In this document: one piece after another, positions 1-64,000 of the stretch
Position numbering within the stretch: position 1 is the first letter of the stretch
How the letters are laid out: every line of letters begins with the position of its first letter
From: Bacteroidota bacterium
GTDB lineage: Bacteria; Bacteroidota; Bacteroidia; Chitinophagales; Chitinophagaceae
NCBI GenBank assembly: GCA_013285905.1
Contig: JABDGU010000002.1
Coordinates: 1 to 64,000 of the forward strand
DNA: 64,000 nt
Direction: 5' to 3'
Notes under the pieces: model-generated
Database searches by the model: none
Seen by the model: the letters and a program-made list of their open reading frames with translations, nothing else
What the model was told of the DNA's origin: nothing
Made by a program: the position numbers and the translations under genes

Positions 1-232
1 CATCCACATCAAAAATACCTTGTTCTTCCACAAAGGAGCTTTTTAGCAATTCATCGTTTATCAGCCCCCATAACTCTTTGCGGAACCAGTCTAATAGGGG
101 AATTTCAAAACCGTGTTTGGGGCGGTTGTATATCTCTTCGGGCAGCATGGGGCGGAAAGCATCCTGCAGCACTTTCTTTTTCAGCGTGCTGTCGATCTTG
201 TAAGCCGCAGGTAATGAGAAAGCAAAATAGGT
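1..232 (-). pseudogene. asnB: Asparagine synthetase (glutamine-hydrolysing) fragment, 5'-truncated
   Basis: Reading leftwards out of the window, one frame gives a stretch typical of the C-terminal synthetase domain of AsnB: FAFSLPAAYKIDSTLKKK, then DAFRPMLPEEIYNRPKHGFE and the PLLDWFRKEL segment. This domain makes asparagine from aspartate, ATP and ammonia. Similarity begins abruptly near position 230. Upstream in the same frame there is no start codon before a stop at 266-268, and no other frame nearby restores the missing N-terminal glutaminase or the rest of the synthetase domain. Complete AsnB proteins are usually about 550-650 residues. The 3' end lies outside the window. I read it as a remnant cut by a rearrangement or insertion whose junction is around 225-240. 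The family call is firm; the cause of truncation is inferred. Confidence 0.8.
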
Positions 233-602
233 TGAAAAATGAAAATGCCCGATTTTTGATTTTTTTTAAATATCCGGACATTTTGGCGACTGGTGTTTGT
301 TGTAAATAATTGATTGTCAATAATTAATGGCGCTTCTGTAATGCCCGACCATGCCCGATTATGCGAAAAAATGCCTGATACATGTCCTGGTTTGAAAACG
401 GTTGGGGTTTTGTGGTAATGGTTTCATTTTAGTAGTGCCAGGGGGTTTATGTAGCTTCAATAATGCCACAAAATTTGTGCCGTTTTGGGTTGTGGCAGAA
501 AGATTTTTTTGCACATTTTTACCAGGTTAGGATTATGGATGAACTGCAGTAACCTGATTTGGGCGAGTCCGAAAATGAGACTGCCTGGGACGGAAAGTTT
601 GT
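233..602. other. Gene-poor junction segment
   Basis: No convincing gene is visible. The segment separates the broken asnB from the methyltransferase gene. It contains repeated short words of the type ATGCCCGA near 244, 341 and 350, and an AT-rich imperfect palindrome (ATTGATTGTCAAT) near 309-321. It could be the scar of an integration or deletion, but no integrase, terminal repeat or duplicated target is visible. Confidence 0.4.
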
Positions 603-2855
603 TTAAACAAATAATCGTTGTTGACCAAACTTTCTTAATCGCCATTTATCTTGGCCAATGTGTTCGCCAATATCGTCTAATACTTTTAGTATAGTTTGGT
701 TGGCAGGTGTTGTACCATTTTTAAGTAAGGGTAAGATATTCATAATAATTTCATCGAAACTCGGGTTTTTGTTTTCTCTTTCTGTTTTGCGCAAATAACT
801 TAGTAAATAATACTTAATACGTAATTTAACATCAATATGTGTACTGAATCTGCTGTCTTTTTTTATTGTAAAGACTTCTGTTTCTTCGTTATAATCAAAC
901 TTGTCAATTAATATTGGTGTTAGATCAGAATACTCTTTTTTAAGCAAATGAAGAAAACCTAATTCAAGACCTTTGATTATTAATTCATCATTGATTTGTT
1001 CAAGAGTAGCTCCGTTATTTTTAGCAATAATTCCTTCAATAGTTTGCATAACTATCTCCATTATGTCTAAGCCTAAATGAGCTTTCATAATGGCTCTTGG
1101 ATTACGTACTTTTCTGAAATTTATTATTAACTGTCCAGAAAGAACTGTAAAAGGATTCTGTCTTTTTTTAAAACTTGTCTGGCCATTTTTTTGTGGAACT
1201 GCTCCAACATATTCAAAGCCACATGCTTCAGCTGTTTCTATTATTAGATGCCAAAATTCTGGGTCTTTATGTGCAAATACAAAGGACATCCATCTATCAT
1301 ATTTCAAGACACGATACATTTCTTTGATACTCTCAGACATCAAATTATTATACTCATTCTTACTTTTTTTATGCTCGCCTCCCTCAATTGCTTCTTGTTC
1401 ATAATCTTCTTTCGTAACTTCTAAATCAAGCCAAGCATTCCACATTACAGATAAATCTAAATAAGGAATTTTTTTTCCATAGGGTGGGTCTGTATATATA
1501 TAATCAACACTTTCTTTGGGTATCCATTTTAGTTTTGTAGCAGTATCTTTCTTAATGGTCGCATTTTTTATTGTGTTGTCATTTATTTTAGTTTCAATTT
1601 CTTTTTTGGCATTCAATAGTTTTTTAAATTTTGTTTCAAAGGTGTTCATTACATTCAAATCAATTTCGTCTTTAGCAATTCGATATCTATAGTATGCAAA
1701 AGCCGCAGCATTCCCAGCGTTTTCGTCGCGAGAGCCAGAATTATGATACGTTCGGTTGATTTTACTAACTGTACTTGAAAAGGCTAACAGCAAGGAGTTT
1801 TTAATGTGTATGTTTTTTTCTTTCTTAATAAGAGATTTTAAAAATGCCAATTGAGCAATTTGTTTATCAGTAAATAATTCCTCAATAGTTGCAACATCAG
1901 AACCTTTAGGAAGAATAAACCCTTTGGGATATGGATATTTAGAAATTGCAGTCTCAATTTCTAAATCAGACTTCGGTTCATGTTGAATATATACATCTTT
2001 TATATTTTCAAATGCTTCAATAAAAGAAGAAATTTTTATTGGGGCAATCAGAGATTTGACAATAAATACTGACATTGGGTTTAAGTCAACATGGATAGTT
2101 TTTCTATCATTCATTAGAGCTTCTATAGCTGTGACGCCACTCCCACCAAATGGGTCTAGCACTAAATCATTTGGCTTTGTATAGTTTTTAATGTATTCTG
2201 CAACTACATTCCAAGTTTGTTTTGTAAAATAACCATGAACTCCAAAATGTCTCTTTGCAGCTTGTTTTCTAACTGCGATTTCTTCTAATAAGGGGCGATT
2301 GAGGTAGTCAAACCCAGTTGTTCTTACTGCTGTAGAGGTTGTATCATAAGTAATACTTTTTCCTACCTGGAAACTATCAGGCGAAAGAAATTGTGATAAC
2401 TGTTTCCAGTAATGTTCTATTTCATCAATACTGAATAATAAAACGGGATTGCCAGTAGATTGAGTTCTATAAAGTGCAAACTCAATACCATTACACAAAG
2501 CAAAATAAACACTCCTTATTTCTTCGTGAGTTGCATAGCTATAAACTTGCTCTACATTATCGCCACTTGAAATTCTTTCATTAGGTGCTTTCGCATCCAA
2601 TACCCAAGCATAGTTTTCTTCTACTTTTAATGAATAGTCAGGAATAAGATTTATAGGTCGTTTCTTACTACCTATTTTTAAGAAAGGATGTTGAAGCGTT
2701 TTACTGCGAACAATGTTTTGCTGGACGTATCCAAGTTGCTTTAATATAGGTAGGATAATGACTTCTCTTACGCTATCTTCTTTAAAGTCAGAATTTTGGC
2801 TTAACGTTCGAAAATTGAGTTGCCCAAAGAGTTGTTCTTTTGTGATTGCTTGCAT
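603..2855 (-). CDS. Putative restriction-modification fusion: HsdR-N-like nuclease domain plus DNA methyltransferase
   Basis: A 750-residue protein. Residues about 1-165 resemble the N-terminal domain of type I restriction subunits (HSDR_N family): a helical start with EDSVRE, then IPDYSL and VLDAKAP, which together make a plausible PD-(D/E)xK nuclease centre. The middle and C-terminal parts are a SAM-dependent DNA methyltransferase: motif I is LDPFGGSGVTAIEAL and the catalytic motif IV is TDPPYG, about 220 residues later, of the amino-methyltransferase type (N6-adenine or N4-cytosine). A single chain with both activities would be type IIG-like. No separate restriction, specificity or helicase gene lies next to it. 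Start chosen at MQAITKEQ; an in-frame start 15 codons upstream gives no recognisable extension. The gene is visibly AT-richer than the genes to its right and sits beside a broken asnB, suggesting horizontal acquisition. Nuclease activity is inferred; the methyltransferase is firm. Confidence 0.75.
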   Translation of the reverse strand: MQAITKEQLFGQLNFRTLSQNSDFKEDSVREVIILPILKQLGYVQQNIVRSKTLQHPFLKIGSKKRPINLIPDYSLKVEENYAWVLDAKAPNERISSGDNVEQVYSYATHEEIRSVYFALCNGIEFALYRTQSTGNPVLLFSIDEIEHYWKQLSQFLSPDSFQVGKSITYDTTSTAVRTTGFDYLNRPLLEEIAVRKQAAKRHFGVHGYFTKQTWNVVAEYIKNYTKPNDLVLDPFGGSGVTAIEALMNDRKTIHVDLNPMSVFIVKSLIAPIKISSFIEAFENIKDVYIQHEPKSDLEIETAISKYPYPKGFILPKGSDVATIEELFTDKQIAQLAFLKSLIKKEKNIHIKNSLLLAFSSTVSKINRTYHNSGSRDENAGNAAAFAYYRYRIAKDEIDLNVMNTFETKFKKLLNAKKEIETKINDNTIKNATIKKDTATKLKWIPKESVDYIYTDPPYGKKIPYLDLSVMWNAWLDLEVTKEDYEQEAIEGGEHKKSKNEYNNLMSESIKEMYRVLKYDRWMSFVFAHKDPEFWHLIIETAEACGFEYVGAVPQKNGQTSFKKRQNPFTVLSGQLIINFRKVRNPRAIMKAHLGLDIMEIVMQTIEGIIAKNNGATLEQINDELIIKGLELGFLHLLKKEYSDLTPILIDKFDYNEETEVFTIKKDSRFSTHIDVKLRIKYYLLSYLRKTERENKNPSFDEIIMNILPLLKNGTTPANQTILKVLDDIGEHIGQDKWRLRKFGQQRLFV

Positions 2856-2905
2856 AAAACAGATAACTACGGTTAAAAAGTCAGCGTGGGTTAATCCCAA
2901 TTACT

Positions 2906-3024
2906 CGTTTCAGAGGTCCGACCAAGAACCACAACACGAAGCAAAAGGAACGCCCACGCTTTACCGTAGGCGTTTCCACTTTACTTTCCCGTGTTGTTAA
3001 GAAATTTGGTCGGTTTCTGAAACG
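2906..3024. repeat. Long imperfect inverted repeat upstream of the methyltransferase gene
   Basis: The left arm (2906 to about 2953) begins CGTTTCAGA and contains CCGACCAA, CAACACG and AACGCC. The right arm (about 2971-3024) contains the complements in reverse order: GGCGTT, CGTGTTG, TTGGTCGG and TCTGAAACG. The arms are about 50 bp with small bulges, around a short centre near 2954-2970. The structure lies 50 bp before the methyltransferase start. It could be a MITE-like element or the encoded hairpin of an RNA. Confidence 0.7.
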
Positions 3025-3256
3025 GAAAAAAATAAGCGAAAACGCTATGTCTTATATACTAATGTTAATTATTACTACGTCATATCATTTTTTGTTTGAG
3101 TACTAAAGTAAGTATTTTGTAATTCTATTTTCGCTCAATTTTATCATCACTTTTCGCCACTACCATGTAATACGTATGAAGAGATGTCTTTTTTGATAAT
3201 AAGCGCATTAAACCCATTGTGTTTGTATAATAATAAGAGAATATTTGAGAGTTGTT

Positions 3257-3323
3257 TTGCCAACTACGTGGCAAGTGGTATGTAGCGCATTGTTTTCTAC
3301 AAAGCTTTTATCCCGATGGGATA
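3257..3323. repeat. Two-hairpin dispersed repeat, copy 1
   Basis: Hairpin 1 is TTGCCA / TGGCAA around a loop containing CTACG (3257-3274). Hairpin 2 is TATCCC-gat-GGGATA (3309-3323), directly preceded by CTACAAAGCTTT. The second copy at 38878-38943 keeps the CTACG loop and the CTACAAAGCTTT linker, but both stems have different, still complementary sequences. The rest of 3025-3477 shows no gene. Confidence 0.6.
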
Positions 3324-3477
3324 TATCATTTTATGGTCAAGGAGAGCAGATTAATTAGCTGCAATCTTAATCTCAGGAGATCCTTTCACTTTTGTGCTAA
3401 TGCACAAGGCTAATACAAAAGTTCAGGATGACGGCATTGATCGACTGCTAACGCCACATACAGCAAGCCCTCGAATA

Positions 3478-3508
3478 AGTGTCCCACACTTTTGAAGTGT
3501 GGGACACT
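3478..3508. terminator. Perfect 14-bp hairpin after the DUF4294 gene
   Basis: The arm AGTGTCCCACACTT pairs perfectly with AAGTGTGGGACACT around a 3-base loop. It lies 10 bases beyond the stop codon of the leftward DUF4294 gene. There is no T-run on either side, so it may act as a 3'-stabilising or attenuating structure rather than a classical intrinsic terminator. Confidence 0.5.
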
Positions 3509-3518
3509 CCCATTGCCG

Positions 3519-4172
3519 CTAGTTTCTCTTAGCCTGCAAATTCATCTGCTGGCGGTAAACTTTATATTTGTAATAGTTGGATTCTTCGAGTTCGCGCACC
3601 ACAGCTTCTATTTCTTTGTCGCGGTCGGTGGGGTCATATTCGCGCCTCAGGTTATTGCTAAACAGTAAGGCTACGGATTGCCAGACGACGGCAGAGAAGC
3701 CGCCTTTCAGCTCTTTGATGATGCTATAACAGTTTTTGCCTGTCTGGCGGTCTATAAGGCGCACCAGTATCTGCCCCTGGGTGATGGTGAGGTCTTCGAG
3801 CTCGCCCTTAAAACGTTGGCTGAGTTGTTTTTCTATGGTTTTGAGATAGGCTTTGCGGTCTTTCCTTGCATCCAGTTTGTCGAGGTTTACGTCCACATCT
3901 TTCAGCAGGTCGGCGGCTATGCAGGCGTAAGGATATGTTTTATAAACGTTATAGCGCAGTTGGGCGTCATAAGCCTGCTGGCGGGCAAAACGGCGGGGCA
4001 GCCTGTCGGTTTTTACAATGTCGGGTAAGAAAATATGGGCTACAGTATCACCATTCTCTACAATTGCACCGAGGCGGATAGTATCGTTGGTACCACGATG
4101 CTGGGCCAAGGCCAAGCGGGGCATTATGAGGTTGAAACAGAGAATAAGTATGACAGCTGCCTTTTGGAACAT
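3519..4172 (-). CDS. DUF4294 family exported protein
   Basis: 217 residues from the chosen start. The N-terminus MFQKAAVILILCF...LALAQ is a clear signal peptide, so the mature protein is exported, probably to the periplasm. A start 13 codons further upstream is possible but would put a polar stretch before the signal peptide. The body matches the Bacteroidota family DUF4294: a short beta part (IRLGAIVENGDTVAHIFLPDI) followed by a helical, charged region with YNVYKTYPYACIAADLL and a conserved segment ending in GFSAVVWQ. The function of the family is not known to me. The gene stands alone, with no gene within 350 bases upstream and a strong hairpin downstream. Confidence 0.7.
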   Translation of the reverse strand: MFQKAAVILILCFNLIMPRLALAQHRGTNDTIRLGAIVENGDTVAHIFLPDIVKTDRLPRRFARQQAYDAQLRYNVYKTYPYACIAADLLKDVDVNLDKLDARKDRKAYLKTIEKQLSQRFKGELEDLTITQGQILVRLIDRQTGKNCYSIIKELKGGFSAVVWQSVALLFSNNLRREYDPTDRDKEIEAVVRELEESNYYKYKVYRQQMNLQAKRN

Positions 4173-4577
4173 TAAGTGTAAAGTTCCTGTTTTTTTGCCA
4201 TATATGCTCATTAAAACAAGTTAAAATTGACCTTGATTCGCTTGATTAAAGGATAAGCATGATATATGGTTTCCCGCAGAAACCCGCTGATAAGCGCAGA
4301 AGAATGATATATACTAACAGAACTCGCTGAGCGTTTATTATAGTAGGGCAGCTTGGCTGTTAAAATTGACCAGAATTAGATTGATTTTGAAGATTTGCAA
4401 GAAGGATATAGCTTGTTAAATATTGACTATGAACAAATGATGCGGAAAATTGGCACGATATGTGAGACTGTATGGTGAGCGGGATAATAAATCTGTTAAA
4501 ACTGAGTTATACGAAGCCGGAACCCATATTATCAAGACGGTATTGTTGTAAATTTGCGGTTCTTTTAGAAGATAGAA
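4173..4577. other. Intergenic region with a short direct repeat
   Basis: No gene is seen. The 13-mer GTTAAAATTGACC occurs at 4220-4232 and again at 4359-4371, each time followed by a similar GATT-rich tail, so about 28 bp are repeated imperfectly. The second half probably holds the promoter of the small lipoprotein gene at 4578. Confidence 0.4.
4549..4556 (+). promoter_or_regulatory. Candidate -7 box (TAAATTTG) of the 4578 operon
   Basis: TAAATTTG fits the Bacteroidota -7 consensus TAnnTTTG and lies 22 bases before the ATG of the small lipoprotein gene. I do not see a good TTTG at the expected -33 distance, so this is tentative. Confidence 0.35.
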
Positions 4578-4850
4578 ATGAGTAAGAACATATATAAGGC
4601 AGTAATAATCACATTATTTTTAAGTATTGGTTTCATGTCCTGCATGGAAAAGCAACAGGTATTGACCAAAGCAGACATGAAGGCAAAAGTGGATTCTATT
4701 GTGAGCGTGAAGATGGTAGATATTCAAAGAATGGCTAAAGAAGACCTTGACTACAGGACTGCGATAGAGGTGAAGGTAAAAGCCGACTCCATAGTTGAGG
4801 CAAAGAAACAACGTGTTGCCCCGGCCGATTCTTCAAAGAAAATGAAATAA
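4578..4850 (+). CDS. Small lipoprotein, unknown function
   Basis: 90 residues. The N-terminus MSKNIYKAVIITLFLSIGFMSC is a lipoprotein signal peptide: hydrophobic core and a lipobox ending in Cys near residue 22. The rest is highly charged and predicted helical, with two related segments (MKAKVDSIVSVKMVD and VKVKADSIVEAKKQ) that suggest a short internal duplication or coiled coil. The stop codon overlaps the start codon of the following DCC-family gene by one base (TAATG), so the two are translationally coupled. I do not recognise a named family. Confidence 0.7.
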   Translation: MSKNIYKAVIITLFLSIGFMSCMEKQQVLTKADMKAKVDSIVSVKMVDIQRMAKEDLDYRTAIEVKVKADSIVEAKKQRVAPADSSKKMK

Positions 4851-5263
4851 TGAAACCTGATGCCCAAAACCCGGTCCTTTTTTTTGATGGGGTTTGCAAT
4901 CTCTGCAACGGGGCAATACAATTTGTTATAAAGCATGATAAGCAGCAGAAACTGCTATTCGCATCCCTGCAATCGGAAGCCGGCAAAAAAGCTATATCAG
5001 GAGTTACCGCACAATATCAATACTACCCGGACAGCTTATTGCTTTTTTATAAAGGCAAATATTATATTCAGTCAGATGCCGTATTGCGAACCGCAAAGCT
5101 GATGGGTGGTGCCTGGTCGGCATTTTATGTATTTATCATTATCCCGCGTTTTATCCGGGACGGTTTGTACAGGTTTGTTTCGCGAAACAGGTATAAGTGG
5201 TATGGGAAAAGAGATGCCTGCATGATACCCACGCCGGAGCTTAAAGCGAGGTTTTTATCGTAA
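4850..5263 (+). CDS. DCC family thiol-disulfide oxidoreductase (DUF393, YuxK-like)
   Basis: 137 residues, the usual size. The N-terminus has the defining motif FFDGVCNLCN, with Asp13, Cys16 and Cys19 (DxxCxxC), followed by a short alpha/beta domain in which RTAKLMGG and the C-terminal RYKWYGKRDAC segment are also family features. DCC proteins are predicted thioredoxin-like redox proteins; the substrate is not established. It overlaps the upstream lipoprotein gene by one base and is followed 44 bases later by a secreted-protein gene in the same direction. Confidence 0.85.
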   Translation: MKPDAQNPVLFFDGVCNLCNGAIQFVIKHDKQQKLLFASLQSEAGKKAISGVTAQYQYYPDSLLLFYKGKYYIQSDAVLRTAKLMGGAWSAFYVFIIIPRFIRDGLYRFVSRNRYKWYGKRDACMIPTPELKARFLS

Positions 5264-5307
5264 TAATTTTATCTTTTTATTCGGAGTATATCCATTAAAT
5301 TTAGGGC

Positions 5308-6765
5308 ATGAACAGATTGAGGATAATAGTACTGTTACTATTAAGCATTTGCTTATCGGATCTAAGCAAGGCCCAGAATGTTTCTTATTCCGGGTATGAA
5401 AAATTTGATTTCAGGTCGGGGGATTTTTCTGTGATAGGCATGGTGAGCAATCGCTTGTATGCATACAGGGGTTCGGCAGAAGGTTTTTTCTTAGATGCTT
5501 ATGATGATTCTATGCAGCGCATTGCTACCGTTGTGCTCGATTTCTTTCCTGCTAAAATATACCAGACACGTTTTATTACTTATCCCAACCAGATAGTAGT
5601 ATTGTACCAGGCAGTGGAAGGGAATAAAGTGATACAATACGCAGCACTGCTGGATGAGACCGGCAGGCTGAAAAAAGGACCCTTGCAAATAGATGAGGCA
5701 AAGACCGGAATTTTTGGTCCGGTAAAAACTTATTTTTCTTCAGCAGTATCGGATGATAAGAAAACCATTTTGGTGTATAGCGCCGTAGACAAGGGTAGCG
5801 AGCTGACCTTTAATGGCAAATGGATAGATGATCAGTTGAATATTGTGAACAGGGGACACGCGGTTTTTAAAACAGATAATGAGCTCACATCCGGCGAGGG
5901 TATGATAAGCAATGAGGGCAGTTTTTATCTGCCCGTAGCTACACCGGTAGGTGCCAAAAACTATATGGACCAGGTATGGCTCTTAAGCCTGCAACCCGGT
6001 GTGAATAAATTTGTTTTCCTGGAGTTGCCTTTGGGCAATATGTATGTGGCGGGCTACTACATGAAGATGGACAATGTGAACAAGAGGGTATATGTTGGCG
6101 GGTTTTACGCAGCGAAAAAAACAGGTAGCTATGATGGGGTACTCTATGCATATTACGATATAGCAAGCAATACCTTTATGAACAAAAAATTCATTTCGTT
6201 TGATTCCCGTTTTTCAGGCGAATCCGTGCCGAGGAATAAAAGGCATGCTTTTGACGACTATGTGGTGCGAAATATTATTGTGAAAAATGATGGCGGATTT
6301 GTAATGATATCCGAATCCTATTTTGTATCCACGCATTATAGCTATGCACCGGGTTTTGGTTACTATTCGGCCTATTATAGTCCTTATATGTCGGCCAACG
6401 TAAGGGAATACCATTATAATGACATTATGGTTTTGTCTTATAATGCGGAAGGCGTAAGGGATTGGGAAGCCGTTATACCCAAAACCCAGTATTCCCAGGA
6501 AGACGGGGGACTGTTTTCGTCATACGCTTTATTGAACAGCGGGGGATCGCTGGCTTTCTTATTTAATGATTTCAATAGTTCTCATTCGCGCATACAGCTT
6601 GCAGCTTTGGATGATATGGGAAAAGTGGAAATGCACTCGTTTACAGCAGATGGTAATGATTACCCGGATTGGATACCCCGCTCTGCAAAACAAGTGGCTT
6701 CCCGCACCATGATAGTGCCATGTTTACACAAAAGGCAGATTTGCTTCGCCAAAATTGTATTTTAG
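5308..6765 (+). CDS. Secreted protein of unknown function
   Basis: 485 residues. The signal peptide MNRLRIIVLLLLSICLSDLSKAQ ends in a type I cleavage site. The mature part is beta-rich, with repeated strand-turn patterns (GRLKKGPLQID, NKRVYVGGFYAAKKTG, IMVLSYNAEGVRDWEAVIP) that resemble a beta-propeller-like periplasmic or surface protein. There is a Tyr-rich stretch (YSYAPGFGYYSAYYSPY). I see no type IX sorting domain at the C-terminus and recognise no named family. The next gene (DUF6427-like membrane protein) begins 14 bases later, so the two are probably co-transcribed. Confidence 0.6.
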   Translation: MNRLRIIVLLLLSICLSDLSKAQNVSYSGYEKFDFRSGDFSVIGMVSNRLYAYRGSAEGFFLDAYDDSMQRIATVVLDFFPAKIYQTRFITYPNQIVVLYQAVEGNKVIQYAALLDETGRLKKGPLQIDEAKTGIFGPVKTYFSSAVSDDKKTILVYSAVDKGSELTFNGKWIDDQLNIVNRGHAVFKTDNELTSGEGMISNEGSFYLPVATPVGAKNYMDQVWLLSLQPGVNKFVFLELPLGNMYVAGYYMKMDNVNKRVYVGGFYAAKKTGSYDGVLYAYYDIASNTFMNKKFISFDSRFSGESVPRNKRHAFDDYVVRNIIVKNDGGFVMISESYFVSTHYSYAPGFGYYSAYYSPYMSANVREYHYNDIMVLSYNAEGVRDWEAVIPKTQYSQEDGGLFSSYALLNSGGSLAFLFNDFNSSHSRIQLAALDDMGKVEMHSFTADGNDYPDWIPRSAKQVASRTMIVPCLHKRQICFAKIVF

Positions 6766-6779
6766 CCAAAAATCAGTAA

Positions 6780-7763
6780 GTGCTGCAATTAATTAAAAAT
6801 AATAACCCCTTTACCGTTATCATTTTATTGATCCTTACCTTTCTGCTGAAGTTGGGGGTGTTGCTGCATCCGCATGTGCCACTGGACTTGCCGGGGTATT
6901 TCCTTTATAATTTACTTCTTACTTTATTGAACACCGTGCTACATGGCAGCGCCGCAGCCTATACAGTTTTGGGCGTTGTGATGGTCTTTTTGCAGGCGTT
7001 GTATATAAGCCGCATCGCAGCCGTGCATAAACTGTTTAACAGGCCCACCTATATCCCGGCCTTTGTTTACCTATTGCTTACCTCCCTTTTCCCCAACTGG
7101 AATTATTTTAATGAGACCCTGGTAATAAATTGGTGCATATTGGCAGGAATAGATGTGTTGCTGGGTTTCAGCCAAACCAACCAGCCCCGTAAGCGAATAT
7201 TTAATGCCGGCTTCTTTCTATGCCTCGCCGCCTTGTTCCAGTTTTCGGTAACTGCCTACCTGGTATTGCTTATCATCGGTATTTTTATGCTCAGGCCCTT
7301 TAACCTGGGGGAATGGGTGGTGGCACTGATGGGCTATTTTACACCTGTTTATTTTTTTGCAGGTATTTTGTTTCTTGCAGATAAATTGAGTTTATTTCCT
7401 GCCTGGGTACATATAGGTGCTTCTATACCTGTGCATATTGTGGCCCCCTTTTATTTCACCATTTTATTGCTGGGTTTACTTACTTTATCCGTTTGCGGGC
7501 TTTATGCCATGCAACTGCAATTGCCCAAAAGCAGTATATATATACGGCGTAACTGGGCGGCTATCCTGATATATTGTATTATTTCTATAGTAATAGCGAT
7601 TGGTACAGACAGAATAGTGCAAAGCGCCTGGCTTATCATAGTGCCTTCTTTATGTTTTGTTATATCTATGGGGCTTTTACTTGAAAAGAATAAAGGGTTT
7701 AGTAATTTTATCCTTTATTTTTCTTTGGTTTTGGTTGTTTTATGTCAGTTGACAATAAATTAA
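6780..7763 (+). CDS. DUF6427-like polytopic membrane protein
   Basis: 327 residues starting at GTG. Hydropathy suggests roughly nine or ten membrane segments, for example FTVIILLILTFLLKLGVL, YLVLLIIGIFMLRPF and APFYFTILLLGLLTL. The opening (MLQLIKNNNPFTVIILLILT) and the NWNYFNETLVINWCILAGID segment look like the DUF6427 family of Bacteroidota, often found near purine or cell-division genes; its function is unknown. It lies 14 bases after the previous gene and 6 bases before purQ, so it is likely part of the same transcript. Confidence 0.65.
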   Translation: MLQLIKNNNPFTVIILLILTFLLKLGVLLHPHVPLDLPGYFLYNLLLTLLNTVLHGSAAAYTVLGVVMVFLQALYISRIAAVHKLFNRPTYIPAFVYLLLTSLFPNWNYFNETLVINWCILAGIDVLLGFSQTNQPRKRIFNAGFFLCLAALFQFSVTAYLVLLIIGIFMLRPFNLGEWVVALMGYFTPVYFFAGILFLADKLSLFPAWVHIGASIPVHIVAPFYFTILLLGLLTLSVCGLYAMQLQLPKSSIYIRRNWAAILIYCIISIVIAIGTDRIVQSAWLIIVPSLCFVISMGLLLEKNKGFSNFILYFSLVLVVLCQLTIN

Positions 7764-7769
7764 TAATAA

Positions 7770-8462
7770 ATGAAATTTGGAGTTATTGTTTTTCCGGGGT
7801 CAAATTGCGACAGAGATATGATGCGCGCCTTGAGTGATGATCTGCAACAAGAGGTGGTTGCACTTTGGCATAAAGACCATGACCTGAGTATGTTCAGCAG
7901 GGAAGACTGTATTGTATTGCCGGGAGGTTTTTCTTATGGCGATTACCTGCGTTGCGGGGCATTGGCCCGGTTTAGCCCCATGATGGAGCAGGTAATTGAG
8001 TTTGCCAATAAAGGTGGTAAGGTTTTTGGCGTATGCAATGGTTTCCAGATTCTGTGTGAGGCTGGCTTGCTGCCGGGGGTATTGCTGCAAAACGAGAACC
8101 AGAAATTTGTTTGCAAAAATGTATTTGTAAAGAGCGAGAATACTAAAAACCTGATAGGGCGCAATGTGGGCGATAAGGTGCTGAAGATACCTGTGGCACA
8201 TGGTGAAGGAAGATATTATGCAGATGCTGCAACACTGGCGACGCTGAATAAAAATAACCAGGTAGTATTCCGTTATTGCGATGCGAACGGGGAAGTGCAC
8301 ATCAACTCCAACCCGAATGGTGCGATAAACAATATAGCCGGTATATGCAATGCCGGGCGCAATGTGTTTGGCATGATGCCACACCCTGAACGCGCCAGCA
8401 GCAAGGCTTTGAATAACATAGACGGCCAGCATATTTTGCAGTCGTTTATTTATATGAATTAA
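7770..8462 (+). CDS. purQ: Phosphoribosylformylglycinamidine synthase subunit PurQ
   Basis: 230 residues, normal for a stand-alone PurQ. It is the class I glutamine amidotransferase that supplies ammonia to PurL in the fourth step of purine synthesis (FGAR to FGAM). Visible features are the opening GVIVFPGSNCDRD, PGGFSYGDYLRCG, the nucleophile elbow GVCNGFQ (Cys89) and the C-terminal HPERA (His205, Glu207), which complete the catalytic triad. The small separate subunit implies the cell uses the split PurQ/PurL/PurS form; PurL and PurS are not in this window. It is the third gene of a tightly spaced run. Confidence 0.95.
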   Translation: MKFGVIVFPGSNCDRDMMRALSDDLQQEVVALWHKDHDLSMFSREDCIVLPGGFSYGDYLRCGALARFSPMMEQVIEFANKGGKVFGVCNGFQILCEAGLLPGVLLQNENQKFVCKNVFVKSENTKNLIGRNVGDKVLKIPVAHGEGRYYADAATLATLNKNNQVVFRYCDANGEVHINSNPNGAINNIAGICNAGRNVFGMMPHPERASSKALNNIDGQHILQSFIYMN

Positions 8463-8500
8463 AAGGTTTACGTTTTTATATTGCCCTAAACCAATAAAAA

Positions 8501-8962
8501 ATGAAGTATTTATTCCAATCACTTTTTATTCTTTCTGTGCTTTTTACCGCCGGTAAAACGTATGCCCAGATACCTGATCCGACCACATGGACCTACTCTG
8601 TAAAAAAGACAGGTGCGAATGAATACGAGATAATATTTCACCTGGAGCTGAAAGAGGGATGGCATATATGGTCTATGACACCCGGCGGAGACGGAACCCT
8701 GATAGCGCCATCATTTACATTTGATAAAAATGATAAAGTGCAACTGAAAGGAAGCGTGAAACAAACAGGCAAATTGATAACAAAAGAAATGGAAGGCATA
8801 GATGGTAAAGTGAATTATTATTCTGCTACTGTGGATTACGCACAGGATATTATTGTAAGCGCTAAGACAAAGCTGAGCGGGACGCATGAATACCAGGTGT
8901 GCAATGATAAGATGTGTTTGCCGCCTAAGGATAAAGATTTTTCTATAGAAATAGGCAATTAG
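8501..8962 (+). CDS. Stand-alone DsbD N-terminal (DsbD-alpha-like) domain protein
   Basis: 153 residues with a signal peptide (MKYLFQSLFILSVLFTAGKTYAQ). The mature part is one immunoglobulin-like domain homologous to the N-terminal domain of DsbD. It has the same start (DPTTWTYSVKK), the GWHIWSMTPGGDG turn and the redox Cys pair (Cys134 and Cys139) in CNDKMCLPP. It is clearly paralogous to residues 20-155 of the next gene, so it probably exchanges electrons with that protein or its periplasmic clients. Its stop is 97 bases before dsbD. It lacks any membrane or thioredoxin part. Confidence 0.8.
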   Translation: MKYLFQSLFILSVLFTAGKTYAQIPDPTTWTYSVKKTGANEYEIIFHLELKEGWHIWSMTPGGDGTLIAPSFTFDKNDKVQLKGSVKQTGKLITKEMEGIDGKVNYYSATVDYAQDIIVSAKTKLSGTHEYQVCNDKMCLPPKDKDFSIEIGN

Positions 8963-9059
8963 CCGAAAAGGATTGTTAAAATAATACGCTTGCAGTACGT
9001 GGGGGGCAATAATACTTGGTTGCGTTGGGTTTTATAGCTAATTATTAAAGATCTGTAAC

Positions 9060-11204
9060 ATGAAGGTGTTCAAATATACACTGCTCTTTTTTCTGTGTTC
9101 CTTTATTTCGGGAAGTTTATCGGCCCAAATGTTTAGTGATCCTACCCACTGGAGCTTTGAGGCAAAAAAGATAAGCGGCGACAAATATAATATCATAATT
9201 CACCTTGCTATAGATACGCCCTGGCATGTATATTCCCAGCATCCGGGTGGAGACGGCAGCCTGTTGATACCGGCATTCAAGTTTTCAAAAAACAGCCATT
9301 TAAAACTTGTTGGTAAGCTTAAAGAAGAAGGAAAGATAGTTGACGAGAATATTGAAGAAGTTGGGGGCTTAGTGCATTACTTGGGAAATAAAGTTACCTA
9401 TACACAGGAAGCAATAATAGATAACAATACAAAGCTGAAAGGGACCTATTTTTATCAGACATGCCGGTCCAAAAATCCCGCGCTTTGTCTTAATCCTAAG
9501 ACAGTTCCTTTTACTCTTGAGGTGAAAGATGCGGGCGGAAAGGCAGATACGACTGCGCAAGTAACAAAAGAAGATAGTAATATTAATACTGCTGTTGCTC
9601 TTACAGGTACCGACACAAATAACAAAGCTAACATAACACCAACTGCAGATAAGAAAGCTATAGGCGCAGACGAGAAACCAAAAGCCGGAAGCAAATCTTT
9701 ATGGTGGCTATTCCTGGCTTCATTGGCAGGGGGTATATTAGCAGTGCTGACGCCATGCGTGTATTCCATGATACCTATTACCGTTAGCTTTTTCACCAAG
9801 CGGAGCAAGACAAGGGCTGAAGGTATCCGCCACGCCATACAATATTCATTGTCCATTGTTATCATTTTTACGGTGCTGGGTATTCTCATATCTGCATTCT
9901 TTGGCGCAAACGCACTGAATACGCTGTCCACTAACTGGATAGCTAACTTGTTCTTCTTCCTGGTGTTTGTGGTGTTTGGTATTTCCTTCCTCGGGGCATT
10001 CGAAATTACGCTGCCATCTTCCTGGACGAATAAAACAGATTCTAAAGCAGGCATGAGCAGTTTTGGCGGCATATTCTTTATGGCGCTTACTTTGGTGATA
10101 GTTTCCTTTTCCTGCACAGGGCCTATAGTCGGGCCACTACTTGTATTAGCAGGGAAGGGCGGTATTGCGGGGCCTGCATTGGGTATGTTTGGTTTTTCTG
10201 TAGGGCTTGCATTGCCTTTTGCTTTGTTCGCTGTATTCCCGGGTATGCTGAATAAAATGGCAAGCTCCGGCGGATGGCTGAACCAGGTGAAAGTAGTGCT
10301 GGGTTTTATAGAGCTGATGCTGGCCCTGAAATTTCTGTCGAATGCTGACCTTGCACAAGGCTGGCGCTTGCTCGACAGGGAAATATTCATAGCTATTTGG
10401 GTTGTGCTTGCCATATTGTTAGGTTTTTACCTGATGGGCAAATTCAAAATGTCGCATGATGATGCAGCGCCTAAAAATATTTACGGACAGGAATATGTGT
10501 CAATCTTCAAACTCTTCCTTGCGATTATTTGTTTTTCATTCGCGGTTTATTTAGTGCCTGGCATGTGGGGTGCGCCGTTGAATGCAGTGAGCGCATTTGT
10601 GCCACCATTGGGTACCCAGGATTTTATATTGAATACTAAAGGCAACGAATCTTCGTCCTCATCCAACGCAAGTAAAGTTGCTCCCGGCGATATGCCTATT
10701 GAGCCTTTGCGCTATGTGAATGAGTTGAAGATATACGAGCCGCCTGTGGTTAAGAATATGGGGCTTGTAACTTACTACGATTATAAAGAAGCGTTGGCAG
10801 CGTCTAAGAAGCTGAAGAAGCCTATTATGCTGGATTTTACGGGTATTAATTGTGTTAATTGCCGCAAGATGGAATCGCAGGTGTGGTCGAAGCCGGAAGT
10901 TACAAAGCGACTGAAAGAAGATTTTATAGTTGCGTCTCTTTATTGCGACATGAATCGGATAGAGTTGCCCAAAGAAGAACAATATTTCTCAAAAGACCTT
11001 AACTCGCAGGTAACCACTTTGGGAAACAGGAACTCAGACCTGCAAGCCTCCAAGTTCGGATCTAATGCCCAGCCCTACTATTTTTATATAGATGATGATG
11101 GGGTTAAGCTGGCAGATGAGGGTTATTCTTATGATCCTGATGTAGATAAGTTTGTTAAGCACCTTGACAAGGTATTGGCAAAGTATAAGGAGACGCATCA
11201 TTGA
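9060..11204 (+). CDS. dsbD: Thiol:disulfide interchange protein DsbD
   Basis: 714 residues with the three-part DsbD plan. First comes a signal peptide and N-terminal Ig-like domain with Cys135 and Cys143 (CRSKNPALC). Next is a membrane electron-conducting CcdA-like domain with eight or so segments and Cys233 (LTPCVYSMIP) and Cys352 (FSCTGP). Last is a periplasmic thioredoxin domain with CVNC (Cys598, Cys601). It moves electrons from cytoplasmic thioredoxin to periplasmic proteins such as cytochrome c maturation factors and disulfide isomerases. Compared with enterobacterial DsbD it is longer, mainly through an insertion between the N-domain and the membrane part (Asp/Thr/Lys-rich, residues about 155-215) and a Ser-rich linker before the thioredoxin. 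It follows the stand-alone N-domain paralogue. Confidence 0.92.
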   Translation: MKVFKYTLLFFLCSFISGSLSAQMFSDPTHWSFEAKKISGDKYNIIIHLAIDTPWHVYSQHPGGDGSLLIPAFKFSKNSHLKLVGKLKEEGKIVDENIEEVGGLVHYLGNKVTYTQEAIIDNNTKLKGTYFYQTCRSKNPALCLNPKTVPFTLEVKDAGGKADTTAQVTKEDSNINTAVALTGTDTNNKANITPTADKKAIGADEKPKAGSKSLWWLFLASLAGGILAVLTPCVYSMIPITVSFFTKRSKTRAEGIRHAIQYSLSIVIIFTVLGILISAFFGANALNTLSTNWIANLFFFLVFVVFGISFLGAFEITLPSSWTNKTDSKAGMSSFGGIFFMALTLVIVSFSCTGPIVGPLLVLAGKGGIAGPALGMFGFSVGLALPFALFAVFPGMLNKMASSGGWLNQVKVVLGFIELMLALKFLSNADLAQGWRLLDREIFIAIWVVLAILLGFYLMGKFKMSHDDAAPKNIYGQEYVSIFKLFLAIICFSFAVYLVPGMWGAPLNAVSAFVPPLGTQDFILNTKGNESSSSSNASKVAPGDMPIEPLRYVNELKIYEPPVVKNMGLVTYYDYKEALAASKKLKKPIMLDFTGINCVNCRKMESQVWSKPEVTKRLKEDFIVASLYCDMNRIELPKEEQYFSKDLNSQVTTLGNRNSDLQASKFGSNAQPYYFYIDDDGVKLADEGYSYDPDVDKFVKHLDKVLAKYKETHH

Positions 11205-11302
11205 TTGTTTGACTCGTGCAGTGCTGCAGGTATTAGAAAATTCTTCTGTAAAATTGTTTTTATGTAAATTTTCTTTAACTTCATTTTGCTAAACCGTTCC
11301 CT

Positions 11303-11880
11303 ATGCAGAATCGTATACTACTTATCGCGCTCTTTCTTTTTTTACCTGCCAGTTAAATACTTCTTGTACCAAGAATGCAAATTCCTATCCGAAGACAAAT
11401 GGCAAAATATTGTCGGGGAATCTTACTCACAATTCTCCAACCCAATCGAAATTGGGTTGCACTGAGGTAAATGCCTGGAATTATGATCCCACTGCTACAA
11501 TAGATAACGGGACCTGCGATTATAATCCAATCAACAATTTTATCGGAAATTTTACCGTGTATGTTTTGGGCGAAGGCGGCTATGCCACAGATTCTTTAGG
11601 TCACTATTACACTTATAGTACCCCCCTGCACGACACTTGTAATTTTACTTCTGTGGAAAAAACAGGTGTAGTAAACTTGAGCGGGATATTGTGTGGTTAT
11701 GGCGGAATTATATCTTGTTCTGTTGTAAGAAACGGCAGTTCCTACATTTTTAATGGAGGAACAAATCCTTCATGGAGCATTAGTATCATTTCAAGAGACA
11801 GCCTAAACGTTTCCTGGAACTATGACGGAGGCTCCGGTAATACCCAGGGATATTGGGGCATAGCCGTAAGAAAAAAATAG
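11303..11880 (+). pseudogene. Secreted (lipo)protein gene interrupted by an apparent frameshift at a T7 tract
   Basis: An ATG at 11303 encodes a signal-peptide start (MQNRILLIALFLF) that stops at 11354. Adding one base in the run of seven T at 11337-11343 would join it to the long downstream frame, giving LFLFFTCQLNTSCTKNANS and then an uninterrupted protein of about 180 residues. The downstream part contains the Bacteroidota motif GCTEVNAWNYDP...DNGTCDY, seen as a short Cys-bounded module in many exported proteins, then a beta-rich domain with four further Cys. Without the shift translation could only begin at a weak TTG at 11410 and would lose the export signal. Causes could be a sequencing error, a decayed gene, or phase variation at the homopolymer. 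Function unknown. Confidence 0.6.
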
Positions 11881-12077
11881 GCCCTTCGATATAATTTGAA
11901 CTGCTGGTAATCTTCTGCCTTTTATTTCATTTTTCAACTACTATAATCAAGGAAAGGATTCATAAGCCTCTTTATTGCTTGCAAGGTGCAAATTTTAACA
12001 AATTTTCTTATTTGACATCCTTTTGTACAATAGGCTGAGACCGCTTTTTCCCTTAAATTGCAGGTAGCGAAAACAAT

Positions 12078-15000
12078 ATGAATAATTACGACTGGCTTAT
12101 ATCCCGATTAGACGCTTTTATACGCAAATACTATGCAAACCAGGTTATCCGGGGCACACTGATATTCCTTAGCTGCCTGCTGGCATATATACTGGCGGTA
12201 AGCGTAGGTGAGTATTTCCTTTACCTGCCTGTATGGATACGGGTTGGTATACTTTCCCTATTTATCATATTGGGCTCCGCATCTTTAATAATATGGGTTA
12301 TTATACCGCTTGCCAAAATGGCGCGCCTGGGCAAACTCATATCTCACGAGCAGGCAGCCAGTATAGTGGGCAGGCATTTTGCCGAGATAAACGACAAGTT
12401 GCTTAATATCCTGCAACTAAAGAGCAATGCAGACCCGCATGCCAGCCGCGAGCTGATAGAAGCTAGCATAGATCAGAAGGCGAAACAATTGTCGGTTGTA
12501 CCCTTTAGTTCTGCCATTGACTTTTCTAAAAACAAAAAATATCTACCTTTCTTATTGCCGGTGCTTCTGGTGGGTGTATTTATTCTTGTGGCTGCTCCCA
12601 ATGTTTTTAAGGATGCGTCCAGCCGATTGTTGCAGCCTACCAAAAAATTCGAGAAGCCGGCACCCTTTCAGTTTGTCATCACTACACCGTTAAAAGCAAT
12701 TCGCAATGCAGATTTTGTTTTGAACATGGAAACAAAGGGCAATGCCCTGCCCGCTGAAATGTTCCTTGAGATCGGCACAGAGCGCATACCCATGCAGGCA
12801 TTACAGGAACATACTTTCGAATATACTTTCAGAAATGTTACAGAAGCTGTTGAGTTCCGGTTTTATGCAGCCGGCTTTTATTCGCAGCCATATACTTTAA
12901 CTGTGGTGCAGAAGCCTGTACTCAAATCCTTTAAGGTGCAGATCAACTATCCTGCATATACCGGCAGAAAGGATGAGATACGCAACAATATGGGGGATAT
13001 GAGTTTGCCCATAGGCACAAAGGTGAACTGGATATTCATGGCTGAACATACCGATGAAGCCGATATTCGTTTGGGAAACGGAGCTGCCATCGCTTTACCA
13101 AAAAATCTCTCGGTATATGCTTATGGGTACCGGTTTATGAATGACACCTTCTATACCTTCATTTTGCAGAATAATAAAGCTGCAGTTTCAGATAGTTTCC
13201 GTTACATGGTGCAAGTGATACCAGACCAATACCCTGTTTTGCAGGTGCAGGAATTTAAGGATAGTGTTAGCGGCAAGCAGATACTTTTAAATGGCACAGC
13301 GGGCGACGATTATGGCATCAGCAAGGTCTTGTTTCATTATGATATCAGCGATTCAAAAAATCAACCCATATCAAACAAGAGCATTCCTGTGAATATCACC
13401 GCAGGCGCACTTACCAATTTTCAGTATTACTTCGACATTGAAAGTCTCAATCTGAAACCCGGGCAAAAGCTCTCTTATTTTATAGAAGCATGGGACAATG
13501 ACGGAGTGCATGGCAGCAAAGCGACCCGCAGCGAGGTGATGACCTATAAAATGTATAATGAGAAACAAATTGACTCGGCCATAAATGAAAATTCACAGCA
13601 GATAAATTCGGGTATTAGTAACAGTTCGCAGAAAACACAGCAATTGCAAAGCGAGATAAAAGACATGCAGACCAAAATGCTGCAAAGCGAGAATATGGAT
13701 TGGGAGCAGCAGCAATCTTTGCAGGAAATGACCAAGAAACAGCAGCAATTGCAAAACCAGTTGGAGAATGTGCAAAAACGGTTTGACGAACAGAAAAAAG
13801 AAAGCGAACAAAAGCCATTCAGCCAGGACCTGAAAGACAAGCAGGATGAACTGCAAAAGCAACTTGATAATTTATTGAACAAAGAGCTTAAAGAGCAAAT
13901 GAAGAAATTGCAGGACCTGATGGCCAAGCTGAACAAGGAAGATGCTTTTAAGGAAATGAAGGAAATGGAGCAGGAGAACAAGCTTTTTGATATGGACCTG
14001 AAACGTATGCAGGAGCTTATGAAAAAGCTTGAGATGCAAATGCGGATGGAAGACATGGCCAACAAGCTTGATGATCTTGCAAAAAAACAATTGGACCTGA
14101 AAAAAGAAACAGATAAGAACGCCGACAAAACGGCAGACAAAAACAAACAGGACAAGAACAATGCGGGCAAAGATTCTAAAGATAACAAGGATGGCAAAGA
14201 CGCCAATAAAGACAGTAAAGACAACCAGGCCCTGAAAAAAGAACAGGATAGCCTGAAGAAGGAACTTGCCAAAACAATGAATGAAGACATGAAGGAAATG
14301 AGCAAAGCCAATGATAAGCTGGAAGAAAAGCAGTCGCTGGAAGAGCCGAAGGAAGAAGGGAAGAAGGCAGAAGAGAATATGCAGCAAAGCGAGGATGCCT
14401 TAGATCAGGGACAGGAAAGCAAATCGAGCGGAGCCCAGAGCAAAGCGGCGCAGAATATGAAGGAGATGGCTGAGAAGCTAAGAGAAGGCGCAGGTGGAAT
14501 GGGGCCAGAGCAAATTGAGATAGATATTAAGGCGACACGACAAATACTAACAAATCTTATCCGCCTGTCTTTCGGGCAGGAAGATCTTATGAATGCCTCA
14601 CGGCAAACATCCATTGCCAGCCAAACCTATTTGACAAATATACAGGAACAAAAAAGGCTGCACAGTAATTCGCAGATGATAAGGGACAGCCTTTTCGTAC
14701 TAAGCAAGCGCGTGGCCTCGTTAGCGGCAAACGTAAATAAGGAGACCACTGACCTCGAAAAGAACATGGCCATTTCCGTTGATGCGCTGGAAGACAGGAG
14801 GCTAAATGATGCCATTACCCGCCAGCAATACGTAATGACACATACCAATAACCTTGCACTGATGCTGAATGAATTGCTTGCCAACCTGATACAGCAACAA
14901 AACGAAGGAGGTAAACCTTCTATGGGTAGTTGCAGTAATCCCGGCGGTAAAAAGCCCAAACCCGGCGCGGGAAAACAATTATCGGATATAATCACCAAGC

Positions 15001-15620
15001 AGCAGCAATTAGGTGATGCTATGCAGCAGATGCAAAATGCTATGAAAAAGAAGCAAGGGCAAGGGGATAAGCCGGGAGATAAACCCGGAGACAAAGCCGG
15101 CGACAAGCAAGGGCAGAAGGCCGGCGACAAGCCAGGCAACGGCGGTGGGGGACAAGGCGGGAGCGGAAGCCCGCAGGACCAGGGCGAATATGGGGACGCA
15201 GAACAATTGGCAAGGCTTGCCCAACAGCAGGCGGCTATCCGTAAGCAGTTGCAGGAACTTAATTCTTTACTTAATAGTAAAGGAGTTGGGGATGCAAAGT
15301 CCTTGCAGGAACTGCAACAAAAAATGGACAAAACAGAAACAGACCTTGTGAACCGTCGTTTGAGTGATGAATTGCAATTGCGCCAGAAAGAAATACTTAC
15401 ACGCTTATTAGAAACACAAAAATCCCTGCGCGAACAGGAACAGGATGATAAACGCTCATCAAACAGCGCTAAAGAAATAAGCCGCCCGGTGCCACCCGAA
15501 TTGCAGAAATATATGCAGGACCGTCAGCAAATGCTGGAATTGTATAAAACAGTTCCCCCGCAATTAAAACCTTACTACCGTACTATGGTGGAACAATATT
15601 TTCAGACCATAGGGAAATAA
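12078..15620 (+). CDS. DUF4175-like membrane-anchored protein with long coiled coil
   Basis: 1180 residues. The N-terminus has two close membrane segments (residues about 23-80) and a third near 155-180 (LPFLLPVLLVGVFILVAAP). It is followed by a periplasmic beta-rich region (residues about 180-490) with Ig-like strands such as LKSFKVQINYPAYTGRKDE and GDDYGISKVLFHYD. From about 500 on, the protein is an extreme Gln/Lys/Glu-rich coiled coil, with low-complexity blocks near 690-770 (KDSKDNKDGKDANKDSKD) and a Gly/Lys/Asp-rich block near 995-1035 (PGDKPGDKAGDKQG). This architecture matches the DUF4175 family of Bacteroidota and related alpha-proteobacterial proteins; function unknown, probably envelope-related. 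It converges with the thioredoxin-like pair, with 19 bases between stop codons. Its last bases overlap a weak hairpin (ACAATAG / CTATTGT at 15624-15646). Confidence 0.75.
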   Translation: MNNYDWLISRLDAFIRKYYANQVIRGTLIFLSCLLAYILAVSVGEYFLYLPVWIRVGILSLFIILGSASLIIWVIIPLAKMARLGKLISHEQAASIVGRHFAEINDKLLNILQLKSNADPHASRELIEASIDQKAKQLSVVPFSSAIDFSKNKKYLPFLLPVLLVGVFILVAAPNVFKDASSRLLQPTKKFEKPAPFQFVITTPLKAIRNADFVLNMETKGNALPAEMFLEIGTERIPMQALQEHTFEYTFRNVTEAVEFRFYAAGFYSQPYTLTVVQKPVLKSFKVQINYPAYTGRKDEIRNNMGDMSLPIGTKVNWIFMAEHTDEADIRLGNGAAIALPKNLSVYAYGYRFMNDTFYTFILQNNKAAVSDSFRYMVQVIPDQYPVLQVQEFKDSVSGKQILLNGTAGDDYGISKVLFHYDISDSKNQPISNKSIPVNITAGALTNFQYYFDIESLNLKPGQKLSYFIEAWDNDGVHGSKATRSEVMTYKMYNEKQIDSAINENSQQINSGISNSSQKTQQLQSEIKDMQTKMLQSENMDWEQQQSLQEMTKKQQQLQNQLENVQKRFDEQKKESEQKPFSQDLKDKQDELQKQLDNLLNKELKEQMKKLQDLMAKLNKEDAFKEMKEMEQENKLFDMDLKRMQELMKKLEMQMRMEDMANKLDDLAKKQLDLKKETDKNADKTADKNKQDKNNAGKDSKDNKDGKDANKDSKDNQALKKEQDSLKKELAKTMNEDMKEMSKANDKLEEKQSLEEPKEEGKKAEENMQQSEDALDQGQESKSSGAQSKAAQNMKEMAEKLREGAGGMGPEQIEIDIKATRQILTNLIRLSFGQEDLMNASRQTSIASQTYLTNIQEQKRLHSNSQMIRDSLFVLSKRVASLAANVNKETTDLEKNMAISVDALEDRRLNDAITRQQYVMTHTNNLALMLNELLANLIQQQNEGGKPSMGSCSNPGGKKPKPGAGKQLSDIITKQQQLGDAMQQMQNAMKKKQGQGDKPGDKPGDKAGDKQGQKAGDKPGNGGGGQGGSGSPQDQGEYGDAEQLARLAQQQAAIRKQLQELNSLLNSKGVGDAKSLQELQQKMDKTETDLVNRRLSDELQLRQKEILTRLLETQKSLREQEQDDKRSSNSAKEISRPVPPELQKYMQDRQQMLELYKTVPPQLKPYYRTMVEQYFQTIGK

Positions 15621-15639
15621 AAAACAATAGAAAAGAACA

Positions 15640-16143
15640 CTATTGTATATATGCCTTCATGGAATCAAGGGGAACATCACCACTAAATGTCTTAATCAGC
15701 TTACGGTGTTTGTCGTAGATGTTTATTTGCGGAAGGCCCTGATAAAGGAAAAGCTTATCGGATAATATAGTGCTGTCTGCGCCGATTATTATTTTAGGAT
15801 AGTCGTTTACATGATGACCCTTTATAAAACCGTTCATCATAGGCACATTATTCGGATGGACAAGCATAATCAGCCTCGATTCTTTGAAAAGGCCCATATT
15901 TGCTTCAAGAGAGTCTGTTTCATCTTCACAATGCCCGCACATAGGATTGAATGTCATTATAAATAAATTGCCCTTCGACTTCAGGTCTGAATTAACAATG
16001 CGTTTTCCTTCCGGAGTGGTTAAAACAAATTCAGGCAATACGGCACCAATTATCTTATAGTCGATCTTGTGCGGGCCAGCCTGCTGTGCAAAAACAGGAA
16101 CAGAGCCTGAAAGACATAACAATAAAAGAAGTTTTCGTAGCAT
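15640..16143 (-). CDS. Periplasmic thioredoxin-like protein (TlpA/AhpC-type), paralogue 2
   Basis: 167 residues from the chosen start, which begins a clean signal peptide (MLRKLLLLLCLSGSVPVFAQ); upstream in-frame starts would overlap the previous gene. The mature part is a thioredoxin fold: IIGAVLPEFVLTTPEGKRI, the active site FNPMCGHCEDE (Cys69, Cys72; CGHC as in disulfide isomerases) and a C-terminal half with PQINIYDKHRKLIKTFSGD. It is a close relative of the gene just upstream, with which it shares the end motif (PLDSMKAYIQ / PIDSFKAYIQ) and a 25-base gap. A role in periplasmic thiol reduction is likely, perhaps fed by DsbD 5 kb away; the partner is inferred. Confidence 0.8.
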   Translation of the reverse strand: MLRKLLLLLCLSGSVPVFAQQAGPHKIDYKIIGAVLPEFVLTTPEGKRIVNSDLKSKGNLFIMTFNPMCGHCEDETDSLEANMGLFKESRLIMLVHPNNVPMMNGFIKGHHVNDYPKIIIGADSTILSDKLFLYQGLPQINIYDKHRKLIKTFSGDVPLDSMKAYIQ

Positions 16144-16168
16144 TAAATGATAAAAGTTTAAAGAATAT

Positions 16169-16744
16169 TTACTGTATGTAGGCCTTAAAAGAATCAATTG
16201 GCAAAGTACCGTTCAGTGTTTTTATAAGTTTCCTATCGCGGTCGTATACATTTATCTGGGGCAGCATTTTATAGTTAAAAAGTCTGTCTGTCATCTTGCT
16301 GCTGTCGAACGTCACTTTCATTGTCGGGTAGTCAGCGGTATGATGGCGCTCTTCAAAATCTTTGAGATAGGGTTCCTGGCCAGCAGTAGCCACCATCAAT
16401 ACCTTACTTTTGCTAAATAATTTAATGTTCTTTTCAAGCATATCGGTCATAGCCTCACAATGTGAACAAGTGGGGTTAAATATCATTACCAATAAATTAC
16501 CATTGTACTGAACATCCTTATTGGTATAAATTTTGTGTTGGACATCCTGCACAATAAAAGTGGGCAATGGTGAGCCTACGGCTTTATAATCAGTGGGATC
16601 CGGAGCAATATTACTATGCGGAACCATTTTCACGGGCCCGGTAACTCCCATTTGCTTTAAATTTGCGTCAAAATTTTGCCCTGTTTGGGCAAATAGTATT
16701 TGTGTGCTGAAAAGGCAGCAAATGATAAGTAACTTGTGTATCAT
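16169..16744 (-). CDS. Periplasmic thioredoxin-like protein (TlpA/AhpC-type), paralogue 1
   Basis: 191 residues with a signal peptide (MIHKLLIICCLFSTQILFAQ). The thioredoxin fold carries the active site FNPTCSHCEAM (Cys93, Cys96; CSHC), a preceding segment AVGSPLPTFIVQDVQ and the end LPQINVYDRDRKLIKTLNG. It is the first gene of a two-gene tandem duplication; the downstream copy differs in its active-site dipeptide (GH instead of SH), which suggests different redox potentials. It is divergent from rarA with 43 bases between the start codons, so the two promoters must overlap or lie back to back there. Confidence 0.8.
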   Translation of the reverse strand: MIHKLLIICCLFSTQILFAQTGQNFDANLKQMGVTGPVKMVPHSNIAPDPTDYKAVGSPLPTFIVQDVQHKIYTNKDVQYNGNLLVMIFNPTCSHCEAMTDMLEKNIKLFSKSKVLMVATAGQEPYLKDFEERHHTADYPTMKVTFDSSKMTDRLFNYKMLPQINVYDRDRKLIKTLNGTLPIDSFKAYIQ

Positions 16745-16787
16745 GAGGCTAAATTAGGTATTTACTTTATAATAAGATCATAATTTT

Positions 16788-18062
16788 ATGCAAATACCAT
16801 CGTCAAACATCCCTCTGGCGGAGCGGATGCGCCCCAAAATGCTGGAAGAATTTATAGGGCAGGAACACCTTGTTGCGCCGGGCAAAGTGCTTGAACAAAT
16901 GATACATGGCCGCAAAGCGCATTCAATGATATTCTGGGGCCCGCCGGGTGTTGGAAAGACCACGCTTGCCCAGATCGTAGCCCGCTCGCTGGACATGCCT
17001 TTTTTTACATTGAGCGCCATAGACAGTGGTGTAAAAGAAGTAAGGGCCGTTATAGAACAGGCAAAAAAAGCCGGCCATGCATTGTTGTTTATAGATGAGA
17101 TACACCGCTTTAATAAAGGGCAGCAGGATAGCCTGCTTAGTGCTGTTGAAAAAGGTATATTGACACTTATAGGTGCTACAACAGAAAACCCCTCCTTTGA
17201 GGTTATAAGCGCCCTGCTGAGCCGCTGCCAGGTTTATGTATTGAGATCTTTATCTGAAGAAGATTTGAAGGCCCTCGTAAACCAGGCTATCGAAAAAGAC
17301 GAATGGCTGAGGCGACAGAATGTGCAAATAAAAGAATGGGGTGCATTGCTTCAATTAAGCGGGGGCGACGCACGAAAATTGCTTAATTTACTAGAGCTTG
17401 TTACTTCTGCAATGCAAGGCCCGCAGAGGGAAATTAATAATGCAATAGTGCAAGACGTGGTGCAAAATAAAATGGCACTCTATGACAAAGCAGGTGAACA
17501 GCATTATGATATTATTTCTGCCTTCATAAAATCCATGCGCGGCAGCGATCCTAATGCGGCTGTGTATTGGCTGGCGCGGATGATAGAAGGGGGTGAAGAC
17601 CCTAAATTTATAGCCCGCCGCATGGTAATACTGGCCAGTGAAGATATTGGCAATGCGAATCCCAATGCTCTGTTGCTGGCTACCAGTTGTTTCCAGGCAG
17701 TGGAGTTGATAGGTTATCCCGAATGCCGCATTATACTTGCCCAGACGGTTACTTACCTGGCATCGTCCCCTAAAAGCAATGCGGCATACATGGCCATAAG
17801 CAAAGCGCAACAATTGGTGAATAAAACAGGCGACCTGCCGGTGCCGCTACACATCCGTAATGCGCCCACAGGGCTTATGAAGAACATGGACTATGGCAAA
17901 GGCTATAAATACGCGCATGATTTCCCCGGCAATTTTACAGAACAGGAATTTTTACCGGAAAAAATATCGGGCACCAAACTATATGAGCCGGGGAATAATG
18001 CCGCTGAAGCCCGTATGCTTGAATACCTGAGAAATTGCTGGAAAGAAAAATATAACTATTAG
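16788..18062 (+). CDS. rarA: Replication-associated recombination protein RarA (MgsA family AAA+ ATPase)
   Basis: 424 residues, the usual length. It is a clamp-loader-like AAA+ ATPase that acts at stalled replication forks. Visible motifs are Walker A GPPGVGKTT (residues 51-59), Walker B LLFIDEIHRFNKGQQD (Asp103, Glu104), sensor 1 GATTENPSFEV and the RarA-specific C-terminal part with SAFIKSMRGSDPNAAVYWLARM and ASEDIGNANP. The start MQIPSSNIPLAERMRP matches the family N-terminus. It is divergently oriented to the thioredoxin pair and is followed by the glutaminyl cyclotransferase gene after 37 bases. Confidence 0.95.
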   Translation: MQIPSSNIPLAERMRPKMLEEFIGQEHLVAPGKVLEQMIHGRKAHSMIFWGPPGVGKTTLAQIVARSLDMPFFTLSAIDSGVKEVRAVIEQAKKAGHALLFIDEIHRFNKGQQDSLLSAVEKGILTLIGATTENPSFEVISALLSRCQVYVLRSLSEEDLKALVNQAIEKDEWLRRQNVQIKEWGALLQLSGGDARKLLNLLELVTSAMQGPQREINNAIVQDVVQNKMALYDKAGEQHYDIISAFIKSMRGSDPNAAVYWLARMIEGGEDPKFIARRMVILASEDIGNANPNALLLATSCFQAVELIGYPECRIILAQTVTYLASSPKSNAAYMAISKAQQLVNKTGDLPVPLHIRNAPTGLMKNMDYGKGYKYAHDFPGNFTEQEFLPEKISGTKLYEPGNNAAEARMLEYLRNCWKEKYNY

Positions 18063-18099
18063 TTGCAGATTGTAAATTGAAAATTGTAAAATTGCCTTT

Positions 18100-18936
18100 A
18101 TGAAAATGTGTTCAGATCGTAGAATTTCTCTGCCTATAATAATGCTATTGCTTGCTGCATGTAATAATAATCCGGTTAAGACAACAAGTTCGGAAACTGC
18201 AGAAACGAATTCCGGCGTGCCGGCAGTTATGTCTTATGAACTTGTAAATATTTATCCGCACGACCCGACCGCTTTTACCGAAGGCCTGCAATTTGTGAAT
18301 GGCTATCTCTATGAAAGCTGTGGTGAATATGGAGTTTCTGACATTAGAAAAACAGAACTTGTTAGCGGCAAGGTTTTACAAAAGCAAAAAATGGAAAAAC
18401 AATATTTTGGCGAAGGGCTCACTGTTTTGAATGGTAAAATTTACCAACTTACCTACAAAGAAAAGACTGGCTTTATATATGACCAGGCTAGCTTAAAGCC
18501 CATAAAAAAATTCAGGTTCAACACGGCTGAGGGCTGGGGTATGACCAATGATGGCAAAAATATTTTGTTTGATGACGGCACCAACACGATCTATTATCTT
18601 GACACCACTTCATTGCAGGTTGTAAAGCAACTAAGTGTGAATGATGAGCATGGCCCGGTCAATAATATCAATGAGCTTGAATTTATTAAGGGCTACCTCT
18701 ATGCTAACCAGTGGCAAACTGATAATATCTTAAAGATAGACACGGGTACCGGCCGTGTAGTTGCCCGTGCCGACCTCAGCGACCTCAGGCAAAAACTGGG
18801 GATAGCTCCCTTCCCCCCGGCAAATGAAACAGCACCGGATGTATTAAATGGAATAGCGTATGATGCAGCCACTAACCGTATATTTATTACCGGAAAATTC
18901 TGGCCAAAGCTTGCCGAAGTGAAATTGGATAATTAA
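18100..18936 (+). CDS. Glutaminyl-peptide cyclotransferase (five-bladed propeller type), lipoprotein
   Basis: 278 residues. A lipoprotein signal (IIMLLLAAC, Cys near residue 21) anchors it in the envelope. The rest matches the plant/bacterial-type glutamine cyclotransferase, which converts N-terminal glutamine of peptides to pyroglutamate. Characteristic segments are YPHDPTAFTEGLQF, YLYESCGEYGVSDIRK, FGEGLTVLNGKIYQLTYKE, LFDDGTNTIYYLD, NNINELEFIKGYLYANQW and NGIAYDAATNRIFITGKFWP. Type IX secretion substrates in Bacteroidota often carry N-terminal pyroglutamate, so the enzyme fits this cell type. The stop codon overlaps the convergent esterase gene by four bases (TTAA). Confidence 0.88.
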   Translation: MKMCSDRRISLPIIMLLLAACNNNPVKTTSSETAETNSGVPAVMSYELVNIYPHDPTAFTEGLQFVNGYLYESCGEYGVSDIRKTELVSGKVLQKQKMEKQYFGEGLTVLNGKIYQLTYKEKTGFIYDQASLKPIKKFRFNTAEGWGMTNDGKNILFDDGTNTIYYLDTTSLQVVKQLSVNDEHGPVNNINELEFIKGYLYANQWQTDNILKIDTGTGRVVARADLSDLRQKLGIAPFPPANETAPDVLNGIAYDAATNRIFITGKFWPKLAEVKLDN

Positions 18937-19775
18937 AGATAGGTGCCCAAAAACTGTAAGACATTTTGCAGGGTTGGGTCCCAGTAATAATCGTCCTGTC
19001 CATGTCCTAATCCTATTATTCGGTAGTATTGATGCGGAATCCCGTTTGCCTCCAAAGAATCATTCAACATATCAGATTGTATCGGGTGTACAGTTGTGTC
19101 AACAGTACCCTGGTATATAATGGTAGGCACAGCCCCGGCCATGTGAAATATAGGGCTTGCCTCTTTCCATAATTGTGGGTTCGCCTGGTAAGGCATACCA
19201 AGGAACGTCGTTAGGTCAAACACAAGATGATCTGTTAACACACTGCTGTCTATCAGGTCTGTGGGGCCAAAATCATCAATAACCACTTTTATTTTTCCTT
19301 TGGTGTTCCATGCGTAAGCATACAGCAAAGACAAATGCGCACCCGAGCTTTGCCCGGAAATGCATATCCGGTTAGGGTCTATATGCCATGCCGCAGCCTT
19401 TTTATCCATAAAATTCAATACTGAATCAATATCATATAATTGCGCAGGATAAGGAAAAACATTAGCGAGACGATAATTAATATCCACAATAGCATACCCA
19501 TTCTCTGTAAAAACATTGTACATGTCAGAACTGCCAAAAGCAGGTGCCTGCCCCCTCACCCAGCCGCCACCATGCACAAAAAGGATAACAGGGCTTCTTA
19601 CCCAAACCTGCTTAGTAGGCAGAAAGACGTTTGCGGTCTGCGCAGGGTCTGTACCATAGGCAACTAAACTATCTATGGTATAATTGCCCTTAGCTGCCGG
19701 CGCAGAGGTATTATTCTTTTTGCAGGACAACGCAAAAATGAAAATTAGTGCGAAATATAAGTAATGAAGCCGCAT
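18933..19775 (-). CDS. Alpha/beta hydrolase lipoprotein (esterase/lipase, BD-FAE or acyl-esterase-like)
   Basis: 280 residues from the chosen start. The start MRLHYLYFALIFIFALSC is a lipoprotein signal peptide; longer in-frame starts upstream would run into the neighbouring gene. The fold is a serine hydrolase: oxyanion motif HGGGW, strand-helix GYAIVDINYRLA, nucleophile elbow ISGQSSGAHL, later an acidic residue in YQGTVDTTVHPIQ and the catalytic His in IIGLGHGQDDY. This resembles small-molecule or xylan-type acetyl esterases of the carboxylesterase group. It is convergent and overlapping by four bases with the cyclotransferase gene. Substrate unknown. Confidence 0.8.
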   Translation of the reverse strand: MRLHYLYFALIFIFALSCKKNNTSAPAAKGNYTIDSLVAYGTDPAQTANVFLPTKQVWVRSPVILFVHGGGWVRGQAPAFGSSDMYNVFTENGYAIVDINYRLANVFPYPAQLYDIDSVLNFMDKKAAAWHIDPNRICISGQSSGAHLSLLYAYAWNTKGKIKVVIDDFGPTDLIDSSVLTDHLVFDLTTFLGMPYQANPQLWKEASPIFHMAGAVPTIIYQGTVDTTVHPIQSDMLNDSLEANGIPHQYYRIIGLGHGQDDYYWDPTLQNVLQFLGTYL

Positions 19776-19842
19776 AGAATAAGAATGATAAAAAGAGAAA
19801 CGGAATTTCTGCCGGAATATTGCATAGTGCACCAGATCAGTT

Positions 19843-21396
19843 TTACAAATCCATTGCAGCCATTTCAGCACATCGCTCCCCGTCAATGGCGGCAGAGATA
19901 ATGCCGCCGGCATAGCCTGCACCCTCTCCACAGGGATATAGACCCTTTATTTGCGGATGCTGTAAGGTTTCTTTGTCCCTGGGCACACGCACAGGAGAAC
20001 TGGTGCGGGACTCAGTGGCTACTAAGACCGCCTCATTTGTATAATAGCCTTTCATTTTTTTGCCAAATGTTCGCATGGCATGCTTAAGTGCCATAGCTAC
20101 TTCAGCAGGCAAAACTTCCTGCATAGATGCGCTATTGATGCCCGGAATGTAAGAGCAAGCAGGCAAGCTGGAAGATATTTTCGCCTCTGCAAAGTCAACT
20201 AAGCGCTGGGCAGGCGCAACAAGATTGCCGCCCCCAACCGCAAAAGCCTTTTGTTCTACCATTTGCTGATATTCCAGAGCGGCCAATGGCCCTTTGAATC
20301 CATAGGCAGCAAAATCTTTTTCATCCACACTTACTACAGTACCCGAGTTAGCAAAAGGATTATTTCTTTTAGATGGCGACCAACCATTCACCACAATTTC
20401 TCGGGGTGCGGTGGCTGCCGGAGCTATGATACCACCCGGGCACATACAAAACGAAAACACGCCTCTGCCATTTTCCTGGCTCACTAATGAATAACTGGCC
20501 GGTGGCAAATATTCATCTCTTACAGCGCAATGGTATTGCACCTCATCAATCAATTGCTGGGGGTGCTCTATTCTAACACCTAAAGCGAAAGGCTTTGATT
20601 CGATCAATATGTTTTTATGATGGAGTAATGTAAAAATATCCCGGGCAGAATGCCCGGTTGCCAATATTACAGCATTGCAAGCAATAGTTAATCCGGCAGA
20701 TGTTTTTATGCCTTTAATGGTGTTCCCTTCAAGGACTATATCGGTAAGTTTATTTTCAAACAACACCTCTCCGCCGCAATCAATAATTTGTTGGCGCAAG
20801 GCGCTTATAATATTGGGCAGTTTATTAGTGCCGATATGGGGCTGTGCATCAAATAATATTTCTTCGTCGGCACCGAAATAATGAAATAGTTGCAGTATCC
20901 TCTGCACATTGCCGCGCTTGGTGGACCGTGTATATAATTTACCATCACTATAAGTGCCTGCGCCGCCCTCCCCGAAACAATAATTGGATTCAGGGTTTAC
21001 GATGCCTTCCTTGTTGATAGCTGCCAGGTCGCGGCGACGGCTACGCACATCTTTACCACGTTCTATAATTATCGGCCTGATGCCCAGGTTTATTAATTTC
21101 AAGGCGGCAAACAATCCCGCCGGTCCCGAACCCACGATAAGTATATGTGGTGCATTGCTTACGTTCTTGAATTCCGGATCGAAAACAGGGGCTTCTTTTA
21201 CAGGTTCGTCCACAAATACCTGCAATTGCAAAACCACACGGGCCTGGCGAGAACGGGCATCAATGGACCGTTTTTGAATGACATAGCCGCCAATTTTTTT
21301 AGCACCAGTATTTAATTCTAAAGCGGCGTGTTTTAAAATATCCTTGTCGGAGGCAGCCTCAGCAGGCAGAACTGAAATCGTTATTGTCTTTATCAT
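19843..21396 (-). CDS. FAD-dependent dehydrogenase (COG2509-type NAD(P)/FAD oxidoreductase)
   Basis: 517 residues. The first 80 residues form a small alpha/beta domain (KKIGGYVIQKRSIDARSRQ), then a classical FAD-binding fold with ILIVGSGPAGLFAALKLINLG and an acidic end IIIERGKD, RRRDLAAINKEGIVNPESNYCFGEGGAGTYSDGKLYT, and the second nucleotide motif ILATGHSARDIF. Near the end are GLYPCGEGAGYAGGI and DGERCAE. All are typical of the uncharacterised COG2509 family; the reaction is unknown. It lies 67 bases upstream of the esterase lipoprotein gene, in the same direction. Confidence 0.85.
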   Translation of the reverse strand: MIKTITISVLPAEAASDKDILKHAALELNTGAKKIGGYVIQKRSIDARSRQARVVLQLQVFVDEPVKEAPVFDPEFKNVSNAPHILIVGSGPAGLFAALKLINLGIRPIIIERGKDVRSRRRDLAAINKEGIVNPESNYCFGEGGAGTYSDGKLYTRSTKRGNVQRILQLFHYFGADEEILFDAQPHIGTNKLPNIISALRQQIIDCGGEVLFENKLTDIVLEGNTIKGIKTSAGLTIACNAVILATGHSARDIFTLLHHKNILIESKPFALGVRIEHPQQLIDEVQYHCAVRDEYLPPASYSLVSQENGRGVFSFCMCPGGIIAPAATAPREIVVNGWSPSKRNNPFANSGTVVSVDEKDFAAYGFKGPLAALEYQQMVEQKAFAVGGGNLVAPAQRLVDFAEAKISSSLPACSYIPGINSASMQEVLPAEVAMALKHAMRTFGKKMKGYYTNEAVLVATESRTSSPVRVPRDKETLQHPQIKGLYPCGEGAGYAGGIISAAIDGERCAEMAAMDL

Positions 21397-21516
21397 TGTG
21401 CGTTAGGTTTTTATCCTAAAAGCGGATTTTTTAGTGTTGCAAAACTACAATTTATTTAGTGCCGGCTGAAACCTATTCTGAAAAGAATATTTATGTACAG
21501 TGCTATTGCATCTAAT

Positions 21517-22506
21517 CTATCGGTTCACTGAGTCCATTGAAGCTTGCGGGTAACGTAAGCCTTCTGCAATGCCTTTCGGGAAAATATTATTGATCTCTTC
21601 CAGTTCTTCTTTTGTAAAACTTACATTTATTGCACCCACGTTTTCTTCCAGGTATTTGATACGTTTGGTGCCGGGTATTGGAAAAATAAAATCTTCCTGG
21701 GCCATTACCCATGCCAGAGCCAGTTGGGAAGCCGTGCAGTTTTTTTGCGCTGCCAGTTCCTGAATGCGCGCTACTATCTGCATATTCTTTTCAAAATTCT
21801 CTCCCTGGAAACGCGGGGAGGACCTGCGGAAATCATCGGGGGCAAGGTCTTCGAATTTTTTGATCTGGCCGGTAAGAAAACCCCTGCCCAGCGGGGAATA
21901 CGCTACGAATGCAATGCCTAATTCTTTACAAGTGGCCAGCACCTCGTCTTCAGGGTCGCGGGTCCAGATTGAGTATTCGCTTTGCACAGCAGTAATAGGA
22001 TGCACCGCATTTGCCTTGCGCAGCGTTGCCGCTGATACTTCTGATAAACCGATGCCTCTTACTTTGCCTTCTTTCACCAGTTTGCCCATGGCTTCTACGG
22101 TAACTTCGATGGGAGTTAGGGGATCTACACGGTGCAGGTAATAGAGATCAATCACATCTACCCCTAATCTTTTCAGGCTGCCTTCACTGGCGGTTTTTAT
22201 GTATGCAGGGCTGCCATCTATGCCGCGTGCCTGCGGATTATTGGGTTCTCTGCGGATGCCGAATTTTGTTGCCAGCGTTATTTTGTCCCTATTGCCTTTC
22301 AGCGCTTTGCCTACCAGTTCTTCATTCAGGTGAGGGCCGTACATATCGGCAGTATCCCAGAAGGTGACACCGAGTTCCAGTGCCCTATGTAATGTTTTTA
22401 AAGATTCCTCATCATTTCGCGGACCGTAAAAATCGCTCATGCCCATACAACCAAATCCTATTTCGGAAGCCGTAAGGCCTGTGGAACCAAGTTTCTTTGT
22501 TTTCAT
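21517..22506 (-). CDS. Aldo/keto reductase
   Basis: 329 residues, full length for the NADPH-dependent aldo/keto reductase superfamily, close to the AKR13/YajO-like group. The catalytic tetrad is visible: Asp51 and Tyr56 (DTADMYG), Lys81 (LATKFGI) and His124 (YYLHRVDP). Other family features are the start [20 protein letters not shown], the [14 protein letters not shown] segment, the NADPH-binding region [20 protein letters not shown] and [10 protein letters not shown]. Substrate cannot be read from sequence. The next gene in the same direction is a cyclase 100 bases upstream. Confidence 0.92.
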
Positions 22507-22606
22507 ATATTTATCTGTTTAAAAGGTAAAGGTGAGGTAAATACTTTATTCCGGATAATAGAAATGTTTGATAATGGTATTGCCAATAAATCATACCATA
22601 TTTCTA

Positions 22607-23233
22607 TTAAAACACCGCCACTGCCCTTACCGGCGAGCCATCAGCATGTTCTATTTTTAAAGGCAGACATTGAAACATAAATCCCGATGCGGGTAAACTA
22701 TCGAGGTTTGTGAGATTTTCGATGATGATGATCTCTTTGTCTAAAACTATGTGATGATTTGGCAAGTCTATGCTATGGACAGGATCCAGTGAAATGGAAT
22801 CAAGGCCGATGCCTTTTAGTTTAAAATTGGTAAGCCATTTGGCAGCGTCAAGGCTCAATACAGGGAAGTCATCAAAATAGGCTTCTGTCTTCCATTTTAG
22901 TGACCAGCCCGCGTTGAGGAGTAAGAACTCTGCATCGGCAATTTCATTTTCGTATTTTTTAAGAAAGTCAACAGTGATCTCTTTGCCTGCCAGGGCTTTG
23001 CAATCTATCACAATGCCGGGGCCTATGAATTTATCTATGGGCAATTCATCGAGTGTGCGGCCGTGTTTTAGGATGTGGTAGGGTGCATCAATATGTGTGG
23101 CCGTATGGGTGAACATAGTTATCCTGATCTCCTGGTAGCCATCTATATCTATATCCTGCAACACCGGCCTTTCTGTGCCGGGGTAAACCATGATATCTTC
23201 GTTGATGAGGTGGGAGAGGTCTGTTATTTTCAT
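22607..23233 (-). CDS. Cyclase family protein (kynurenine formamidase-like metal hydrolase)
   Basis: 208 residues. The start KITDLSHLINEDIMVYPGT and the metal-binding motif HTATHIDAPYH (His43, His47, Asp49, His53) are the signature of the cyclase/KynB family (PF04199), which includes kynurenine formamidase and amidohydrolases. The C-terminal half has ISLDPVHSIDLPNHHIVL and LPLKIEHADGSPVRAVAVF, as in that family. Whether it acts in tryptophan breakdown is uncertain because no other kynurenine-pathway gene is in the window. It lies 21 bases downstream of the degenerate zinc-ribbon gene on the same strand. Confidence 0.85.
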   Translation of the reverse strand: MKITDLSHLINEDIMVYPGTERPVLQDIDIDGYQEIRITMFTHTATHIDAPYHILKHGRTLDELPIDKFIGPGIVIDCKALAGKEITVDFLKKYENEIADAEFLLLNAGWSLKWKTEAYFDDFPVLSLDAAKWLTNFKLKGIGLDSISLDPVHSIDLPNHHIVLDKEIIIIENLTNLDSLPASGFMFQCLPLKIEHADGSPVRAVAVF

Positions 23234-23254
23234 TGGGGGAACATTAGAACGTTT

Positions 23255-23803
23255 CTATACAAAGCTATTTAGTAATTTCTGAATGGCAATGAGCTTTTTA
23301 GTGGGTTTGCCGTTGTAGCGGGTTTTGCGGTATTTGGCATTGAGATATGTGTCGGCGGTTTCAAGAGTTTCTGTTTTGAGGAATTGTTTCACAAGGTTTC
23401 TTTGTGTACTTGTGAGCGTTTGCCTATGATACATTGCTTTACCAAGGGCCTGACGATGGAGAAAATAGTTGTTATTAAAGTACAGTTTAGTGCATAGCCT
23501 GCCAGCTTGCGGACAGATAAAATACCATAAGAACCCTTTGCCTAAGTTTGAAGGTTTTGCGTGCAAAGCCACTTCATATTTTATGTCTTCTTTATTGTAT
23601 GTATATTCTATAATGATATGAGGCTGAGATGCAATGGTATTGATGGTAATGTATATTTCAGCTGACTGCCCGCTACCTTGCTGCCAGGAAATAATACAGT
23701 TTTTCAGTTGGGCCGGAGCAAGATAACCGAACTTTTGCAGGTCGTGTATATTGATGGTTTTACAAACATCCAGGGTTATTGGATATGTGGGATTGTGTGG
23801 CAT
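23255..23803 (-). CDS. Hypothetical protein with a degenerate zinc-ribbon-like motif
   Basis: 182 residues. The middle reads WYFICPQAGRLCTKLYF...FLHRQALGKAMYHRQ. This follows the spacing of a widespread uncharacterised family with the pattern CPxCGRR.xKLYL...F.CRxCxGLxYxSQ, but here most of the zinc-binding Cys are replaced (CPQA for CPxC, HRQA for CRxC), so metal binding is probably lost or changed. The N-terminal part has ITLDVCKTINIHDLQKFGYL and IEYTYNKEDIKYEV. The C-terminal part is basic and helical (NAKYRKTRYNGKPTKKL). The family suggests phage- or plasmid-related origin, but I see no phage genes nearby. The gene is read in the same direction as the cyclase. Confidence 0.5.
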   Translation of the reverse strand: MPHNPTYPITLDVCKTINIHDLQKFGYLAPAQLKNCIISWQQGSGQSAEIYITINTIASQPHIIIEYTYNKEDIKYEVALHAKPSNLGKGFLWYFICPQAGRLCTKLYFNNNYFLHRQALGKAMYHRQTLTSTQRNLVKQFLKTETLETADTYLNAKYRKTRYNGKPTKKLIAIQKLLNSFV

Positions 23804-23859
23804 TATTAATTTGATATTACTTTTTGCTAATCCTGTTTTTGTTGTTGATGCCTCAATTC

Positions 23860-24432
23860 CTAAGGAAGACTTTGATTTGCGGTAGCAGGTGTTGGATTTT
23901 TGTATGTGGGTATTTCTTTTTCGACAACAAGGGAGGCGAACCTGGTGAGTATTTTCAAGTTGTCTTCGCTACTGATGCGATCGGTATCTTCTAAAATACT
24001 TTCGACTGAATTGTTTACTAGTTCTTTGATCTTAGCGCGGATACTGATGGTTTGTGCTGCATCTACAGGTTGTGCAGACGCCTTCAATTTTTTACAATAG
24101 CTTTCGAGGAATTGGAGCAGATTGTCGAAGATATGCCTGTCGCTATAGGCATTTGCTTTAAGGGCCTTGCAAAGCCATTGGCTGATGAACAGTTTTTGCT
24201 GCTCGTTGAGTTGCAGTTCGTCCATCTGTTTGATAAATAAAGACAGGCCGGTCAATGGTTCGCGCCAGTTGTTCTGAAAGGTGGTTATAGCAAACCAGAA
24301 AACCTGGAGAGGTTGTTCTGCATCACTGAACAGGTTGCTGTCCATTAATTCGCAACAGATGCCAACGGCGAATTTGTTGTATTCTTCATTTGGGTTGGCG
24401 ATGTAGGCTTGCAGTTGTTTGATGTGTTCCAT
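23860..24432 (-). CDS. Hypothetical helical protein
   Basis: 190 residues, almost entirely predicted alpha-helical, without signal peptide, membrane segments or Cys clusters. The middle has LFIKQMDELQLNEQQKLFISQWLCKAL and the C-terminal part LVNNSVESILEDTDRISSEDNL, a helix-turn-rich architecture of the kind seen in lineage-specific cytoplasmic proteins. It starts 56 bases upstream of the degenerate zinc-ribbon gene and could be in the same transcript. I recognise no family. The region just upstream of its start is a low-complexity AAAAGGTT-type tract. Confidence 0.5.
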   Translation of the reverse strand: MEHIKQLQAYIANPNEEYNKFAVGICCELMDSNLFSDAEQPLQVFWFAITTFQNNWREPLTGLSLFIKQMDELQLNEQQKLFISQWLCKALKANAYSDRHIFDNLLQFLESYCKKLKASAQPVDAAQTISIRAKIKELVNNSVESILEDTDRISSEDNLKILTRFASLVVEKEIPTYKNPTPATANQSLP

Positions 24433-24437
24433 AATTT

Positions 24438-24496
24438 AGTTAAAAAGGTAAAAAGTTAAAAGTTTAAAAGGTTAAAAGGTTAAAGAGTTAAAAGGG
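24438..24496. repeat. Low-complexity tract of degenerate TTAAAAGG units
   Basis: About six imperfect copies of an 8-10 base unit based on GTTAAAAG run across 24438-24496, directly upstream of the gene starting at 24432. Such purine-rich tracts are prone to slippage and could affect that gene's promoter. Confidence 0.6.
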
Positions 24497-24681
24497 TTTC
24501 GTTCAAATTTTGACCAAAGGTAGAGCGGGTTGTAATTGGGTGCAAATAAAGATATTCAGATTTTTTGGGGTGTTGGGTGGGTGAAAGGCTTTACCGGTAA
24601 GGGTTTTGGTGGTAAGATTTTTTGTGGATATGTTTTTTAATGGCTCAATTCTGAATGGCTCAAATGCTCAATGTGGTGATA

Positions 24682-24729
24682 GCACAAGAACGCTTGATTC
24701 ATAGCTTGGCGGCATTCTTGCGCCAGCGG
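24682..24729. repeat. 48-bp dispersed repeat, copy A
   Basis: It begins GCACAAGAACGCTTG and ends GCATTCTTGCGCCAGCGG. Two other copies of equal length lie at 24944-24991 and 31461-31508. The ends of the unit can pair: CAAGAA with TTCTTG. Confidence 0.8.
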
Positions 24730-24733
24730 AGTT

Positions 24734-24785
24734 CGTCCATCACGAGTATGCGCGAGTCCCTGAAGGAGGAGACTCGCGCAGGACG
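24734..24785. repeat. Hairpin next to dispersed repeat copy A
   Basis: GCGCGAGTC (24750-24758) pairs perfectly with GACTCGCGC (24771-24779) around a 12-base loop. Outside it CGTCC (24734-24738) can pair with GGACG (24781-24785). Its GC content differs sharply from the surrounding AT-rich DNA. Confidence 0.55.
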
Positions 24786-24863
24786 GTGGGGGTATTTATT
24801 TTTGTGGATATGTTTTTGGGATTTGGATTTGCAGGATTAGCGGATTGTTGGATATGTGTTTTC

Positions 24864-24908
24864 GCAAGCGGGACGCTTGCCGTTTTCAGGACGAAGGGAG
24901 ACCTTTCG
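24864..24908. repeat. Two small hairpins between repeat copies A and B
   Basis: GCAAGCG-gga-CGCTTGC (24864-24880) is a perfect 7-bp stem. CGAAGGG and CCTTTCG (24892-24908) form a second stem with one wobble. Together with the neighbouring copies they make 24638-24995 a composite of hairpin repeats with no supportable gene. Confidence 0.5.
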
Positions 24909-24943
24909 ACCAGCGGGAACACTTAAATCAGCAGCGGCTTCAG

Positions 24944-24991
24944 GCACAAGAACGCTTGACACACGGCTTGGCGGCATTCTTGCGCCAGCGG
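24944..24991. repeat. 48-bp dispersed repeat, copy B
   Basis: It differs from copy A mainly in the middle (GACACACGG instead of GATTCATAG). The pairing ends CAAGAA / TTCTTG are unchanged. It lies 120 bases before the start of the secreted-protein gene at 25064. Confidence 0.8.
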
Positions 24992-25034
24992 GGATATTTT
25001 TGTTGTGATCACCCTTTTTTTATTTTTAGTAACA

Positions 25035-25042
25035 TACATTTG
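25035..25042 (+). promoter_or_regulatory. Candidate -7 box (TACATTTG) of the 25064 gene
   Basis: TACATTTG fits the Bacteroidota -7 consensus TAnnTTTG and lies 22 bases before the ATG. The nearest TTG upstream is too far for a standard -33 element, so the assignment is tentative. Confidence 0.35.
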
Positions 25043-25063
25043 ACGGATAAATAACTTGTATAT

Positions 25064-25606
25064 ATGCTATACTCTATAAAGCTTTACCTTACTCTATCTT
25101 TATGTATTCTTTGTATAGAAGGGGTTGCACAAGTGAATAATATCAAGGCAAGTAGAAATGATTTCAAACTCACTTTGGCGGTTGACGGGGACAATTATTA
25201 TGAAACTGATGTTAAAGCAGGCCCTTATATAGTAGGCCCAAATGTATTACAGATATATCCTACTGAAAAAGTGCTGATGGAAGTAGAACAGGAACAAGGG
25301 GTAATCAAGAGCCTCAAAGTTGTAAAGAAAAATGAAAATCCTACGAAAACAATTGATATATCATTCATGCAAAAAACAGATGGGAAAAAGCACCAACAAA
25401 TGATGCTGTCAATCTTTAACCCTTTTGATATGAACCTGAAATATAGGGCCAACATTTTTCTTATGAAGGGAAATAAATGGGAAGCTACCGACGTCTTACC
25501 AATAATGAGAGGCATCTCCTCTTACGAAACATGGCCGGATATAATTGTTACTATTGCACTGGACCAATGGGAGTTGTCACCTGACGTGAATGATAAAAAT
25601 AAATAG
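25064..25606 (+). CDS. Secreted protein of unknown function
   Basis: 180 residues with a signal peptide (MLYSIKLYLTLSLCILCIEGVAQ). The mature part is a single beta-rich domain: FKLTLAVDGDNYYETDVKAGPYIVGP, ISFMQKTDGKKHQQMMLSIFNPFDMNLKYRANIFLMKG, then IMRGISSYETWPDIIVTIALDQWEL at the C-terminus. The pattern (long paired strands, no Cys in the mature part) suggests an Ig-like or lipocalin-like exported domain. There is no lipobox and no type IX sorting domain. It stands alone between repeat clusters; the family is not recognised. Confidence 0.6.
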   Translation: MLYSIKLYLTLSLCILCIEGVAQVNNIKASRNDFKLTLAVDGDNYYETDVKAGPYIVGPNVLQIYPTEKVLMEVEQEQGVIKSLKVVKKNENPTKTIDISFMQKTDGKKHQQMMLSIFNPFDMNLKYRANIFLMKGNKWEATDVLPIMRGISSYETWPDIIVTIALDQWELSPDVNDKNK

Positions 25607-25889
25607 CGGTGCTTTTTAAAATTTAGTCTTTTGTTGTTGTAAGCAATTCTTGTTGTTCCTATACATCCCTAAAATAGAAAATACGTGGCTGGACACAGGG
25701 CTATGTTATCACTCTGCGCAATGACCACCGCCGGTGGCGGGGCAGGCTGGGCTGATGGGGCTACATATCTATTTCTCAGGGGATGTCTCACTTCGTTCGA
25801 CATGACGGCTTTGATGGGGATATTTTTATCCCATTATTTAGCTACTTTTGTTGCCGTTTTCGGGTTTAAAACTTAAAATAATTTAGTTT

Positions 25890-27296
25890 ATGTCATACGA
25901 TGTTATAGTTATTGGTTCCGGGCCGGGCGGCTATGTGGCGGCTATCCGTGCTTCGCAATTGGGTTATAAAGTTGCGGTGGTGGAAAAAGAAAGCCTGGGC
26001 GGCATTTGCCTTAACTGGGGTTGCATACCTACCAAGGCTTTGCTGAAAACTGCCAATGTATATGAGTATTTTTCTCATGCTGCCGATTATGGCATTGTGG
26101 CGAAAGATTTCAGCGCTGATTTTGGGGCTGTGATAAAACGCAGTCGTGGGGTGGCCGACAAGATGAGCAAGGGTGTGCAGTTCCTGATGAAGAAGAACAA
26201 AATAGATGTGATAATGGGCATGGGGAAACTGAATGCCAGGAAAGAAGTGGAAGTGACCGGTGCTGATGGCAAGATGACGGCCTACCAGGGCAAGCATGTA
26301 ATATTGGCCACGGGCGCACGCAGCAGGCAATTACCTAACCTGCCGATAGATGGCAAAAAAATAATAGGCTACCGCGAAGCTATGAACCTGCCAACACAGC
26401 CTAAAACCATGATAGTGGTGGGCAGCGGCGCTATAGGTGTGGAGTTTGCTTATTTCTATAACAGTATCGGAACCAAGGTGACGATTGTTGAATTCTTGCC
26501 AAGATTGGTACCTGTTGAGGACGAAGAAGTATCGAAGGAATTAGAAAGGAATTTTAGAAAGAAGGGCATAAAAGTGATGACAAATGCCAGCGTGGAAAAA
26601 GTGGACACGAGTGGTGCGATCTTAAAAGCCAGTGTGAAAACCCAGGAGGGCATGGAGACGCTGGAAGCTGATGTGGTATTGAGTGCAGTGGGCATTTCAT
26701 TTAATACTGAGAATATAGGACTGGAAGCTGCCGGTGTGAAAACCGACAAGGGTAAAGTGCTTGTTGATAAATACTTTAAGACCAATGTAGATGGCGTTTA
26801 TGCCATAGGCGATATTACGCCGGGGCAGGCGCTTGCGCATGTGGCATCGAAGGGTGCTGTGATATGCGTGGAAGCTTTTGCTAATAAAGATGGCAAATAT
26901 GCACACATGCCTGAGCCATTGGACTATGGTAATGTGCCGGGTTGTACTTATTGCTCGCCGGAGATAGCCTCTGTAGGCCTGACCGAAAAACAGGCAAGAG
27001 ATGCAGGCTATGAAATCAAAGTAGGTAAATTCCCATTCACTGCGTCGGGCAAAGCAAGCGCTTCGGGTCATACCGAGGGTTTTGTGAAAGTGATATTTGA
27101 CGCTAAATATGGCGAGTGGCTGGGTACACATATGATAGGTGCTAATGTAACCGAAATAATTGCCGAAAGCGTAGTAGGACGCAAACTGGAAACTACCTGG
27201 CACGAAATATTGGACAGCATACATCCGCACCCAACCATGAGCGAAAGTGTGAAGGATGCCGTTGAAGTGGCGCTTGGCGAGGCGATACATTTATAA
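25890..27296 (+). CDS. lpdA: Dihydrolipoyl dehydrogenase (E3)
   Basis: 468 residues, normal for E3. This flavoenzyme reoxidises dihydrolipoamide in the pyruvate and 2-oxoglutarate dehydrogenase complexes and in glycine cleavage. Visible features are FAD site VIGSGPGGYVAAI, redox disulfide GGICLNWGCIPTKA (Cys40, Cys45), NAD site VVGSGAIGVEFAYFY, YAIGDITPGQALAHVA, and the C-terminal catalytic pair His447/Glu452 in HPHPTMSESV. No E1/E2 genes adjoin it, as is common in Bacteroidota. Upstream, 25607-25889 is non-coding with GC-rich hairpin-forming segments (for example ATGTC...GACAT near 25782-25804). Confidence 0.96.
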   Translation: MSYDVIVIGSGPGGYVAAIRASQLGYKVAVVEKESLGGICLNWGCIPTKALLKTANVYEYFSHAADYGIVAKDFSADFGAVIKRSRGVADKMSKGVQFLMKKNKIDVIMGMGKLNARKEVEVTGADGKMTAYQGKHVILATGARSRQLPNLPIDGKKIIGYREAMNLPTQPKTMIVVGSGAIGVEFAYFYNSIGTKVTIVEFLPRLVPVEDEEVSKELERNFRKKGIKVMTNASVEKVDTSGAILKASVKTQEGMETLEADVVLSAVGISFNTENIGLEAAGVKTDKGKVLVDKYFKTNVDGVYAIGDITPGQALAHVASKGAVICVEAFANKDGKYAHMPEPLDYGNVPGCTYCSPEIASVGLTEKQARDAGYEIKVGKFPFTASGKASASGHTEGFVKVIFDAKYGEWLGTHMIGANVTEIIAESVVGRKLETTWHEILDSIHPHPTMSESVKDAVEVALGEAIHL

Positions 27297-27416
27297 TTGC
27301 TTAATGGCTGAATTGCGCAATTGCTCAATTTGGAATGTGATATAATGTGGAAAATGTGATGGAATGTGAAGATTAAGGCGAATTGATAAAATAAGATTAT
27401 AATTAAGTAAGATTTT

Positions 27417-27470
27417 AACAGAGTATTTTTTTGGAAATGTGTTTCTGGAAAATGCTCTGTTTTTATTTTT
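27417..27470 (+). terminator. Probable intrinsic terminator after lpdA
   Basis: AACAGAG (27417-27423) and the following bases pair with CTCTGTT (27455-27461), giving about 13 bp including a wobble, with a 17-base or shorter loop, followed by TTTTATTTTT. It lies 120 bases after the lpdA stop. The rest of 27297-27660 is AT-rich with no visible gene. Confidence 0.5.
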
Positions 27471-27660
27471 AATATTTATATAGTTTATTGAAAATCAATT
27501 TATTAACTATTGATGTTAAATAAAAACTAATGAATGCCAGTGCGGGCTTTGGTCCTGGTTTTTTGGTTATTTTTGAGAGATTTCGCTGATAGCAATAAAT
27601 GTGCGGCGAATAATGATTGTTTTATAAAATATTTTTGACGTTTTCGAGTTATAAGAGTCG

Positions 27661-30600
27661 GTGCAAAAGACCCATAAGATATTGAGTTTTAAGCCAGGAA
27701 TAGTATATATATTATTTTTTCTGTTGATCATAAGCTTCCCTTCTTCCCTGGCGCAAAAGGTGAGCGGGGGAAGCCATGCCTCTAATTCAGACTCTGTAAG
27801 ACAAGCCCAAAAACAATTTCAGGACAGCGTAAAGGAAGCCCGCCAGCACCAAATGGATTCTGCACGCACAGCGCGTACAGGAGAACTGGAAAGAACGAAA
27901 GCAGCCCGCGAACATAGCCTGGACAGCATGAAGACTGTGCGCCAGCACAATATGGATAGTATAAAAACTATCAGGAAGCATTTTACAGATAGCATTGCCA
28001 TTGTTCATAAATACAGAAACAGCAGGCATTACCAGGACAGTGTAGCAAAATCGAGGGCGGCCAAGATAAAGCTTGCGGCAAAGCAAAGGAAAACTGTGGT
28101 TGACTCTGTGCAAGGCGTGCGCAAAAAAGCGATACAGCAAACCATAGCTGTGCGGAAAGTAACTATAGACAGCGTTCATAAAATTCAGAAGAAAAGGGCA
28201 GACAGCCTTGCGGTTATCAGGAAGTATAAAGCGAGCAAGCGCTACGCGGACAGTGTATCGATCGTAAAACACACACGTGCAGACAGTATGCACGTGGTGC
28301 GGAAGAAGTTCAATGACAGCATGTTTAAAGTGCGCAAACATTTTAAAGACAGTGTGACTATTGCGCGTAAGCGTGTGATGGACAGTATGAAGGTGGTGCG
28401 CACCCATTTTTCTGACAGTATTAAAGCCGTAAGAAAGGCAAGGTCAGACAGCCTGGCAAAAGCAAAAGCTGACAGAGAGAAACTGCAAAAAGCTAAGGAA
28501 AAGCAACACGAGCTGAAGATGATGATGGCCCTGGACCTGAAAATAAAACAGAAGCGGGAGAAGTGGAGCAATGAAAGCATGCTGAAAAAGAAGTGGCGGC
28601 CTCCCAGGAGCCTGATGCAGAATACTGTGACGAAATATAATTACTACTACAACGCCAACCGGAAAATGGACGAGGCCCTTGCTAACATGCAGCGGGGGCA
28701 TAAGGAAAATCTTGATTCCCTGATAGGGATATATCCTTATGATCCGAACCGGGATTCGTCTTTGCTGTCGGCGGATATGGACAGCATTATACATAAGGTG
28801 TCTGTAGGGATACAGATACACGACCCGCGCACAAAATGGGCGGATGATATGTATTTGCTATTAGGGGAAGCCTACTATTACAAAGGCGGTTATGAAAATG
28901 CTGCTACATCTTTCCGTTATATCATCAGTATGGATGAGCAGCGGAAGAAAGAAGAGGCCGCGAAAGCCGCGAAATCAAGCGGGCCATCTATTGTTGAGAA
29001 CGATAAAAAATCAAGGCTTGATTTTTTGAAGCACCCGCCAGTGCATAATGATGCGATCCTGTGGTTATCGCGCACGTTTACAGAATCGCACCAGGTGGAG
29101 AATGCTGAATCTATCATGTCCCTTCTTGATTCTGATCCGAATTTGCCGGAAAACCTGAAGGGCAGGATAGCTCTCGAGAAAGCTTTTATCCATATAGCCA
29201 ATCATGATCTTGCAGATGCCTCTGCCGAACTGGCGGTAGCGGTAAAAGACAATAATATACCGGACTGGATAAGGGTGCGCTGTGCTTTCCTGAACGGGCA
29301 GATATTGCAGCGGGAAACCAATTACATCGCATCTACCGACAATTTTAAAAAGGTGCTGGATTTTAATCCTAAAATAGACATGGAATTTTATGCCCGGAAA
29401 TATATGGCTTACAACACCATATATGCAGCCGGGGATATTGACGGGATGACGGCCTCGCTGGAAAAAGTATTGAATGATACTAAGTACATGCCTTATTATG
29501 ACCAGGTATATTACCTCTTGGGGCAGCTGGCTATGAATGGTAATAACAAGGAAGACGCCATAGCCTACCTGCACAAAAGTATCACGACTCCGAAGGCAAC
29601 AAAAAAACAAAAAGCGATCTCGTTCGCGGCACTGGGGAATGTGTATTTTTCATCCGGAAATTATCTTGCTGCTAAAAAAGCTTATGACAGTTCTTCGCTG
29701 CTGTCGTCGAGCGCGCCGCATGATAGTTTAGTGATGGTAGCTGTGAAGCGCAGCAAAGTGTTGGGGGGTGTTTCTACACCGTTAATGGTGATACACGACG
29801 AGGATAGCTTATTGGCCCTTGCAATGCTGACCGATAAGGAACAGGACGCGGTGGTGCGTAAATACCTGCGCTACCTGGAGCGTAAACGTGATGACAGTAT
29901 TTTTAAAGCGCAGAGCGTGCCGGCCCCCAGCAATGTGGCGGCCCTTACGGACAACCCTGATGCAGCGAATTGGTATTTTGGCAATTCTGCACTGATGCAG
30001 CAAGGCAGTAATGATTTTAAACGCAAATGGGGAAACCGCCCGCTGGCAGATAATTGGCGCCGTTCCGCAGCGATAGCATCCGGTGGGACGAATGGCAGTG
30101 ACAAAGACAGCACCGAAGAGGAAAACCCTAATCTTGATGAAAATGGCCTGCCAACGGAAGAGAGCCTTCTTGCTGCTATCCCTAATAGCGATGAAGCTAA
30201 AGAAAAGGCGGGTAAGAAAATACAGAAAGCCTATATAGACCTTACTGATGCTTATATAAAACAGCTGGAAGATTATCCGCTGGCAACAGGTACCCTTGAT
30301 ACTTTGGAAAAACGCTACCCTGACCATATTTATAAAGAGGCTGCACTTTATTTGCGATATTCAATAGCCTTGCGCCAGGGAAAAGTGGATGAGGCACTTG
30401 CTTATAGCCAGGAGTTATTGCAAAAATATCCTGACTCTAAATACGCAAGCCAGGTGCGGCCTACTGAAGACAAAAGCCCGGGCATAGATACAGGTGTTGC
30501 AGTTTCTAATTTTTACGATGAAACTTATTCATTGCTTGTTCAGTATCAATATACCGATGTGCTGGCACGTGTGCGGGAAGCACAAAAAAAATATAAGGAC

Positions 30601-31407
30601 CCTGCCTATGCAAAACGTTTTCGCATTATGGAAGCCATTGCCTGGGCCGGCTCAGGTAATTATAAACAAGCAGATACCCTGTTGAAAGAATTTGTGAAAG
30701 CCAATCCTTCTGATTCCTTAAAAGTATGGGCGGATAATATCATCAAGTTCCTTAGTAAAAGCCCGTCTTCAATGCCATTGGCGGGAGCCGATACCGGGCC
30801 CTTATTATCGCACTGGCCTTATTACGGAGATCCTATAGGCAAACCACTGAGCCTTGCTGAACTGGCGAGGGCGGACAGTATTGCCAATGGCACTCTTGCA
30901 AAAGGCAGGAAGGACACCACTTTTGCAAGCACCGAGGAGGACAAACCGCAACGAGCCCTTAATAATTTGCCTGCATTAATAACTTACAGTGTACAACCAA
31001 ATGCCGAGCAATATATATGTATAGCTTTGCCACCCATGGAGTACAGGATGGCGAAACTGAGGTCTGCTATAAAAGCCGTTGACTCACAATACCAGGCACA
31101 GGCGCAGGTACAGTCCCAGTATTCTCCCTACCAGTCGCAACCTGACACACAAGCTCAGCCGCAGGTACATGCCATTTATATTGACCTTTTCAATACTGAG
31201 CACTCTATTATGTTAATTAAGAGTTTCCCATCGCTAAATGAAGCCAAAAACTACTTAGATAATTTAAAACAATCGCTGGATATTTTCAGTGAATATAAAG
31301 CCAATGAGTACCAGCCGTTCATTATTTCGGCTCACGATTATAAGAAGCTGCTTTTCGACCATAACATCAGCGAATACCTGGATTTTTATAATCAGAATTT
31401 TAAGTGA
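27661..31407 (+). CDS. porW: PorW/SprE-like TPR protein of the type IX secretion system with an N-terminal DS-rich repeat region
   Basis: 1248 residues, GTG start followed by a signal peptide ending FPSSLAQ. There is no lipobox, unlike typical PorW/SprE lipoproteins. Residues about 45-280 are a basic array of 11-residue units of the form DSxKxVRxxxx (for example DSMKTVRQHNM, DSIKTIRKHFT), predicted as a long helix or coiled coil. From about 380 to 1050 the protein is tetratricopeptide-like (WADDMYLLLGEAYYYKGGYENAA, YDQVYYLLGQLAMNGNNKEDAIAYL, LGNVYFSSGNYLAAKKAYDSS). The C-terminal 90 residues (IYIDLFNTEHSIMLIKSFPS..., SEYLDFYNQNFK) match the end conserved in SprE/PorW. SprE links the outer-membrane translocon to the gliding/secretion machinery. 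The window also encodes type IX substrates, which fits. A 25-bp copy of the gene's last bases lies 104 bp downstream. Confidence 0.75.
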   Translation: MQKTHKILSFKPGIVYILFFLLIISFPSSLAQKVSGGSHASNSDSVRQAQKQFQDSVKEARQHQMDSARTARTGELERTKAAREHSLDSMKTVRQHNMDSIKTIRKHFTDSIAIVHKYRNSRHYQDSVAKSRAAKIKLAAKQRKTVVDSVQGVRKKAIQQTIAVRKVTIDSVHKIQKKRADSLAVIRKYKASKRYADSVSIVKHTRADSMHVVRKKFNDSMFKVRKHFKDSVTIARKRVMDSMKVVRTHFSDSIKAVRKARSDSLAKAKADREKLQKAKEKQHELKMMMALDLKIKQKREKWSNESMLKKKWRPPRSLMQNTVTKYNYYYNANRKMDEALANMQRGHKENLDSLIGIYPYDPNRDSSLLSADMDSIIHKVSVGIQIHDPRTKWADDMYLLLGEAYYYKGGYENAATSFRYIISMDEQRKKEEAAKAAKSSGPSIVENDKKSRLDFLKHPPVHNDAILWLSRTFTESHQVENAESIMSLLDSDPNLPENLKGRIALEKAFIHIANHDLADASAELAVAVKDNNIPDWIRVRCAFLNGQILQRETNYIASTDNFKKVLDFNPKIDMEFYARKYMAYNTIYAAGDIDGMTASLEKVLNDTKYMPYYDQVYYLLGQLAMNGNNKEDAIAYLHKSITTPKATKKQKAISFAALGNVYFSSGNYLAAKKAYDSSSLLSSSAPHDSLVMVAVKRSKVLGGVSTPLMVIHDEDSLLALAMLTDKEQDAVVRKYLRYLERKRDDSIFKAQSVPAPSNVAALTDNPDAANWYFGNSALMQQGSNDFKRKWGNRPLADNWRRSAAIASGGTNGSDKDSTEEENPNLDENGLPTEESLLAAIPNSDEAKEKAGKKIQKAYIDLTDAYIKQLEDYPLATGTLDTLEKRYPDHIYKEAALYLRYSIALRQGKVDEALAYSQELLQKYPDSKYASQVRPTEDKSPGIDTGVAVSNFYDETYSLLVQYQYTDVLARVREAQKKYKDPAYAKRFRIMEAIAWAGSGNYKQADTLLKEFVKANPSDSLKVWADNIIKFLSKSPSSMPLAGADTGPLLSHWPYYGDPIGKPLSLAELARADSIANGTLAKGRKDTTFASTEEDKPQRALNNLPALITYSVQPNAEQYICIALPPMEYRMAKLRSAIKAVDSQYQAQAQVQSQYSPYQSQPDTQAQPQVHAIYIDLFNTEHSIMLIKSFPSLNEAKNYLDNLKQSLDIFSEYKANEYQPFIISAHDYKKLLFDHNISEYLDFYNQNFK

Positions 31408-31414
31408 TAAGGAG

Positions 31415-31454
31415 CCAAAGCTATTGTTGGTCGCCTGACCAACAATAGCTTTGG
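31415..31454. repeat. Perfect 18-bp inverted repeat of the GTTGGTC type, copy 1
   Basis: The arm CCAAAGCTATTGTTGGTC (31415-31432) is followed by the loop GCCT and the exact complement at 31437-31454. The inner part (TTGTTGGTC...GACCAACAA) recurs at 39070-39093 with a changed loop (AGGC). It may also act as a 3'-end hairpin for the PorW-like gene, but no T-run follows. Confidence 0.8.
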
Positions 31455-31460
31455 TATCAG

Positions 31461-31508
31461 GTACAAGCACGTTATGCACAAAGCTGGGCGGCATGCTTGC
31501 GCCAGCGA
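31461..31508. repeat. 48-bp dispersed repeat, copy C
   Basis: This is the most diverged of the three 48-bp copies. Its pairing ends are CAAGCA and TGCTTG, whereas copies A and B have CAAGAA and TTCTTG, so one base in each arm has changed together and pairing is preserved. Confidence 0.75.
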
Positions 31509-31670
31509 GGTTTTTTATAATCAGAATTTTAAGTGAAGAACAGAATAGGCTTGCTGATTATGGAAAAATCATAATAAATACCCAAATAAGCATGAACTTT
31601 GTGCCTTGAAAAGCAGCTAAGCGAGGTTATTTGCTCAAAATTTTGTAAATTAGAGATACGGAATTGAGCT

Positions 31671-33935
31671 ATGCAGACAATTACAGCGCCTATATATAAT
31701 AAGAACGAAGAAGAAGAGAAAAAACTCATCCTTAGGGAATATCGTGCCTTATTGAGGGGATTAAAACAAAGACTGAAGAAGGGTGATAAGACACTTTTAC
31801 GGCGGGCATTTGAAATATCTTTAGATGCCCATAAAGACATGCGGCGTAAATCAGGTGAGCCATATGTTTTGCATCCGCTAGCTGTGGCACGTATTGTGGT
31901 GGAAGAAATAGGGCTTGGTGTTACTTCGTCTATTTGCGCCTTGCTGCATGATGTGGTGGAGGATACAGAAATTTCCCTGGAAGACATAGAACATGAATTT
32001 GGCCCGGTATTCGCAAAACTGATAGACGGGCTTACCAAAATATCGAATGTTGTTGATCTGAAGGCCGATACAACAGTCCAGGCAGAGAATTTCAGGAAGA
32101 TACTCCTTACGCTTGCAGATGACCCGCGAGTGATATTGATAAAACTGGCGGACAGGCTGCATAATATGCGCACACTTGGCAGCATGAGCCGGGAGAAGCA
32201 ATTAAAAATATCTTCTGAAACAACTTATATCTATGCACCGCTGGCGCATCGTTTGGGTTTGTATGAAATAAAATCGGAGCTGGAAGACCTTGCCCTGAAA
32301 TACACGCAGCCCGAAGTATTTGATGAAATAGCAAACGGCTTGCAGGAGACAAAACGTGAAAGAACGAAGTATATTAATGAATTTATAAAACCTGTAAAAG
32401 ATGAATTGCTGAAGAACGATTTTGTGTTTGATATCTACGGCAGACCCAAAGCAGTACATTCCATCTATGAAAAAATGCGCACCAAGCATGTGGCATTTGA
32501 TGAGGTGTATGACCTGTTTGCGATCCGGATCATACTGGATTCACCTGTGGAGCGTGAAAAGGAAGACTGCTGGAAAGTATATTCCATCATCACGAATTTT
32601 TACCGGCCCAGCCCGGAGCGACTTCGCGATTGGATAAGCGTGCCGAAAGGTAATGGCTACGAAGCATTGCATACTACTGTGATGGGTCCGGCGGGCCGCT
32701 GGGTGGAAGTGCAGATACGCACGAACAGGATGAATGAGATAGCAGAGAAGGGCCTTGCCGCGCACTGGAAATATAAAGAAGGCGGCGTGATGAACCCGGC
32801 GCAGGAACATAAGCTGGATAGCTGGCTGCATCACCTGAGAGAGATACTGAATAATCCTGATACCGATACCCTGGACTTTCTGCAGGATTTTAAATTAGAT
32901 CTTTTTACAGAAGAGATATACATCTATACCCCCGGTGGCGATATGCGTGTATTGCCCAAGGGGGCAACCGCTCTTGACTTTGCATTTGATATACACTCAG
33001 AATTGGGAGCAAGATGCATTGGCGCCAAAGTGAATCATCGTTTGGTGCCGCTAAGCTATGTGCTGAAAAGCGGTGACCAGGTGGAGGTGATCACATCATC
33101 CAAACAAAAACCTTCTGAAGACTGGCTGGCATTTGTGATAACAGCCAAGGCCAAATCGAGGGTGAAGTATTACCTGAAAGAAGAAAAAAGAAATATTGGT
33201 GAAGACGGCAAAGCGATACTGAAACGTAAGTTGGACCATATGGGGGTACCCATGTCGCCACACAATGTGAATGAACTGAGTTTGTATTTTAAAAAACCTT
33301 CTCCGTTAGACCTTTATTATGGCATTGCAGTAGGTAGTATAGACGTAAAGGAATTAAAGGATTTCACAGTTCACGGGGATAAACTGGAGCAACCCGGGAA
33401 AGAAATAAAATTAGAGACGAAGCACCTTATATCGCATGAAGACGCTGCGAAACATAAACCATCAAAGGGCGGTGGCGAACTTATTATTTTTGGCGAAAGC
33501 TCCGACAAAATATTATACAAACTGGCCCAATGCTGCCAGCCCATACCCGGTGATGACGTGTTTGGTTTTATAACAGCGGGCGAAGGACTGAAGATACACC
33601 GCACCGATTGCCCGAATGCAGCCCAGTTGCTGGCCAATTACGGGCACAGGGTGGTAAAAACCAAATGGGCGAAGAACAAAGAAATATCATTCCTTAGCGG
33701 TCTGCGCATTGTAGGGCTGGACGATGTAGGTGTAATACAAAAAATAACCAATATTATATCAGGAGAGCTGAAAATGAATATGCGTTCATTGAGTATTGAT
33801 TCGAAAGACGGGATATTTGAAGGCACTATCATGGTGTATGTACATGACCGGGAAGAACTTGATAACCTGAGCAGAAAGCTGGAATCGCTTGGAGGCATTA
33901 ATAAAGTGGAACGCTTTGAATTGCCCGATGAATAA
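31671..33935 (+). CDS. rsh: RelA/SpoT homologue, bifunctional (p)ppGpp synthetase/hydrolase
   Basis: 754 residues with the full long-RSH layout. It has an N-terminal HD hydrolase domain (LLHDVVEDTEISLEDIEHEFG; conserved His and Asp present) and a synthetase domain (residues about 240-375, with DLFAIRIIL, PKGNGYEALHTTV and VEVQIRT). These are followed by a TGS domain (residues about 415-475, YIYTPGGDMRVLPKGATALDFAFDIH), a helical/zinc-finger-type region (CQPIPGDDVFGFITAGEGLKIHRTDC) and a C-terminal ACT domain (about 680-754). Because both HD and synthetase motifs are intact it should make and degrade (p)ppGpp in the stringent response. It is a single gene, 263 bases after the PorW-like gene. 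Confidence 0.95.
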   Translation: MQTITAPIYNKNEEEEKKLILREYRALLRGLKQRLKKGDKTLLRRAFEISLDAHKDMRRKSGEPYVLHPLAVARIVVEEIGLGVTSSICALLHDVVEDTEISLEDIEHEFGPVFAKLIDGLTKISNVVDLKADTTVQAENFRKILLTLADDPRVILIKLADRLHNMRTLGSMSREKQLKISSETTYIYAPLAHRLGLYEIKSELEDLALKYTQPEVFDEIANGLQETKRERTKYINEFIKPVKDELLKNDFVFDIYGRPKAVHSIYEKMRTKHVAFDEVYDLFAIRIILDSPVEREKEDCWKVYSIITNFYRPSPERLRDWISVPKGNGYEALHTTVMGPAGRWVEVQIRTNRMNEIAEKGLAAHWKYKEGGVMNPAQEHKLDSWLHHLREILNNPDTDTLDFLQDFKLDLFTEEIYIYTPGGDMRVLPKGATALDFAFDIHSELGARCIGAKVNHRLVPLSYVLKSGDQVEVITSSKQKPSEDWLAFVITAKAKSRVKYYLKEEKRNIGEDGKAILKRKLDHMGVPMSPHNVNELSLYFKKPSPLDLYYGIAVGSIDVKELKDFTVHGDKLEQPGKEIKLETKHLISHEDAAKHKPSKGGGELIIFGESSDKILYKLAQCCQPIPGDDVFGFITAGEGLKIHRTDCPNAAQLLANYGHRVVKTKWAKNKEISFLSGLRIVGLDDVGVIQKITNIISGELKMNMRSLSIDSKDGIFEGTIMVYVHDREELDNLSRKLESLGGINKVERFELPDE

Positions 33936-34019
33936 AGTATTTATGATCGCAGATTTATGATTTATGATTGATGGGTTTAAAATTATTGAATTATATCAAT
34001 TTAATACGCAATGATCGGA

Positions 34020-34055
34020 ATTTGTAGAGACGCAATGCATTGCGTCTCTACAAAT
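34020..34055. repeat. Perfect 36-bp palindrome
   Basis: ATTTGTAGAGACGCAATG (34020-34037) is directly followed by its exact reverse complement (34038-34055) with no loop. It lies 85 bases after the RelA/SpoT gene and 46 bases before the carboxypeptidase start. Palindromes with a GTAGAGACGCAATGC-type core are familiar as dispersed intergenic elements in several bacterial groups; only one copy is in this window. Confidence 0.85.
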
Positions 34056-34101
34056 AATTTGTTACATAATTTTTTGCAGCAAAACTTACGACTTAATACT
34101 A

Positions 34102-35598
34102 ATGACTTACGACTACAATTCATACAAAGAACTGGCCCAAACCGCTGCGGACCTGCAAAATGCCGCTGCTGTGCTGGAATGGGACCAGGAAGTATATATG
34201 CCTTCAAAAGGAGCTTCATTCCGTGGCAGACAATTGGCAACGCTGGCAAAGCAGGCGCATGAAATGCTGACCTCTGACAAGTACGAGCGTATTTTAAAGT
34301 CTCTTTTGGATGACAAAACCCTTGACGAGACACAACAAAATAATATAAGGCTTAGCTATGATGATTTTGAAAAGAACAAAAAGCTTCCTTCTGAGTTTGT
34401 TGAAGCACTAAGTAAGCAAAGCAGCCTTAGTTTCAATGCCTGGATAAAAGCAAGACAACAAAATGATTATAGCATTTATGCGCCCGAGCTACAGAAAATG
34501 ATAGGCCTGAAAAGAAAACAGGCAGATTTATACGGTTACGAAAAGCATCCTTATGATGCCCTGCTGGACGAGTATGAGAAAGGCGCCACAGTAGCGATGC
34601 TTGACCCTGTTTTTAAAATGGTGCAGGAGCAACTGACACCCTTTTTAAAGAAGATAGCCTCTGCAAAACAAGTGGATGATACTTTCTTTAATCGTAATTA
34701 TCCCAAACAGGCACAGTGGGACTTTGCTATTGAAGTTTTGAAGACGATGGGCTATGATATGGAAGCAGGTAGGCAAGACCTTTCTGAGCATCCATTCACA
34801 ACCTCTTTTTCGCCCGAAGATGTGCGTATCACCACACGGGTTGATGAAAATAATTTTGCCTCTTTATTCTGGAGCAGCGTGCATGAGGGCGGGCATGCAT
34901 TGTATGAGCAAGGTTTGCCAACCAGTGAATACGGTTTGCCTTTGGGCGCCGCGGCATCTCTGTCTATTCATGAGTCGCAGTCGCGATTATGGGAAAATTG
35001 CGTGAGCAGGTCTTATGGCTATTGGAAGCATTTCTATCCCAAATTGCAGGGATATTTTCCTCAATCGCTAGGCGATGTTTCGCTTGATAGTTTCTATAGA
35101 GGCATGAACCAGGTGGTGCCTTCGCTGGTGCGCACAGAAGCTGATGAGGTGACATATCATTTCCATGTGATGATACGTTATGAAATAGAAAAGGCATTGA
35201 TGGATGGCTCGCTTTCTCCTGAGGATGTCTCAGGGAGGTGGAACGATATGTATCAAGAGTATCTCGGTATCAGACCCAAGGATGATAAAACAGGTGTATT
35301 GCAGGACGTGCATTGGACTCATGGGAGCTTTGGATATTTTCCCACCTATTCCCTGGGTAGTTTTTATGCCGCACAGTTTTTTGAACAGGCGAAGAAGGAA
35401 ATACCGGGCTTAGATGGGCAGATAGAGCAGGCGGAATTTGGAAATTTGTTGCAATGGCTTCGTAAGAGCGTCCATCAATATGGCAGACGTTATACATCTG
35501 ATGAGTTGTGCAGGAAGATAACAGGACGCAGCCTGGATTTTTCATCCTTCATGAGTTATATAGAGGAAAAATACGCTGGGGTGTATGATCTTAAATAG
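34102..35598 (+). CDS. Carboxypeptidase Taq (M32 metallopeptidase)
   Basis: 498 residues, the usual M32 length. It is a zinc-dependent cytoplasmic carboxypeptidase that removes C-terminal residues from peptides. The zinc motif HEGGH (His261, Glu262, His265) with the following ALYEQGLP, the motif HESQSRLWEN (third zinc ligand region) and RTEADEVTYHFHVMIRYEIEKAL are diagnostic. The N-terminus has YNSYKELAQTAADLQNAAAVLEWDQEVYMP as in other members. It is followed after 6 bases by a small membrane-protein gene. Confidence 0.95.
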   Translation: MTYDYNSYKELAQTAADLQNAAAVLEWDQEVYMPSKGASFRGRQLATLAKQAHEMLTSDKYERILKSLLDDKTLDETQQNNIRLSYDDFEKNKKLPSEFVEALSKQSSLSFNAWIKARQQNDYSIYAPELQKMIGLKRKQADLYGYEKHPYDALLDEYEKGATVAMLDPVFKMVQEQLTPFLKKIASAKQVDDTFFNRNYPKQAQWDFAIEVLKTMGYDMEAGRQDLSEHPFTTSFSPEDVRITTRVDENNFASLFWSSVHEGGHALYEQGLPTSEYGLPLGAAASLSIHESQSRLWENCVSRSYGYWKHFYPKLQGYFPQSLGDVSLDSFYRGMNQVVPSLVRTEADEVTYHFHVMIRYEIEKALMDGSLSPEDVSGRWNDMYQEYLGIRPKDDKTGVLQDVHWTHGSFGYFPTYSLGSFYAAQFFEQAKKEIPGLDGQIEQAEFGNLLQWLRKSVHQYGRRYTSDELCRKITGRSLDFSSFMSYIEEKYAGVYDLK

Positions 35599-35604
35599 AG
35601 CATT

Positions 35605-36099
35605 TTGTCAACAGAGCTGCTACGATATAATGAGCCGCTGGATGTCAGCGAGATCAATTTCCTCCGGAAGAAAGTGGAGGAAGAGCGAAGGTTGTACATT
35701 AAGGTTTACAGCATACTGATGGTTATGAGTTTCCTGATGCCTTTCGCGGGGGCATGGTATCGTGCGGCGGGTGGTGCGCAAAATGCTTTTTCACCAATAA
35801 GGTATTTTGGCTTCACGGCTTTTCTTTTAGGTGTTTGTACATTGGCGGTTTTGCTGTCTTACCGTTTATACCTGCGTAAAGTTTTCCTGGACCTTAAGAC
35901 AAGGACAAAAACCATAGAGTTGAGTCATATTACCCGAAAACAATTCATGCCGCAGAATAACAGCTATCATTTTTATATTGCATCTACCAACAGGCTAAGT
36001 ATAGAAGTAAGCCAGGAAGATTTTTACCACATGGATGAAGGGGATGAAGTGAGCATAGAATACACTACACATGCAAAGATATTTTTAGGATATTTTTGA
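35605..36099 (+). CDS. Small membrane protein with two transmembrane segments
   Basis: 164 residues, TTG start 6 bases after the carboxypeptidase stop, so translation is probably coupled. Two hydrophobic helices (VYSILMVMSFLMPFAGAWY and YFGFTAFLLGVCTLAVLLSYRLYL) are followed by a C-terminal cytoplasmic beta-rich tail (KTIELSHITRKQF, SEDFYHMDEGDEVSIEYTTHAKIFLGYF-like strands). I recognise no named family; the tail resembles the small beta domain that follows paired helices in some Bacteroidota proteins. An alternative is that it starts later, but then the first helix would be near the very N-terminus. Confidence 0.6.
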   Translation: MSTELLRYNEPLDVSEINFLRKKVEEERRLYIKVYSILMVMSFLMPFAGAWYRAAGGAQNAFSPIRYFGFTAFLLGVCTLAVLLSYRLYLRKVFLDLKTRTKTIELSHITRKQFMPQNNSYHFYIASTNRLSIEVSQEDFYHMDEGDEVSIEYTTHAKIFLGYF

Positions 36100-36137
36100 T
36101 TTTTAGTTATCACAAGTAAATACAATAGTAATAAGAA

Positions 36138-37022
36138 ATGAAATTATCAATCTTAAAACTAATAGTCCTGGATTTCTTTTTGCTATTTGATTTCTACTAT
36201 TGCCATGCACAAAATGTTATTAAATATGAATGTGGCGTAGGCCGGATTGAGTCAGGGATAATACACGGGAAAGCAAAAAAACTGATGATCACATTTCATG
36301 GAAGATTGGACGGTCTATACAAAGCTGGAGTTGCTGATACTTCTGTTGAAAACATTTGCATTTTCAAATTTGATGTTAACGGAAATATTATGACATTGTC
36401 TGATTCAATAGGTAGATGGAATTCCACTGAAACATTTAAGTATGATGTAAATAATAAATTGTTGCAAAGAGATTGGATAGATTTAGAGAATTGGCAACAT
36501 TTGAATAATCCGATAGAAACTACAATATATAAATACGACATAAAGGGAAATAAAGTAGAGGATAGTGTTTCCATGAATGATAGTTTTGAAAGTGAGACAA
36601 TGTACTACTATGATTCAGTGGGGCATTTAATTAAGCGAACAGATACTACTTACCAAAAAACTAATTCAATTTTCAAATATAAATACGATATGAAAGGAAA
36701 TAGGATTGAAGAAATAGGCATTACTTATGCTTATGGTCAGGCTACAAAGTTTGTAGACAAAAATAAGTATGATTCGAAAAATCACTTAATTGAAAAATTG
36801 TGGTGGTTTGGATATGCAAGCACGAATGCCCCAAAATTTAAAAAAGAAAATTACAAATACGATACGACTGGAAACATAATAGAGGAAATAGATAGCTATC
36901 ATAACAACGGTAAAACAATCTTTAAGTATGAAAACTATGATAGCCACAATAATTGGCTAAAGAAGAAAATCATTTTTCATAATAGATATATTTTTGTGAG
37001 TAGAGAAATAGAGTATTATTAG
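36138..37022 (+). CDS. Secreted YD-repeat-like protein
   Basis: 294 residues with an N-terminal signal (MKLSILKLIVLDFFLLFDFYYCHAQ). The body is built of short repeats of the form KYDxxGNxIEExxxY (KYDIKGNKVED, KYDMKGNRIEE, KYDTTGNIIEE, YDSVGHLIK), i.e. YD/RHS-type repeats as found in bacterial surface and toxin-carrier proteins. This protein is far too short to be an RHS toxin carrier and has no toxin domain. It is visibly AT-richer than its neighbours and sits between the carboxypeptidase group and rimM, so it may be a recent acquisition. The function is unknown. Confidence 0.6.
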   Translation: MKLSILKLIVLDFFLLFDFYYCHAQNVIKYECGVGRIESGIIHGKAKKLMITFHGRLDGLYKAGVADTSVENICIFKFDVNGNIMTLSDSIGRWNSTETFKYDVNNKLLQRDWIDLENWQHLNNPIETTIYKYDIKGNKVEDSVSMNDSFESETMYYYDSVGHLIKRTDTTYQKTNSIFKYKYDMKGNRIEEIGITYAYGQATKFVDKNKYDSKNHLIEKLWWFGYASTNAPKFKKENYKYDTTGNIIEEIDSYHNNGKTIFKYENYDSHNNWLKKKIIFHNRYIFVSREIEYY

Positions 37023-37061
37023 TAGTATTTATCTTTTTGCAAATCATTGTTTTCTAATAAT

Positions 37062-37069
37062 TACCTTTG
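37062..37069 (+). promoter_or_regulatory. Promoter -7 box (TACCTTTG) of rimM; transcript nearly leaderless
   Basis: TACCTTTG at 37062-37069 matches TAnnTTTG. TTTG at 37036-37039 lies 22 bases upstream and can serve as -33. The rimM ATG at 37076 is only 7 bases past the box, so transcription would begin at or within a few bases of the start codon, leaving no room for a ribosome-binding site. Confidence 0.55.
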
Positions 37070-37075
37070 CAGCCC

Positions 37076-37582
37076 ATGATACGGATAGGTAAAATAGTGG
37101 CTACACATGCTTTGCAGGGCGCTATGGTGATGACCCATATAGTAGGCAATGCAAAATGGCTGAAAAAGGGAGATGCCCTGATGCTGGAAATGCATAAAGG
37201 GAGTTATATTCCTTTTTTTGTAGAGAATTGCAAAGCCAATAATGATGAAGAGTATATTGTTAACCTGGAGGAGACCGTAAGCATGGAGGCCGCCAGAAGG
37301 CTGATAGGTAAACATGTATATGTAAACGAAGATGTGCTGGGAAAATTTGCAAAAAATTCTCCTTTGCTGTGGATGGGTTTTAAAGTGATAGATAAAAATA
37401 AGGGCGAATTAGGGATTGTGGATGATATGATGCAGACGCCAACCCAATGGATTGCCCAGATGAATTATAAAGGCAAGGAAGTGCTGATACCATTGGTAGC
37501 GCAGACGATAGAGGGGATCGACCTGAAGAAAAAGACATTACATCTTGATCTGCCGGAAGGCTTGCTGGAGGTGTATTTGTGA
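37076..37582 (+). CDS. rimM: Ribosome maturation factor RimM
   Basis: 168 residues. RimM binds ribosomal protein S19 and helps late assembly of the 30S subunit. The N-terminal domain (MIRIGKIVATHALQG...LMLEM) and the C-terminal PRC barrel (LLWMGFKVIDKNKGELGIVDDM, GKEVLIPLVAQTIEGIDLKKKTLHLDLPEGLLEVYL) are both typical. The ATG is chosen because it starts the conserved IGKIVATHALQG; an upstream TTG would fall inside the promoter -7 box. It leads the rimM-trmD-rplS cluster that is standard in bacteria, here without rpsP directly in front. Confidence 0.92.
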   Translation: MIRIGKIVATHALQGAMVMTHIVGNAKWLKKGDALMLEMHKGSYIPFFVENCKANNDEEYIVNLEETVSMEAARRLIGKHVYVNEDVLGKFAKNSPLLWMGFKVIDKNKGELGIVDDMMQTPTQWIAQMNYKGKEVLIPLVAQTIEGIDLKKKTLHLDLPEGLLEVYL

Positions 37583-37590
37583 ACCCCCAC

Positions 37591-37644
37591 CCCCTGAAGG
37601 GGAGCGGGGATATTGATAAATTATATAAAAAGCCCCTTTAGGGG
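37591..37644. repeat. Pair of CCCC/GGGG hairpins between rimM and trmD
   Basis: CCCC-tgaa-GGGG (37591-37602) and CCCC-ttta-GGGG (37633-37644) are separated by an AT-rich spacer. The outer ACCCCCA and TTGGGGT can also pair, closing a cruciform. The element fills the entire rimM-trmD gap and ends 8 bases before the trmD start. Its style (CCCTTTAGGGG) is common in Bacteroidota intergenic DNA. Confidence 0.6.
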
Positions 37645-37652
37645 TTTGGGGT

Positions 37653-38342
37653 ATGCGGATAGATATTATAACAGTATTGCCGGAGCTTTTGGAAAGCCCT
37701 TTTGCGCACTCTATGATGAAGCGGGCGCAGGCGAGGGGCTTGCTGGAAGTGCATACACATGACCTGCGCGACCATACGCCCTATAAACACGGGCAGGTTG
37801 ACGATTACCAGTTTGGCGGCGGTGCTGGTATGGTGATGATGCCGGAACCCCTGGCGCTGGTAATAGAGAAGCTGAAAGAAGAACGCCAATATGATGAGAT
37901 CATTTTTATGACTCCGGATGGCTTGCAATTTGAGCAGAAAATGGCCAATAAATTATCGCTGGCTGCTAATCTTATTATTATATGCGGGCATTATAAAGGA
38001 ATTGATGAGCGTATAAGGCAGCATTTTGTAAGTATGGAAATATCTATAGGGGACTATGTGCTGAGTGGGGGAGAGCTGGCAGCTGCTGTAGTGGTGGATG
38101 CCGTAGGGCGCCTGTTGCCGGGGGTGCTGAATGACGAGACCTCAGCATTGTCAGATTCCTACCAGGATGGGGTGCTGGCCCCACCGGTTTATACCCGGCC
38201 GGCAGATTTCAGGGGTTGGAAAGTGCCGGATGTGCTGCTTTGCGGCGACCCGAAGAAAATAGAAGCATGGCGCCATGAGCAAAGCCTGCAACGCACCGCA
38301 GAGCGCCGCCCGGGGCTTTTAGACAATGCTGGGCAGGAATAA
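37653..38342 (+). CDS. trmD: tRNA (guanine-37-N1)-methyltransferase TrmD
   Basis: 229 residues. TrmD methylates G37 next to the anticodon, preventing frameshifts. It is a SPOUT-class trefoil-knot enzyme. Diagnostic segments are [25 protein letters not shown]...[31 protein letters not shown], and the knot [29 protein letters not shown]. The end [28 protein letters not shown] is the C-terminal helical domain. It lies 70 bases after rimM and 64 bases before rplS, which has its own promoter. Confidence 0.96.
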
Positions 38343-38353
38343 GCCATAAATTT

Positions 38354-38383
38354 TTTGTAATCATAAAATTAATAGTACCTTTG
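38354..38383 (+). promoter_or_regulatory. Promoter of rplS
   Basis: TTTG at 38354-38357 (-33) and TACCTTTG at 38376-38383 (-7, consensus TAnnTTTG) are separated by 18 bases, an almost perfect Bacteroidota vegetative promoter. The ATG of rplS follows 23 bases after the -7 box. It lies just downstream of trmD. Confidence 0.75.
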
Positions 38384-38406
38384 CAGTCCTAAAAAAAATA
38401 TAAACA

Positions 38407-38781
38407 ATGAACGCTTTAGCTTTTGTGCACGAGCAAATGACCGGGAAGAAAGAATTTCCGAAATTCAAGGCCGGCGATAATATTACTGTTAATTATAAGA
38501 TCATTGAAGGTAATAAAGAACGTATCCAGTCTTTTAAAGGCGATGTGTTAAAACGCCAGGGAAACAGTGGTACAGCCACTTTCACTGTTCGTAAGATGTC
38601 GGACGGCGTGGGTGTAGAGCGTTTATTTCCTTTATATTCTCCTAATATTGAATCTATTGTATTGAACAAATCGGGCCGTGTGCGCCGTGCTAAATTGTTC
38701 TATCTCCGCGATCGCCAGGGTAAATCTGCACGTATCAAGGAAAAGAAACAAATTCATGCTACTGCACGCGTAAAAGCGTAA
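38407..38781 (+). CDS. rplS: 50S ribosomal protein L19
   Basis: 124 residues, slightly longer than the enterobacterial protein at its C-terminus. L19 sits at the 30S-50S interface. The conserved core is visible: FPKFKAGDNITVNYKIIEGNKERIQSFKGDV, TFTVRKMSDGVGVERLFPLYSPNIESI, RRAKLFYLRDRQGKSARIKEK. It has its own strong promoter and an intrinsic terminator right behind it. Confidence 0.97.
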   Translation: MNALAFVHEQMTGKKEFPKFKAGDNITVNYKIIEGNKERIQSFKGDVLKRQGNSGTATFTVRKMSDGVGVERLFPLYSPNIESIVLNKSGRVRRAKLFYLRDRQGKSARIKEKKQIHATARVKA

Positions 38782-38800
38782 TATTTATCATATTATATAT

Positions 38801-38830
38801 AAAAAGGCTGCCCGAGGGTGGCCTTTTTTT
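38801..38830 (+). terminator. Intrinsic terminator of rplS
   Basis: AAAAAGGC pairs with GCCTTTTT around CCC / GGG inner pairs and a GAG loop. The stem is followed by a T-run. It starts 20 bases after the rplS stop. Confidence 0.8.
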
Positions 38831-38877
38831 GTTATATGTGGATTGCTGCGTGGACATTAAATTTCAGCACTCCCAGT

Positions 38878-38943
38878 TGCGCAGCTACGGAGCGCATTTC
38901 GATAATTCCTTATTGGCTACAAAGCTTTGGCCTCTATGAGGCC
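38878..38943. repeat. Two-hairpin dispersed repeat, copy 2
   Basis: Hairpin 1 is TGCGC / GCGCA around a loop with CTACG (38878-38896). Hairpin 2 is GGCCTC-tat-GAGGCC (38929-38943), preceded by CTACAAAGCTTT (38917-38928). Compared with copy 1 (3257-3323) the loop and linker are kept while both stems are rewritten as matched pairs. Confidence 0.65.
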
Positions 38944-39001
38944 TTCCCAAGCCATGATGAAATTTAATGTTGAAATGGTATAAATTTAGCACGAGTTTTT
39001 T

Positions 39002-39050
39002 TGGCTAAAGCCATCCATACAGTTTATGGATTCCCCGGCCTGAAGTCAGG
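39002..39050. repeat. Triple-hairpin repeat (GGCTAAAGCC type)
   Basis: Three consecutive stems fit in 49 bp: TGGC-taaa-GCCA (39002-39013), ATCCATA-cagtt-TATGGAT (39013-39031) and CCTGA-ag-TCAGG (39039-39050). The combination GGCTAAAGCC ... CTGAAGTC ... GGGGCAATTGA is a style I associate with dispersed repeats of Bacteroidota. No gene is visible in 38831-39188. Confidence 0.6.
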
Positions 39051-39069
39051 GGCAATTGATAAAATATTT

Positions 39070-39093
39070 GTTGTTGGTCAGGCGACCAACAAC
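39070..39093. repeat. Inverted repeat of the GTTGGTC type, copy 2
   Basis: GTTGTTGGTC (39070-39079), loop AGGC, GACCAACAAC (39084-39093). It shares the inner stem with the copy at 31415-31454, where the loop is the reverse complement (GCCT). Confidence 0.7.
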
Positions 39094-39188
39094 GGCATTG
39101 GAAAAAGCGATGCTAAGTAAAGGTAAGCGCTATTGTAAAAGGTGTATTTTTACAATATAGTTGGTATTAAATAGTAAAACGCAGAAAA

Positions 39189-39704
39189 ATGAAACGTTTT
39201 ATTTCTATAGCTTTTATCATGTTGGTCCTATATGCCACCGGTTTTTCGAAAACCGGGCATAAAAAAACAATCCTGAACGGATTATACCTGATAACAAAAA
39301 TTGACACTGATGCTACAAAACTCAGCCCACTATCTCAGAATGAAATGGCAGTTGGTTTTAGTAAGCTATTCGCTGAATACAATAATAAAGATGAGTTCAT
39401 AAGGCTAATAATAGACACTACTCAGTTTGTACCACTTGAATTAGAAAAAGCGCCAACAACTGAACAACAAACTGAAAAGAAAAAGAAATTACTGCTCTCA
39501 TTAACTAAAGAGGCATCCGAAAAATTAAAGGCTTTTACTGCAAATCATGTAATGAGCCGGGTGGCAATTGTAGTTGATGGTGAAGCACTGACCATGCATA
39601 AAATAAAAGAACCCATAACAAGCGGGCAACTTCAAATAACCAGATGTACGGACAATGCCTGTGAACGCCTTTTTGTGAAACTGAAAGACAATGTAAAAAA
39701 ATAG
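39189..39704 (+). CDS. Exported protein with a SecD-like periplasmic head domain
   Basis: 171 residues with a signal peptide (MKRFISIAFIMLVLYATGFS). The C-terminal half, LKAFTANHVMSRVAIVVDGEALTMHKIKEPITSGQLQIT, closely resembles the head of the SecD P1 domain, where the corresponding segment reads roughly AIVLDGxVxSAPxIxExITGGxAQI. Real SecD is a six-helix membrane protein of more than 400 residues; this one has no membrane helices beyond the signal and is a stand-alone domain. Similar short proteins occur in Bacteroidota. It may bind unfolded proteins in the periplasm, but that is inference. Two Cys near the end (CTDNACERLF) could form a disulfide. Confidence 0.6.
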   Translation: MKRFISIAFIMLVLYATGFSKTGHKKTILNGLYLITKIDTDATKLSPLSQNEMAVGFSKLFAEYNNKDEFIRLIIDTTQFVPLELEKAPTTEQQTEKKKKLLLSLTKEASEKLKAFTANHVMSRVAIVVDGEALTMHKIKEPITSGQLQITRCTDNACERLFVKLKDNVKK

Positions 39705-39740
39705 GGTAGTTTTTGAATATGCCTATTAGCTTTACTTTAT

Positions 39741-39900
39741 TTTCAACCAATATAATGTCCCTATCGGGACAATGTCATTAAATTGAGGATTTTGTTTTTC
39801 GAAATAATGTCACCCCTTCGGGGTTTGTGCCTATATTAATCCTGTTTTTTTACTATAATCATACCAGTCCTTCAGACTTTTCTCTTAATTTAATGACATT
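39741..39900. repeat. Three-hairpin dispersed repeat of about 160 bp, copy 1
   Basis: It begins TTTC.ACCAATAT and ends TTAATGACATT. It contains GTCCC-tatc-GGGAC (39757-39770), ACCCC-ttc-GGGGT (39812-39824) and AGTC-cttca-GACT (39866-39878), the latter after ATAATCATACC. The second copy is at 42616-42770. Downstream, GCCTATCGGGACAAT repeats part of the first hairpin. Confidence 0.8.
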
Positions 39901-39924
39901 GGCCTATCGGGACAATACCATATA

Positions 39925-39951
39925 CTTGTAAGACAATTTATGCCTTACAAG
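39925..39951. promoter_or_regulatory. Inverted repeat upstream of the saccharopine-dehydrogenase-like gene
   Basis: CTTGTAAG (39925-39932) and CTTACAAG (39944-39951) form an 8-bp perfect inverted repeat with an 11-base centre. It lies about 50 bases before the ATG and 17 bases before a near-consensus -7 box (TATCTTTA, 39969-39976). It could be an operator or a transcribed hairpin. Confidence 0.35.
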
Positions 39952-40002
39952 ACACTAAGGTCTTTTTGTATCTTTACCCTAGAATAGTGAATATTAATAA
40001 GC

Positions 40003-41229
40003 ATGATAAAAATAGGCCTGCTAAAAGAGAGGAAAATACCAAAGGATGTGCGGGTGGCCCTAACGCCCAAATATTGTGTGCGTATACAGAACGCTTACCC
40101 CCAAATAAAAATATATGTAGAGCCTTCTGAAACACGATGCATCAGCGATGCTGCATATAGGGCAGCTGGCATAGAACTGAAAGAGGATCTTAGCGATTGC
40201 GATATATTGTTAGGCATAAAGGAGGTGCCCGCTGATAAATTGATACCGGGGAAAACCTATTTTTTCTTTTCACACACCAAAAAGAAACAGCCTTATAATC
40301 AAAAGCTGATGCAGGCACTTATTGAGAAGCGGATCCGCATGATAGATTATGAATGCCTGACACATTCGGATGAGCAACGCATATTGGGTTTTGGGTTTTA
40401 CGCGGGTGTAGTGGGAACGCATAATGGACTAATGACCTTCGGGAAAAAGACCGGCAAATTCGATTTACAGTCAGCACATGCGATAGGAAATTATGAAGGT
40501 ATTTTAGAGGCTTATGAACGCTTTAAACTGCCGAATATCAAGATAGCAATAACAGGGTCGGGGAAGGTGGCCGCAGGTGTGATAGATGTGATGACCAAGC
40601 TGGATATTGAACCTATGGAGCCCTCCGATTTCCTGACGCATAGCTATGAATATCCTGTGTACACACACCTGAAAGGAGGCGAACTATATGCAAGGAAAGA
40701 TAATGACCTATTTTACAGGGATGATTTTCACGCGAACCCACAGGCGTATAAATGCTTATTTACCTCGTTTGTGAACCAAGCCGATATATTGATAAACGGT
40801 GTTTACTGGGAGCATGATATACCAAGGTTGTTTGAGAAAGCCGATATACAACGTAAAGACTGGCGCATAGCGGTAATAGCAGATATTACCTGCGACCAAG
40901 AGGGCTCTGTGCCAATAAATTATGGGGCCTCTACTATAGCAGACCCGGTATATGGTATGGACCGCAAAACAATGCTACGCACAGATCCTTTTTTGAATAC
41001 CAAAGATACGATTGATATAATGGCTGTAGATAACCTGCCTAATGAGTTGCCCGTAGATGCCTCACACTATTTTGCTATTCACCTGGAAAAGTATGTGATC
41101 CCTGAATTGATAAATGAGACAAGCGATATTTTACAAAGAGCAACTATTTGCGAAAACGGCAAGTTGACGAAAGATTTTGAGTATTTGGCTGATTATGCTT
41201 ACGTAGAGGTTAAAAGGGTGAAAGGTTAA
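40003..41229 (+). CDS. Saccharopine dehydrogenase-like NAD(P)-dependent oxidoreductase (LYS1 type)
   Basis: 408 residues. The N-terminus (KIGLLKERKIPKDVRVALTP) is the alanine-dehydrogenase/transhydrogenase N-terminal domain, and the middle has a dinucleotide fold (NIKIAITGSGKVAAGVIDVM). The combination with YFFFSHTKKKQPYNQKLM, GTHNGLMTFGKKTG and VIADITCDQEGSVPINYGASTI is typical of the NAD+, L-lysine-forming saccharopine dehydrogenase group. In Bacteroidota such proteins are annotated as saccharopine-dehydrogenase-like; the true substrate (lysine or another amino acid) is not certain. A family-A repeat and a small inverted repeat lie directly upstream. It converges with the epimerase gene four bases away. 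Confidence 0.8.
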   Translation: MIKIGLLKERKIPKDVRVALTPKYCVRIQNAYPQIKIYVEPSETRCISDAAYRAAGIELKEDLSDCDILLGIKEVPADKLIPGKTYFFFSHTKKKQPYNQKLMQALIEKRIRMIDYECLTHSDEQRILGFGFYAGVVGTHNGLMTFGKKTGKFDLQSAHAIGNYEGILEAYERFKLPNIKIAITGSGKVAAGVIDVMTKLDIEPMEPSDFLTHSYEYPVYTHLKGGELYARKDNDLFYRDDFHANPQAYKCLFTSFVNQADILINGVYWEHDIPRLFEKADIQRKDWRIAVIADITCDQEGSVPINYGASTIADPVYGMDRKTMLRTDPFLNTKDTIDIMAVDNLPNELPVDASHYFAIHLEKYVIPELINETSDILQRATICENGKLTKDFEYLADYAYVEVKRVKG

Positions 41230-41233
41230 TAGG

Positions 41234-42148
41234 TTAACAGGTTAATAGGTCTTTTATTGCATCTTCAATTTTGGGGTATTGAAAAGTGAAGCCTGTGGCC
41301 GTTATTTTATCTGAGTTTACTGTGCAACTTTTTAGTATTTCGGTACTCATTTCGCCAAGCATCATCTTCAACACAAAAGATGGAACATGAAAAGGGATTT
41401 TTATCCCGCCTTTTATTTTAGCAATAGTTTTCATCAGACTCTCATTGCTGACGGGGTGGGGGCTTACTGCATTGTAAACGCCCTGCATTGCGTCATTTTC
41501 CAAAGCCGATAGTATAAGCTTGCAATGGTCATCTATATGTATCCATGAAGTGACGGCTTTGCCGGAGCCCAGTATTGGGACAAGCCCGAAATTTATAGGC
41601 TGTATGAATTTGGCGAAAGCCCCGCCATCTTTGCCGAATACAATTCCGAACCTTAAAATAGCTGTCCGCAGAAAGCCGGATGCCTGATTTGCTTCATTTT
41701 CCCAGGCCCGGCAAACCTGGCCAATAAAATCGTTGCAGGGAGGATTATCTTCTTTAAAGGGTACGAGGTTTTCCCGGTCCGGGCCGTAATAACCGATAGC
41801 AGAAGCTGAAATAAATGTGCGGCAATTGGGCGCATGTTGTTTTAAACCAGCAACCAGGAAACGGGTTCCCGTAACCCGGCTATCTGATATTTCCCTTTTT
41901 CTATTAGCTGTCCAACGCTTGTCAGCAATACCTGCGCCTGCCAGGTGTATCATAGCATCAATTTTGCCAAGGGCGTCCAAATCAATACTTGATCTTGCTG
42001 CATCCCAATGAGCATAAGTAAGTTGTCTATTACCAGTTTTTTTAATTGACCTGGTAAAAATGATCACATTATTCCCTCTTTCAAGCAGCGAAGCCACAAG
42101 ATGGGTTCCTATGAAGCCGGTGCCGCCTGTTATGCCAATAGTCTGCAT
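41234..42148 (-). CDS. TIGR01777 family NAD(P)-binding epimerase-like protein (YfcH)
   Basis: 304 residues from the chosen start. The start MQTIGITGGTGFIGTHL places the glycine-rich dinucleotide motif at the very N-terminus as in the family; the longer reading frame adds a non-conserved 26 residues. Other features are MIHLAGAGIADKRW, FISASAIGYYG, LRFGIVFGKDGGAF, SWIHIDDHCKLI and YNAVSPHPVSN. It belongs to the extended short-chain dehydrogenase superfamily; substrate unknown. The stop lies four bases from the convergent saccharopine-dehydrogenase-like gene. Confidence 0.88.
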   Translation of the reverse strand: MQTIGITGGTGFIGTHLVASLLERGNNVIIFTRSIKKTGNRQLTYAHWDAARSSIDLDALGKIDAMIHLAGAGIADKRWTANRKREISDSRVTGTRFLVAGLKQHAPNCRTFISASAIGYYGPDRENLVPFKEDNPPCNDFIGQVCRAWENEANQASGFLRTAILRFGIVFGKDGGAFAKFIQPINFGLVPILGSGKAVTSWIHIDDHCKLILSALENDAMQGVYNAVSPHPVSNESLMKTIAKIKGGIKIPFHVPSFVLKMMLGEMSTEILKSCTVNSDKITATGFTFQYPKIEDAIKDLLTC

Positions 42149-42344
42149 AGTGTATAAATTTTGTCTTATTAAAGCGTAAAGGTCGCAAAGTGCCGGAAAA
42201 CTGATGCCTCGCCTTATACAAGACAATCGAGATCCTTGTCATCCGCCGGCCACTTCGTTAAAGAATTCTGAAAAATAATTTTCCAGCCAATGAAATACAA
42301 TAAAGAATAAACCGCTGCGTTTATTTTAATAAAGCACCTTTTTA

Positions 42345-42542
42345 ATGAACAAAACTTTACATAAGACAAGTAACAAAAAAAGCCTGAAATTTTACACTGC
42401 CCAGCTCCGGGATTTTAACGGACATGAACAGTTAACAGACTTATTAGACAGTATGGGCGCCTACCTGAATGAAGCGGCCAAGGATACATTGCATCCGCGC
42501 CCGCAGGCTATTCTGCAATTGTTGAGGAAAGCAGGGGTATAG
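42345..42542 (+). CDS. Small conserved-looking hypothetical protein
   Basis: 65 residues, basic N-terminus (MNKTLHKTSNKKSLKFYTAQL) followed by two predicted helices (HEQLTDLLDSMGAYLNEAAKD and PRPQAILQLLRKAGV). Codon pattern and length are credible for a small cytoplasmic protein, and the end PRPQAILQLLRKAGV looks like a compact helical motif. It starts 196 bases from the divergent epimerase start and ends 34 bases before a perfect hairpin (CCGTCCC-atac-GGGACGG at 42577-42594). I recognise no family. Confidence 0.5.
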   Translation: MNKTLHKTSNKKSLKFYTAQLRDFNGHEQLTDLLDSMGAYLNEAAKDTLHPRPQAILQLLRKAGV

Positions 42543-42615
42543 CGTTACGGGACACAAAGAATGATGGTAAAATATACCGTCCCATACGGGACGGGTGGTG
42601 TTACGTTGCGTTTCA

Positions 42616-42770
42616 TTTCTACCAATATTATGTCCCTAAGAGGACAATATCGTTATTGAGAGCTTTGTTTCCCGAAATAATGTCACCCCGATGGGGTTTG
42701 TGTCGATGCGTAACTATTACTGCTATAATCATATCAGTCCTTCGGACTTTTATCTTAACTTAATGACATT
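42616..42770. repeat. Three-hairpin dispersed repeat of about 155 bp, copy 2
   Basis: It has the same order and ends as copy 1 (39741-39900). The first stem is weaker (GTCC...GGAC, 42632-42645), the second is identical in its arms but not its loop (ACCCC-gat-GGGGT, 42685-42697), and the third is perfect (AGTCC-ttc-GGACT). Its last two bases are part of the stop codon of the metallophosphoesterase gene. Confidence 0.8.
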
Positions 42771-44019
42771 ATACCAGTTCTATAACCGTTATTTCGGGTA
42801 AAATGCCAAGGCGGCCCGGGTAGCCAAGGAAGCCAAATCCGCGGTTTACATAAATGTACTGGTCCTTTTCGTTATAAAGGCCAGCCCATTCTTTGTAAAC
42901 ATATTGAACGGGGCTCCATTTCAGCCATTTGCTTTCTATGCCAAACTGCATGCCGTGGGTATGCCCGCTGAGGGTTAACTGCACATCGGGATAAGAGGGC
43001 CTGACTTCTGCATCCCAGTGAGAAGGATCGTGGGAGAGCAATATTTTAAAAGGTATGTTTTGTTCGGCAAGTCCATAGTAGGCTTTTTTCATATCGCCAT
43101 ACTTGGTGAAGCTCATTTTGGCGCTCCAGTTCTCAACACCTATCAATGCTATTTTGTCTTCGCCCCGTTGCAATAGGACGTGCTCATTTAACAATAAACG
43201 CCAGCCCACATCTGCATGTATTTTCTTTAGGTCATCAAGGTTTTGTTTTTTTTCTGCTTTTGATGCCCATGCGGCATAATCGCCGTAATCATGATTGCCG
43301 AGAATAGAATAAACACCCATAGGTGCTTTAAGGGTAGAGAATATTTGCTTATACTTTTCATCCACTTCAAAGGCATGATTATTTACAAGGTCGCCGGTGA
43401 AGAAAATGATATCTGCATTTTCCTGCATTGCTTTTTGTATGCCATGTGCTACTGCCTGGTGATTGTCGAAACTGCCGGTATGGATATCTGATACCTGCAC
43501 GATCTTCAAGCCTTTGAAAGCCTGTGGCAAAGCATCGAATTTTAATTTTATCCGGCGAACATGATAGTCATACCTGTTAGAAATGCCATACAAGAAACCT
43601 GCGAGCGAAGTGCCGCCCAATATCAAAGCCAGGCGCATGAGGAATGTGGAGCGGCTGATGCCATTTGTTACAAGTTCGCCTGCGCTGTTAGTTGCGGGCC
43701 ATATAAGTTGGAACAAATAGGTAACTAAACGCCGCAGATCATCAATAAGCATGATAAGCAGTATCAATACCTTGCCAATAGTAAAGCCCAGTATAAAGGC
43801 GATACAGATATTGCGAAGCAGATGGGGCATGCTTGCCCAATTGATCTGCCTGATAAAAAGGAATGCTACCCAGGAAAGCGTGGTCATTAAAAGATAGAAA
43901 GAGAATAAACCTATACGCCAGACCGGAGGCAAATCTTTTATTGCAGAGCGTACTACTATGATGCTATAGTATTCTGCCACTACAATTATGCTGAGTATTA
44001 TTAAGAGTCTTAAAGACAT
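42769..44019 (-). CDS. Membrane-anchored metallophosphoesterase (YkuE-like)
   Basis: 416 residues from the chosen start (MSLRLLIILSIIVVAEYYSI). Four N-terminal membrane helices (residues about 5-140) precede a calcineurin-like phosphoesterase domain. The metal-binding motifs are all present: VSDIHTG, FTGDLVN, LGNHDYGDY, and GHTHGMQFG, with LLSHDPSH in between. Such YkuE-like enzymes are thought to act on phospholipids or nucleotide-linked lipids at the membrane; the substrate here is not known. Its stop codon is formed at the edge of a dispersed repeat. The upstream neighbour on the same strand is the FMN reductase, 69 bases away. Confidence 0.9.
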   Translation of the reverse strand: MSLRLLIILSIIVVAEYYSIIVVRSAIKDLPPVWRIGLFSFYLLMTTLSWVAFLFIRQINWASMPHLLRNICIAFILGFTIGKVLILLIMLIDDLRRLVTYLFQLIWPATNSAGELVTNGISRSTFLMRLALILGGTSLAGFLYGISNRYDYHVRRIKLKFDALPQAFKGLKIVQVSDIHTGSFDNHQAVAHGIQKAMQENADIIFFTGDLVNNHAFEVDEKYKQIFSTLKAPMGVYSILGNHDYGDYAAWASKAEKKQNLDDLKKIHADVGWRLLLNEHVLLQRGEDKIALIGVENWSAKMSFTKYGDMKKAYYGLAEQNIPFKILLSHDPSHWDAEVRPSYPDVQLTLSGHTHGMQFGIESKWLKWSPVQYVYKEWAGLYNEKDQYIYVNRGFGFLGYPGRLGILPEITVIELV

Positions 44020-44088
44020 AATTAGAAATTCCAAATTTTAATAAAACAAATTCCAAAAAAAATCTCACCCCTGGTACAAAAAATATTT

Positions 44089-44589
44089 TTAATAATTTAA
44101 AAACCCGTCAACCTGTTCATTGATGGCCTTTAATGTTTGAGGGTTTATGATAAGGCCATCTTTATCCATCTCATCATTTATTCTTGAAAATGGAAGTTTG
44201 TTGTAAAAGACATGCATTTTAAGATAATGGAGGATATTAGTGATATGGTCTAAGCCTCTGAGGTTGCCGGCGCGTCCATCTGCAATGCCTGCCAGCATTA
44301 CTTTTTTGTTCCACCAGCATTTTTTTATGTCGCTGTTGTCGAGCATGAGTTTAAAAATGCCGGGGAAGCTGCCATTGTATTCGGGCATAATAAAAACAAA
44401 TTTGTCGGAGGGGATGAAATATTTTTTTTCAAGTTCGAGCAGATCATCGCTACGCTCCCAAACGTTTTTGTTTTCGAGTGAAACAAGATGTACACCGGCA
44501 TTTTTTTCTGAAAATATTTTGTAGTAGATATTCGCCATTTTCAGTGTCATACTGTCCTGGCGGTTAGTGGCAGAAATAATTGTTATCAT
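44089..44589 (-). CDS. NADPH-dependent FMN reductase family protein
   Basis: 166 residues from the chosen start, which begins at the conserved strand MITIISATNRQDSMT (phosphate-binding loop). The flavodoxin-like fold is supported by FIMPEYNGSFPGIFKLMLDN, the family signature for FMN binding, and by AGIADGRAGNLRGLDHITNIL. These proteins reduce FMN, quinones or azo dyes with NAD(P)H. Length is slightly short but normal. It reads away from the sulfotransferase cluster, leaving a 190-base divergent gap rich in T-tracts (TTTTTTGTATTTTTTGTA near 44740-44762). Confidence 0.85.
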   Translation of the reverse strand: MITIISATNRQDSMTLKMANIYYKIFSEKNAGVHLVSLENKNVWERSDDLLELEKKYFIPSDKFVFIMPEYNGSFPGIFKLMLDNSDIKKCWWNKKVMLAGIADGRAGNLRGLDHITNILHYLKMHVFYNKLPFSRINDEMDKDGLIINPQTLKAINEQVDGFLNY

Positions 44590-44779
44590 TCCGTATATCA
44601 AAAATAAAAAGTAAAGGTAGGGTATTATAAGCCTAGTAGGTTTTTCGCAATGCTGTAAAAATTTATATGCGTATAGAGCCGGTTTATTGCGCTCTAAATA
44701 AAATCTTTTATTCCCTGTATATTGTGAGGTATAGTTTCTTGTTTTTTGTATTTTTTGTATTTTTTAAGAGCTTAACGTC

Positions 44780-46276
44780 ATGCAGAGGATAACTGCCTTT
44801 CTTTTCTTATGTTTTATAAGCATACACCATTTGCAGGCGCAAATATTGCCTAAAGAAGGGAGGGCATTGAATTACAGGATCATTGGTTTTTCATTTCCCC
44901 CGGTGACGAATAATAGCGAATATATATTCGAACTTGCTATAGGGAGTCACAATTCTGAAGAATCGTTTAAGAAAAACATAATTAATACATATATATGTAA
45001 GGCAAGCAGGAAAATAGTGGAAGTCCCTTTTTGGGGGCAGGAATATACCTGGCGTATAAGATCTGCCAATGAGGGCCCGGGTGCCATAAGTTCCTTTCAT
45101 CATTTCAGCACCTTATTTAAGAATAAAACAGACAGCTGCAAAGTACGCTTACGAATTATGCAGGAAGCAAAGAAATATAAGGAGGGATATGTTTTTCTTG
45201 ACGCTAATAAGGCACTGTATAATATGAAGGGAGAGGCAGTGTGGTTCCTGCCCGGCAAAACCTTTTTGCATGTAAGTGTAAGGGATATGAAAGCGACACC
45301 CTTCGGAACCATCACCTTGATGCTTAAGGACGAGGAGAAGGTATATGAAATAAACTATGAAGGCGATATCTTATGGCAAGGGCCCAATACCGGGGCGGTA
45401 AGCGGCAATGCAACAGAGCATTACCATCATGAATTTACCCGATTGGCAAATGGCCATTATATGGCTTTGGGAAATGAAATGTTTTGGGAGAGCCCAAAGC
45501 ATAGAGATAGCAGCGCAGCAGACACCAATTTGTACCATAGCACAGAGCCTATGCCAACGATAATAGAATATGACGAGAATGGCAAGCTTGTATGGTCATG
45601 GTTGTCGTCGGGATATTTCAGGACCTCGGACCTTATTAATTTCAATACAAAGTTTTTTGTCCAAAAAGTTCCCGTGGATGTGGACGTACATGCCAACTCG
45701 TTTTATTTTGATGAAAAGGCAAAAGTCATTTATCTAAGTTTTAAGGGCATTAGCCGAATTGTAAAAGTGAAATATCCCGAGGGCGTAGTATTGAATACTT
45801 ACGGAGCGGTTTTTCATCGGGGCGTGCCTGAACAGAGGAACGGATTGTTTTGCGAGCAGCATAGTATCAAACACTCCCCAAACGGCTACATCTACATGTA
45901 TAACAATAACCCCTGCGAAACAGGGCATTCTGCCAAACTGATAGAGATGGAGGAGCCGGCTAGTGGTAAAACAGAGCTTAAAAAAATATGGGAATATGAA
46001 TGCACAGTAGAAGGGAATTACTCAAAAGAAAGCCTCGCAAGTGGGGGAGGAAATGTGATGGAGTTGCCGGACAGTTCATTGTTTGTGAGTATGGGTGGTG
46101 CTTATAGCAAAGTCTTTATTGTTAGCCATAGTAAGGATATTTTATGGAGTGCCATCCCTGAAAAATGGCTGCCCGCGCAGCAAAAATGGAGTGTTGTTCC
46201 GCAATACAGGGCAAGTATCATTGAGGACAGGAAAGTACTTGAAAAGTTAATTTGGACAGCGGAAAAGCATAAATGA
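44780..46276 (+). CDS. Arylsulfate sulfotransferase-like secreted protein, paralogue 1
   Basis: 498 residues. A signal peptide (MQRITAFLFLCFISIHHLQAQ) is followed by an N-terminal beta-sandwich (ILPKEGRALNYRIIGFSFP ... YTWRIRS). The remainder is a beta-propeller with repeats such as NMKGEAVWFLP, INYEGDILWQGP and YDENGKLVWSW. It fits the arylsulfate sulfotransferase (ASST) family. Residues matching the ASST active site are His216-His217 (YHHEF), His304 (VHANSFYFDE), Arg326 (ISRIVK) and His361 (EQHS, then YNNN). ASST moves sulfuryl groups between phenolic compounds via a sulfo-histidine, without PAPS. There is no type IX sorting tail, so it is probably periplasmic. It shares the insertion type TEPMPTIIEYDENG and the SGGGNVMELPD loop with paralogue 4. 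First gene of a tandem array; the substrate is unknown. Confidence 0.75.
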   Translation: MQRITAFLFLCFISIHHLQAQILPKEGRALNYRIIGFSFPPVTNNSEYIFELAIGSHNSEESFKKNIINTYICKASRKIVEVPFWGQEYTWRIRSANEGPGAISSFHHFSTLFKNKTDSCKVRLRIMQEAKKYKEGYVFLDANKALYNMKGEAVWFLPGKTFLHVSVRDMKATPFGTITLMLKDEEKVYEINYEGDILWQGPNTGAVSGNATEHYHHEFTRLANGHYMALGNEMFWESPKHRDSSAADTNLYHSTEPMPTIIEYDENGKLVWSWLSSGYFRTSDLINFNTKFFVQKVPVDVDVHANSFYFDEKAKVIYLSFKGISRIVKVKYPEGVVLNTYGAVFHRGVPEQRNGLFCEQHSIKHSPNGYIYMYNNNPCETGHSAKLIEMEEPASGKTELKKIWEYECTVEGNYSKESLASGGGNVMELPDSSLFVSMGGAYSKVFIVSHSKDILWSAIPEKWLPAQQKWSVVPQYRASIIEDRKVLEKLIWTAEKHK

Positions 46277-46366
46277 TAGCGGGCCTATAATAATATTGAT
46301 CCAAGAGGCTCTTTGCCGGAATTTGAATAGTTTTTGCTAATGATTACTTTTAACGTGATTTACTAT

Positions 46367-47842
46367 ATGTGCAAGAGCCTTGTTTTTCTTTTTTTCTTTT
46401 TTGTACTGATTTGTCCGCTTGGTGCCCAAATATTGCCCAAGGAAGGCAGCAACTTAAATTACAGGCTTATAGGTTTTTCTTTTCCACTTGAAAAAAATGC
46501 GGGTAAAAGCAGTTTGGAGATAGCGAAGGGGAATTGGAGTACGGAAGAGGCCTTTAAAAAAAATATTATTAAAAAGCAGCCCTGCAAAACAAATAAAATT
46601 GTGATCGAGCTAGCTTCGTTTGGCAGCCAATACAGCTGGCGTGTAGTATATACTGATGCCAAACAAGTTACTAAGGCGGGCGAACTACATCATTTCAGTA
46701 CCGATATTAATAAGAGGGTGAATATGGATAGTACGCGCCTGCGGATCGCAAAAACGAATGAAAAGTATAAGGATGATTTTCTTTTTATAGACCATAGTGG
46801 TGTGCTGTATGACATGAAGGGTGCGCCTGTGTGGTTTCTTCCTAAGGGAGACGAGATAATTAGCAGTATCAGGGATATGAAACTCTCTGCATTTGGAACC
46901 ATTACCTACCTGGCCAAAGACAGCGCCTATGAGGTAAATTATGCCGGCGATATAATATGGCAAGGCCCGAATAACGGCAAAGTGAGTGGTGACAGTGCTG
47001 AGCGTTACCATCATGAATTCAAGAGGATGGCAAATGGCCATTACATGCTATTGGGAGATGAAGTGGTATTGTGGAAGAAAAAGTTGTTGACTGCAAATGA
47101 TAGTAATATTGCCGCACCTGCTGCTATTAAAGCTCATTTCGGAACGATCATAGAATATAATGAAAAGGGCGATGTAGTATGGACCTGGCGATCTTCGGGC
47201 TATTTTATTAAGTCTGATGTTAATTATTATGATGGTTCGCGGACGGGTGAGGAAGACCCGGTGCATGAAAATGCTTTTTATTTTGACGAGCAGCATAAAA
47301 TTATTTATGTAGGGTTTAAAAATATCAGCCGCATACTTAAAGTAAAATATCCGGAGGGAACAGTGATAGAAAGTTATGGTGAAATTTACAAAGCAGGCAT
47401 ACCTGCAAGTGGAAACGGATTGTTCTGTTCGCAGCATAGTATAGGGCTCACAGAAAATGGGTATTTATACATGTTTAATAATAATACCTGTAATGAAGGT
47501 AAGGCTGCTACTGTAATTTTGATGAAGGAGCCCGGGCCGGGGGAAGAAGGGCTGAAAAAAGTGTGGGAATATGTATGCCCTGTGGAAGCGGGAAGGCCTC
47601 CTTTGTTTACTACAGGCGGCAATGTAGTGGAATTGAAGGACCACTCCTTGTTAGTTTGTATGGGCCTTACTATGAACAAAATACTGATCGTGGGCCGGGA
47701 TAAAAAAATTGCCTGGAGCGCATTTAATGAAGCATGGAGTCCTTATGAAAAAAAATGGTGGGTATTGCCACAATACAGGACGAATATAATTGAGGGGCGT
47801 AAAAATTTAGAAAAGCTGATATGGAATGTAGAAACAAAATAA
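46367..47842 (+). CDS. Arylsulfate sulfotransferase-like secreted protein, paralogue 2
   Basis: 491 residues from the chosen start, which begins the signal peptide MCKSLVFLFFFFVLICPLGAQ, as long as in the siblings; upstream starts at 46340 (ATG) or 46334 (TTG) would put polar residues before it. It has the same two-domain plan as its neighbours: sandwich domain (ILPKEGSNLNYRLIGFSFP), then propeller. Active-site pattern: His215-His216, His300, Arg322, His357. Notable is HENAF instead of HxNSF next to His300: the usual Ser is Ala, which may alter the site. It ends 22 bases inside the next gene's reading frame, so translation of the two is coupled. Confidence 0.75.
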   Translation: MCKSLVFLFFFFVLICPLGAQILPKEGSNLNYRLIGFSFPLEKNAGKSSLEIAKGNWSTEEAFKKNIIKKQPCKTNKIVIELASFGSQYSWRVVYTDAKQVTKAGELHHFSTDINKRVNMDSTRLRIAKTNEKYKDDFLFIDHSGVLYDMKGAPVWFLPKGDEIISSIRDMKLSAFGTITYLAKDSAYEVNYAGDIIWQGPNNGKVSGDSAERYHHEFKRMANGHYMLLGDEVVLWKKKLLTANDSNIAAPAAIKAHFGTIIEYNEKGDVVWTWRSSGYFIKSDVNYYDGSRTGEEDPVHENAFYFDEQHKIIYVGFKNISRILKVKYPEGTVIESYGEIYKAGIPASGNGLFCSQHSIGLTENGYLYMFNNNTCNEGKAATVILMKEPGPGEEGLKKVWEYVCPVEAGRPPLFTTGGNVVELKDHSLLVCMGLTMNKILIVGRDKKIAWSAFNEAWSPYEKKWWVLPQYRTNIIEGRKNLEKLIWNVETK

Positions 47843-49422
47843 TAAGGACGGGGCTGCGGACATCATACACGGAGATCGTTTCTTTGTTTACAGGCAATGG
47901 ATGGAAGGAGAAGCTAAGCGTCGTGCTTGCTTTCTTTATAATTATTAATTCGCTGCAGGCGCAGACATCACCTAAAGAAGGAAGCGCGTTAAATTACAGG
48001 CTAATTGATTTTTCTTTTCAGCACAATAAAAAAGATAAAGATTGCAAACTCGAGATCGCGAATGGGAACTATAGTGCCGAAGATTTGTTTAAAAAAAATA
48101 TTTTAAAAACAGAAGCCTGTGAAGGCGGGCGTATAATTGCAGAGGTGCCATTTTGGGGAAACCAGTATACATGGCGCCTGAAATATAAGGACAGCACAGG
48201 AGCGAATGCCAAAAGTGAATTGCATCATTTTAGTACGTCCACTACCGGTATGCTTGATACCAATATGTTTCGTCTCAGGATCATTAGCCAGAGCACAAAA
48301 TATAAAGATGCATTTGTGCTGCTTGACAGGACCAGAATGATGTATGATATGAATGGACGGCCCGTATGGTTTTTGCCCGAAAGCAAGGCTTGGGAAGGAG
48401 ATTTGAGGGACCTGAAACTTTCGCCCTTCGGGACGATCACTTTTTTGTGCGGAGACAAGATATTTGAAGCAAATTATGACGGGGATATTTTATGGAAAGG
48501 CCCGGATAACGGAAAGGTAAGCGGCGACAATTCGGAACATTACCATCATGAGTTTACAAGACTGACAAATGGCCATTATATGGTAATGGGGGACGAAGAA
48601 GTGGGCTGGACACCTGAACTTGCCAAACTAAAGGGCTGCCGTCCGCTCGGTGTTTCCAGCGATACGATGAAAGGCGATATAACGACCTCGCAGAAATCAA
48701 TGTTCGGCACCTTGATAGAATATGATGAAAAAGGCAAGATAGTATGGTCGTGGAGGTCGTCATGCTATTTTATTAAATCGGACCTGATGCTGGATGATTC
48801 GCTGAAGCCCGGGATAAATGATTATATCGACATACACTCCAATTCATTTTATTTCGACGAAAAACATAAGACTATTTATATTGGTTTCAGGGGCTTGAGC
48901 CGTATTGTTAAGATAAGATATCCTGATGGTGCTGTGCTTAATACTTATGGAGAAATATACAAGGCCTCGACCCCCAAAATGGGAAATGGCCTGTTTCTGG
49001 CCCAGCACAGTATATCACTTTGCCACAACGGAGAGCTCTGTGTGTACAATAATAATTTTAATCCCGCCAAGCCCTTCGGTCAATTTCCCAAAGTGGTGTT
49101 GATGCAGCAGCCCGGCCCCGGAAAAGGCCAGTTGAAAAAAAGCTGGGAATATGAATGTACTGTGCCTGAGGGCGGGCAGAGAAATTTTACGACAGGTGGT
49201 GATGTGGAGGAACTAAGCGACAGTAGTTTGTTTGTGTGCATGGGTGGTTCGTACAGCAAAATATCGATTATTAACAGGGCCAGGGAAACACTGTGGTCAG
49301 CTTTGCCGGAAACTTATATTGAATCACTAAACAGATGGGGTGCAAATCAAACTTACAGAGCACATCTTATAGAAAACCGCAAAGACCTGGAGAAACTGAT
49401 ATGGGCGACGGAAAAAAAGTAA
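47821..49422 (+). CDS. Arylsulfate sulfotransferase-like secreted protein, paralogue 3
   Basis: 533 residues if it starts at the ATG overlapping the end of paralogue 2 by 22 bases. That gives an unusual polar leader of about 30 residues (MECRNKIIRTGLRTSYTEIV...) before the hydrophobic signal segment LSVVLAFFIIINSLQAQ. A TTG (47884) or GTG further in would give an ordinary signal peptide, so the real start is uncertain. Active-site residues: His242-His243, His339, Arg361, His396. The segment between the first two His is about 12 residues longer than in paralogues 1, 2 and 4 and contains a Cys (KGCRPLG). Similar extra length occurs in paralogue 5. Confidence 0.75.
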   Translation: MECRNKIIRTGLRTSYTEIVSLFTGNGWKEKLSVVLAFFIIINSLQAQTSPKEGSALNYRLIDFSFQHNKKDKDCKLEIANGNYSAEDLFKKNILKTEACEGGRIIAEVPFWGNQYTWRLKYKDSTGANAKSELHHFSTSTTGMLDTNMFRLRIISQSTKYKDAFVLLDRTRMMYDMNGRPVWFLPESKAWEGDLRDLKLSPFGTITFLCGDKIFEANYDGDILWKGPDNGKVSGDNSEHYHHEFTRLTNGHYMVMGDEEVGWTPELAKLKGCRPLGVSSDTMKGDITTSQKSMFGTLIEYDEKGKIVWSWRSSCYFIKSDLMLDDSLKPGINDYIDIHSNSFYFDEKHKTIYIGFRGLSRIVKIRYPDGAVLNTYGEIYKASTPKMGNGLFLAQHSISLCHNGELCVYNNNFNPAKPFGQFPKVVLMQQPGPGKGQLKKSWEYECTVPEGGQRNFTTGGDVEELSDSSLFVCMGGSYSKISIINRARETLWSALPETYIESLNRWGANQTYRAHLIENRKDLEKLIWATEKK

Positions 49423-49456
49423 TGCCGGGACTGTAATTTTTTTTTGTTTAATACTT

Positions 49457-50944
49457 ATGAATAAGATAGGGGTGCTTTTGCTGTTTTGCTGTATTAGCCT
49501 TAAGCAAGTGTTTGCGCAGGTATTGCCAAAAGAAGGGAGCGCGCTCAATTACAGGCTTATAGGTTTTTCTTTCCCGGTTGCGGAGAAAAAAAATAATTGC
49601 GTGATCGAGATAGCCCCGGGAAATTATTACAATGAAGATTCTTTTGAGAAAAACAAGATCAATACACTTGTATGCCGGACTAACAGGATGATCGCAAAGG
49701 TTCCGTTCTGGGGTAAAGAATATACCTGGTGTGTGGTATGTTGCGATAAAGGGCAGAAGCCATATAGAGGTGCCCTGCACCATTTCAGTACCCTGCTTGT
49801 TCCCGGCCTTGACACTGTCTCCCGGCGTTTAAGAGTTACACAAGCCGCCAGGAAATATAAAGACGCATTTGTAATGTCTGACAAATTCAAGGTGATGTAT
49901 GACATGGGTGGGGATGCAATATGGTTCCTTCCGCAAAAAACAGACCTAAGCGATACCCTATATGAAATAAGAGACTTGAAATTATCGCCACAGGCAAGCA
50001 TTACATTTATACATGAAGGCGGGATATTTGAAGTAAACTATAATGGAAACATTTTGTGGCAAGGCCCTAATACAGGAGAAATAAGCGGGAGTAAATCAGA
50101 AAATTTTCATCATGAATTTACCCGCCTTCAGAATGGAAATTATATGGCCCTGGGAATTGAGCGACCTGAGCGGAAACCTAAACAAAATGAAACGCCGGCG
50201 GCAGATGATAAGTTGTTTCATACTACTTTACCTTTACCAACATTGATAGAATATGACAGCAAAGGCAGGCTGCTGTGGTTTTGGAAGTCTGCAAACTATT
50301 TCAGGCATTCTGATCTTGTTTATTATACAAGGTCCGGCCCGGTAGGTGTTGATGTACATTCCAATTCATTTTATTTTGACGAAGAAAACAAGGCAATTTA
50401 CATAAGCTGTAAAGACATCAGCAGGATCATAAAGATCAAATATCCTGAAGGTACTGTGATGAATGTGTATGGGGAGGTCTTTAAAAAAGGTGTGCAGCCA
50501 AAAGGTAACGGCTTGTTTTGCGACCAGCACAGCGTGCGGCGCTCAAAAAACGGTTATTTATACCTGTATAACAATAATCCGTGCGATACCGGCTCGTATG
50601 CCAGGGTGATGGAAATGCTGGAAGCCCCTGCCGGTAAAAAGGGGTTGAAAAAAATATGGGAATATGAGTGCCGGCCAGGGGGAAGCTATACACCCAAAGA
50701 GGCCGCAGGCGGCGGTGGCAACGTGATGGAACTGCCGGACAGGTCTTTATTTGTGAGTACCGGTGGCCCTTACTGCAAAATATTTATCGTGAACCGGAAT
50801 AAAGAAATTTTATGGGAAGCCGTTCCGGAAATATACAGTGCAAATGAAAAGAAATGGGAGGCTACATCCCAGTACCGCTCCAGTATCGTTGTTGACCCTA
50901 AAATGATAGAGAAATTGATCTGGGCCGGTGAAGAAGAGCAATAG
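49457..50944 (+). CDS. Arylsulfate sulfotransferase-like secreted protein, paralogue 4
   Basis: 495 residues with a signal peptide (MNKIGVLLLFCCISLKQVFAQ). Sandwich domain VLPKEGSALNYRLIGFSFP, propeller with YDMGGDAIWFLP and VNYNGNILWQGP. Active-site pattern: His218-His219 (FHHEF), His301 (VHSNSFYFDE), Arg323 and His358 (DQHS). It is most like paralogue 1: both have the PT(I/L)IEYD insertion, DVH before the second His, and the GGGGNVMELPDRSLFVS loop. It lies 34 bases after paralogue 3 and is followed by a 256-base AT-rich gap before the first giant surface-protein gene. Confidence 0.75.
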   Translation: MNKIGVLLLFCCISLKQVFAQVLPKEGSALNYRLIGFSFPVAEKKNNCVIEIAPGNYYNEDSFEKNKINTLVCRTNRMIAKVPFWGKEYTWCVVCCDKGQKPYRGALHHFSTLLVPGLDTVSRRLRVTQAARKYKDAFVMSDKFKVMYDMGGDAIWFLPQKTDLSDTLYEIRDLKLSPQASITFIHEGGIFEVNYNGNILWQGPNTGEISGSKSENFHHEFTRLQNGNYMALGIERPERKPKQNETPAADDKLFHTTLPLPTLIEYDSKGRLLWFWKSANYFRHSDLVYYTRSGPVGVDVHSNSFYFDEENKAIYISCKDISRIIKIKYPEGTVMNVYGEVFKKGVQPKGNGLFCDQHSVRRSKNGYLYLYNNNPCDTGSYARVMEMLEAPAGKKGLKKIWEYECRPGGSYTPKEAAGGGGNVMELPDRSLFVSTGGPYCKIFIVNRNKEILWEAVPEIYSANEKKWEATSQYRSSIVVDPKMIEKLIWAGEEEQ

Positions 50945-51200
50945 TGGAGCAATTACTTGATTTTTATTTCAATGTGACTTATTATTGTATTGTTATGGTA
51001 AATATATGTTACTGTTTTTCGGACATTTTGATGCATGAAAAGTGGTATTTTGTTGTTTTTGTTAATTATTTACTATTTTTAGAAAGTTAAATTGCATTTA
51101 TGCTTTATGAGTAAATAGCGTGTTTGTTTTGCGCTATTGTATGTTTTAGGGCTATTTGTAAACATTTTAGAGAATAAACAAATAAAAATAAGCTGGTATT

Positions 51201-54200
51201 ATGAAAAGTTTTACCCCACAAGTTTTAAGGAATTATTTTTTCCTGTGTATTGCATTACTGCCACTTGTAGCGAATGCGCAAACTTATTGTACGCCCAACT
51301 CCTATTATGGGGATTATTATGGCTCGTCACATGATTTTTCATTTACAATGTCAGGTGGTTTGTCGAATATCAACTGGACGCCCGGCTCAACCACCCCAAA
51401 TGGTTTGCCGGGTATGCTTAGCTATGATGGCTCGCACACAAGCAGCGCTTATTATGGTACCCACGCTGGTGAGGGTTATCTTTATGTAACCACCACGCAA
51501 GAAGTAGTTACCCCCGGCACTACGCTGACCTGGAGCCTGCTGACAAATGCCGATATCGGTACTTATTATGGCCCATTGATACATTCGTTCAGTATAGACT
51601 GGAACGGTAACGGAAATTTTACTGACGCCGGTGAAAATGTGTTTGTCAATACAACCCAAACAACCAGTTCGGTTGTGTTCTCGGGCAGCATTACAGTGCC
51701 TCCCGCCACAGCTATCGGCCTGAAGCGTTTACGTTTAATGTCAAGCTATTATTATTATGGCACCCCGGGTACTTGCTGGTCTTATTCCACTAATTCGGCT
51801 TATGCCACTACGTGGATAGATTTTAATTTTATAGTTACGGGCCCTTGCGGCGCTGCGCCCAGTGCTCTTTCTGTAACATCCGCTCCATTAAGCCAGCCCA
51901 TTTGTACAGGTGCTACAGCTACTATTTCGGCCAGCGACCCCAATTTTTTCACCGGCCTTGTTACTAAATGGCAACAATCCTTATCGGCTTCAGGCCCCTG
52001 GACCAATGTGCCATCCGGCCCTAGCGGCGGACAAAATGTGAACGGTCTTGTTTTTACCACACCGGCCTTAGTTGATACTACTTATTTCAGAGTAATTGAT
52101 TCCTGCACTATTACCCAACAGAACTCTGCCGGCTCGGGTGTTTACGCTGTTCCCATAGTGAGGTATAATATACCTTACCTGGAAACATTTAACACCACTG
52201 CGAATAATACGGTGCCGACATGTTATGTGTTTAATGATAATTACGGTACTAATTTCACAGTGCAAAGCGGGCTTCAGTCTGCAGACGGTTCCACTACGAA
52301 TACGGCGATGTATGCGAATGATCCGGCGACTAATACAACAGGTAAAAATGACTTCTTTACCTTACCCGGTTTAAAGCTTACTGCAAATACACTATATGCG
52401 ATCCGATTTAAGTACGCGAGGGGAAGGAGTAACCCTGCTACAAATACAGGCAACCTTTACCCGGAACATTTACAATTGTTTGTAAACAATTATCAACCAC
52501 AATTTGTTGTTGCGAATGTTACCGGCGGCAATAATCTTTTCGATCAGACAATAAGTTTCAATAACCTAGCTGATACAACCGTTTATTTTACGCCCCTGAC
52601 TACGGGAGGCTATTATTTTTCATGGTATTCCAATACAGCACATCCAAGTACGGCCAATACCGCAGGCGGTGTAGTAATAGTTGACAGTGTGTATGTAGGC
52701 CTGGGAACCTGCGTAGCTCCAGCTATTGTAAATCAACCGGCTGCTACACAGTCCGGCTGCGTTGGTACATCAACAACTTTTTCGGTGGTTAGCAGCGGAA
52801 CCGGAAATAATTACCAATGGCAATATAATGGTTCTGCTATAACCGGCGCCACCGGCAAAAGCTATACGATTGCCAATACAACTGTGGCTAATGCAGGCAC
52901 TTATACCTGTGTTATTACCAACCCCTGCGGCACTGTTACCACTACTAATGATGTGCTGAGCGTATTTGCATTACCTACTAATGCCATAACGCCGTCTGCG
53001 GCCGTTACGATCTGTTCTGCAAGTGGTTATATGCTTACTGCTAACACCAATGCGGTTTCCCCGGTTTACCAGTGGAAACTGAACGGAACTACTATAGGCA
53101 CAGGCTCAACGTATACGCCTACTCTTTCCGGTTTATACACTGTTGTTGTTACGGATGTAAACAATTGTTCACAATTGTCAGCTAATACGGATACGATCAC
53201 TGTAAATGCGTCTCCGACTGCGTCTATCAGCCCAAGCGGTTCTACCGTGTTTTGCACCGGCAGCAGCGTAACTTTATTCGGGCCTACCGGCTCGGGTCTC
53301 AGTTATCAATGGTATAATGGCACCGCAATACCTGGTGCCACCACATCATCTTATGTTGCCAGCACTAACGGCAACTATACTATCAAGGTTTCTAACTCAA
53401 ACTGTACCTTAACTTCGCCTGTGCAGACAGTAAGTGTAAATTCCCCGCCATTGGCCAATATCATTGCCTCCGGCCCAACTACTATTTGCCAGGGTAATAA
53501 TGTAGTCTTATCAGCTTCAACCGGTGCAGGTTATACCTATACATGGAGATTGAATGGTTCACCAACTGCCATTTCAAGTGCCAACGATACTATTACAGCC
53601 GCAGGGAGTTATTCTGTTGTTACAGCTATCGGCTCCTGCACCACGACGTCGACTGATGTTGTTGTGAACCTAAACGCCGCTCCGAACGCTACAGTTAGCC
53701 CATCAGGCACAGTTAGTGTTTGCACGGGTGGCAGTGTGGTTTTATCTATTCCCCCAGTTGCCGGCAATACGTATCAATGGCAATATGAGGGTTTTGCCAA
53801 TGGCATTACAACCCCCAATGATACGGTTACTGTGGCCGGCGACATTCGCCTGCTGGTAACCAATAGTTTGGGATGTTCTGCACTGTCGGGCATCACCACT
53901 ATTAATATTGTACCCTTACCTGTTGACACCATAACACCGAGTGCCCCCGCCGTGTGTTCAGGTTCTAATGTGACTCTGAATGCCAATACCGGTACGGGTC
54001 TCAGCTATCAGTGGATAGTGAATGGCAACGTAATAGCCGGCGCAACAGGCGCGTCTTACACAGACCTGCCCCTTGTTAATACTCCTTACCAGGTTGTTGA
54101 AACCAATTCAACAGGCTGTGTGGATACTTCGATAGCTACAACGATCACGGTAAATGCCTTACCGGCATCTGCCATTACGCCGGCCGGAAATCTTTCAGTC

Positions 54201-55856
54201 TGTACGGGTGGAAGTGTGGTATTGAATGCGAATGGCGGTGCGACCAATTACCAATGGCAGTTAAACGGCGTGAATATAGCCGGCGCCGGCGCCAGTGGTC
54301 CTTCTGCTACCTTCTATACTGCAGCGGCAGCGGGCAACTATACTGTTCTTGAAACGAATGCTGCAAATTGCTCAGCTATATCGGCGGCAAAAACAGTTGT
54401 TGTAAACAGTAACCCTACTGTGACCGTAACATCAAACGGACCAACGACATTCTGCCCCGGTGGCAGTGTAATATTAACGGCAACGACTGTACCTGCACCT
54501 CCGGGTTATACCTACAAATGGCTTAATGGTACTACTGTTGTCGGAACAAGTTCTACTTTCGCAGTAAGTTCAGGTGGCAGTTTCAGGGTTGTAGTTACCA
54601 AGACATTGCCGGCCGGTTGCTTTGATACCTCTTCTGTGGTAGCAGTTACTCTTTTCCAGGCACCAAGTAATATTATTGCACCTGCAGGACCTACTACTTT
54701 CTGCGAGGGAGCAAGTGTGGTATTGAATACGGCTATAGTTGCCGGGATCAATTACCAATGGTTATGGGATGGCATAAATATTACCGGCGCTACCTCGTCT
54801 TCTTATACAGCAACAACAACAGGGAGCTATACTGTAACTGTATCGAATGCGGCTTGCTCCAGCACTACAGCCCCTGTGGCGGTAACTGCGAACCCGTTAC
54901 CAACCGCAACAGTAAGCGCTTCCGGGCCTACAACATTCTGCTCCAATGAAAGCCTTACTTTGAATGCCGGCAGCGGTGTTGGATACACATATCAATGGCA
55001 ACGTGCAGGCATTAATGTAAACGGCGCAGGTGCAACTGCCGCGTCCTATACTACCGTCGTTTCCGGCGCATATTCTGTTTTGGTTACAGACGCAAATGGC
55101 TGCAGTGCTTCATCTACACCAACTGTTAATGTTACGGTTAACCCGGCACCAAGCGTTACAGCCACTATCGCAGGTTCAGCTGTATTATGCCAGGGTGATA
55201 CCGTGCATTTATACGCAAATTCCGGCAGCACTACGGGCCTTTCCTACCAATGGCAGATGAACAGTGTGAATTTGCCGGGCGCACTATCCGCTTCTTACTA
55301 CAGCACTATTGTTGGGGCTTACGATATGGACGTGATAGCAAAGAGTGCCAATGGCTGTTATGATACATCAGCGCCTGTAAGTGTTACTATCAATGCAAAA
55401 CCGGTTCCGGTTATTTTAGCTGCAGGTAATGTTTTGGGTACATCTTTATATAACAGTTACCAGTGGTACCTTAACGGTGTTGCAATACCGGGCGCCACAG
55501 GCGAGAACTATATAGCTACACAAACAGGTAATTATACAGTGTTTGTTGTTGACAATAATAATTGTTCAGCAATATCACAGGAGTTTGATCTGTCGGACCT
55601 CAGTGTAAATGGTGTGAACTATAACAGCGACATCGTTAAGATCTATCCTAACCCTGCCACATCTGTAATACATATTGATGCACCGATGAAGGTGGATGTA
55701 AGGATCAGGAGTATAGAAGGCAGGGACGTATTGGAAGGAAAGGGTGTAAAGGATATGGACATCAGCAAATTGCCCGATGCTGTGTATATGATCATTGTGA
55801 GCGACGCATCAGGTGCTGTTATCAAATATGAGAAATTGGTTAAAACCGGTTTGTAA
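51201..55856 (+). CDS. Giant surface protein: GEVED-like domain, about 12 Ig-like repeats, type IX sorting domain
   Basis: 1551 residues. A signal peptide (residues 1-27, ending VANAQ) is followed by a GEVED-like domain (about 28-215) with the hallmark SIDWNGNGNFTDAGENVF and a following KRLRLMSSY segment. The bulk (about 530-1465) is about 12 Ig-like repeats of roughly 80 residues, each with SYQW...NG..I.GAT..SY......G.YTV and a Cys in the next start (TICxGxSVxLxA). The C-terminal 80 residues (VKIYPNPATSVIHIDAPM...AVYMIIVSD...IKYEKLVKTGL) form a type IX (type A) sorting domain, so the protein should be exported by the type IX system and attached to the surface. It resembles adhesins; the ligand is unknown. 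A strong terminator follows. Confidence 0.85.
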   Translation: MKSFTPQVLRNYFFLCIALLPLVANAQTYCTPNSYYGDYYGSSHDFSFTMSGGLSNINWTPGSTTPNGLPGMLSYDGSHTSSAYYGTHAGEGYLYVTTTQEVVTPGTTLTWSLLTNADIGTYYGPLIHSFSIDWNGNGNFTDAGENVFVNTTQTTSSVVFSGSITVPPATAIGLKRLRLMSSYYYYGTPGTCWSYSTNSAYATTWIDFNFIVTGPCGAAPSALSVTSAPLSQPICTGATATISASDPNFFTGLVTKWQQSLSASGPWTNVPSGPSGGQNVNGLVFTTPALVDTTYFRVIDSCTITQQNSAGSGVYAVPIVRYNIPYLETFNTTANNTVPTCYVFNDNYGTNFTVQSGLQSADGSTTNTAMYANDPATNTTGKNDFFTLPGLKLTANTLYAIRFKYARGRSNPATNTGNLYPEHLQLFVNNYQPQFVVANVTGGNNLFDQTISFNNLADTTVYFTPLTTGGYYFSWYSNTAHPSTANTAGGVVIVDSVYVGLGTCVAPAIVNQPAATQSGCVGTSTTFSVVSSGTGNNYQWQYNGSAITGATGKSYTIANTTVANAGTYTCVITNPCGTVTTTNDVLSVFALPTNAITPSAAVTICSASGYMLTANTNAVSPVYQWKLNGTTIGTGSTYTPTLSGLYTVVVTDVNNCSQLSANTDTITVNASPTASISPSGSTVFCTGSSVTLFGPTGSGLSYQWYNGTAIPGATTSSYVASTNGNYTIKVSNSNCTLTSPVQTVSVNSPPLANIIASGPTTICQGNNVVLSASTGAGYTYTWRLNGSPTAISSANDTITAAGSYSVVTAIGSCTTTSTDVVVNLNAAPNATVSPSGTVSVCTGGSVVLSIPPVAGNTYQWQYEGFANGITTPNDTVTVAGDIRLLVTNSLGCSALSGITTINIVPLPVDTITPSAPAVCSGSNVTLNANTGTGLSYQWIVNGNVIAGATGASYTDLPLVNTPYQVVETNSTGCVDTSIATTITVNALPASAITPAGNLSVCTGGSVVLNANGGATNYQWQLNGVNIAGAGASGPSATFYTAAAAGNYTVLETNAANCSAISAAKTVVVNSNPTVTVTSNGPTTFCPGGSVILTATTVPAPPGYTYKWLNGTTVVGTSSTFAVSSGGSFRVVVTKTLPAGCFDTSSVVAVTLFQAPSNIIAPAGPTTFCEGASVVLNTAIVAGINYQWLWDGINITGATSSSYTATTTGSYTVTVSNAACSSTTAPVAVTANPLPTATVSASGPTTFCSNESLTLNAGSGVGYTYQWQRAGINVNGAGATAASYTTVVSGAYSVLVTDANGCSASSTPTVNVTVNPAPSVTATIAGSAVLCQGDTVHLYANSGSTTGLSYQWQMNSVNLPGALSASYYSTIVGAYDMDVIAKSANGCYDTSAPVSVTINAKPVPVILAAGNVLGTSLYNSYQWYLNGVAIPGATGENYIATQTGNYTVFVVDNNNCSAISQEFDLSDLSVNGVNYNSDIVKIYPNPATSVIHIDAPMKVDVRIRSIEGRDVLEGKGVKDMDISKLPDAVYMIIVSDASGAVIKYEKLVKTGL

Positions 55857-55870
55857 ATAAAGCTTTTCTA

Positions 55871-55911
55871 AAAAAAATGTTGCCCCAAATTATTTGGGGC
55901 AACATTTTTTT
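55871..55911. terminator. Intrinsic terminator, bidirectional-looking
   Basis: AAAAAAATGTTGCCCCAAA (55871-55889), loop TTA, and its exact complement (55893-55911) ending in a T-run. It follows the stop of the first giant gene by 14 bases. Confidence 0.9.
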
Positions 55912-55972
55912 GTGCCTGTATGAATAAAAACAAAGGGTCCTTTTGTTACTTTTATATTTCTTTACGTGCATC

Positions 55973-57481
55973 ATGTTTAAAGAATTCATACTCCTCTTAT
56001 TTTTTACTGTTTTAGTTCAGCATGGGGCTGCCCAGGTAGTTCCGGCTGAGGGCAGTTTGTTAAATTACAGGCTTGCAGGCTTCTCTGTTGCCGGCAAAGA
56101 ACAAATAAGTGAGTGCAGATTTGAAATTGCGGACGGGGATTATTCCACGGAAGACTCGTTTAACGGTCACCTTATTAAAACTGTTACGAGCAAAAGGAAA
56201 AGGGCCATCATTGAACTGCCCTGGTGGTCGCATGCGTATACCTGGAGGGCTGTTTATAAGAGAAAGGACCTAAAAACAGTGCAGAGCCGGTTATACCATT
56301 TCAATACGGATTACAGCCCCGATGCAGATACAGATAGCATTCGTCTCCGGATCATTCAGCCGGCATCGAAATATAAGGATGCTTATGTTTTCCTGGACGA
56401 GAACAGGGCTCTTTACAATATGCGGGGTGAGCCGGTATGGTTCATGCCTAAGAAATTTACGGAAGGTGATAAGCGCCCGCGCGATCTTAAAGTATCCTCA
56501 AAAGGTACTATTACTTTTTTGATCTCGACCGAAGCTTATGGAATAAACTACAACGGGGATGTATTATGGAAGGGCCCGGACAATAAAGACCTGAGCGATA
56601 AGTATGGGCAAAGCTTTCATCATGACCTGACACAACTCTCCAATGGCCATTATATGGTTTTGGGCGATGAAGCCATATCTATGTATCCGCTGCTTGAGGA
56701 CTTTAAAGCCGGTAAACTGAAAAATTGCAGTTGCGATGATGTGAAGAGAAAAGTAATGGAAAAAAGCCCCGCAGCATCACCTGCGCGTTTCGGAACGGTG
56801 ATAGAATATGATAAGAATGGCAAGATAGTGTGGTCCTGGCGTTCTTTTTGTTATTTTATTAAATCAGACATTATCAATTACGGAGCTAAGGGTCCCTTAG
56901 ATCTGGGGGATCTCCACGAAAATTCATTTTACTTCGATGAAAGCGCTAAATGTCTGTATGTAGGTTTCAGGCGCATCAGCAGGATATTGAAGATAAAATA
57001 TCCTGAAGGGAAAGTGACAGGGGTTTATGGCGAGATATTCAGAGATGGTGAATCGCCAAAAGGCAATGGTCTATTCTGCCAGCAGCATAGTGTAAAGCAC
57101 TCTGAAAAAGGTTACTTATTATTGTATAATAATAATCTTTGCGATTCTGTGATGCCAAGTATCATGATGCTCCGGGAGCCTTCTTTACCGAAGGAGGGTT
57201 TGAAAAAAATATGGGAGTATACTTGTACCATGGAGGCAGACTTACCAAAACAATTTCACCAGGGAGGCAATATTATTGAATTGCCGGGCAATTCTTTTTT
57301 TGTTAGCATGGGCAGCCCTTACAGCAAAGTATTTATTGTAGGTATGGATAAGAAAATAGTGTGGAGTGCATTGCCCGAAAAGTGGGACAATGCAGCTAAA
57401 AAGTGGTTGATACTGCCGGAATACAGGGCGAGTATTATTGTAAATAGAAATGACATTGAAAGAATGGTATTGCCATTTTGA
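55973..57481 (+). CDS. Arylsulfate sulfotransferase-like secreted protein, paralogue 5
   Basis: 502 residues from the chosen start (MFKEFILLLFFTVLVQHGAAQ, a clean signal peptide); a start 10 codons upstream only lengthens the leader. It has the sandwich domain VVPAEGSLLNYRLAGFSV and propeller as in the others. Active-site pattern: His216-His217 (FHHDL, Asp instead of Glu), His315 (LHENSFYFDE), Arg337, His372 (QQHS). The loop between the first two His is the longest of the five and holds a Cys pair (KNCSCDD). It is separated from the four-gene array by the first giant gene and precedes the second giant gene by 212 bases. That spacing suggests a second, smaller copy of an enzyme-plus-adhesin unit. 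Confidence 0.75.
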   Translation: MFKEFILLLFFTVLVQHGAAQVVPAEGSLLNYRLAGFSVAGKEQISECRFEIADGDYSTEDSFNGHLIKTVTSKRKRAIIELPWWSHAYTWRAVYKRKDLKTVQSRLYHFNTDYSPDADTDSIRLRIIQPASKYKDAYVFLDENRALYNMRGEPVWFMPKKFTEGDKRPRDLKVSSKGTITFLISTEAYGINYNGDVLWKGPDNKDLSDKYGQSFHHDLTQLSNGHYMVLGDEAISMYPLLEDFKAGKLKNCSCDDVKRKVMEKSPAASPARFGTVIEYDKNGKIVWSWRSFCYFIKSDIINYGAKGPLDLGDLHENSFYFDESAKCLYVGFRRISRILKIKYPEGKVTGVYGEIFRDGESPKGNGLFCQQHSVKHSEKGYLLLYNNNLCDSVMPSIMMLREPSLPKEGLKKIWEYTCTMEADLPKQFHQGGNIIELPGNSFFVSMGSPYSKVFIVGMDKKIVWSALPEKWDNAAKKWLILPEYRASIIVNRNDIERMVLPF

Positions 57482-57693
57482 GCGTTAAAAACTAAAAGCC
57501 AATAAGATAGATAGAGATGCAGATTTTCTCACTTCTTTTACATGTATTATATGTTAATATTATTGTGAAATGCTTTATAAAATAAAATATTCATTTGCGT
57601 TTTGTTGATTTTTTAAAAAATATTGATAATCTTAATTGAATTCCTTAAATTGCTTAGCAAATATTTAATAGCTTCAAAAAAATATACAGTGTT

Positions 57694-60600
57694 ATGAACA
57701 AATTTACTCATTCGATTAGGGTTTATGTTAGTATAGCAATATTGGCCTTATTTGCTGCCAATGCGCGTGCGCAGACGTATTGCATACCGCATTCCTATTA
57801 TGGAGGTGATGGCGGCTCTATGCAGTACACAGCATTTTCTACTACCGGTGGTGTACAAAACATTACTTATAACCCGGGTGCAGCGAACATTCCCAATAAT
57901 TTCAGTGCGCCTAGTTATTACAACAATGCGTCTGAGGGTTATAGCTATGTTACCACTACACAGGCGGTAGCGGCTCCCGGCACTGCCATGACGTTTACGA
58001 TCCATACCAGTTCTACATACAGTATGTATTATTTTATTTGGGTTGATTGGAACGGAACAGGCTCGTTTACCCAGGCAGGTGATACGATACAAGGTAAGGC
58101 TTACACTTTGGGTACCGGTTCAGGTACAAATATTAACATTACCGGGAGTTTTACAGTGCCGGGAACTGCTTCACCGGGCGTAAAACGTTTGCGCATATCA
58201 GCTAGTTATGTTGACGCTACTTTTTATCCCATGCCGGCTCCTTGTCTTACTTATACATCTGCAAATGAGTGCTATTATATGGTTTGGACAGATTTTAATT
58301 TTATTGTTCAGGCGCCTTGCAGCGTTACACCTATAGCTTGCAGTATAACAAACAACGCGGCAGGAACTTTATGTGCAGGTACACAATTGGCGCTCATCGG
58401 TTCCGACCCTAATACAGCGTTTACAGGTATCAGCTATCAATGGCAAAGTGCTACAAGCGCCACAGGCCCCTGGACAAATGTACCCGGTGCCACATCTTTA
58501 AATTATACCACCCCACCTCTTCTTACAAATATTTACTATAGGGTCATAGATACTTGTAATAATATTTCTGCTGCCAGTGCAGCCAGTACGGGCTACCCTA
58601 TTGCAGTAACGGGTTATCCGATGCCTTATATTCAAAATTTTGACTCGGCAGCTGCGTCGAACGCGGGTCTTGCAAATTTTTTAATACCACATTGTATGGT
58701 GGGCAATTATAACGCTGCCACTGCCAGTACCCAAACCATTTTTTCTGAAGGTTTTGATGGAACGGCTTTCCCGCCAACAGGTTGGATCACCGGTCCCTCT
58801 AATGGAAGTAACGGTACTTGCTCAGGTGTATTTCCCCTGAAAAGGTGTGTAAGTTTTTCTTCCGGCAGTATGACGGCTCAATTTGGCTGTAGTTCGGTGG
58901 GTGTTCCGGCGTCAGGAACCACCCACAATAGCTCGGCAGGTATGATCGGCCTTAACTCCTGGTTCATTTCAAGTGGCTATTACGGGACCATTATAAGCCC
59001 GGCGATCAATATGGCCTCTTACGCGGGTGGAAGTAATTACCAACTCAGTTTTTGGGTTTATGGAGAAAGTGGTGATCCATGGAACGTATCTCTGAATACC
59101 AGCCAAAGTGCTACCGGGGCAACATCGATCGCCAGTGTTTCATCATCTACCGGGCTTGTTTGGACCCAGCACACCTATACCATACCTGCAAGCTTTTTGA
59201 ATGGTAATATGTATATTATTATTCAGGGCTACTCTAACTACGGCGATGATATATTTTTCGATGACGTATCAGTTACTTATCTACCAGTTCCCCGTACCAT
59301 GTTTATGGAAATGGGTTATAATAATACCAAATTTACTTGTGCTGATGGCACTGTATTACCTTGGTGCGTTTATGCAAACGATACCACCGGTACTACGGCA
59401 ACTAATGGCAAACTGGATTATCTCACTACGCCCGCTCTGCCTTTAGTGCAGGGTATTAATTATCGTGTGAGGTTTGGTTACGGCAGGGGCACATCTAACT
59501 GGACAAATAATACCGGTACTCCACCCAATACGGAGAACCTGTATCTTATGGCAGGTAGTAACAATCCGGGTACTGCGTCTTCTGTAAACCCCGTGGGCAA
59601 TTTCCCTAATCCCCAGATATGGAGCGGGACAGCTGCAAACAATACCTATGTTTCAACTACTTCTCTTCCCGGTGGCCCGATAATTTATTCTGCTACCAGC
59701 ACAGGACCTTATTTCTTCAGCTGGATAGATAATACACCTCATAGTGGTGCGACTACTGTTGCTAATGGTACAATTGCTTTAGACAGTATCAGGATAGACA
59801 GTGTGGGTTGCGTGCTTCCGAGTATTGTTGGTCAGCCGGCCCCGGCCACCAGCGTTTGCGCCGGTTTCCCTGCGTCATTTTCTGTAGTAGGGGCGGGATA
59901 TGGCCTGACATATCAATGGTATAGAAATGGCAGTGCGATACCTGGTGCAAGCGCCAGTTCTTATACTATCGGTGCCACTGCGCTCACTGATTCCGGACTT
60001 TATACTGTAGCTGTTATCGGAGCTTGCGGCGGGACAACGACTGTAATGTCTACTAATGATACCCTGAGAGTAGTTTCTTCTCCTCCGGCAAGTATTACCG
60101 CAGGAGGCCCTACCACTATTTGTCCGGGCAATACCGTCCCATTAAATGCTAATGTTGGTTCAGGTTATACCTACCAATGGTCAAATAATAATGGCATTAT
60201 AGCAGGTGCTACTTCACCAAGCTATTCTGCCGGCCTCGCCAGTACCTACAAAGTAACAGTGTCTGGTTCAGGGGGCTGCTATACCACATCTGCAGGTGTT
60301 ACCGTAGTTGTAAATGCTGCACCACCTGCAGTAGTTACGCCCGGCGGTTCTACAACATTATGCCAAGGCAGTTGCGTAAGTCTTTCGGCGGGTAACACGG
60401 CTTCCCAGACATATCAATGGAACATAAACGGAACTGCAATACCAGGTGCTACCGGTGTATCGTATTCTGCCTGTGTGCAAGGTACCTATACAGTTACTAT
60501 TACCAATACCAACAATGGTTGCACAGCAACATCGCCTCTGTCAGTTCCTGTAATCGTAAATCCATTACCTTCATCATTAGTTACAGGCAGCGGGGTTGAT

Positions 60601-62976
60601 ACGTTCTGCCAGAATGGTAGTGTTACTTTTGTTGGTCCTGCAAACGGTGGTGTAAATTACCAATGGTATAACGGACTAACACCACTTGCTAACCAAACGA
60701 CAAATACCTATATAGCTACCAATACCGGGCTGTATTATTTGAAGGTAACAAACCTGTTAACAGGTTGCTCGTCCAGTTCAACACCTGTAAATGTATTACT
60801 CAATGTACCTTCTGCAACAGTAACTGCACCTACAACCAGTTTGTGTAATGGCAACAGCGTTACCCTTACCTCTACGAGTACGGGGAGCAATTTAACCTAC
60901 CAATGGTATATTAATGGCTACGCAATTAATTTAGCGAACGCACCGACTTACACGACCAATACACCAGGTAATTATACCGTTACTGTAACGAGCACAGTTG
61001 GTCAGTATTCATGTTCTAATACTTCGACACCTCCTATTCCTTTACAGATTTATTCACCACCACCTGCATACATTACCACCAATACCTCTACCACTTTCTG
61101 CGCGGGCAGCACTGTTTTGCTTACCGCTGATACGGGTACCGGTTACACTTATCAGTGGCAGCTTAATGGTAATAATATACCCCAGGCCACAGTTTTTGAT
61201 CTTTCTGTTCCGTCCAGCGGTAACTATAGTGTGAAAGTAACAAATGCCTATGGTTGCTCCGCTATATCTCCTGCTACTACGGTTACGGTAATACCGCTTC
61301 CTGTGCCAATAGTTACTGCATCGGGTAATACGCAATTGTGCCCAGGCAGCAACGTAACATTGAGCACAAGCACGGCTCCGGGATTAACTTACCAATGGTA
61401 TAACGGCACTACTCTGATACCCGGCGCAACCTTCCCTGTTTATGTTACTGCAACTACTGCAAATTATACGGTGGTAGTTACTAATAATACAGGCTGCCAG
61501 GGTACTTCAAATGCTACGTCTGTAGTGATGAACGCTGTTCCTTCGTCAGCTATTACAGCTACGGGTGCAACCAGTGTTTGTAGTGGTACAAGTGTTTTAT
61601 TGAGTGCAGCGGCAGTGAGCGGTCTTAGTTACCAATGGTTATTCAACGGCAATGCCATTAGCGGCGCCAATAGCTCTTCTTATTCTGCAAGCACTGCAGG
61701 TAATTATACAGTAACTGTAACCAATGTCGCTGCGGGCTGTACATCAACTACAATAACACCAGGAACCCACGTAACAGTTTTCCCATTGCCTAGCGCAACA
61801 AGTTCATCAATTGGTGCTACTTCTGTATGTGAAGGCACTAGTGTTATTTTGCTTGCCAATACAGGTACCGGCTTATCTTATCAATGGAATAACAGTGGTA
61901 CACCAATAACGTCTGCCACACATTTAACAGATACAGTAACTATAAGTGGTAGCTATACTGTGACCGTTACAGACGCCAATAATTGCTCTGCCACATCTTT
62001 GCCAAGCCAGGTAACAATATATGCGATACCTGTTGCAGGTATGGTGCCTGCCGGAGATACCGGTTTTTGCCAGGGAGGAAGTGTATTGCTTTCTGCCGTA
62101 GCCGGAGCAGGTTATACTTACCAATGGATAAAGAACGGTGTGAATATTGCAGGTGCTGTTGGCGCTACTTACCTGGCTAACCAGCAGGGTGTGTACAGTG
62201 TGTTGGAGACTAACAATATTTGTGGTTCCACATCGCCTACCAAAAATGTAGTTGTTTATCCGCAGCCATCTGATTTGGCAACTTTATTAGGTGCGGATAC
62301 AATATGTTATAATGACTCAGTGCAATTACAGGCCACAGCTACGGGTAGCGGATACACTTACCAATGGGAGGTGAATGGCTCACCGATAACAGGTGCAACA
62401 CATTCTGCTTTATGGGCCCAGACTGCTGCCGGCTATGCTGCAGTAGTTACCAGCAACTATGGATGCGCGGTTACTACACAGTCAATACAGGTTTATAACT
62501 TCCCGCCGCCTAATCCGGGTATCATTGCCAATGGAAATAATCTTTCTACGGGTACTTTCGTAAGCTATCAATGGTATCGCGGCGGCACAGCCCCTGCCAA
62601 CCTGATAACCGGCGCGACCGGAAATGGGTATACTGCCAGCCAGTCTGGAGACTACTATGTACATGTTATTGACGATCATGGTTGTGGTGAATTCTCACCA
62701 AAATATACTGTGGGAACTACCGGCGTAGCTAATGTTGGTAGTGGAACGGGAGATGTAAAGATCTACCCTAATCCTGCAACAACTATAGTATATATTGAAG
62801 CTGCTGTGAAAGTAAATGTAAAAGTATCGGACCTTGAGGGCAAGGCTCTTATCAATGAGCATAATGCAAAACAAATAGATATAAGTAATCTGGCAAATGG
62901 CGTGTATATGATAAGTGTTTACGATAACCAGGGCGGCTTATTGAAAGTGGATCGCTTGTTGAAAGCCGGTCAATAA
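57694..62976 (+). CDS. Giant surface protein: GEVED-like and adhesin-like domains, 12-13 Ig-like repeats, type IX sorting domain
   Basis: 1760 residues. The signal peptide ends ARAQ near residue 27. The first domain (TYCIPHSYYGGDGGS...) mirrors that of the other giant protein, with FIWVDWNGTGSFTQAGDTI and KRLRISASY. Residues about 345-530 form a jelly-roll adhesin domain of the choice-of-anchor J or MAM-like type (EGFDGTAFPPTGW ... SWFISS ... DDIFFDDVSVTY) not present in the first giant. Then come about 12-13 Ig-like repeats (SYQW / TYQW, GAT, GNYTVTV pattern) and a type IX sorting tail (VKIYPNPATTIVYIEAAV ... NGVYMISVYD ... DRLLKAGQ). The shared opening and repeats show that the two giants are paralogues. 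A terminator follows. Confidence 0.85.
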   Translation: MNKFTHSIRVYVSIAILALFAANARAQTYCIPHSYYGGDGGSMQYTAFSTTGGVQNITYNPGAANIPNNFSAPSYYNNASEGYSYVTTTQAVAAPGTAMTFTIHTSSTYSMYYFIWVDWNGTGSFTQAGDTIQGKAYTLGTGSGTNINITGSFTVPGTASPGVKRLRISASYVDATFYPMPAPCLTYTSANECYYMVWTDFNFIVQAPCSVTPIACSITNNAAGTLCAGTQLALIGSDPNTAFTGISYQWQSATSATGPWTNVPGATSLNYTTPPLLTNIYYRVIDTCNNISAASAASTGYPIAVTGYPMPYIQNFDSAAASNAGLANFLIPHCMVGNYNAATASTQTIFSEGFDGTAFPPTGWITGPSNGSNGTCSGVFPLKRCVSFSSGSMTAQFGCSSVGVPASGTTHNSSAGMIGLNSWFISSGYYGTIISPAINMASYAGGSNYQLSFWVYGESGDPWNVSLNTSQSATGATSIASVSSSTGLVWTQHTYTIPASFLNGNMYIIIQGYSNYGDDIFFDDVSVTYLPVPRTMFMEMGYNNTKFTCADGTVLPWCVYANDTTGTTATNGKLDYLTTPALPLVQGINYRVRFGYGRGTSNWTNNTGTPPNTENLYLMAGSNNPGTASSVNPVGNFPNPQIWSGTAANNTYVSTTSLPGGPIIYSATSTGPYFFSWIDNTPHSGATTVANGTIALDSIRIDSVGCVLPSIVGQPAPATSVCAGFPASFSVVGAGYGLTYQWYRNGSAIPGASASSYTIGATALTDSGLYTVAVIGACGGTTTVMSTNDTLRVVSSPPASITAGGPTTICPGNTVPLNANVGSGYTYQWSNNNGIIAGATSPSYSAGLASTYKVTVSGSGGCYTTSAGVTVVVNAAPPAVVTPGGSTTLCQGSCVSLSAGNTASQTYQWNINGTAIPGATGVSYSACVQGTYTVTITNTNNGCTATSPLSVPVIVNPLPSSLVTGSGVDTFCQNGSVTFVGPANGGVNYQWYNGLTPLANQTTNTYIATNTGLYYLKVTNLLTGCSSSSTPVNVLLNVPSATVTAPTTSLCNGNSVTLTSTSTGSNLTYQWYINGYAINLANAPTYTTNTPGNYTVTVTSTVGQYSCSNTSTPPIPLQIYSPPPAYITTNTSTTFCAGSTVLLTADTGTGYTYQWQLNGNNIPQATVFDLSVPSSGNYSVKVTNAYGCSAISPATTVTVIPLPVPIVTASGNTQLCPGSNVTLSTSTAPGLTYQWYNGTTLIPGATFPVYVTATTANYTVVVTNNTGCQGTSNATSVVMNAVPSSAITATGATSVCSGTSVLLSAAAVSGLSYQWLFNGNAISGANSSSYSASTAGNYTVTVTNVAAGCTSTTITPGTHVTVFPLPSATSSSIGATSVCEGTSVILLANTGTGLSYQWNNSGTPITSATHLTDTVTISGSYTVTVTDANNCSATSLPSQVTIYAIPVAGMVPAGDTGFCQGGSVLLSAVAGAGYTYQWIKNGVNIAGAVGATYLANQQGVYSVLETNNICGSTSPTKNVVVYPQPSDLATLLGADTICYNDSVQLQATATGSGYTYQWEVNGSPITGATHSALWAQTAAGYAAVVTSNYGCAVTTQSIQVYNFPPPNPGIIANGNNLSTGTFVSYQWYRGGTAPANLITGATGNGYTASQSGDYYVHVIDDHGCGEFSPKYTVGTTGVANVGSGTGDVKIYPNPATTIVYIEAAVKVNVKVSDLEGKALINEHNAKQIDISNLANGVYMISVYDNQGGLLKVDRLLKAGQ

Positions 62977-63000
62977 AAAACGAATAATTTATTTAATAAA

Positions 63001-63037
63001 GAAGGCCCCCTTTGTTTAGGGGGCCTTCCCATTTTTA
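63001..63037 (+). terminator. Intrinsic terminator of the second giant gene
   Basis: GAAGGCCCCCT (63001-63011) pairs perfectly with AGGGGGCCTTC (63018-63028) around a 6-base loop, followed by CCATTTTTAT. It starts 24 bases after the stop. Confidence 0.85.
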
Positions 63038-63144
63038 TATGTAAATTATCAAATTGCCAAATACCTATGTAAAAGTGAGTGAATCAGGTTAATTTTGTAT
63101 AATCGCAGCACCAATATTTATTTTAATCGAAGATTAAGGATAGT

Positions 63145-63822
63145 ATGAAACTTACTTATTACGGGCATTCTTGCTTTTCAATTGAACTGGGGTCGAAAAA
63201 AATGCTTTTTGATCCATTTATTAGCGGCAATGAGCTTGCAAAGGGAATAGATATTGATAAGATAGAAGCTGATTATATTTTTGTATCTCACGGTCATAGT
63301 GACCATGTTGGCGACCTGGTTGAGATAGCAAAAAGAACCGGGGCTATTGTGATCGGTGCCTTTGAAGTAATTGGCTGGGCACAGAAGAACGGCGTAACGG
63401 ACGTGCACCCGATGAATTTCGGGACGTATAATTTTGAGTTCGGGAAACTGAAATTTCTTCCTGCGTCACATAGCAGCTCATTGCCTGATGGTTCTTACGG
63501 CGGTAATCCGGGTGGTTTTTTATTTATTACAGACAATGGTAATTTCTACTACAGCGGGGATACCTGCCTGATGATGGATATGAAATTGATTCCCCGGTAT
63601 GCAAAACTTGATTTCGCAATTATGCCTGTTGGTGGTAATTTTACGATGGATGCTGATGATGCTGTGATAGCAGCGGAATTTATTGATTGTAAGAAGATCG
63701 TCGGGGTGCATTTTGATACGTTTGGCTACATTAGGATAGACCATGAAGCAACAAAAGAAAAATTCAGAACTGCGGGACGTGAATTAATATTGCCACAGAT
63801 AGGAGAAACAATAAGTTTGTGA
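63145..63822 (+). CDS. UPF0173 metal-dependent hydrolase (metallo-beta-lactamase fold)
   Basis: 225 residues, the family length. The zinc motif HGHSDH (His49, His51, Asp53, His54) and the companion motifs YYSGDTCLMMDMKLI and VGVHFDTFGYI identify the UPF0173 branch of the metallo-beta-lactamase superfamily, related to YtkL-like hydrolases. The start MKLTYYGHSCFSIEL is conserved. Substrate unknown. A TAATTTTG at 63090-63097 could be a -7 box about 50 bases upstream. It ends 58 bases before parA. Confidence 0.92.
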   Translation: MKLTYYGHSCFSIELGSKKMLFDPFISGNELAKGIDIDKIEADYIFVSHGHSDHVGDLVEIAKRTGAIVIGAFEVIGWAQKNGVTDVHPMNFGTYNFEFGKLKFLPASHSSSLPDGSYGGNPGGFLFITDNGNFYYSGDTCLMMDMKLIPRYAKLDFAIMPVGGNFTMDADDAVIAAEFIDCKKIVGVHFDTFGYIRIDHEATKEKFRTAGRELILPQIGETISL

Positions 63823-63841
63823 GTATTCATTATAATATTAA

Positions 63842-64000
<159 letters not shown>

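Follow-up and report, generated by a model that had tools for sequence, protein, structure and literature searches.

The window analysed here is a 64,000-nucleotide stretch of contig JABDGU010000002.1 (assembly GCA_013285905.1) from a member of the Chitinophagaceae. Five intact genes for ASST-like enzymes and two genes for giant proteins of the type IX secretion system (T9SS) lie on its plus strand, at the positions assigned to them in a preliminary description of this DNA (Table 1). The annotated start codons of ASSTs 2, 3 and 5 are probably too early; in ASST 3, the profile match starts at 47911. As ASSTs 2 to 5 share 47-53% identity with ASST 1, the copies are old paralogues and not recent duplicates or an assembly artefact. 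The N-terminal part of giant 2 is 40% identical to giant 1. Matches to a Bacteroidota-type promoter motif stayed at chance level, with none in the cluster. The source genome (G000) is a 2.5-Mb MAG, 61% complete, and three more members of the ASST family, two of them incomplete, are found on its other contigs. The phosphoesterase and FMN-reductase genes that precede the cluster occur in identical order beside an ASST in a genome of the same genus (G001, contig C399, locus L130). The cluster exceeds chance both by its domain content and by its layout.

Table 1 Features of the ASST-giant cluster and its left flank, in window positions
Feature	Position	Strand	Description
Phosphoesterase gene	42769-44034	-	Synteny anchor; name from sequence inspection
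NADPH-dependent FMN reductase-like gene	44089-44601	-	Synteny anchor; name from sequence inspection
Gap between FMN-reductase gene and ASST 1	44602..44779	.	Occupied in G001 by the gene for a TsdA-like dihaem cytochrome lipoprotein, which is absent in the window
ASST-like enzyme 1	44780..46276	+	498 aa; PF05935 E 5e-12; signal peptide, no sorting domain
ASST-like enzyme 2	46334..47842	+	ORF 502 aa; PF05935 E 4e-13; likely start ATG 46367
ASST-like enzyme 3	47821..49422	+	ORF 533 aa; PF05935 E 3e-13; start probably 3' of 47821
ASST-like enzyme 4	49457..50944	+	495 aa; modelled beta-propeller and N-terminal sandwich
Putative catalytic residues of ASST 4			H219, H301, N303, R323, H358
Giant T9SS protein 1	51201..55856	+	1551 aa; signal peptide, GEVED, Ig_7/Ig_3 repeats, Por_Secre_tail
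ASST-like enzyme 5	55943..57481	+	ORF 512 aa; PF05935 E 3e-13; likely start ATG 55973; directly upstream of giant 2
Giant T9SS protein 2	57694..62976	+	1760 aa; GEVED, Ig_7 repeats, Por_Secre_tail
Strong intrinsic-terminator-like hairpin	63001..63028	+	11 pairs, 8 GC; closes the cluster; pattern match only

All five enzymes score above the Pfam cut-off for PF05935 (45.9-57.3 bits compared to 24.2; E 5e-12 to 2e-15). An AlphaFold2 model of ASST 4, built from 64 family sequences, reached a pLDDT of 90 and a pTM of 0.90. When this model was compared to the PDB with Foldseek, the best match was E. coli AssT (3elq, E 8e-18), with an alignment that covers model residues 10-486; the model consists of an N-terminal beta-sandwich and a beta-propeller. 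A structure search placed Streptomyces Cpz4 (9kf6) at Z 32.4 and AssT at Z 30.8, with the next unrelated fold at Z 21.4. AssT and Cpz4 were also found by sequence when the family profile was searched against the PDB (Cpz4 on top, E 3e-7); a single-sequence search of the PDB with ASST 4 returned nothing relevant, and these matches came only with the profile. The active site of the E. coli enzyme (EcAST) comprises His252, His356, Asn358, Arg374 and His436, the last of which is sulfated (PMC13426309, review). By motif and profile alignment, as opposed to superposition, H219, H301, N303, R323 and H358 of ASST 4 correspond to EcAST His252, His356, Asn358, Arg374 and His436, respectively, and all five are present in each window ASST. 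Among 120 paralogues with ∼31-48% pairwise identity, conservation is 99% for H219, H301 and H358, 100% for N303 and 73% for R323. H358 is kept in 119 of the 120 and in all window copies; the R323 position is Gln in 16 paralogues and Arg in every window copy. The family is thus very probably catalytic, and the window enzymes are likely to be active sulfotransferases. Each begins with a signal peptide ending at an A/Q junction, the ending expected of Bacteroidota signal-peptidase I substrates (PMC5837995), and none of the five carries a T9SS sorting domain. The preliminary description had classed these proteins as exported ASSTs. The structure prediction gave an AssT-like fold, with AssT and Cpz4 as its top matches, which together with the conserved catalytic residues upholds the class, and the five signal peptides bear out the export.

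The two giants differ from the enzymes in carrying sorting domains, with Por_Secre_tail scores of 28.5 and 42.7 bits compared to a cut-off of 27. Their GEVED and Ig_7 repeats are also above cut-off, and their signal peptides were read from the sequence. T9SS machinery is present in the same genome, as SprA (2477 bits) was found on contig C74 of G000. Sorting domains and SprA together agree with the surface routing that had been proposed for the giants. Such tails are abundant in some related genomes: G061-G066 each contain at least 150 Por_Secre_tail matches in ∼5 Mb, and giant open frames there reach 6,000-10,000 aa.

To place the cluster in context, the immediate neighbours of each ASST array were scored in 79 loci from a genome scan plus the window. 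A giant was defined as a protein of at least 900 aa that has a T9SS tail, is low in charge or runs off the end of a contig, and 20 arbitrarily chosen 20-kb regions from six of the set's genomes served as controls. Giants flanked ASST arrays on 30 of 138 sides as compared to 8 of 493 control sides (odds ratio 16.8, p 1e-14), where orthologous loci are not independent and p-values are optimistic, many contigs are short, and genes were called by a simple longest-ORF script. About a third of the arrays (29/84) had a giant neighbour. The 5' end faced the ASST in 27 of these 30 giants, and the remaining three each had another ASST at the 5' end. The result was replicated in separately fetched genomes, where a giant was found on 12 of 57 sides compared to none of 260 control sides (p 4e-10) and beside 9 of 31 arrays. 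In this replication set, an ASST is followed by a GEVED/Ig giant after 86-137 bp in L212, L215, L217 and L220. The giant-ASST-giant alternation of the window recurs in three species (L212, L215 and L229). Four of the 30 giant sides in the first set represent a single orthologous locus (L028, L030, L031 and L032), in which, where scanned, the ASST is followed not by an Ig giant but by a thermolysin-like M4 protease of ∼1150 aa with Calx-beta and a T9SS tail.

A reciprocal test started from one type of giant, whose Gly-rich N-terminal domain gave 131 hits across 17 genomes. Twenty-six of these lie within 2.5 kb of an ASST, where ∼1.1 would be expected, and every one of them has the ASST at the giant's 5' end, 15 in tandem and 11 divergently. 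The other 105 have no ASST within 2.5 kb. Most Gly-rich giants have other neighbours, and other upstream genes also recur. One of these, found in L181, L182, L183, L186, L187 and L191, encodes a lipoprotein-like protein of ∼167 aa with an EGF-like Cys pattern (CNKNKCxxVxCLNxGxCDGGxCxCPxGFEGxRC). Two ASST-bearing genomes, G065 and G068, lack Gly-rich giants, though other giants are present in both. When adjacency to a giant was mapped onto a tree of 119 enzymes, it required 26 changes, of which well-supported branches force at least 18. It is nonetheless more clustered than expected by chance, so the ASST-giant link is neither a single inherited locus nor random. Pairing does not appear to be obligatory, since a 63%-identical orthologue of giant 1 in G001 has no ASST upstream on its contig. 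That orthologue lies at the end of contig C759; an ASST lies at the end of contig C399, and no end overlap was found between these two contigs. An apparent ASST-giant fusion of 2164 aa (G072 contig C52, L124) proved to span a run of N in the assembly and was discarded.

The association of ASSTs with giants is real and recurrent, and a functional link between them is very likely. The idea that the layout matters, which by the terms of the preliminary description would have failed had ASSTs not been enriched beside giants in other genomes, was borne out by the excess over controls in both genome sets and by the recurring gene order. Of that interpretation as a whole, the enzyme class, the export, the T9SS routing and the layout are supported, and the tyrosine rationale considered below is not. 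It did not include the placement of the ASST at the giant's 5' end, nor a further partner that is seen in relatives.

This partner is a gene of 334-363 aa that recurs beside ASSTs and encodes a dihaem c-type cytochrome with a SoxA/TsdA domain, probably a lipoprotein. Its profile best matches Allochromatium vinosum thiosulfate dehydrogenase (E 6e-46), and its score for the NCBIfam SoxA equivalog is under that model's cut-off. Two haem motifs are present, C134 aligns with the catalytic Cys96 of AvTsdA and is invariant in 11 sequences, and a methionine aligned with TsdA Met209 is likewise invariant in the cytochrome partners. Close members (E < 1e-150) were found in 26 of the 33 genomes that carry an ASST, and more than one copy is rare. 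The cytochrome directly adjoins an ASST in 22 of 29 occurrences, a total that takes in two further genomes with generic PF05935 genes (G011 and G032), and the gaps are mostly 8-330 bp. Loci with this adjacency include L027/L130, L031, L035, L036, L057, L217, L220, L224, L230, L231 and L235, and in many cytochrome-ASST loci a giant lies on the other side. In L212, L222 and L229, cytochrome coordinates fill a gap of ∼1 kb between ASST and giant. At the site syntenic with the window, G001 has the cytochrome between the FMN-reductase gene and the ASST. The window, in a 61% complete MAG, lacks it at this site, with the FMN-reductase gene directly before ASST 1. Given this exact match of position, the best reading of the window is that of a cytochrome-ASST-giant locus, conserved in Chitinophagaceae, that was amplified and has no cytochrome at this site.

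At E < 1e-60, the window-type ASST family was detected in 29 of 396 genomes from the same taxonomic family as the window, representing 9 of 103 genera. One scan of relatives found it in 3 of 61 genomes. In these scans, it is limited to some Chitinophagaceae-like genomes. Carrier genomes examined contain 2-12 copies. PF05935 expansions also occur in other genomes of the order, and those examined have their own T9SS sorting domain and no giant neighbours. Such expansions include up to three genes in tandem (L144, L145 and L149, in G038 and G059).

What these enzymes might sulfate was addressed by comparing giants with and without an adjacent ASST. For most PAPS-independent ASSTs, the natural acceptor is not known (PMC13426309). 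Since ASSTs of other lineages use Tyr in peptides and Cpz4 uses sugar hydroxyls, a Tyr or glycan acceptor is chemically plausible. The preliminary description had pointed to tyrosines of the Ig repeats. Tyr is indeed higher in ASST-adjacent giants than in others (4.5 vs 3.5%, raw p 0.0005), but Phe rises together with it (2.6 vs 2.0%) and the Tyr/Phe ratio does not change (p=0.85), so Tyr enrichment was rejected as a sign of the acceptor. In the window's genus, giants with no known ASST neighbour are equally Tyr-rich (5.2-6.4%). Many of the repeat tyrosines are found in the contexts Y-x-W or G-x-Y, positions that normally belong to the core of an Ig fold. The sequences give no pointer to tyrosine in particular. 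Low charge of the giants was also considered as an ASST-linked feature and dropped, as no difference was found.

The explanation we favour is that the ASSTs sulfate co-made surface material at an amplified cytochrome-ASST-giant locus, a reading held tentatively and with somewhat less than even confidence. It builds on what is read from the sequences and the model, namely the genes, the predicted ASST fold and active site, the putative signal peptides, sorting domains assigned to the giants only, a T9SS encoded in the genome, the recurrence of the locus and the 5' placement. At this locus, the gene of a giant T9SS protein is directly preceded by those of one or more PAPS-independent ASSTs that are exported and catalytically intact, usually with the TsdA-type cytochrome on the other side. 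ASST and giant would be co-expressed, either from a tandem arrangement with gaps of 86-256 bp or from a divergent one. Having no sorting domain, the ASST would remain in the periplasm, where a sulfuryl group could pass from a small aryl sulfate to the His equivalent to EcAST His436 and from there to an acceptor on surface material made together with the enzyme. The most likely acceptor would be the giant itself, through side chains or attached glycans, before its export by the T9SS, and repeated ASST genes beside different giants would represent enzyme-cargo pairs. That the giant or its glycan is the acceptor is a possibility we put at somewhat under even. The stronger proposal, a dedicated extracytoplasmic sulfation system for T9SS giants or their glycans whose core locus is linked to a TsdA-type redox cytochrome, is on the doubtful side. 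Counting against the favoured explanation, about two thirds of ASST arrays have no giant neighbour, many giants lie apart from any ASST, two ASST-bearing genomes have no Gly-rich giant, and ASST-adjacent giants show neither a Tyr-specific nor a charge signature. The TsdA-like partner also points to sulfur metabolism, a context that modification of the giants does not need.

That context could be the primary one. An ASST and a TsdA-like cytochrome might form a periplasmic unit that handles organic sulfates and sulfur oxyanions, with the giants, unmodified by the ASST, attaching the cell to its substrate as adhesins or capture proteins. The close match of the cytochrome to TsdA, with the Cys96 and Met209 equivalents invariant, its frequent adjacency to ASSTs and its presence beside the generic PF05935 genes of G011 and G032 all favour such a unit. 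However, a genome with up to 12 ASST copies usually has one cytochrome, which is missing beside most giant-adjacent ASSTs, those of the window among them. The window cluster also shows no sulfatase or transporter, and the regular 5' placement beside giants would require a separate reason. Both the metabolic unit and this role for the giants are considered unlikely. Alternatively, the ASSTs may sulfate the envelope component to which T9SS cargo is anchored, be it anionic LPS or another molecule, with the giants co-regulated and unmodified. The preference of Cpz4, the closest structure, for sugar hydroxyls is consistent with this, as is the adjacency of ASSTs to several unrelated types of T9SS cargo, the thermolysin-like M4 protease among them. 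Many diverged ASSTs each beside its own giant are nevertheless better explained by enzyme-cargo pairing than by a shared anchor, and genes for LPS were not noticed in the window's cluster. An envelope acceptor of this kind is quite unlikely.

It is improbable that the two families have no biochemical link and are surface genes amplified independently within lineages, with promoters or variable regions in common. In favour of this reading, both are amplified, T9SS tails are common in each of the six genomes checked (at least 150 hits), the majority of ASST arrays lack a giant, and genes other than ASSTs also recur upstream of Gly-rich giants. An odds ratio of ∼17 over same-genome controls, replicated out of sample, speaks against coincidence, as do the strict 5'-end placement of the ASST and the spread of giant adjacency over the enzyme tree.

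While the ASST family, T9SS giants and TsdA are each known, the conserved linkage of the three is apparently undescribed; no paper in the open-access literature searched connects ASST to T9SS, to Chitinophaga-type hosts, to adhesins or to thiosulfate dehydrogenase. The partnership recurs in a group of freshwater and related Bacteroidota. A conserved ASST-giant locus with a sulfur-oxyanion cytochrome names concrete, testable acceptor candidates for PAPS-independent ASSTs. If the giants are sulfated, this would be a new kind of PAPS-free bacterial surface-protein modification and would explain why up to a dozen diverged ASST copies are kept per genome. Little is known of the physiological substrates of this enzyme class, and a dedicated sulfation system, if true, would supply it with a natural acceptor and possibly with a source of sulfur.

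Several known systems resemble parts of the locus. E. coli CFT073 AssT (3elq, PF05935) is likewise exported and shares the propeller, the N-terminal sandwich and equivalents of the catalytic residues, but the window family is only ∼13-16% identical to it, shows no DsbL/DsbI-like operon partner, numbers up to a dozen paralogues per genome and has T9SS giants and the TsdA-like cytochrome as neighbours. Cpz4 (9kf4/9kf6), the closest structure (Z 32.4) and best PDB profile match, has the same catalytic motifs; unlike the window family, it is an antibiotic-tailoring enzyme in a biosynthetic cluster and its known acceptor is a caprazamycin sugar hydroxyl. The T9SS-exported paralogues of other Chitinophagales (L144, L145 and L149) share PF05935, tandem amplification and the phylum with the window enzymes, but differ in their own sorting domain, a length of 550-740 aa and the lack of giants beside them. 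The cytochrome of the relatives, a putative TsdA absent from the window, resembles A. vinosum TsdA (4wq7) in its two CxxCH haems and invariant Cys96 and Met209 equivalents, and differs in its lipoprotein-like N-terminus and its position beside an ASST. SprB-type T9SS adhesins are giant, repetitive proteins with a PorP/SprF partner. No sulfotransferase partner for such systems was described in the open-access literature searched. The window giants are likewise giant, repetitive T9SS cargo, and in L212 and L217 a PorP/SprF gene lies just beyond the 3' end of the GEVED giant, on the opposite strand.
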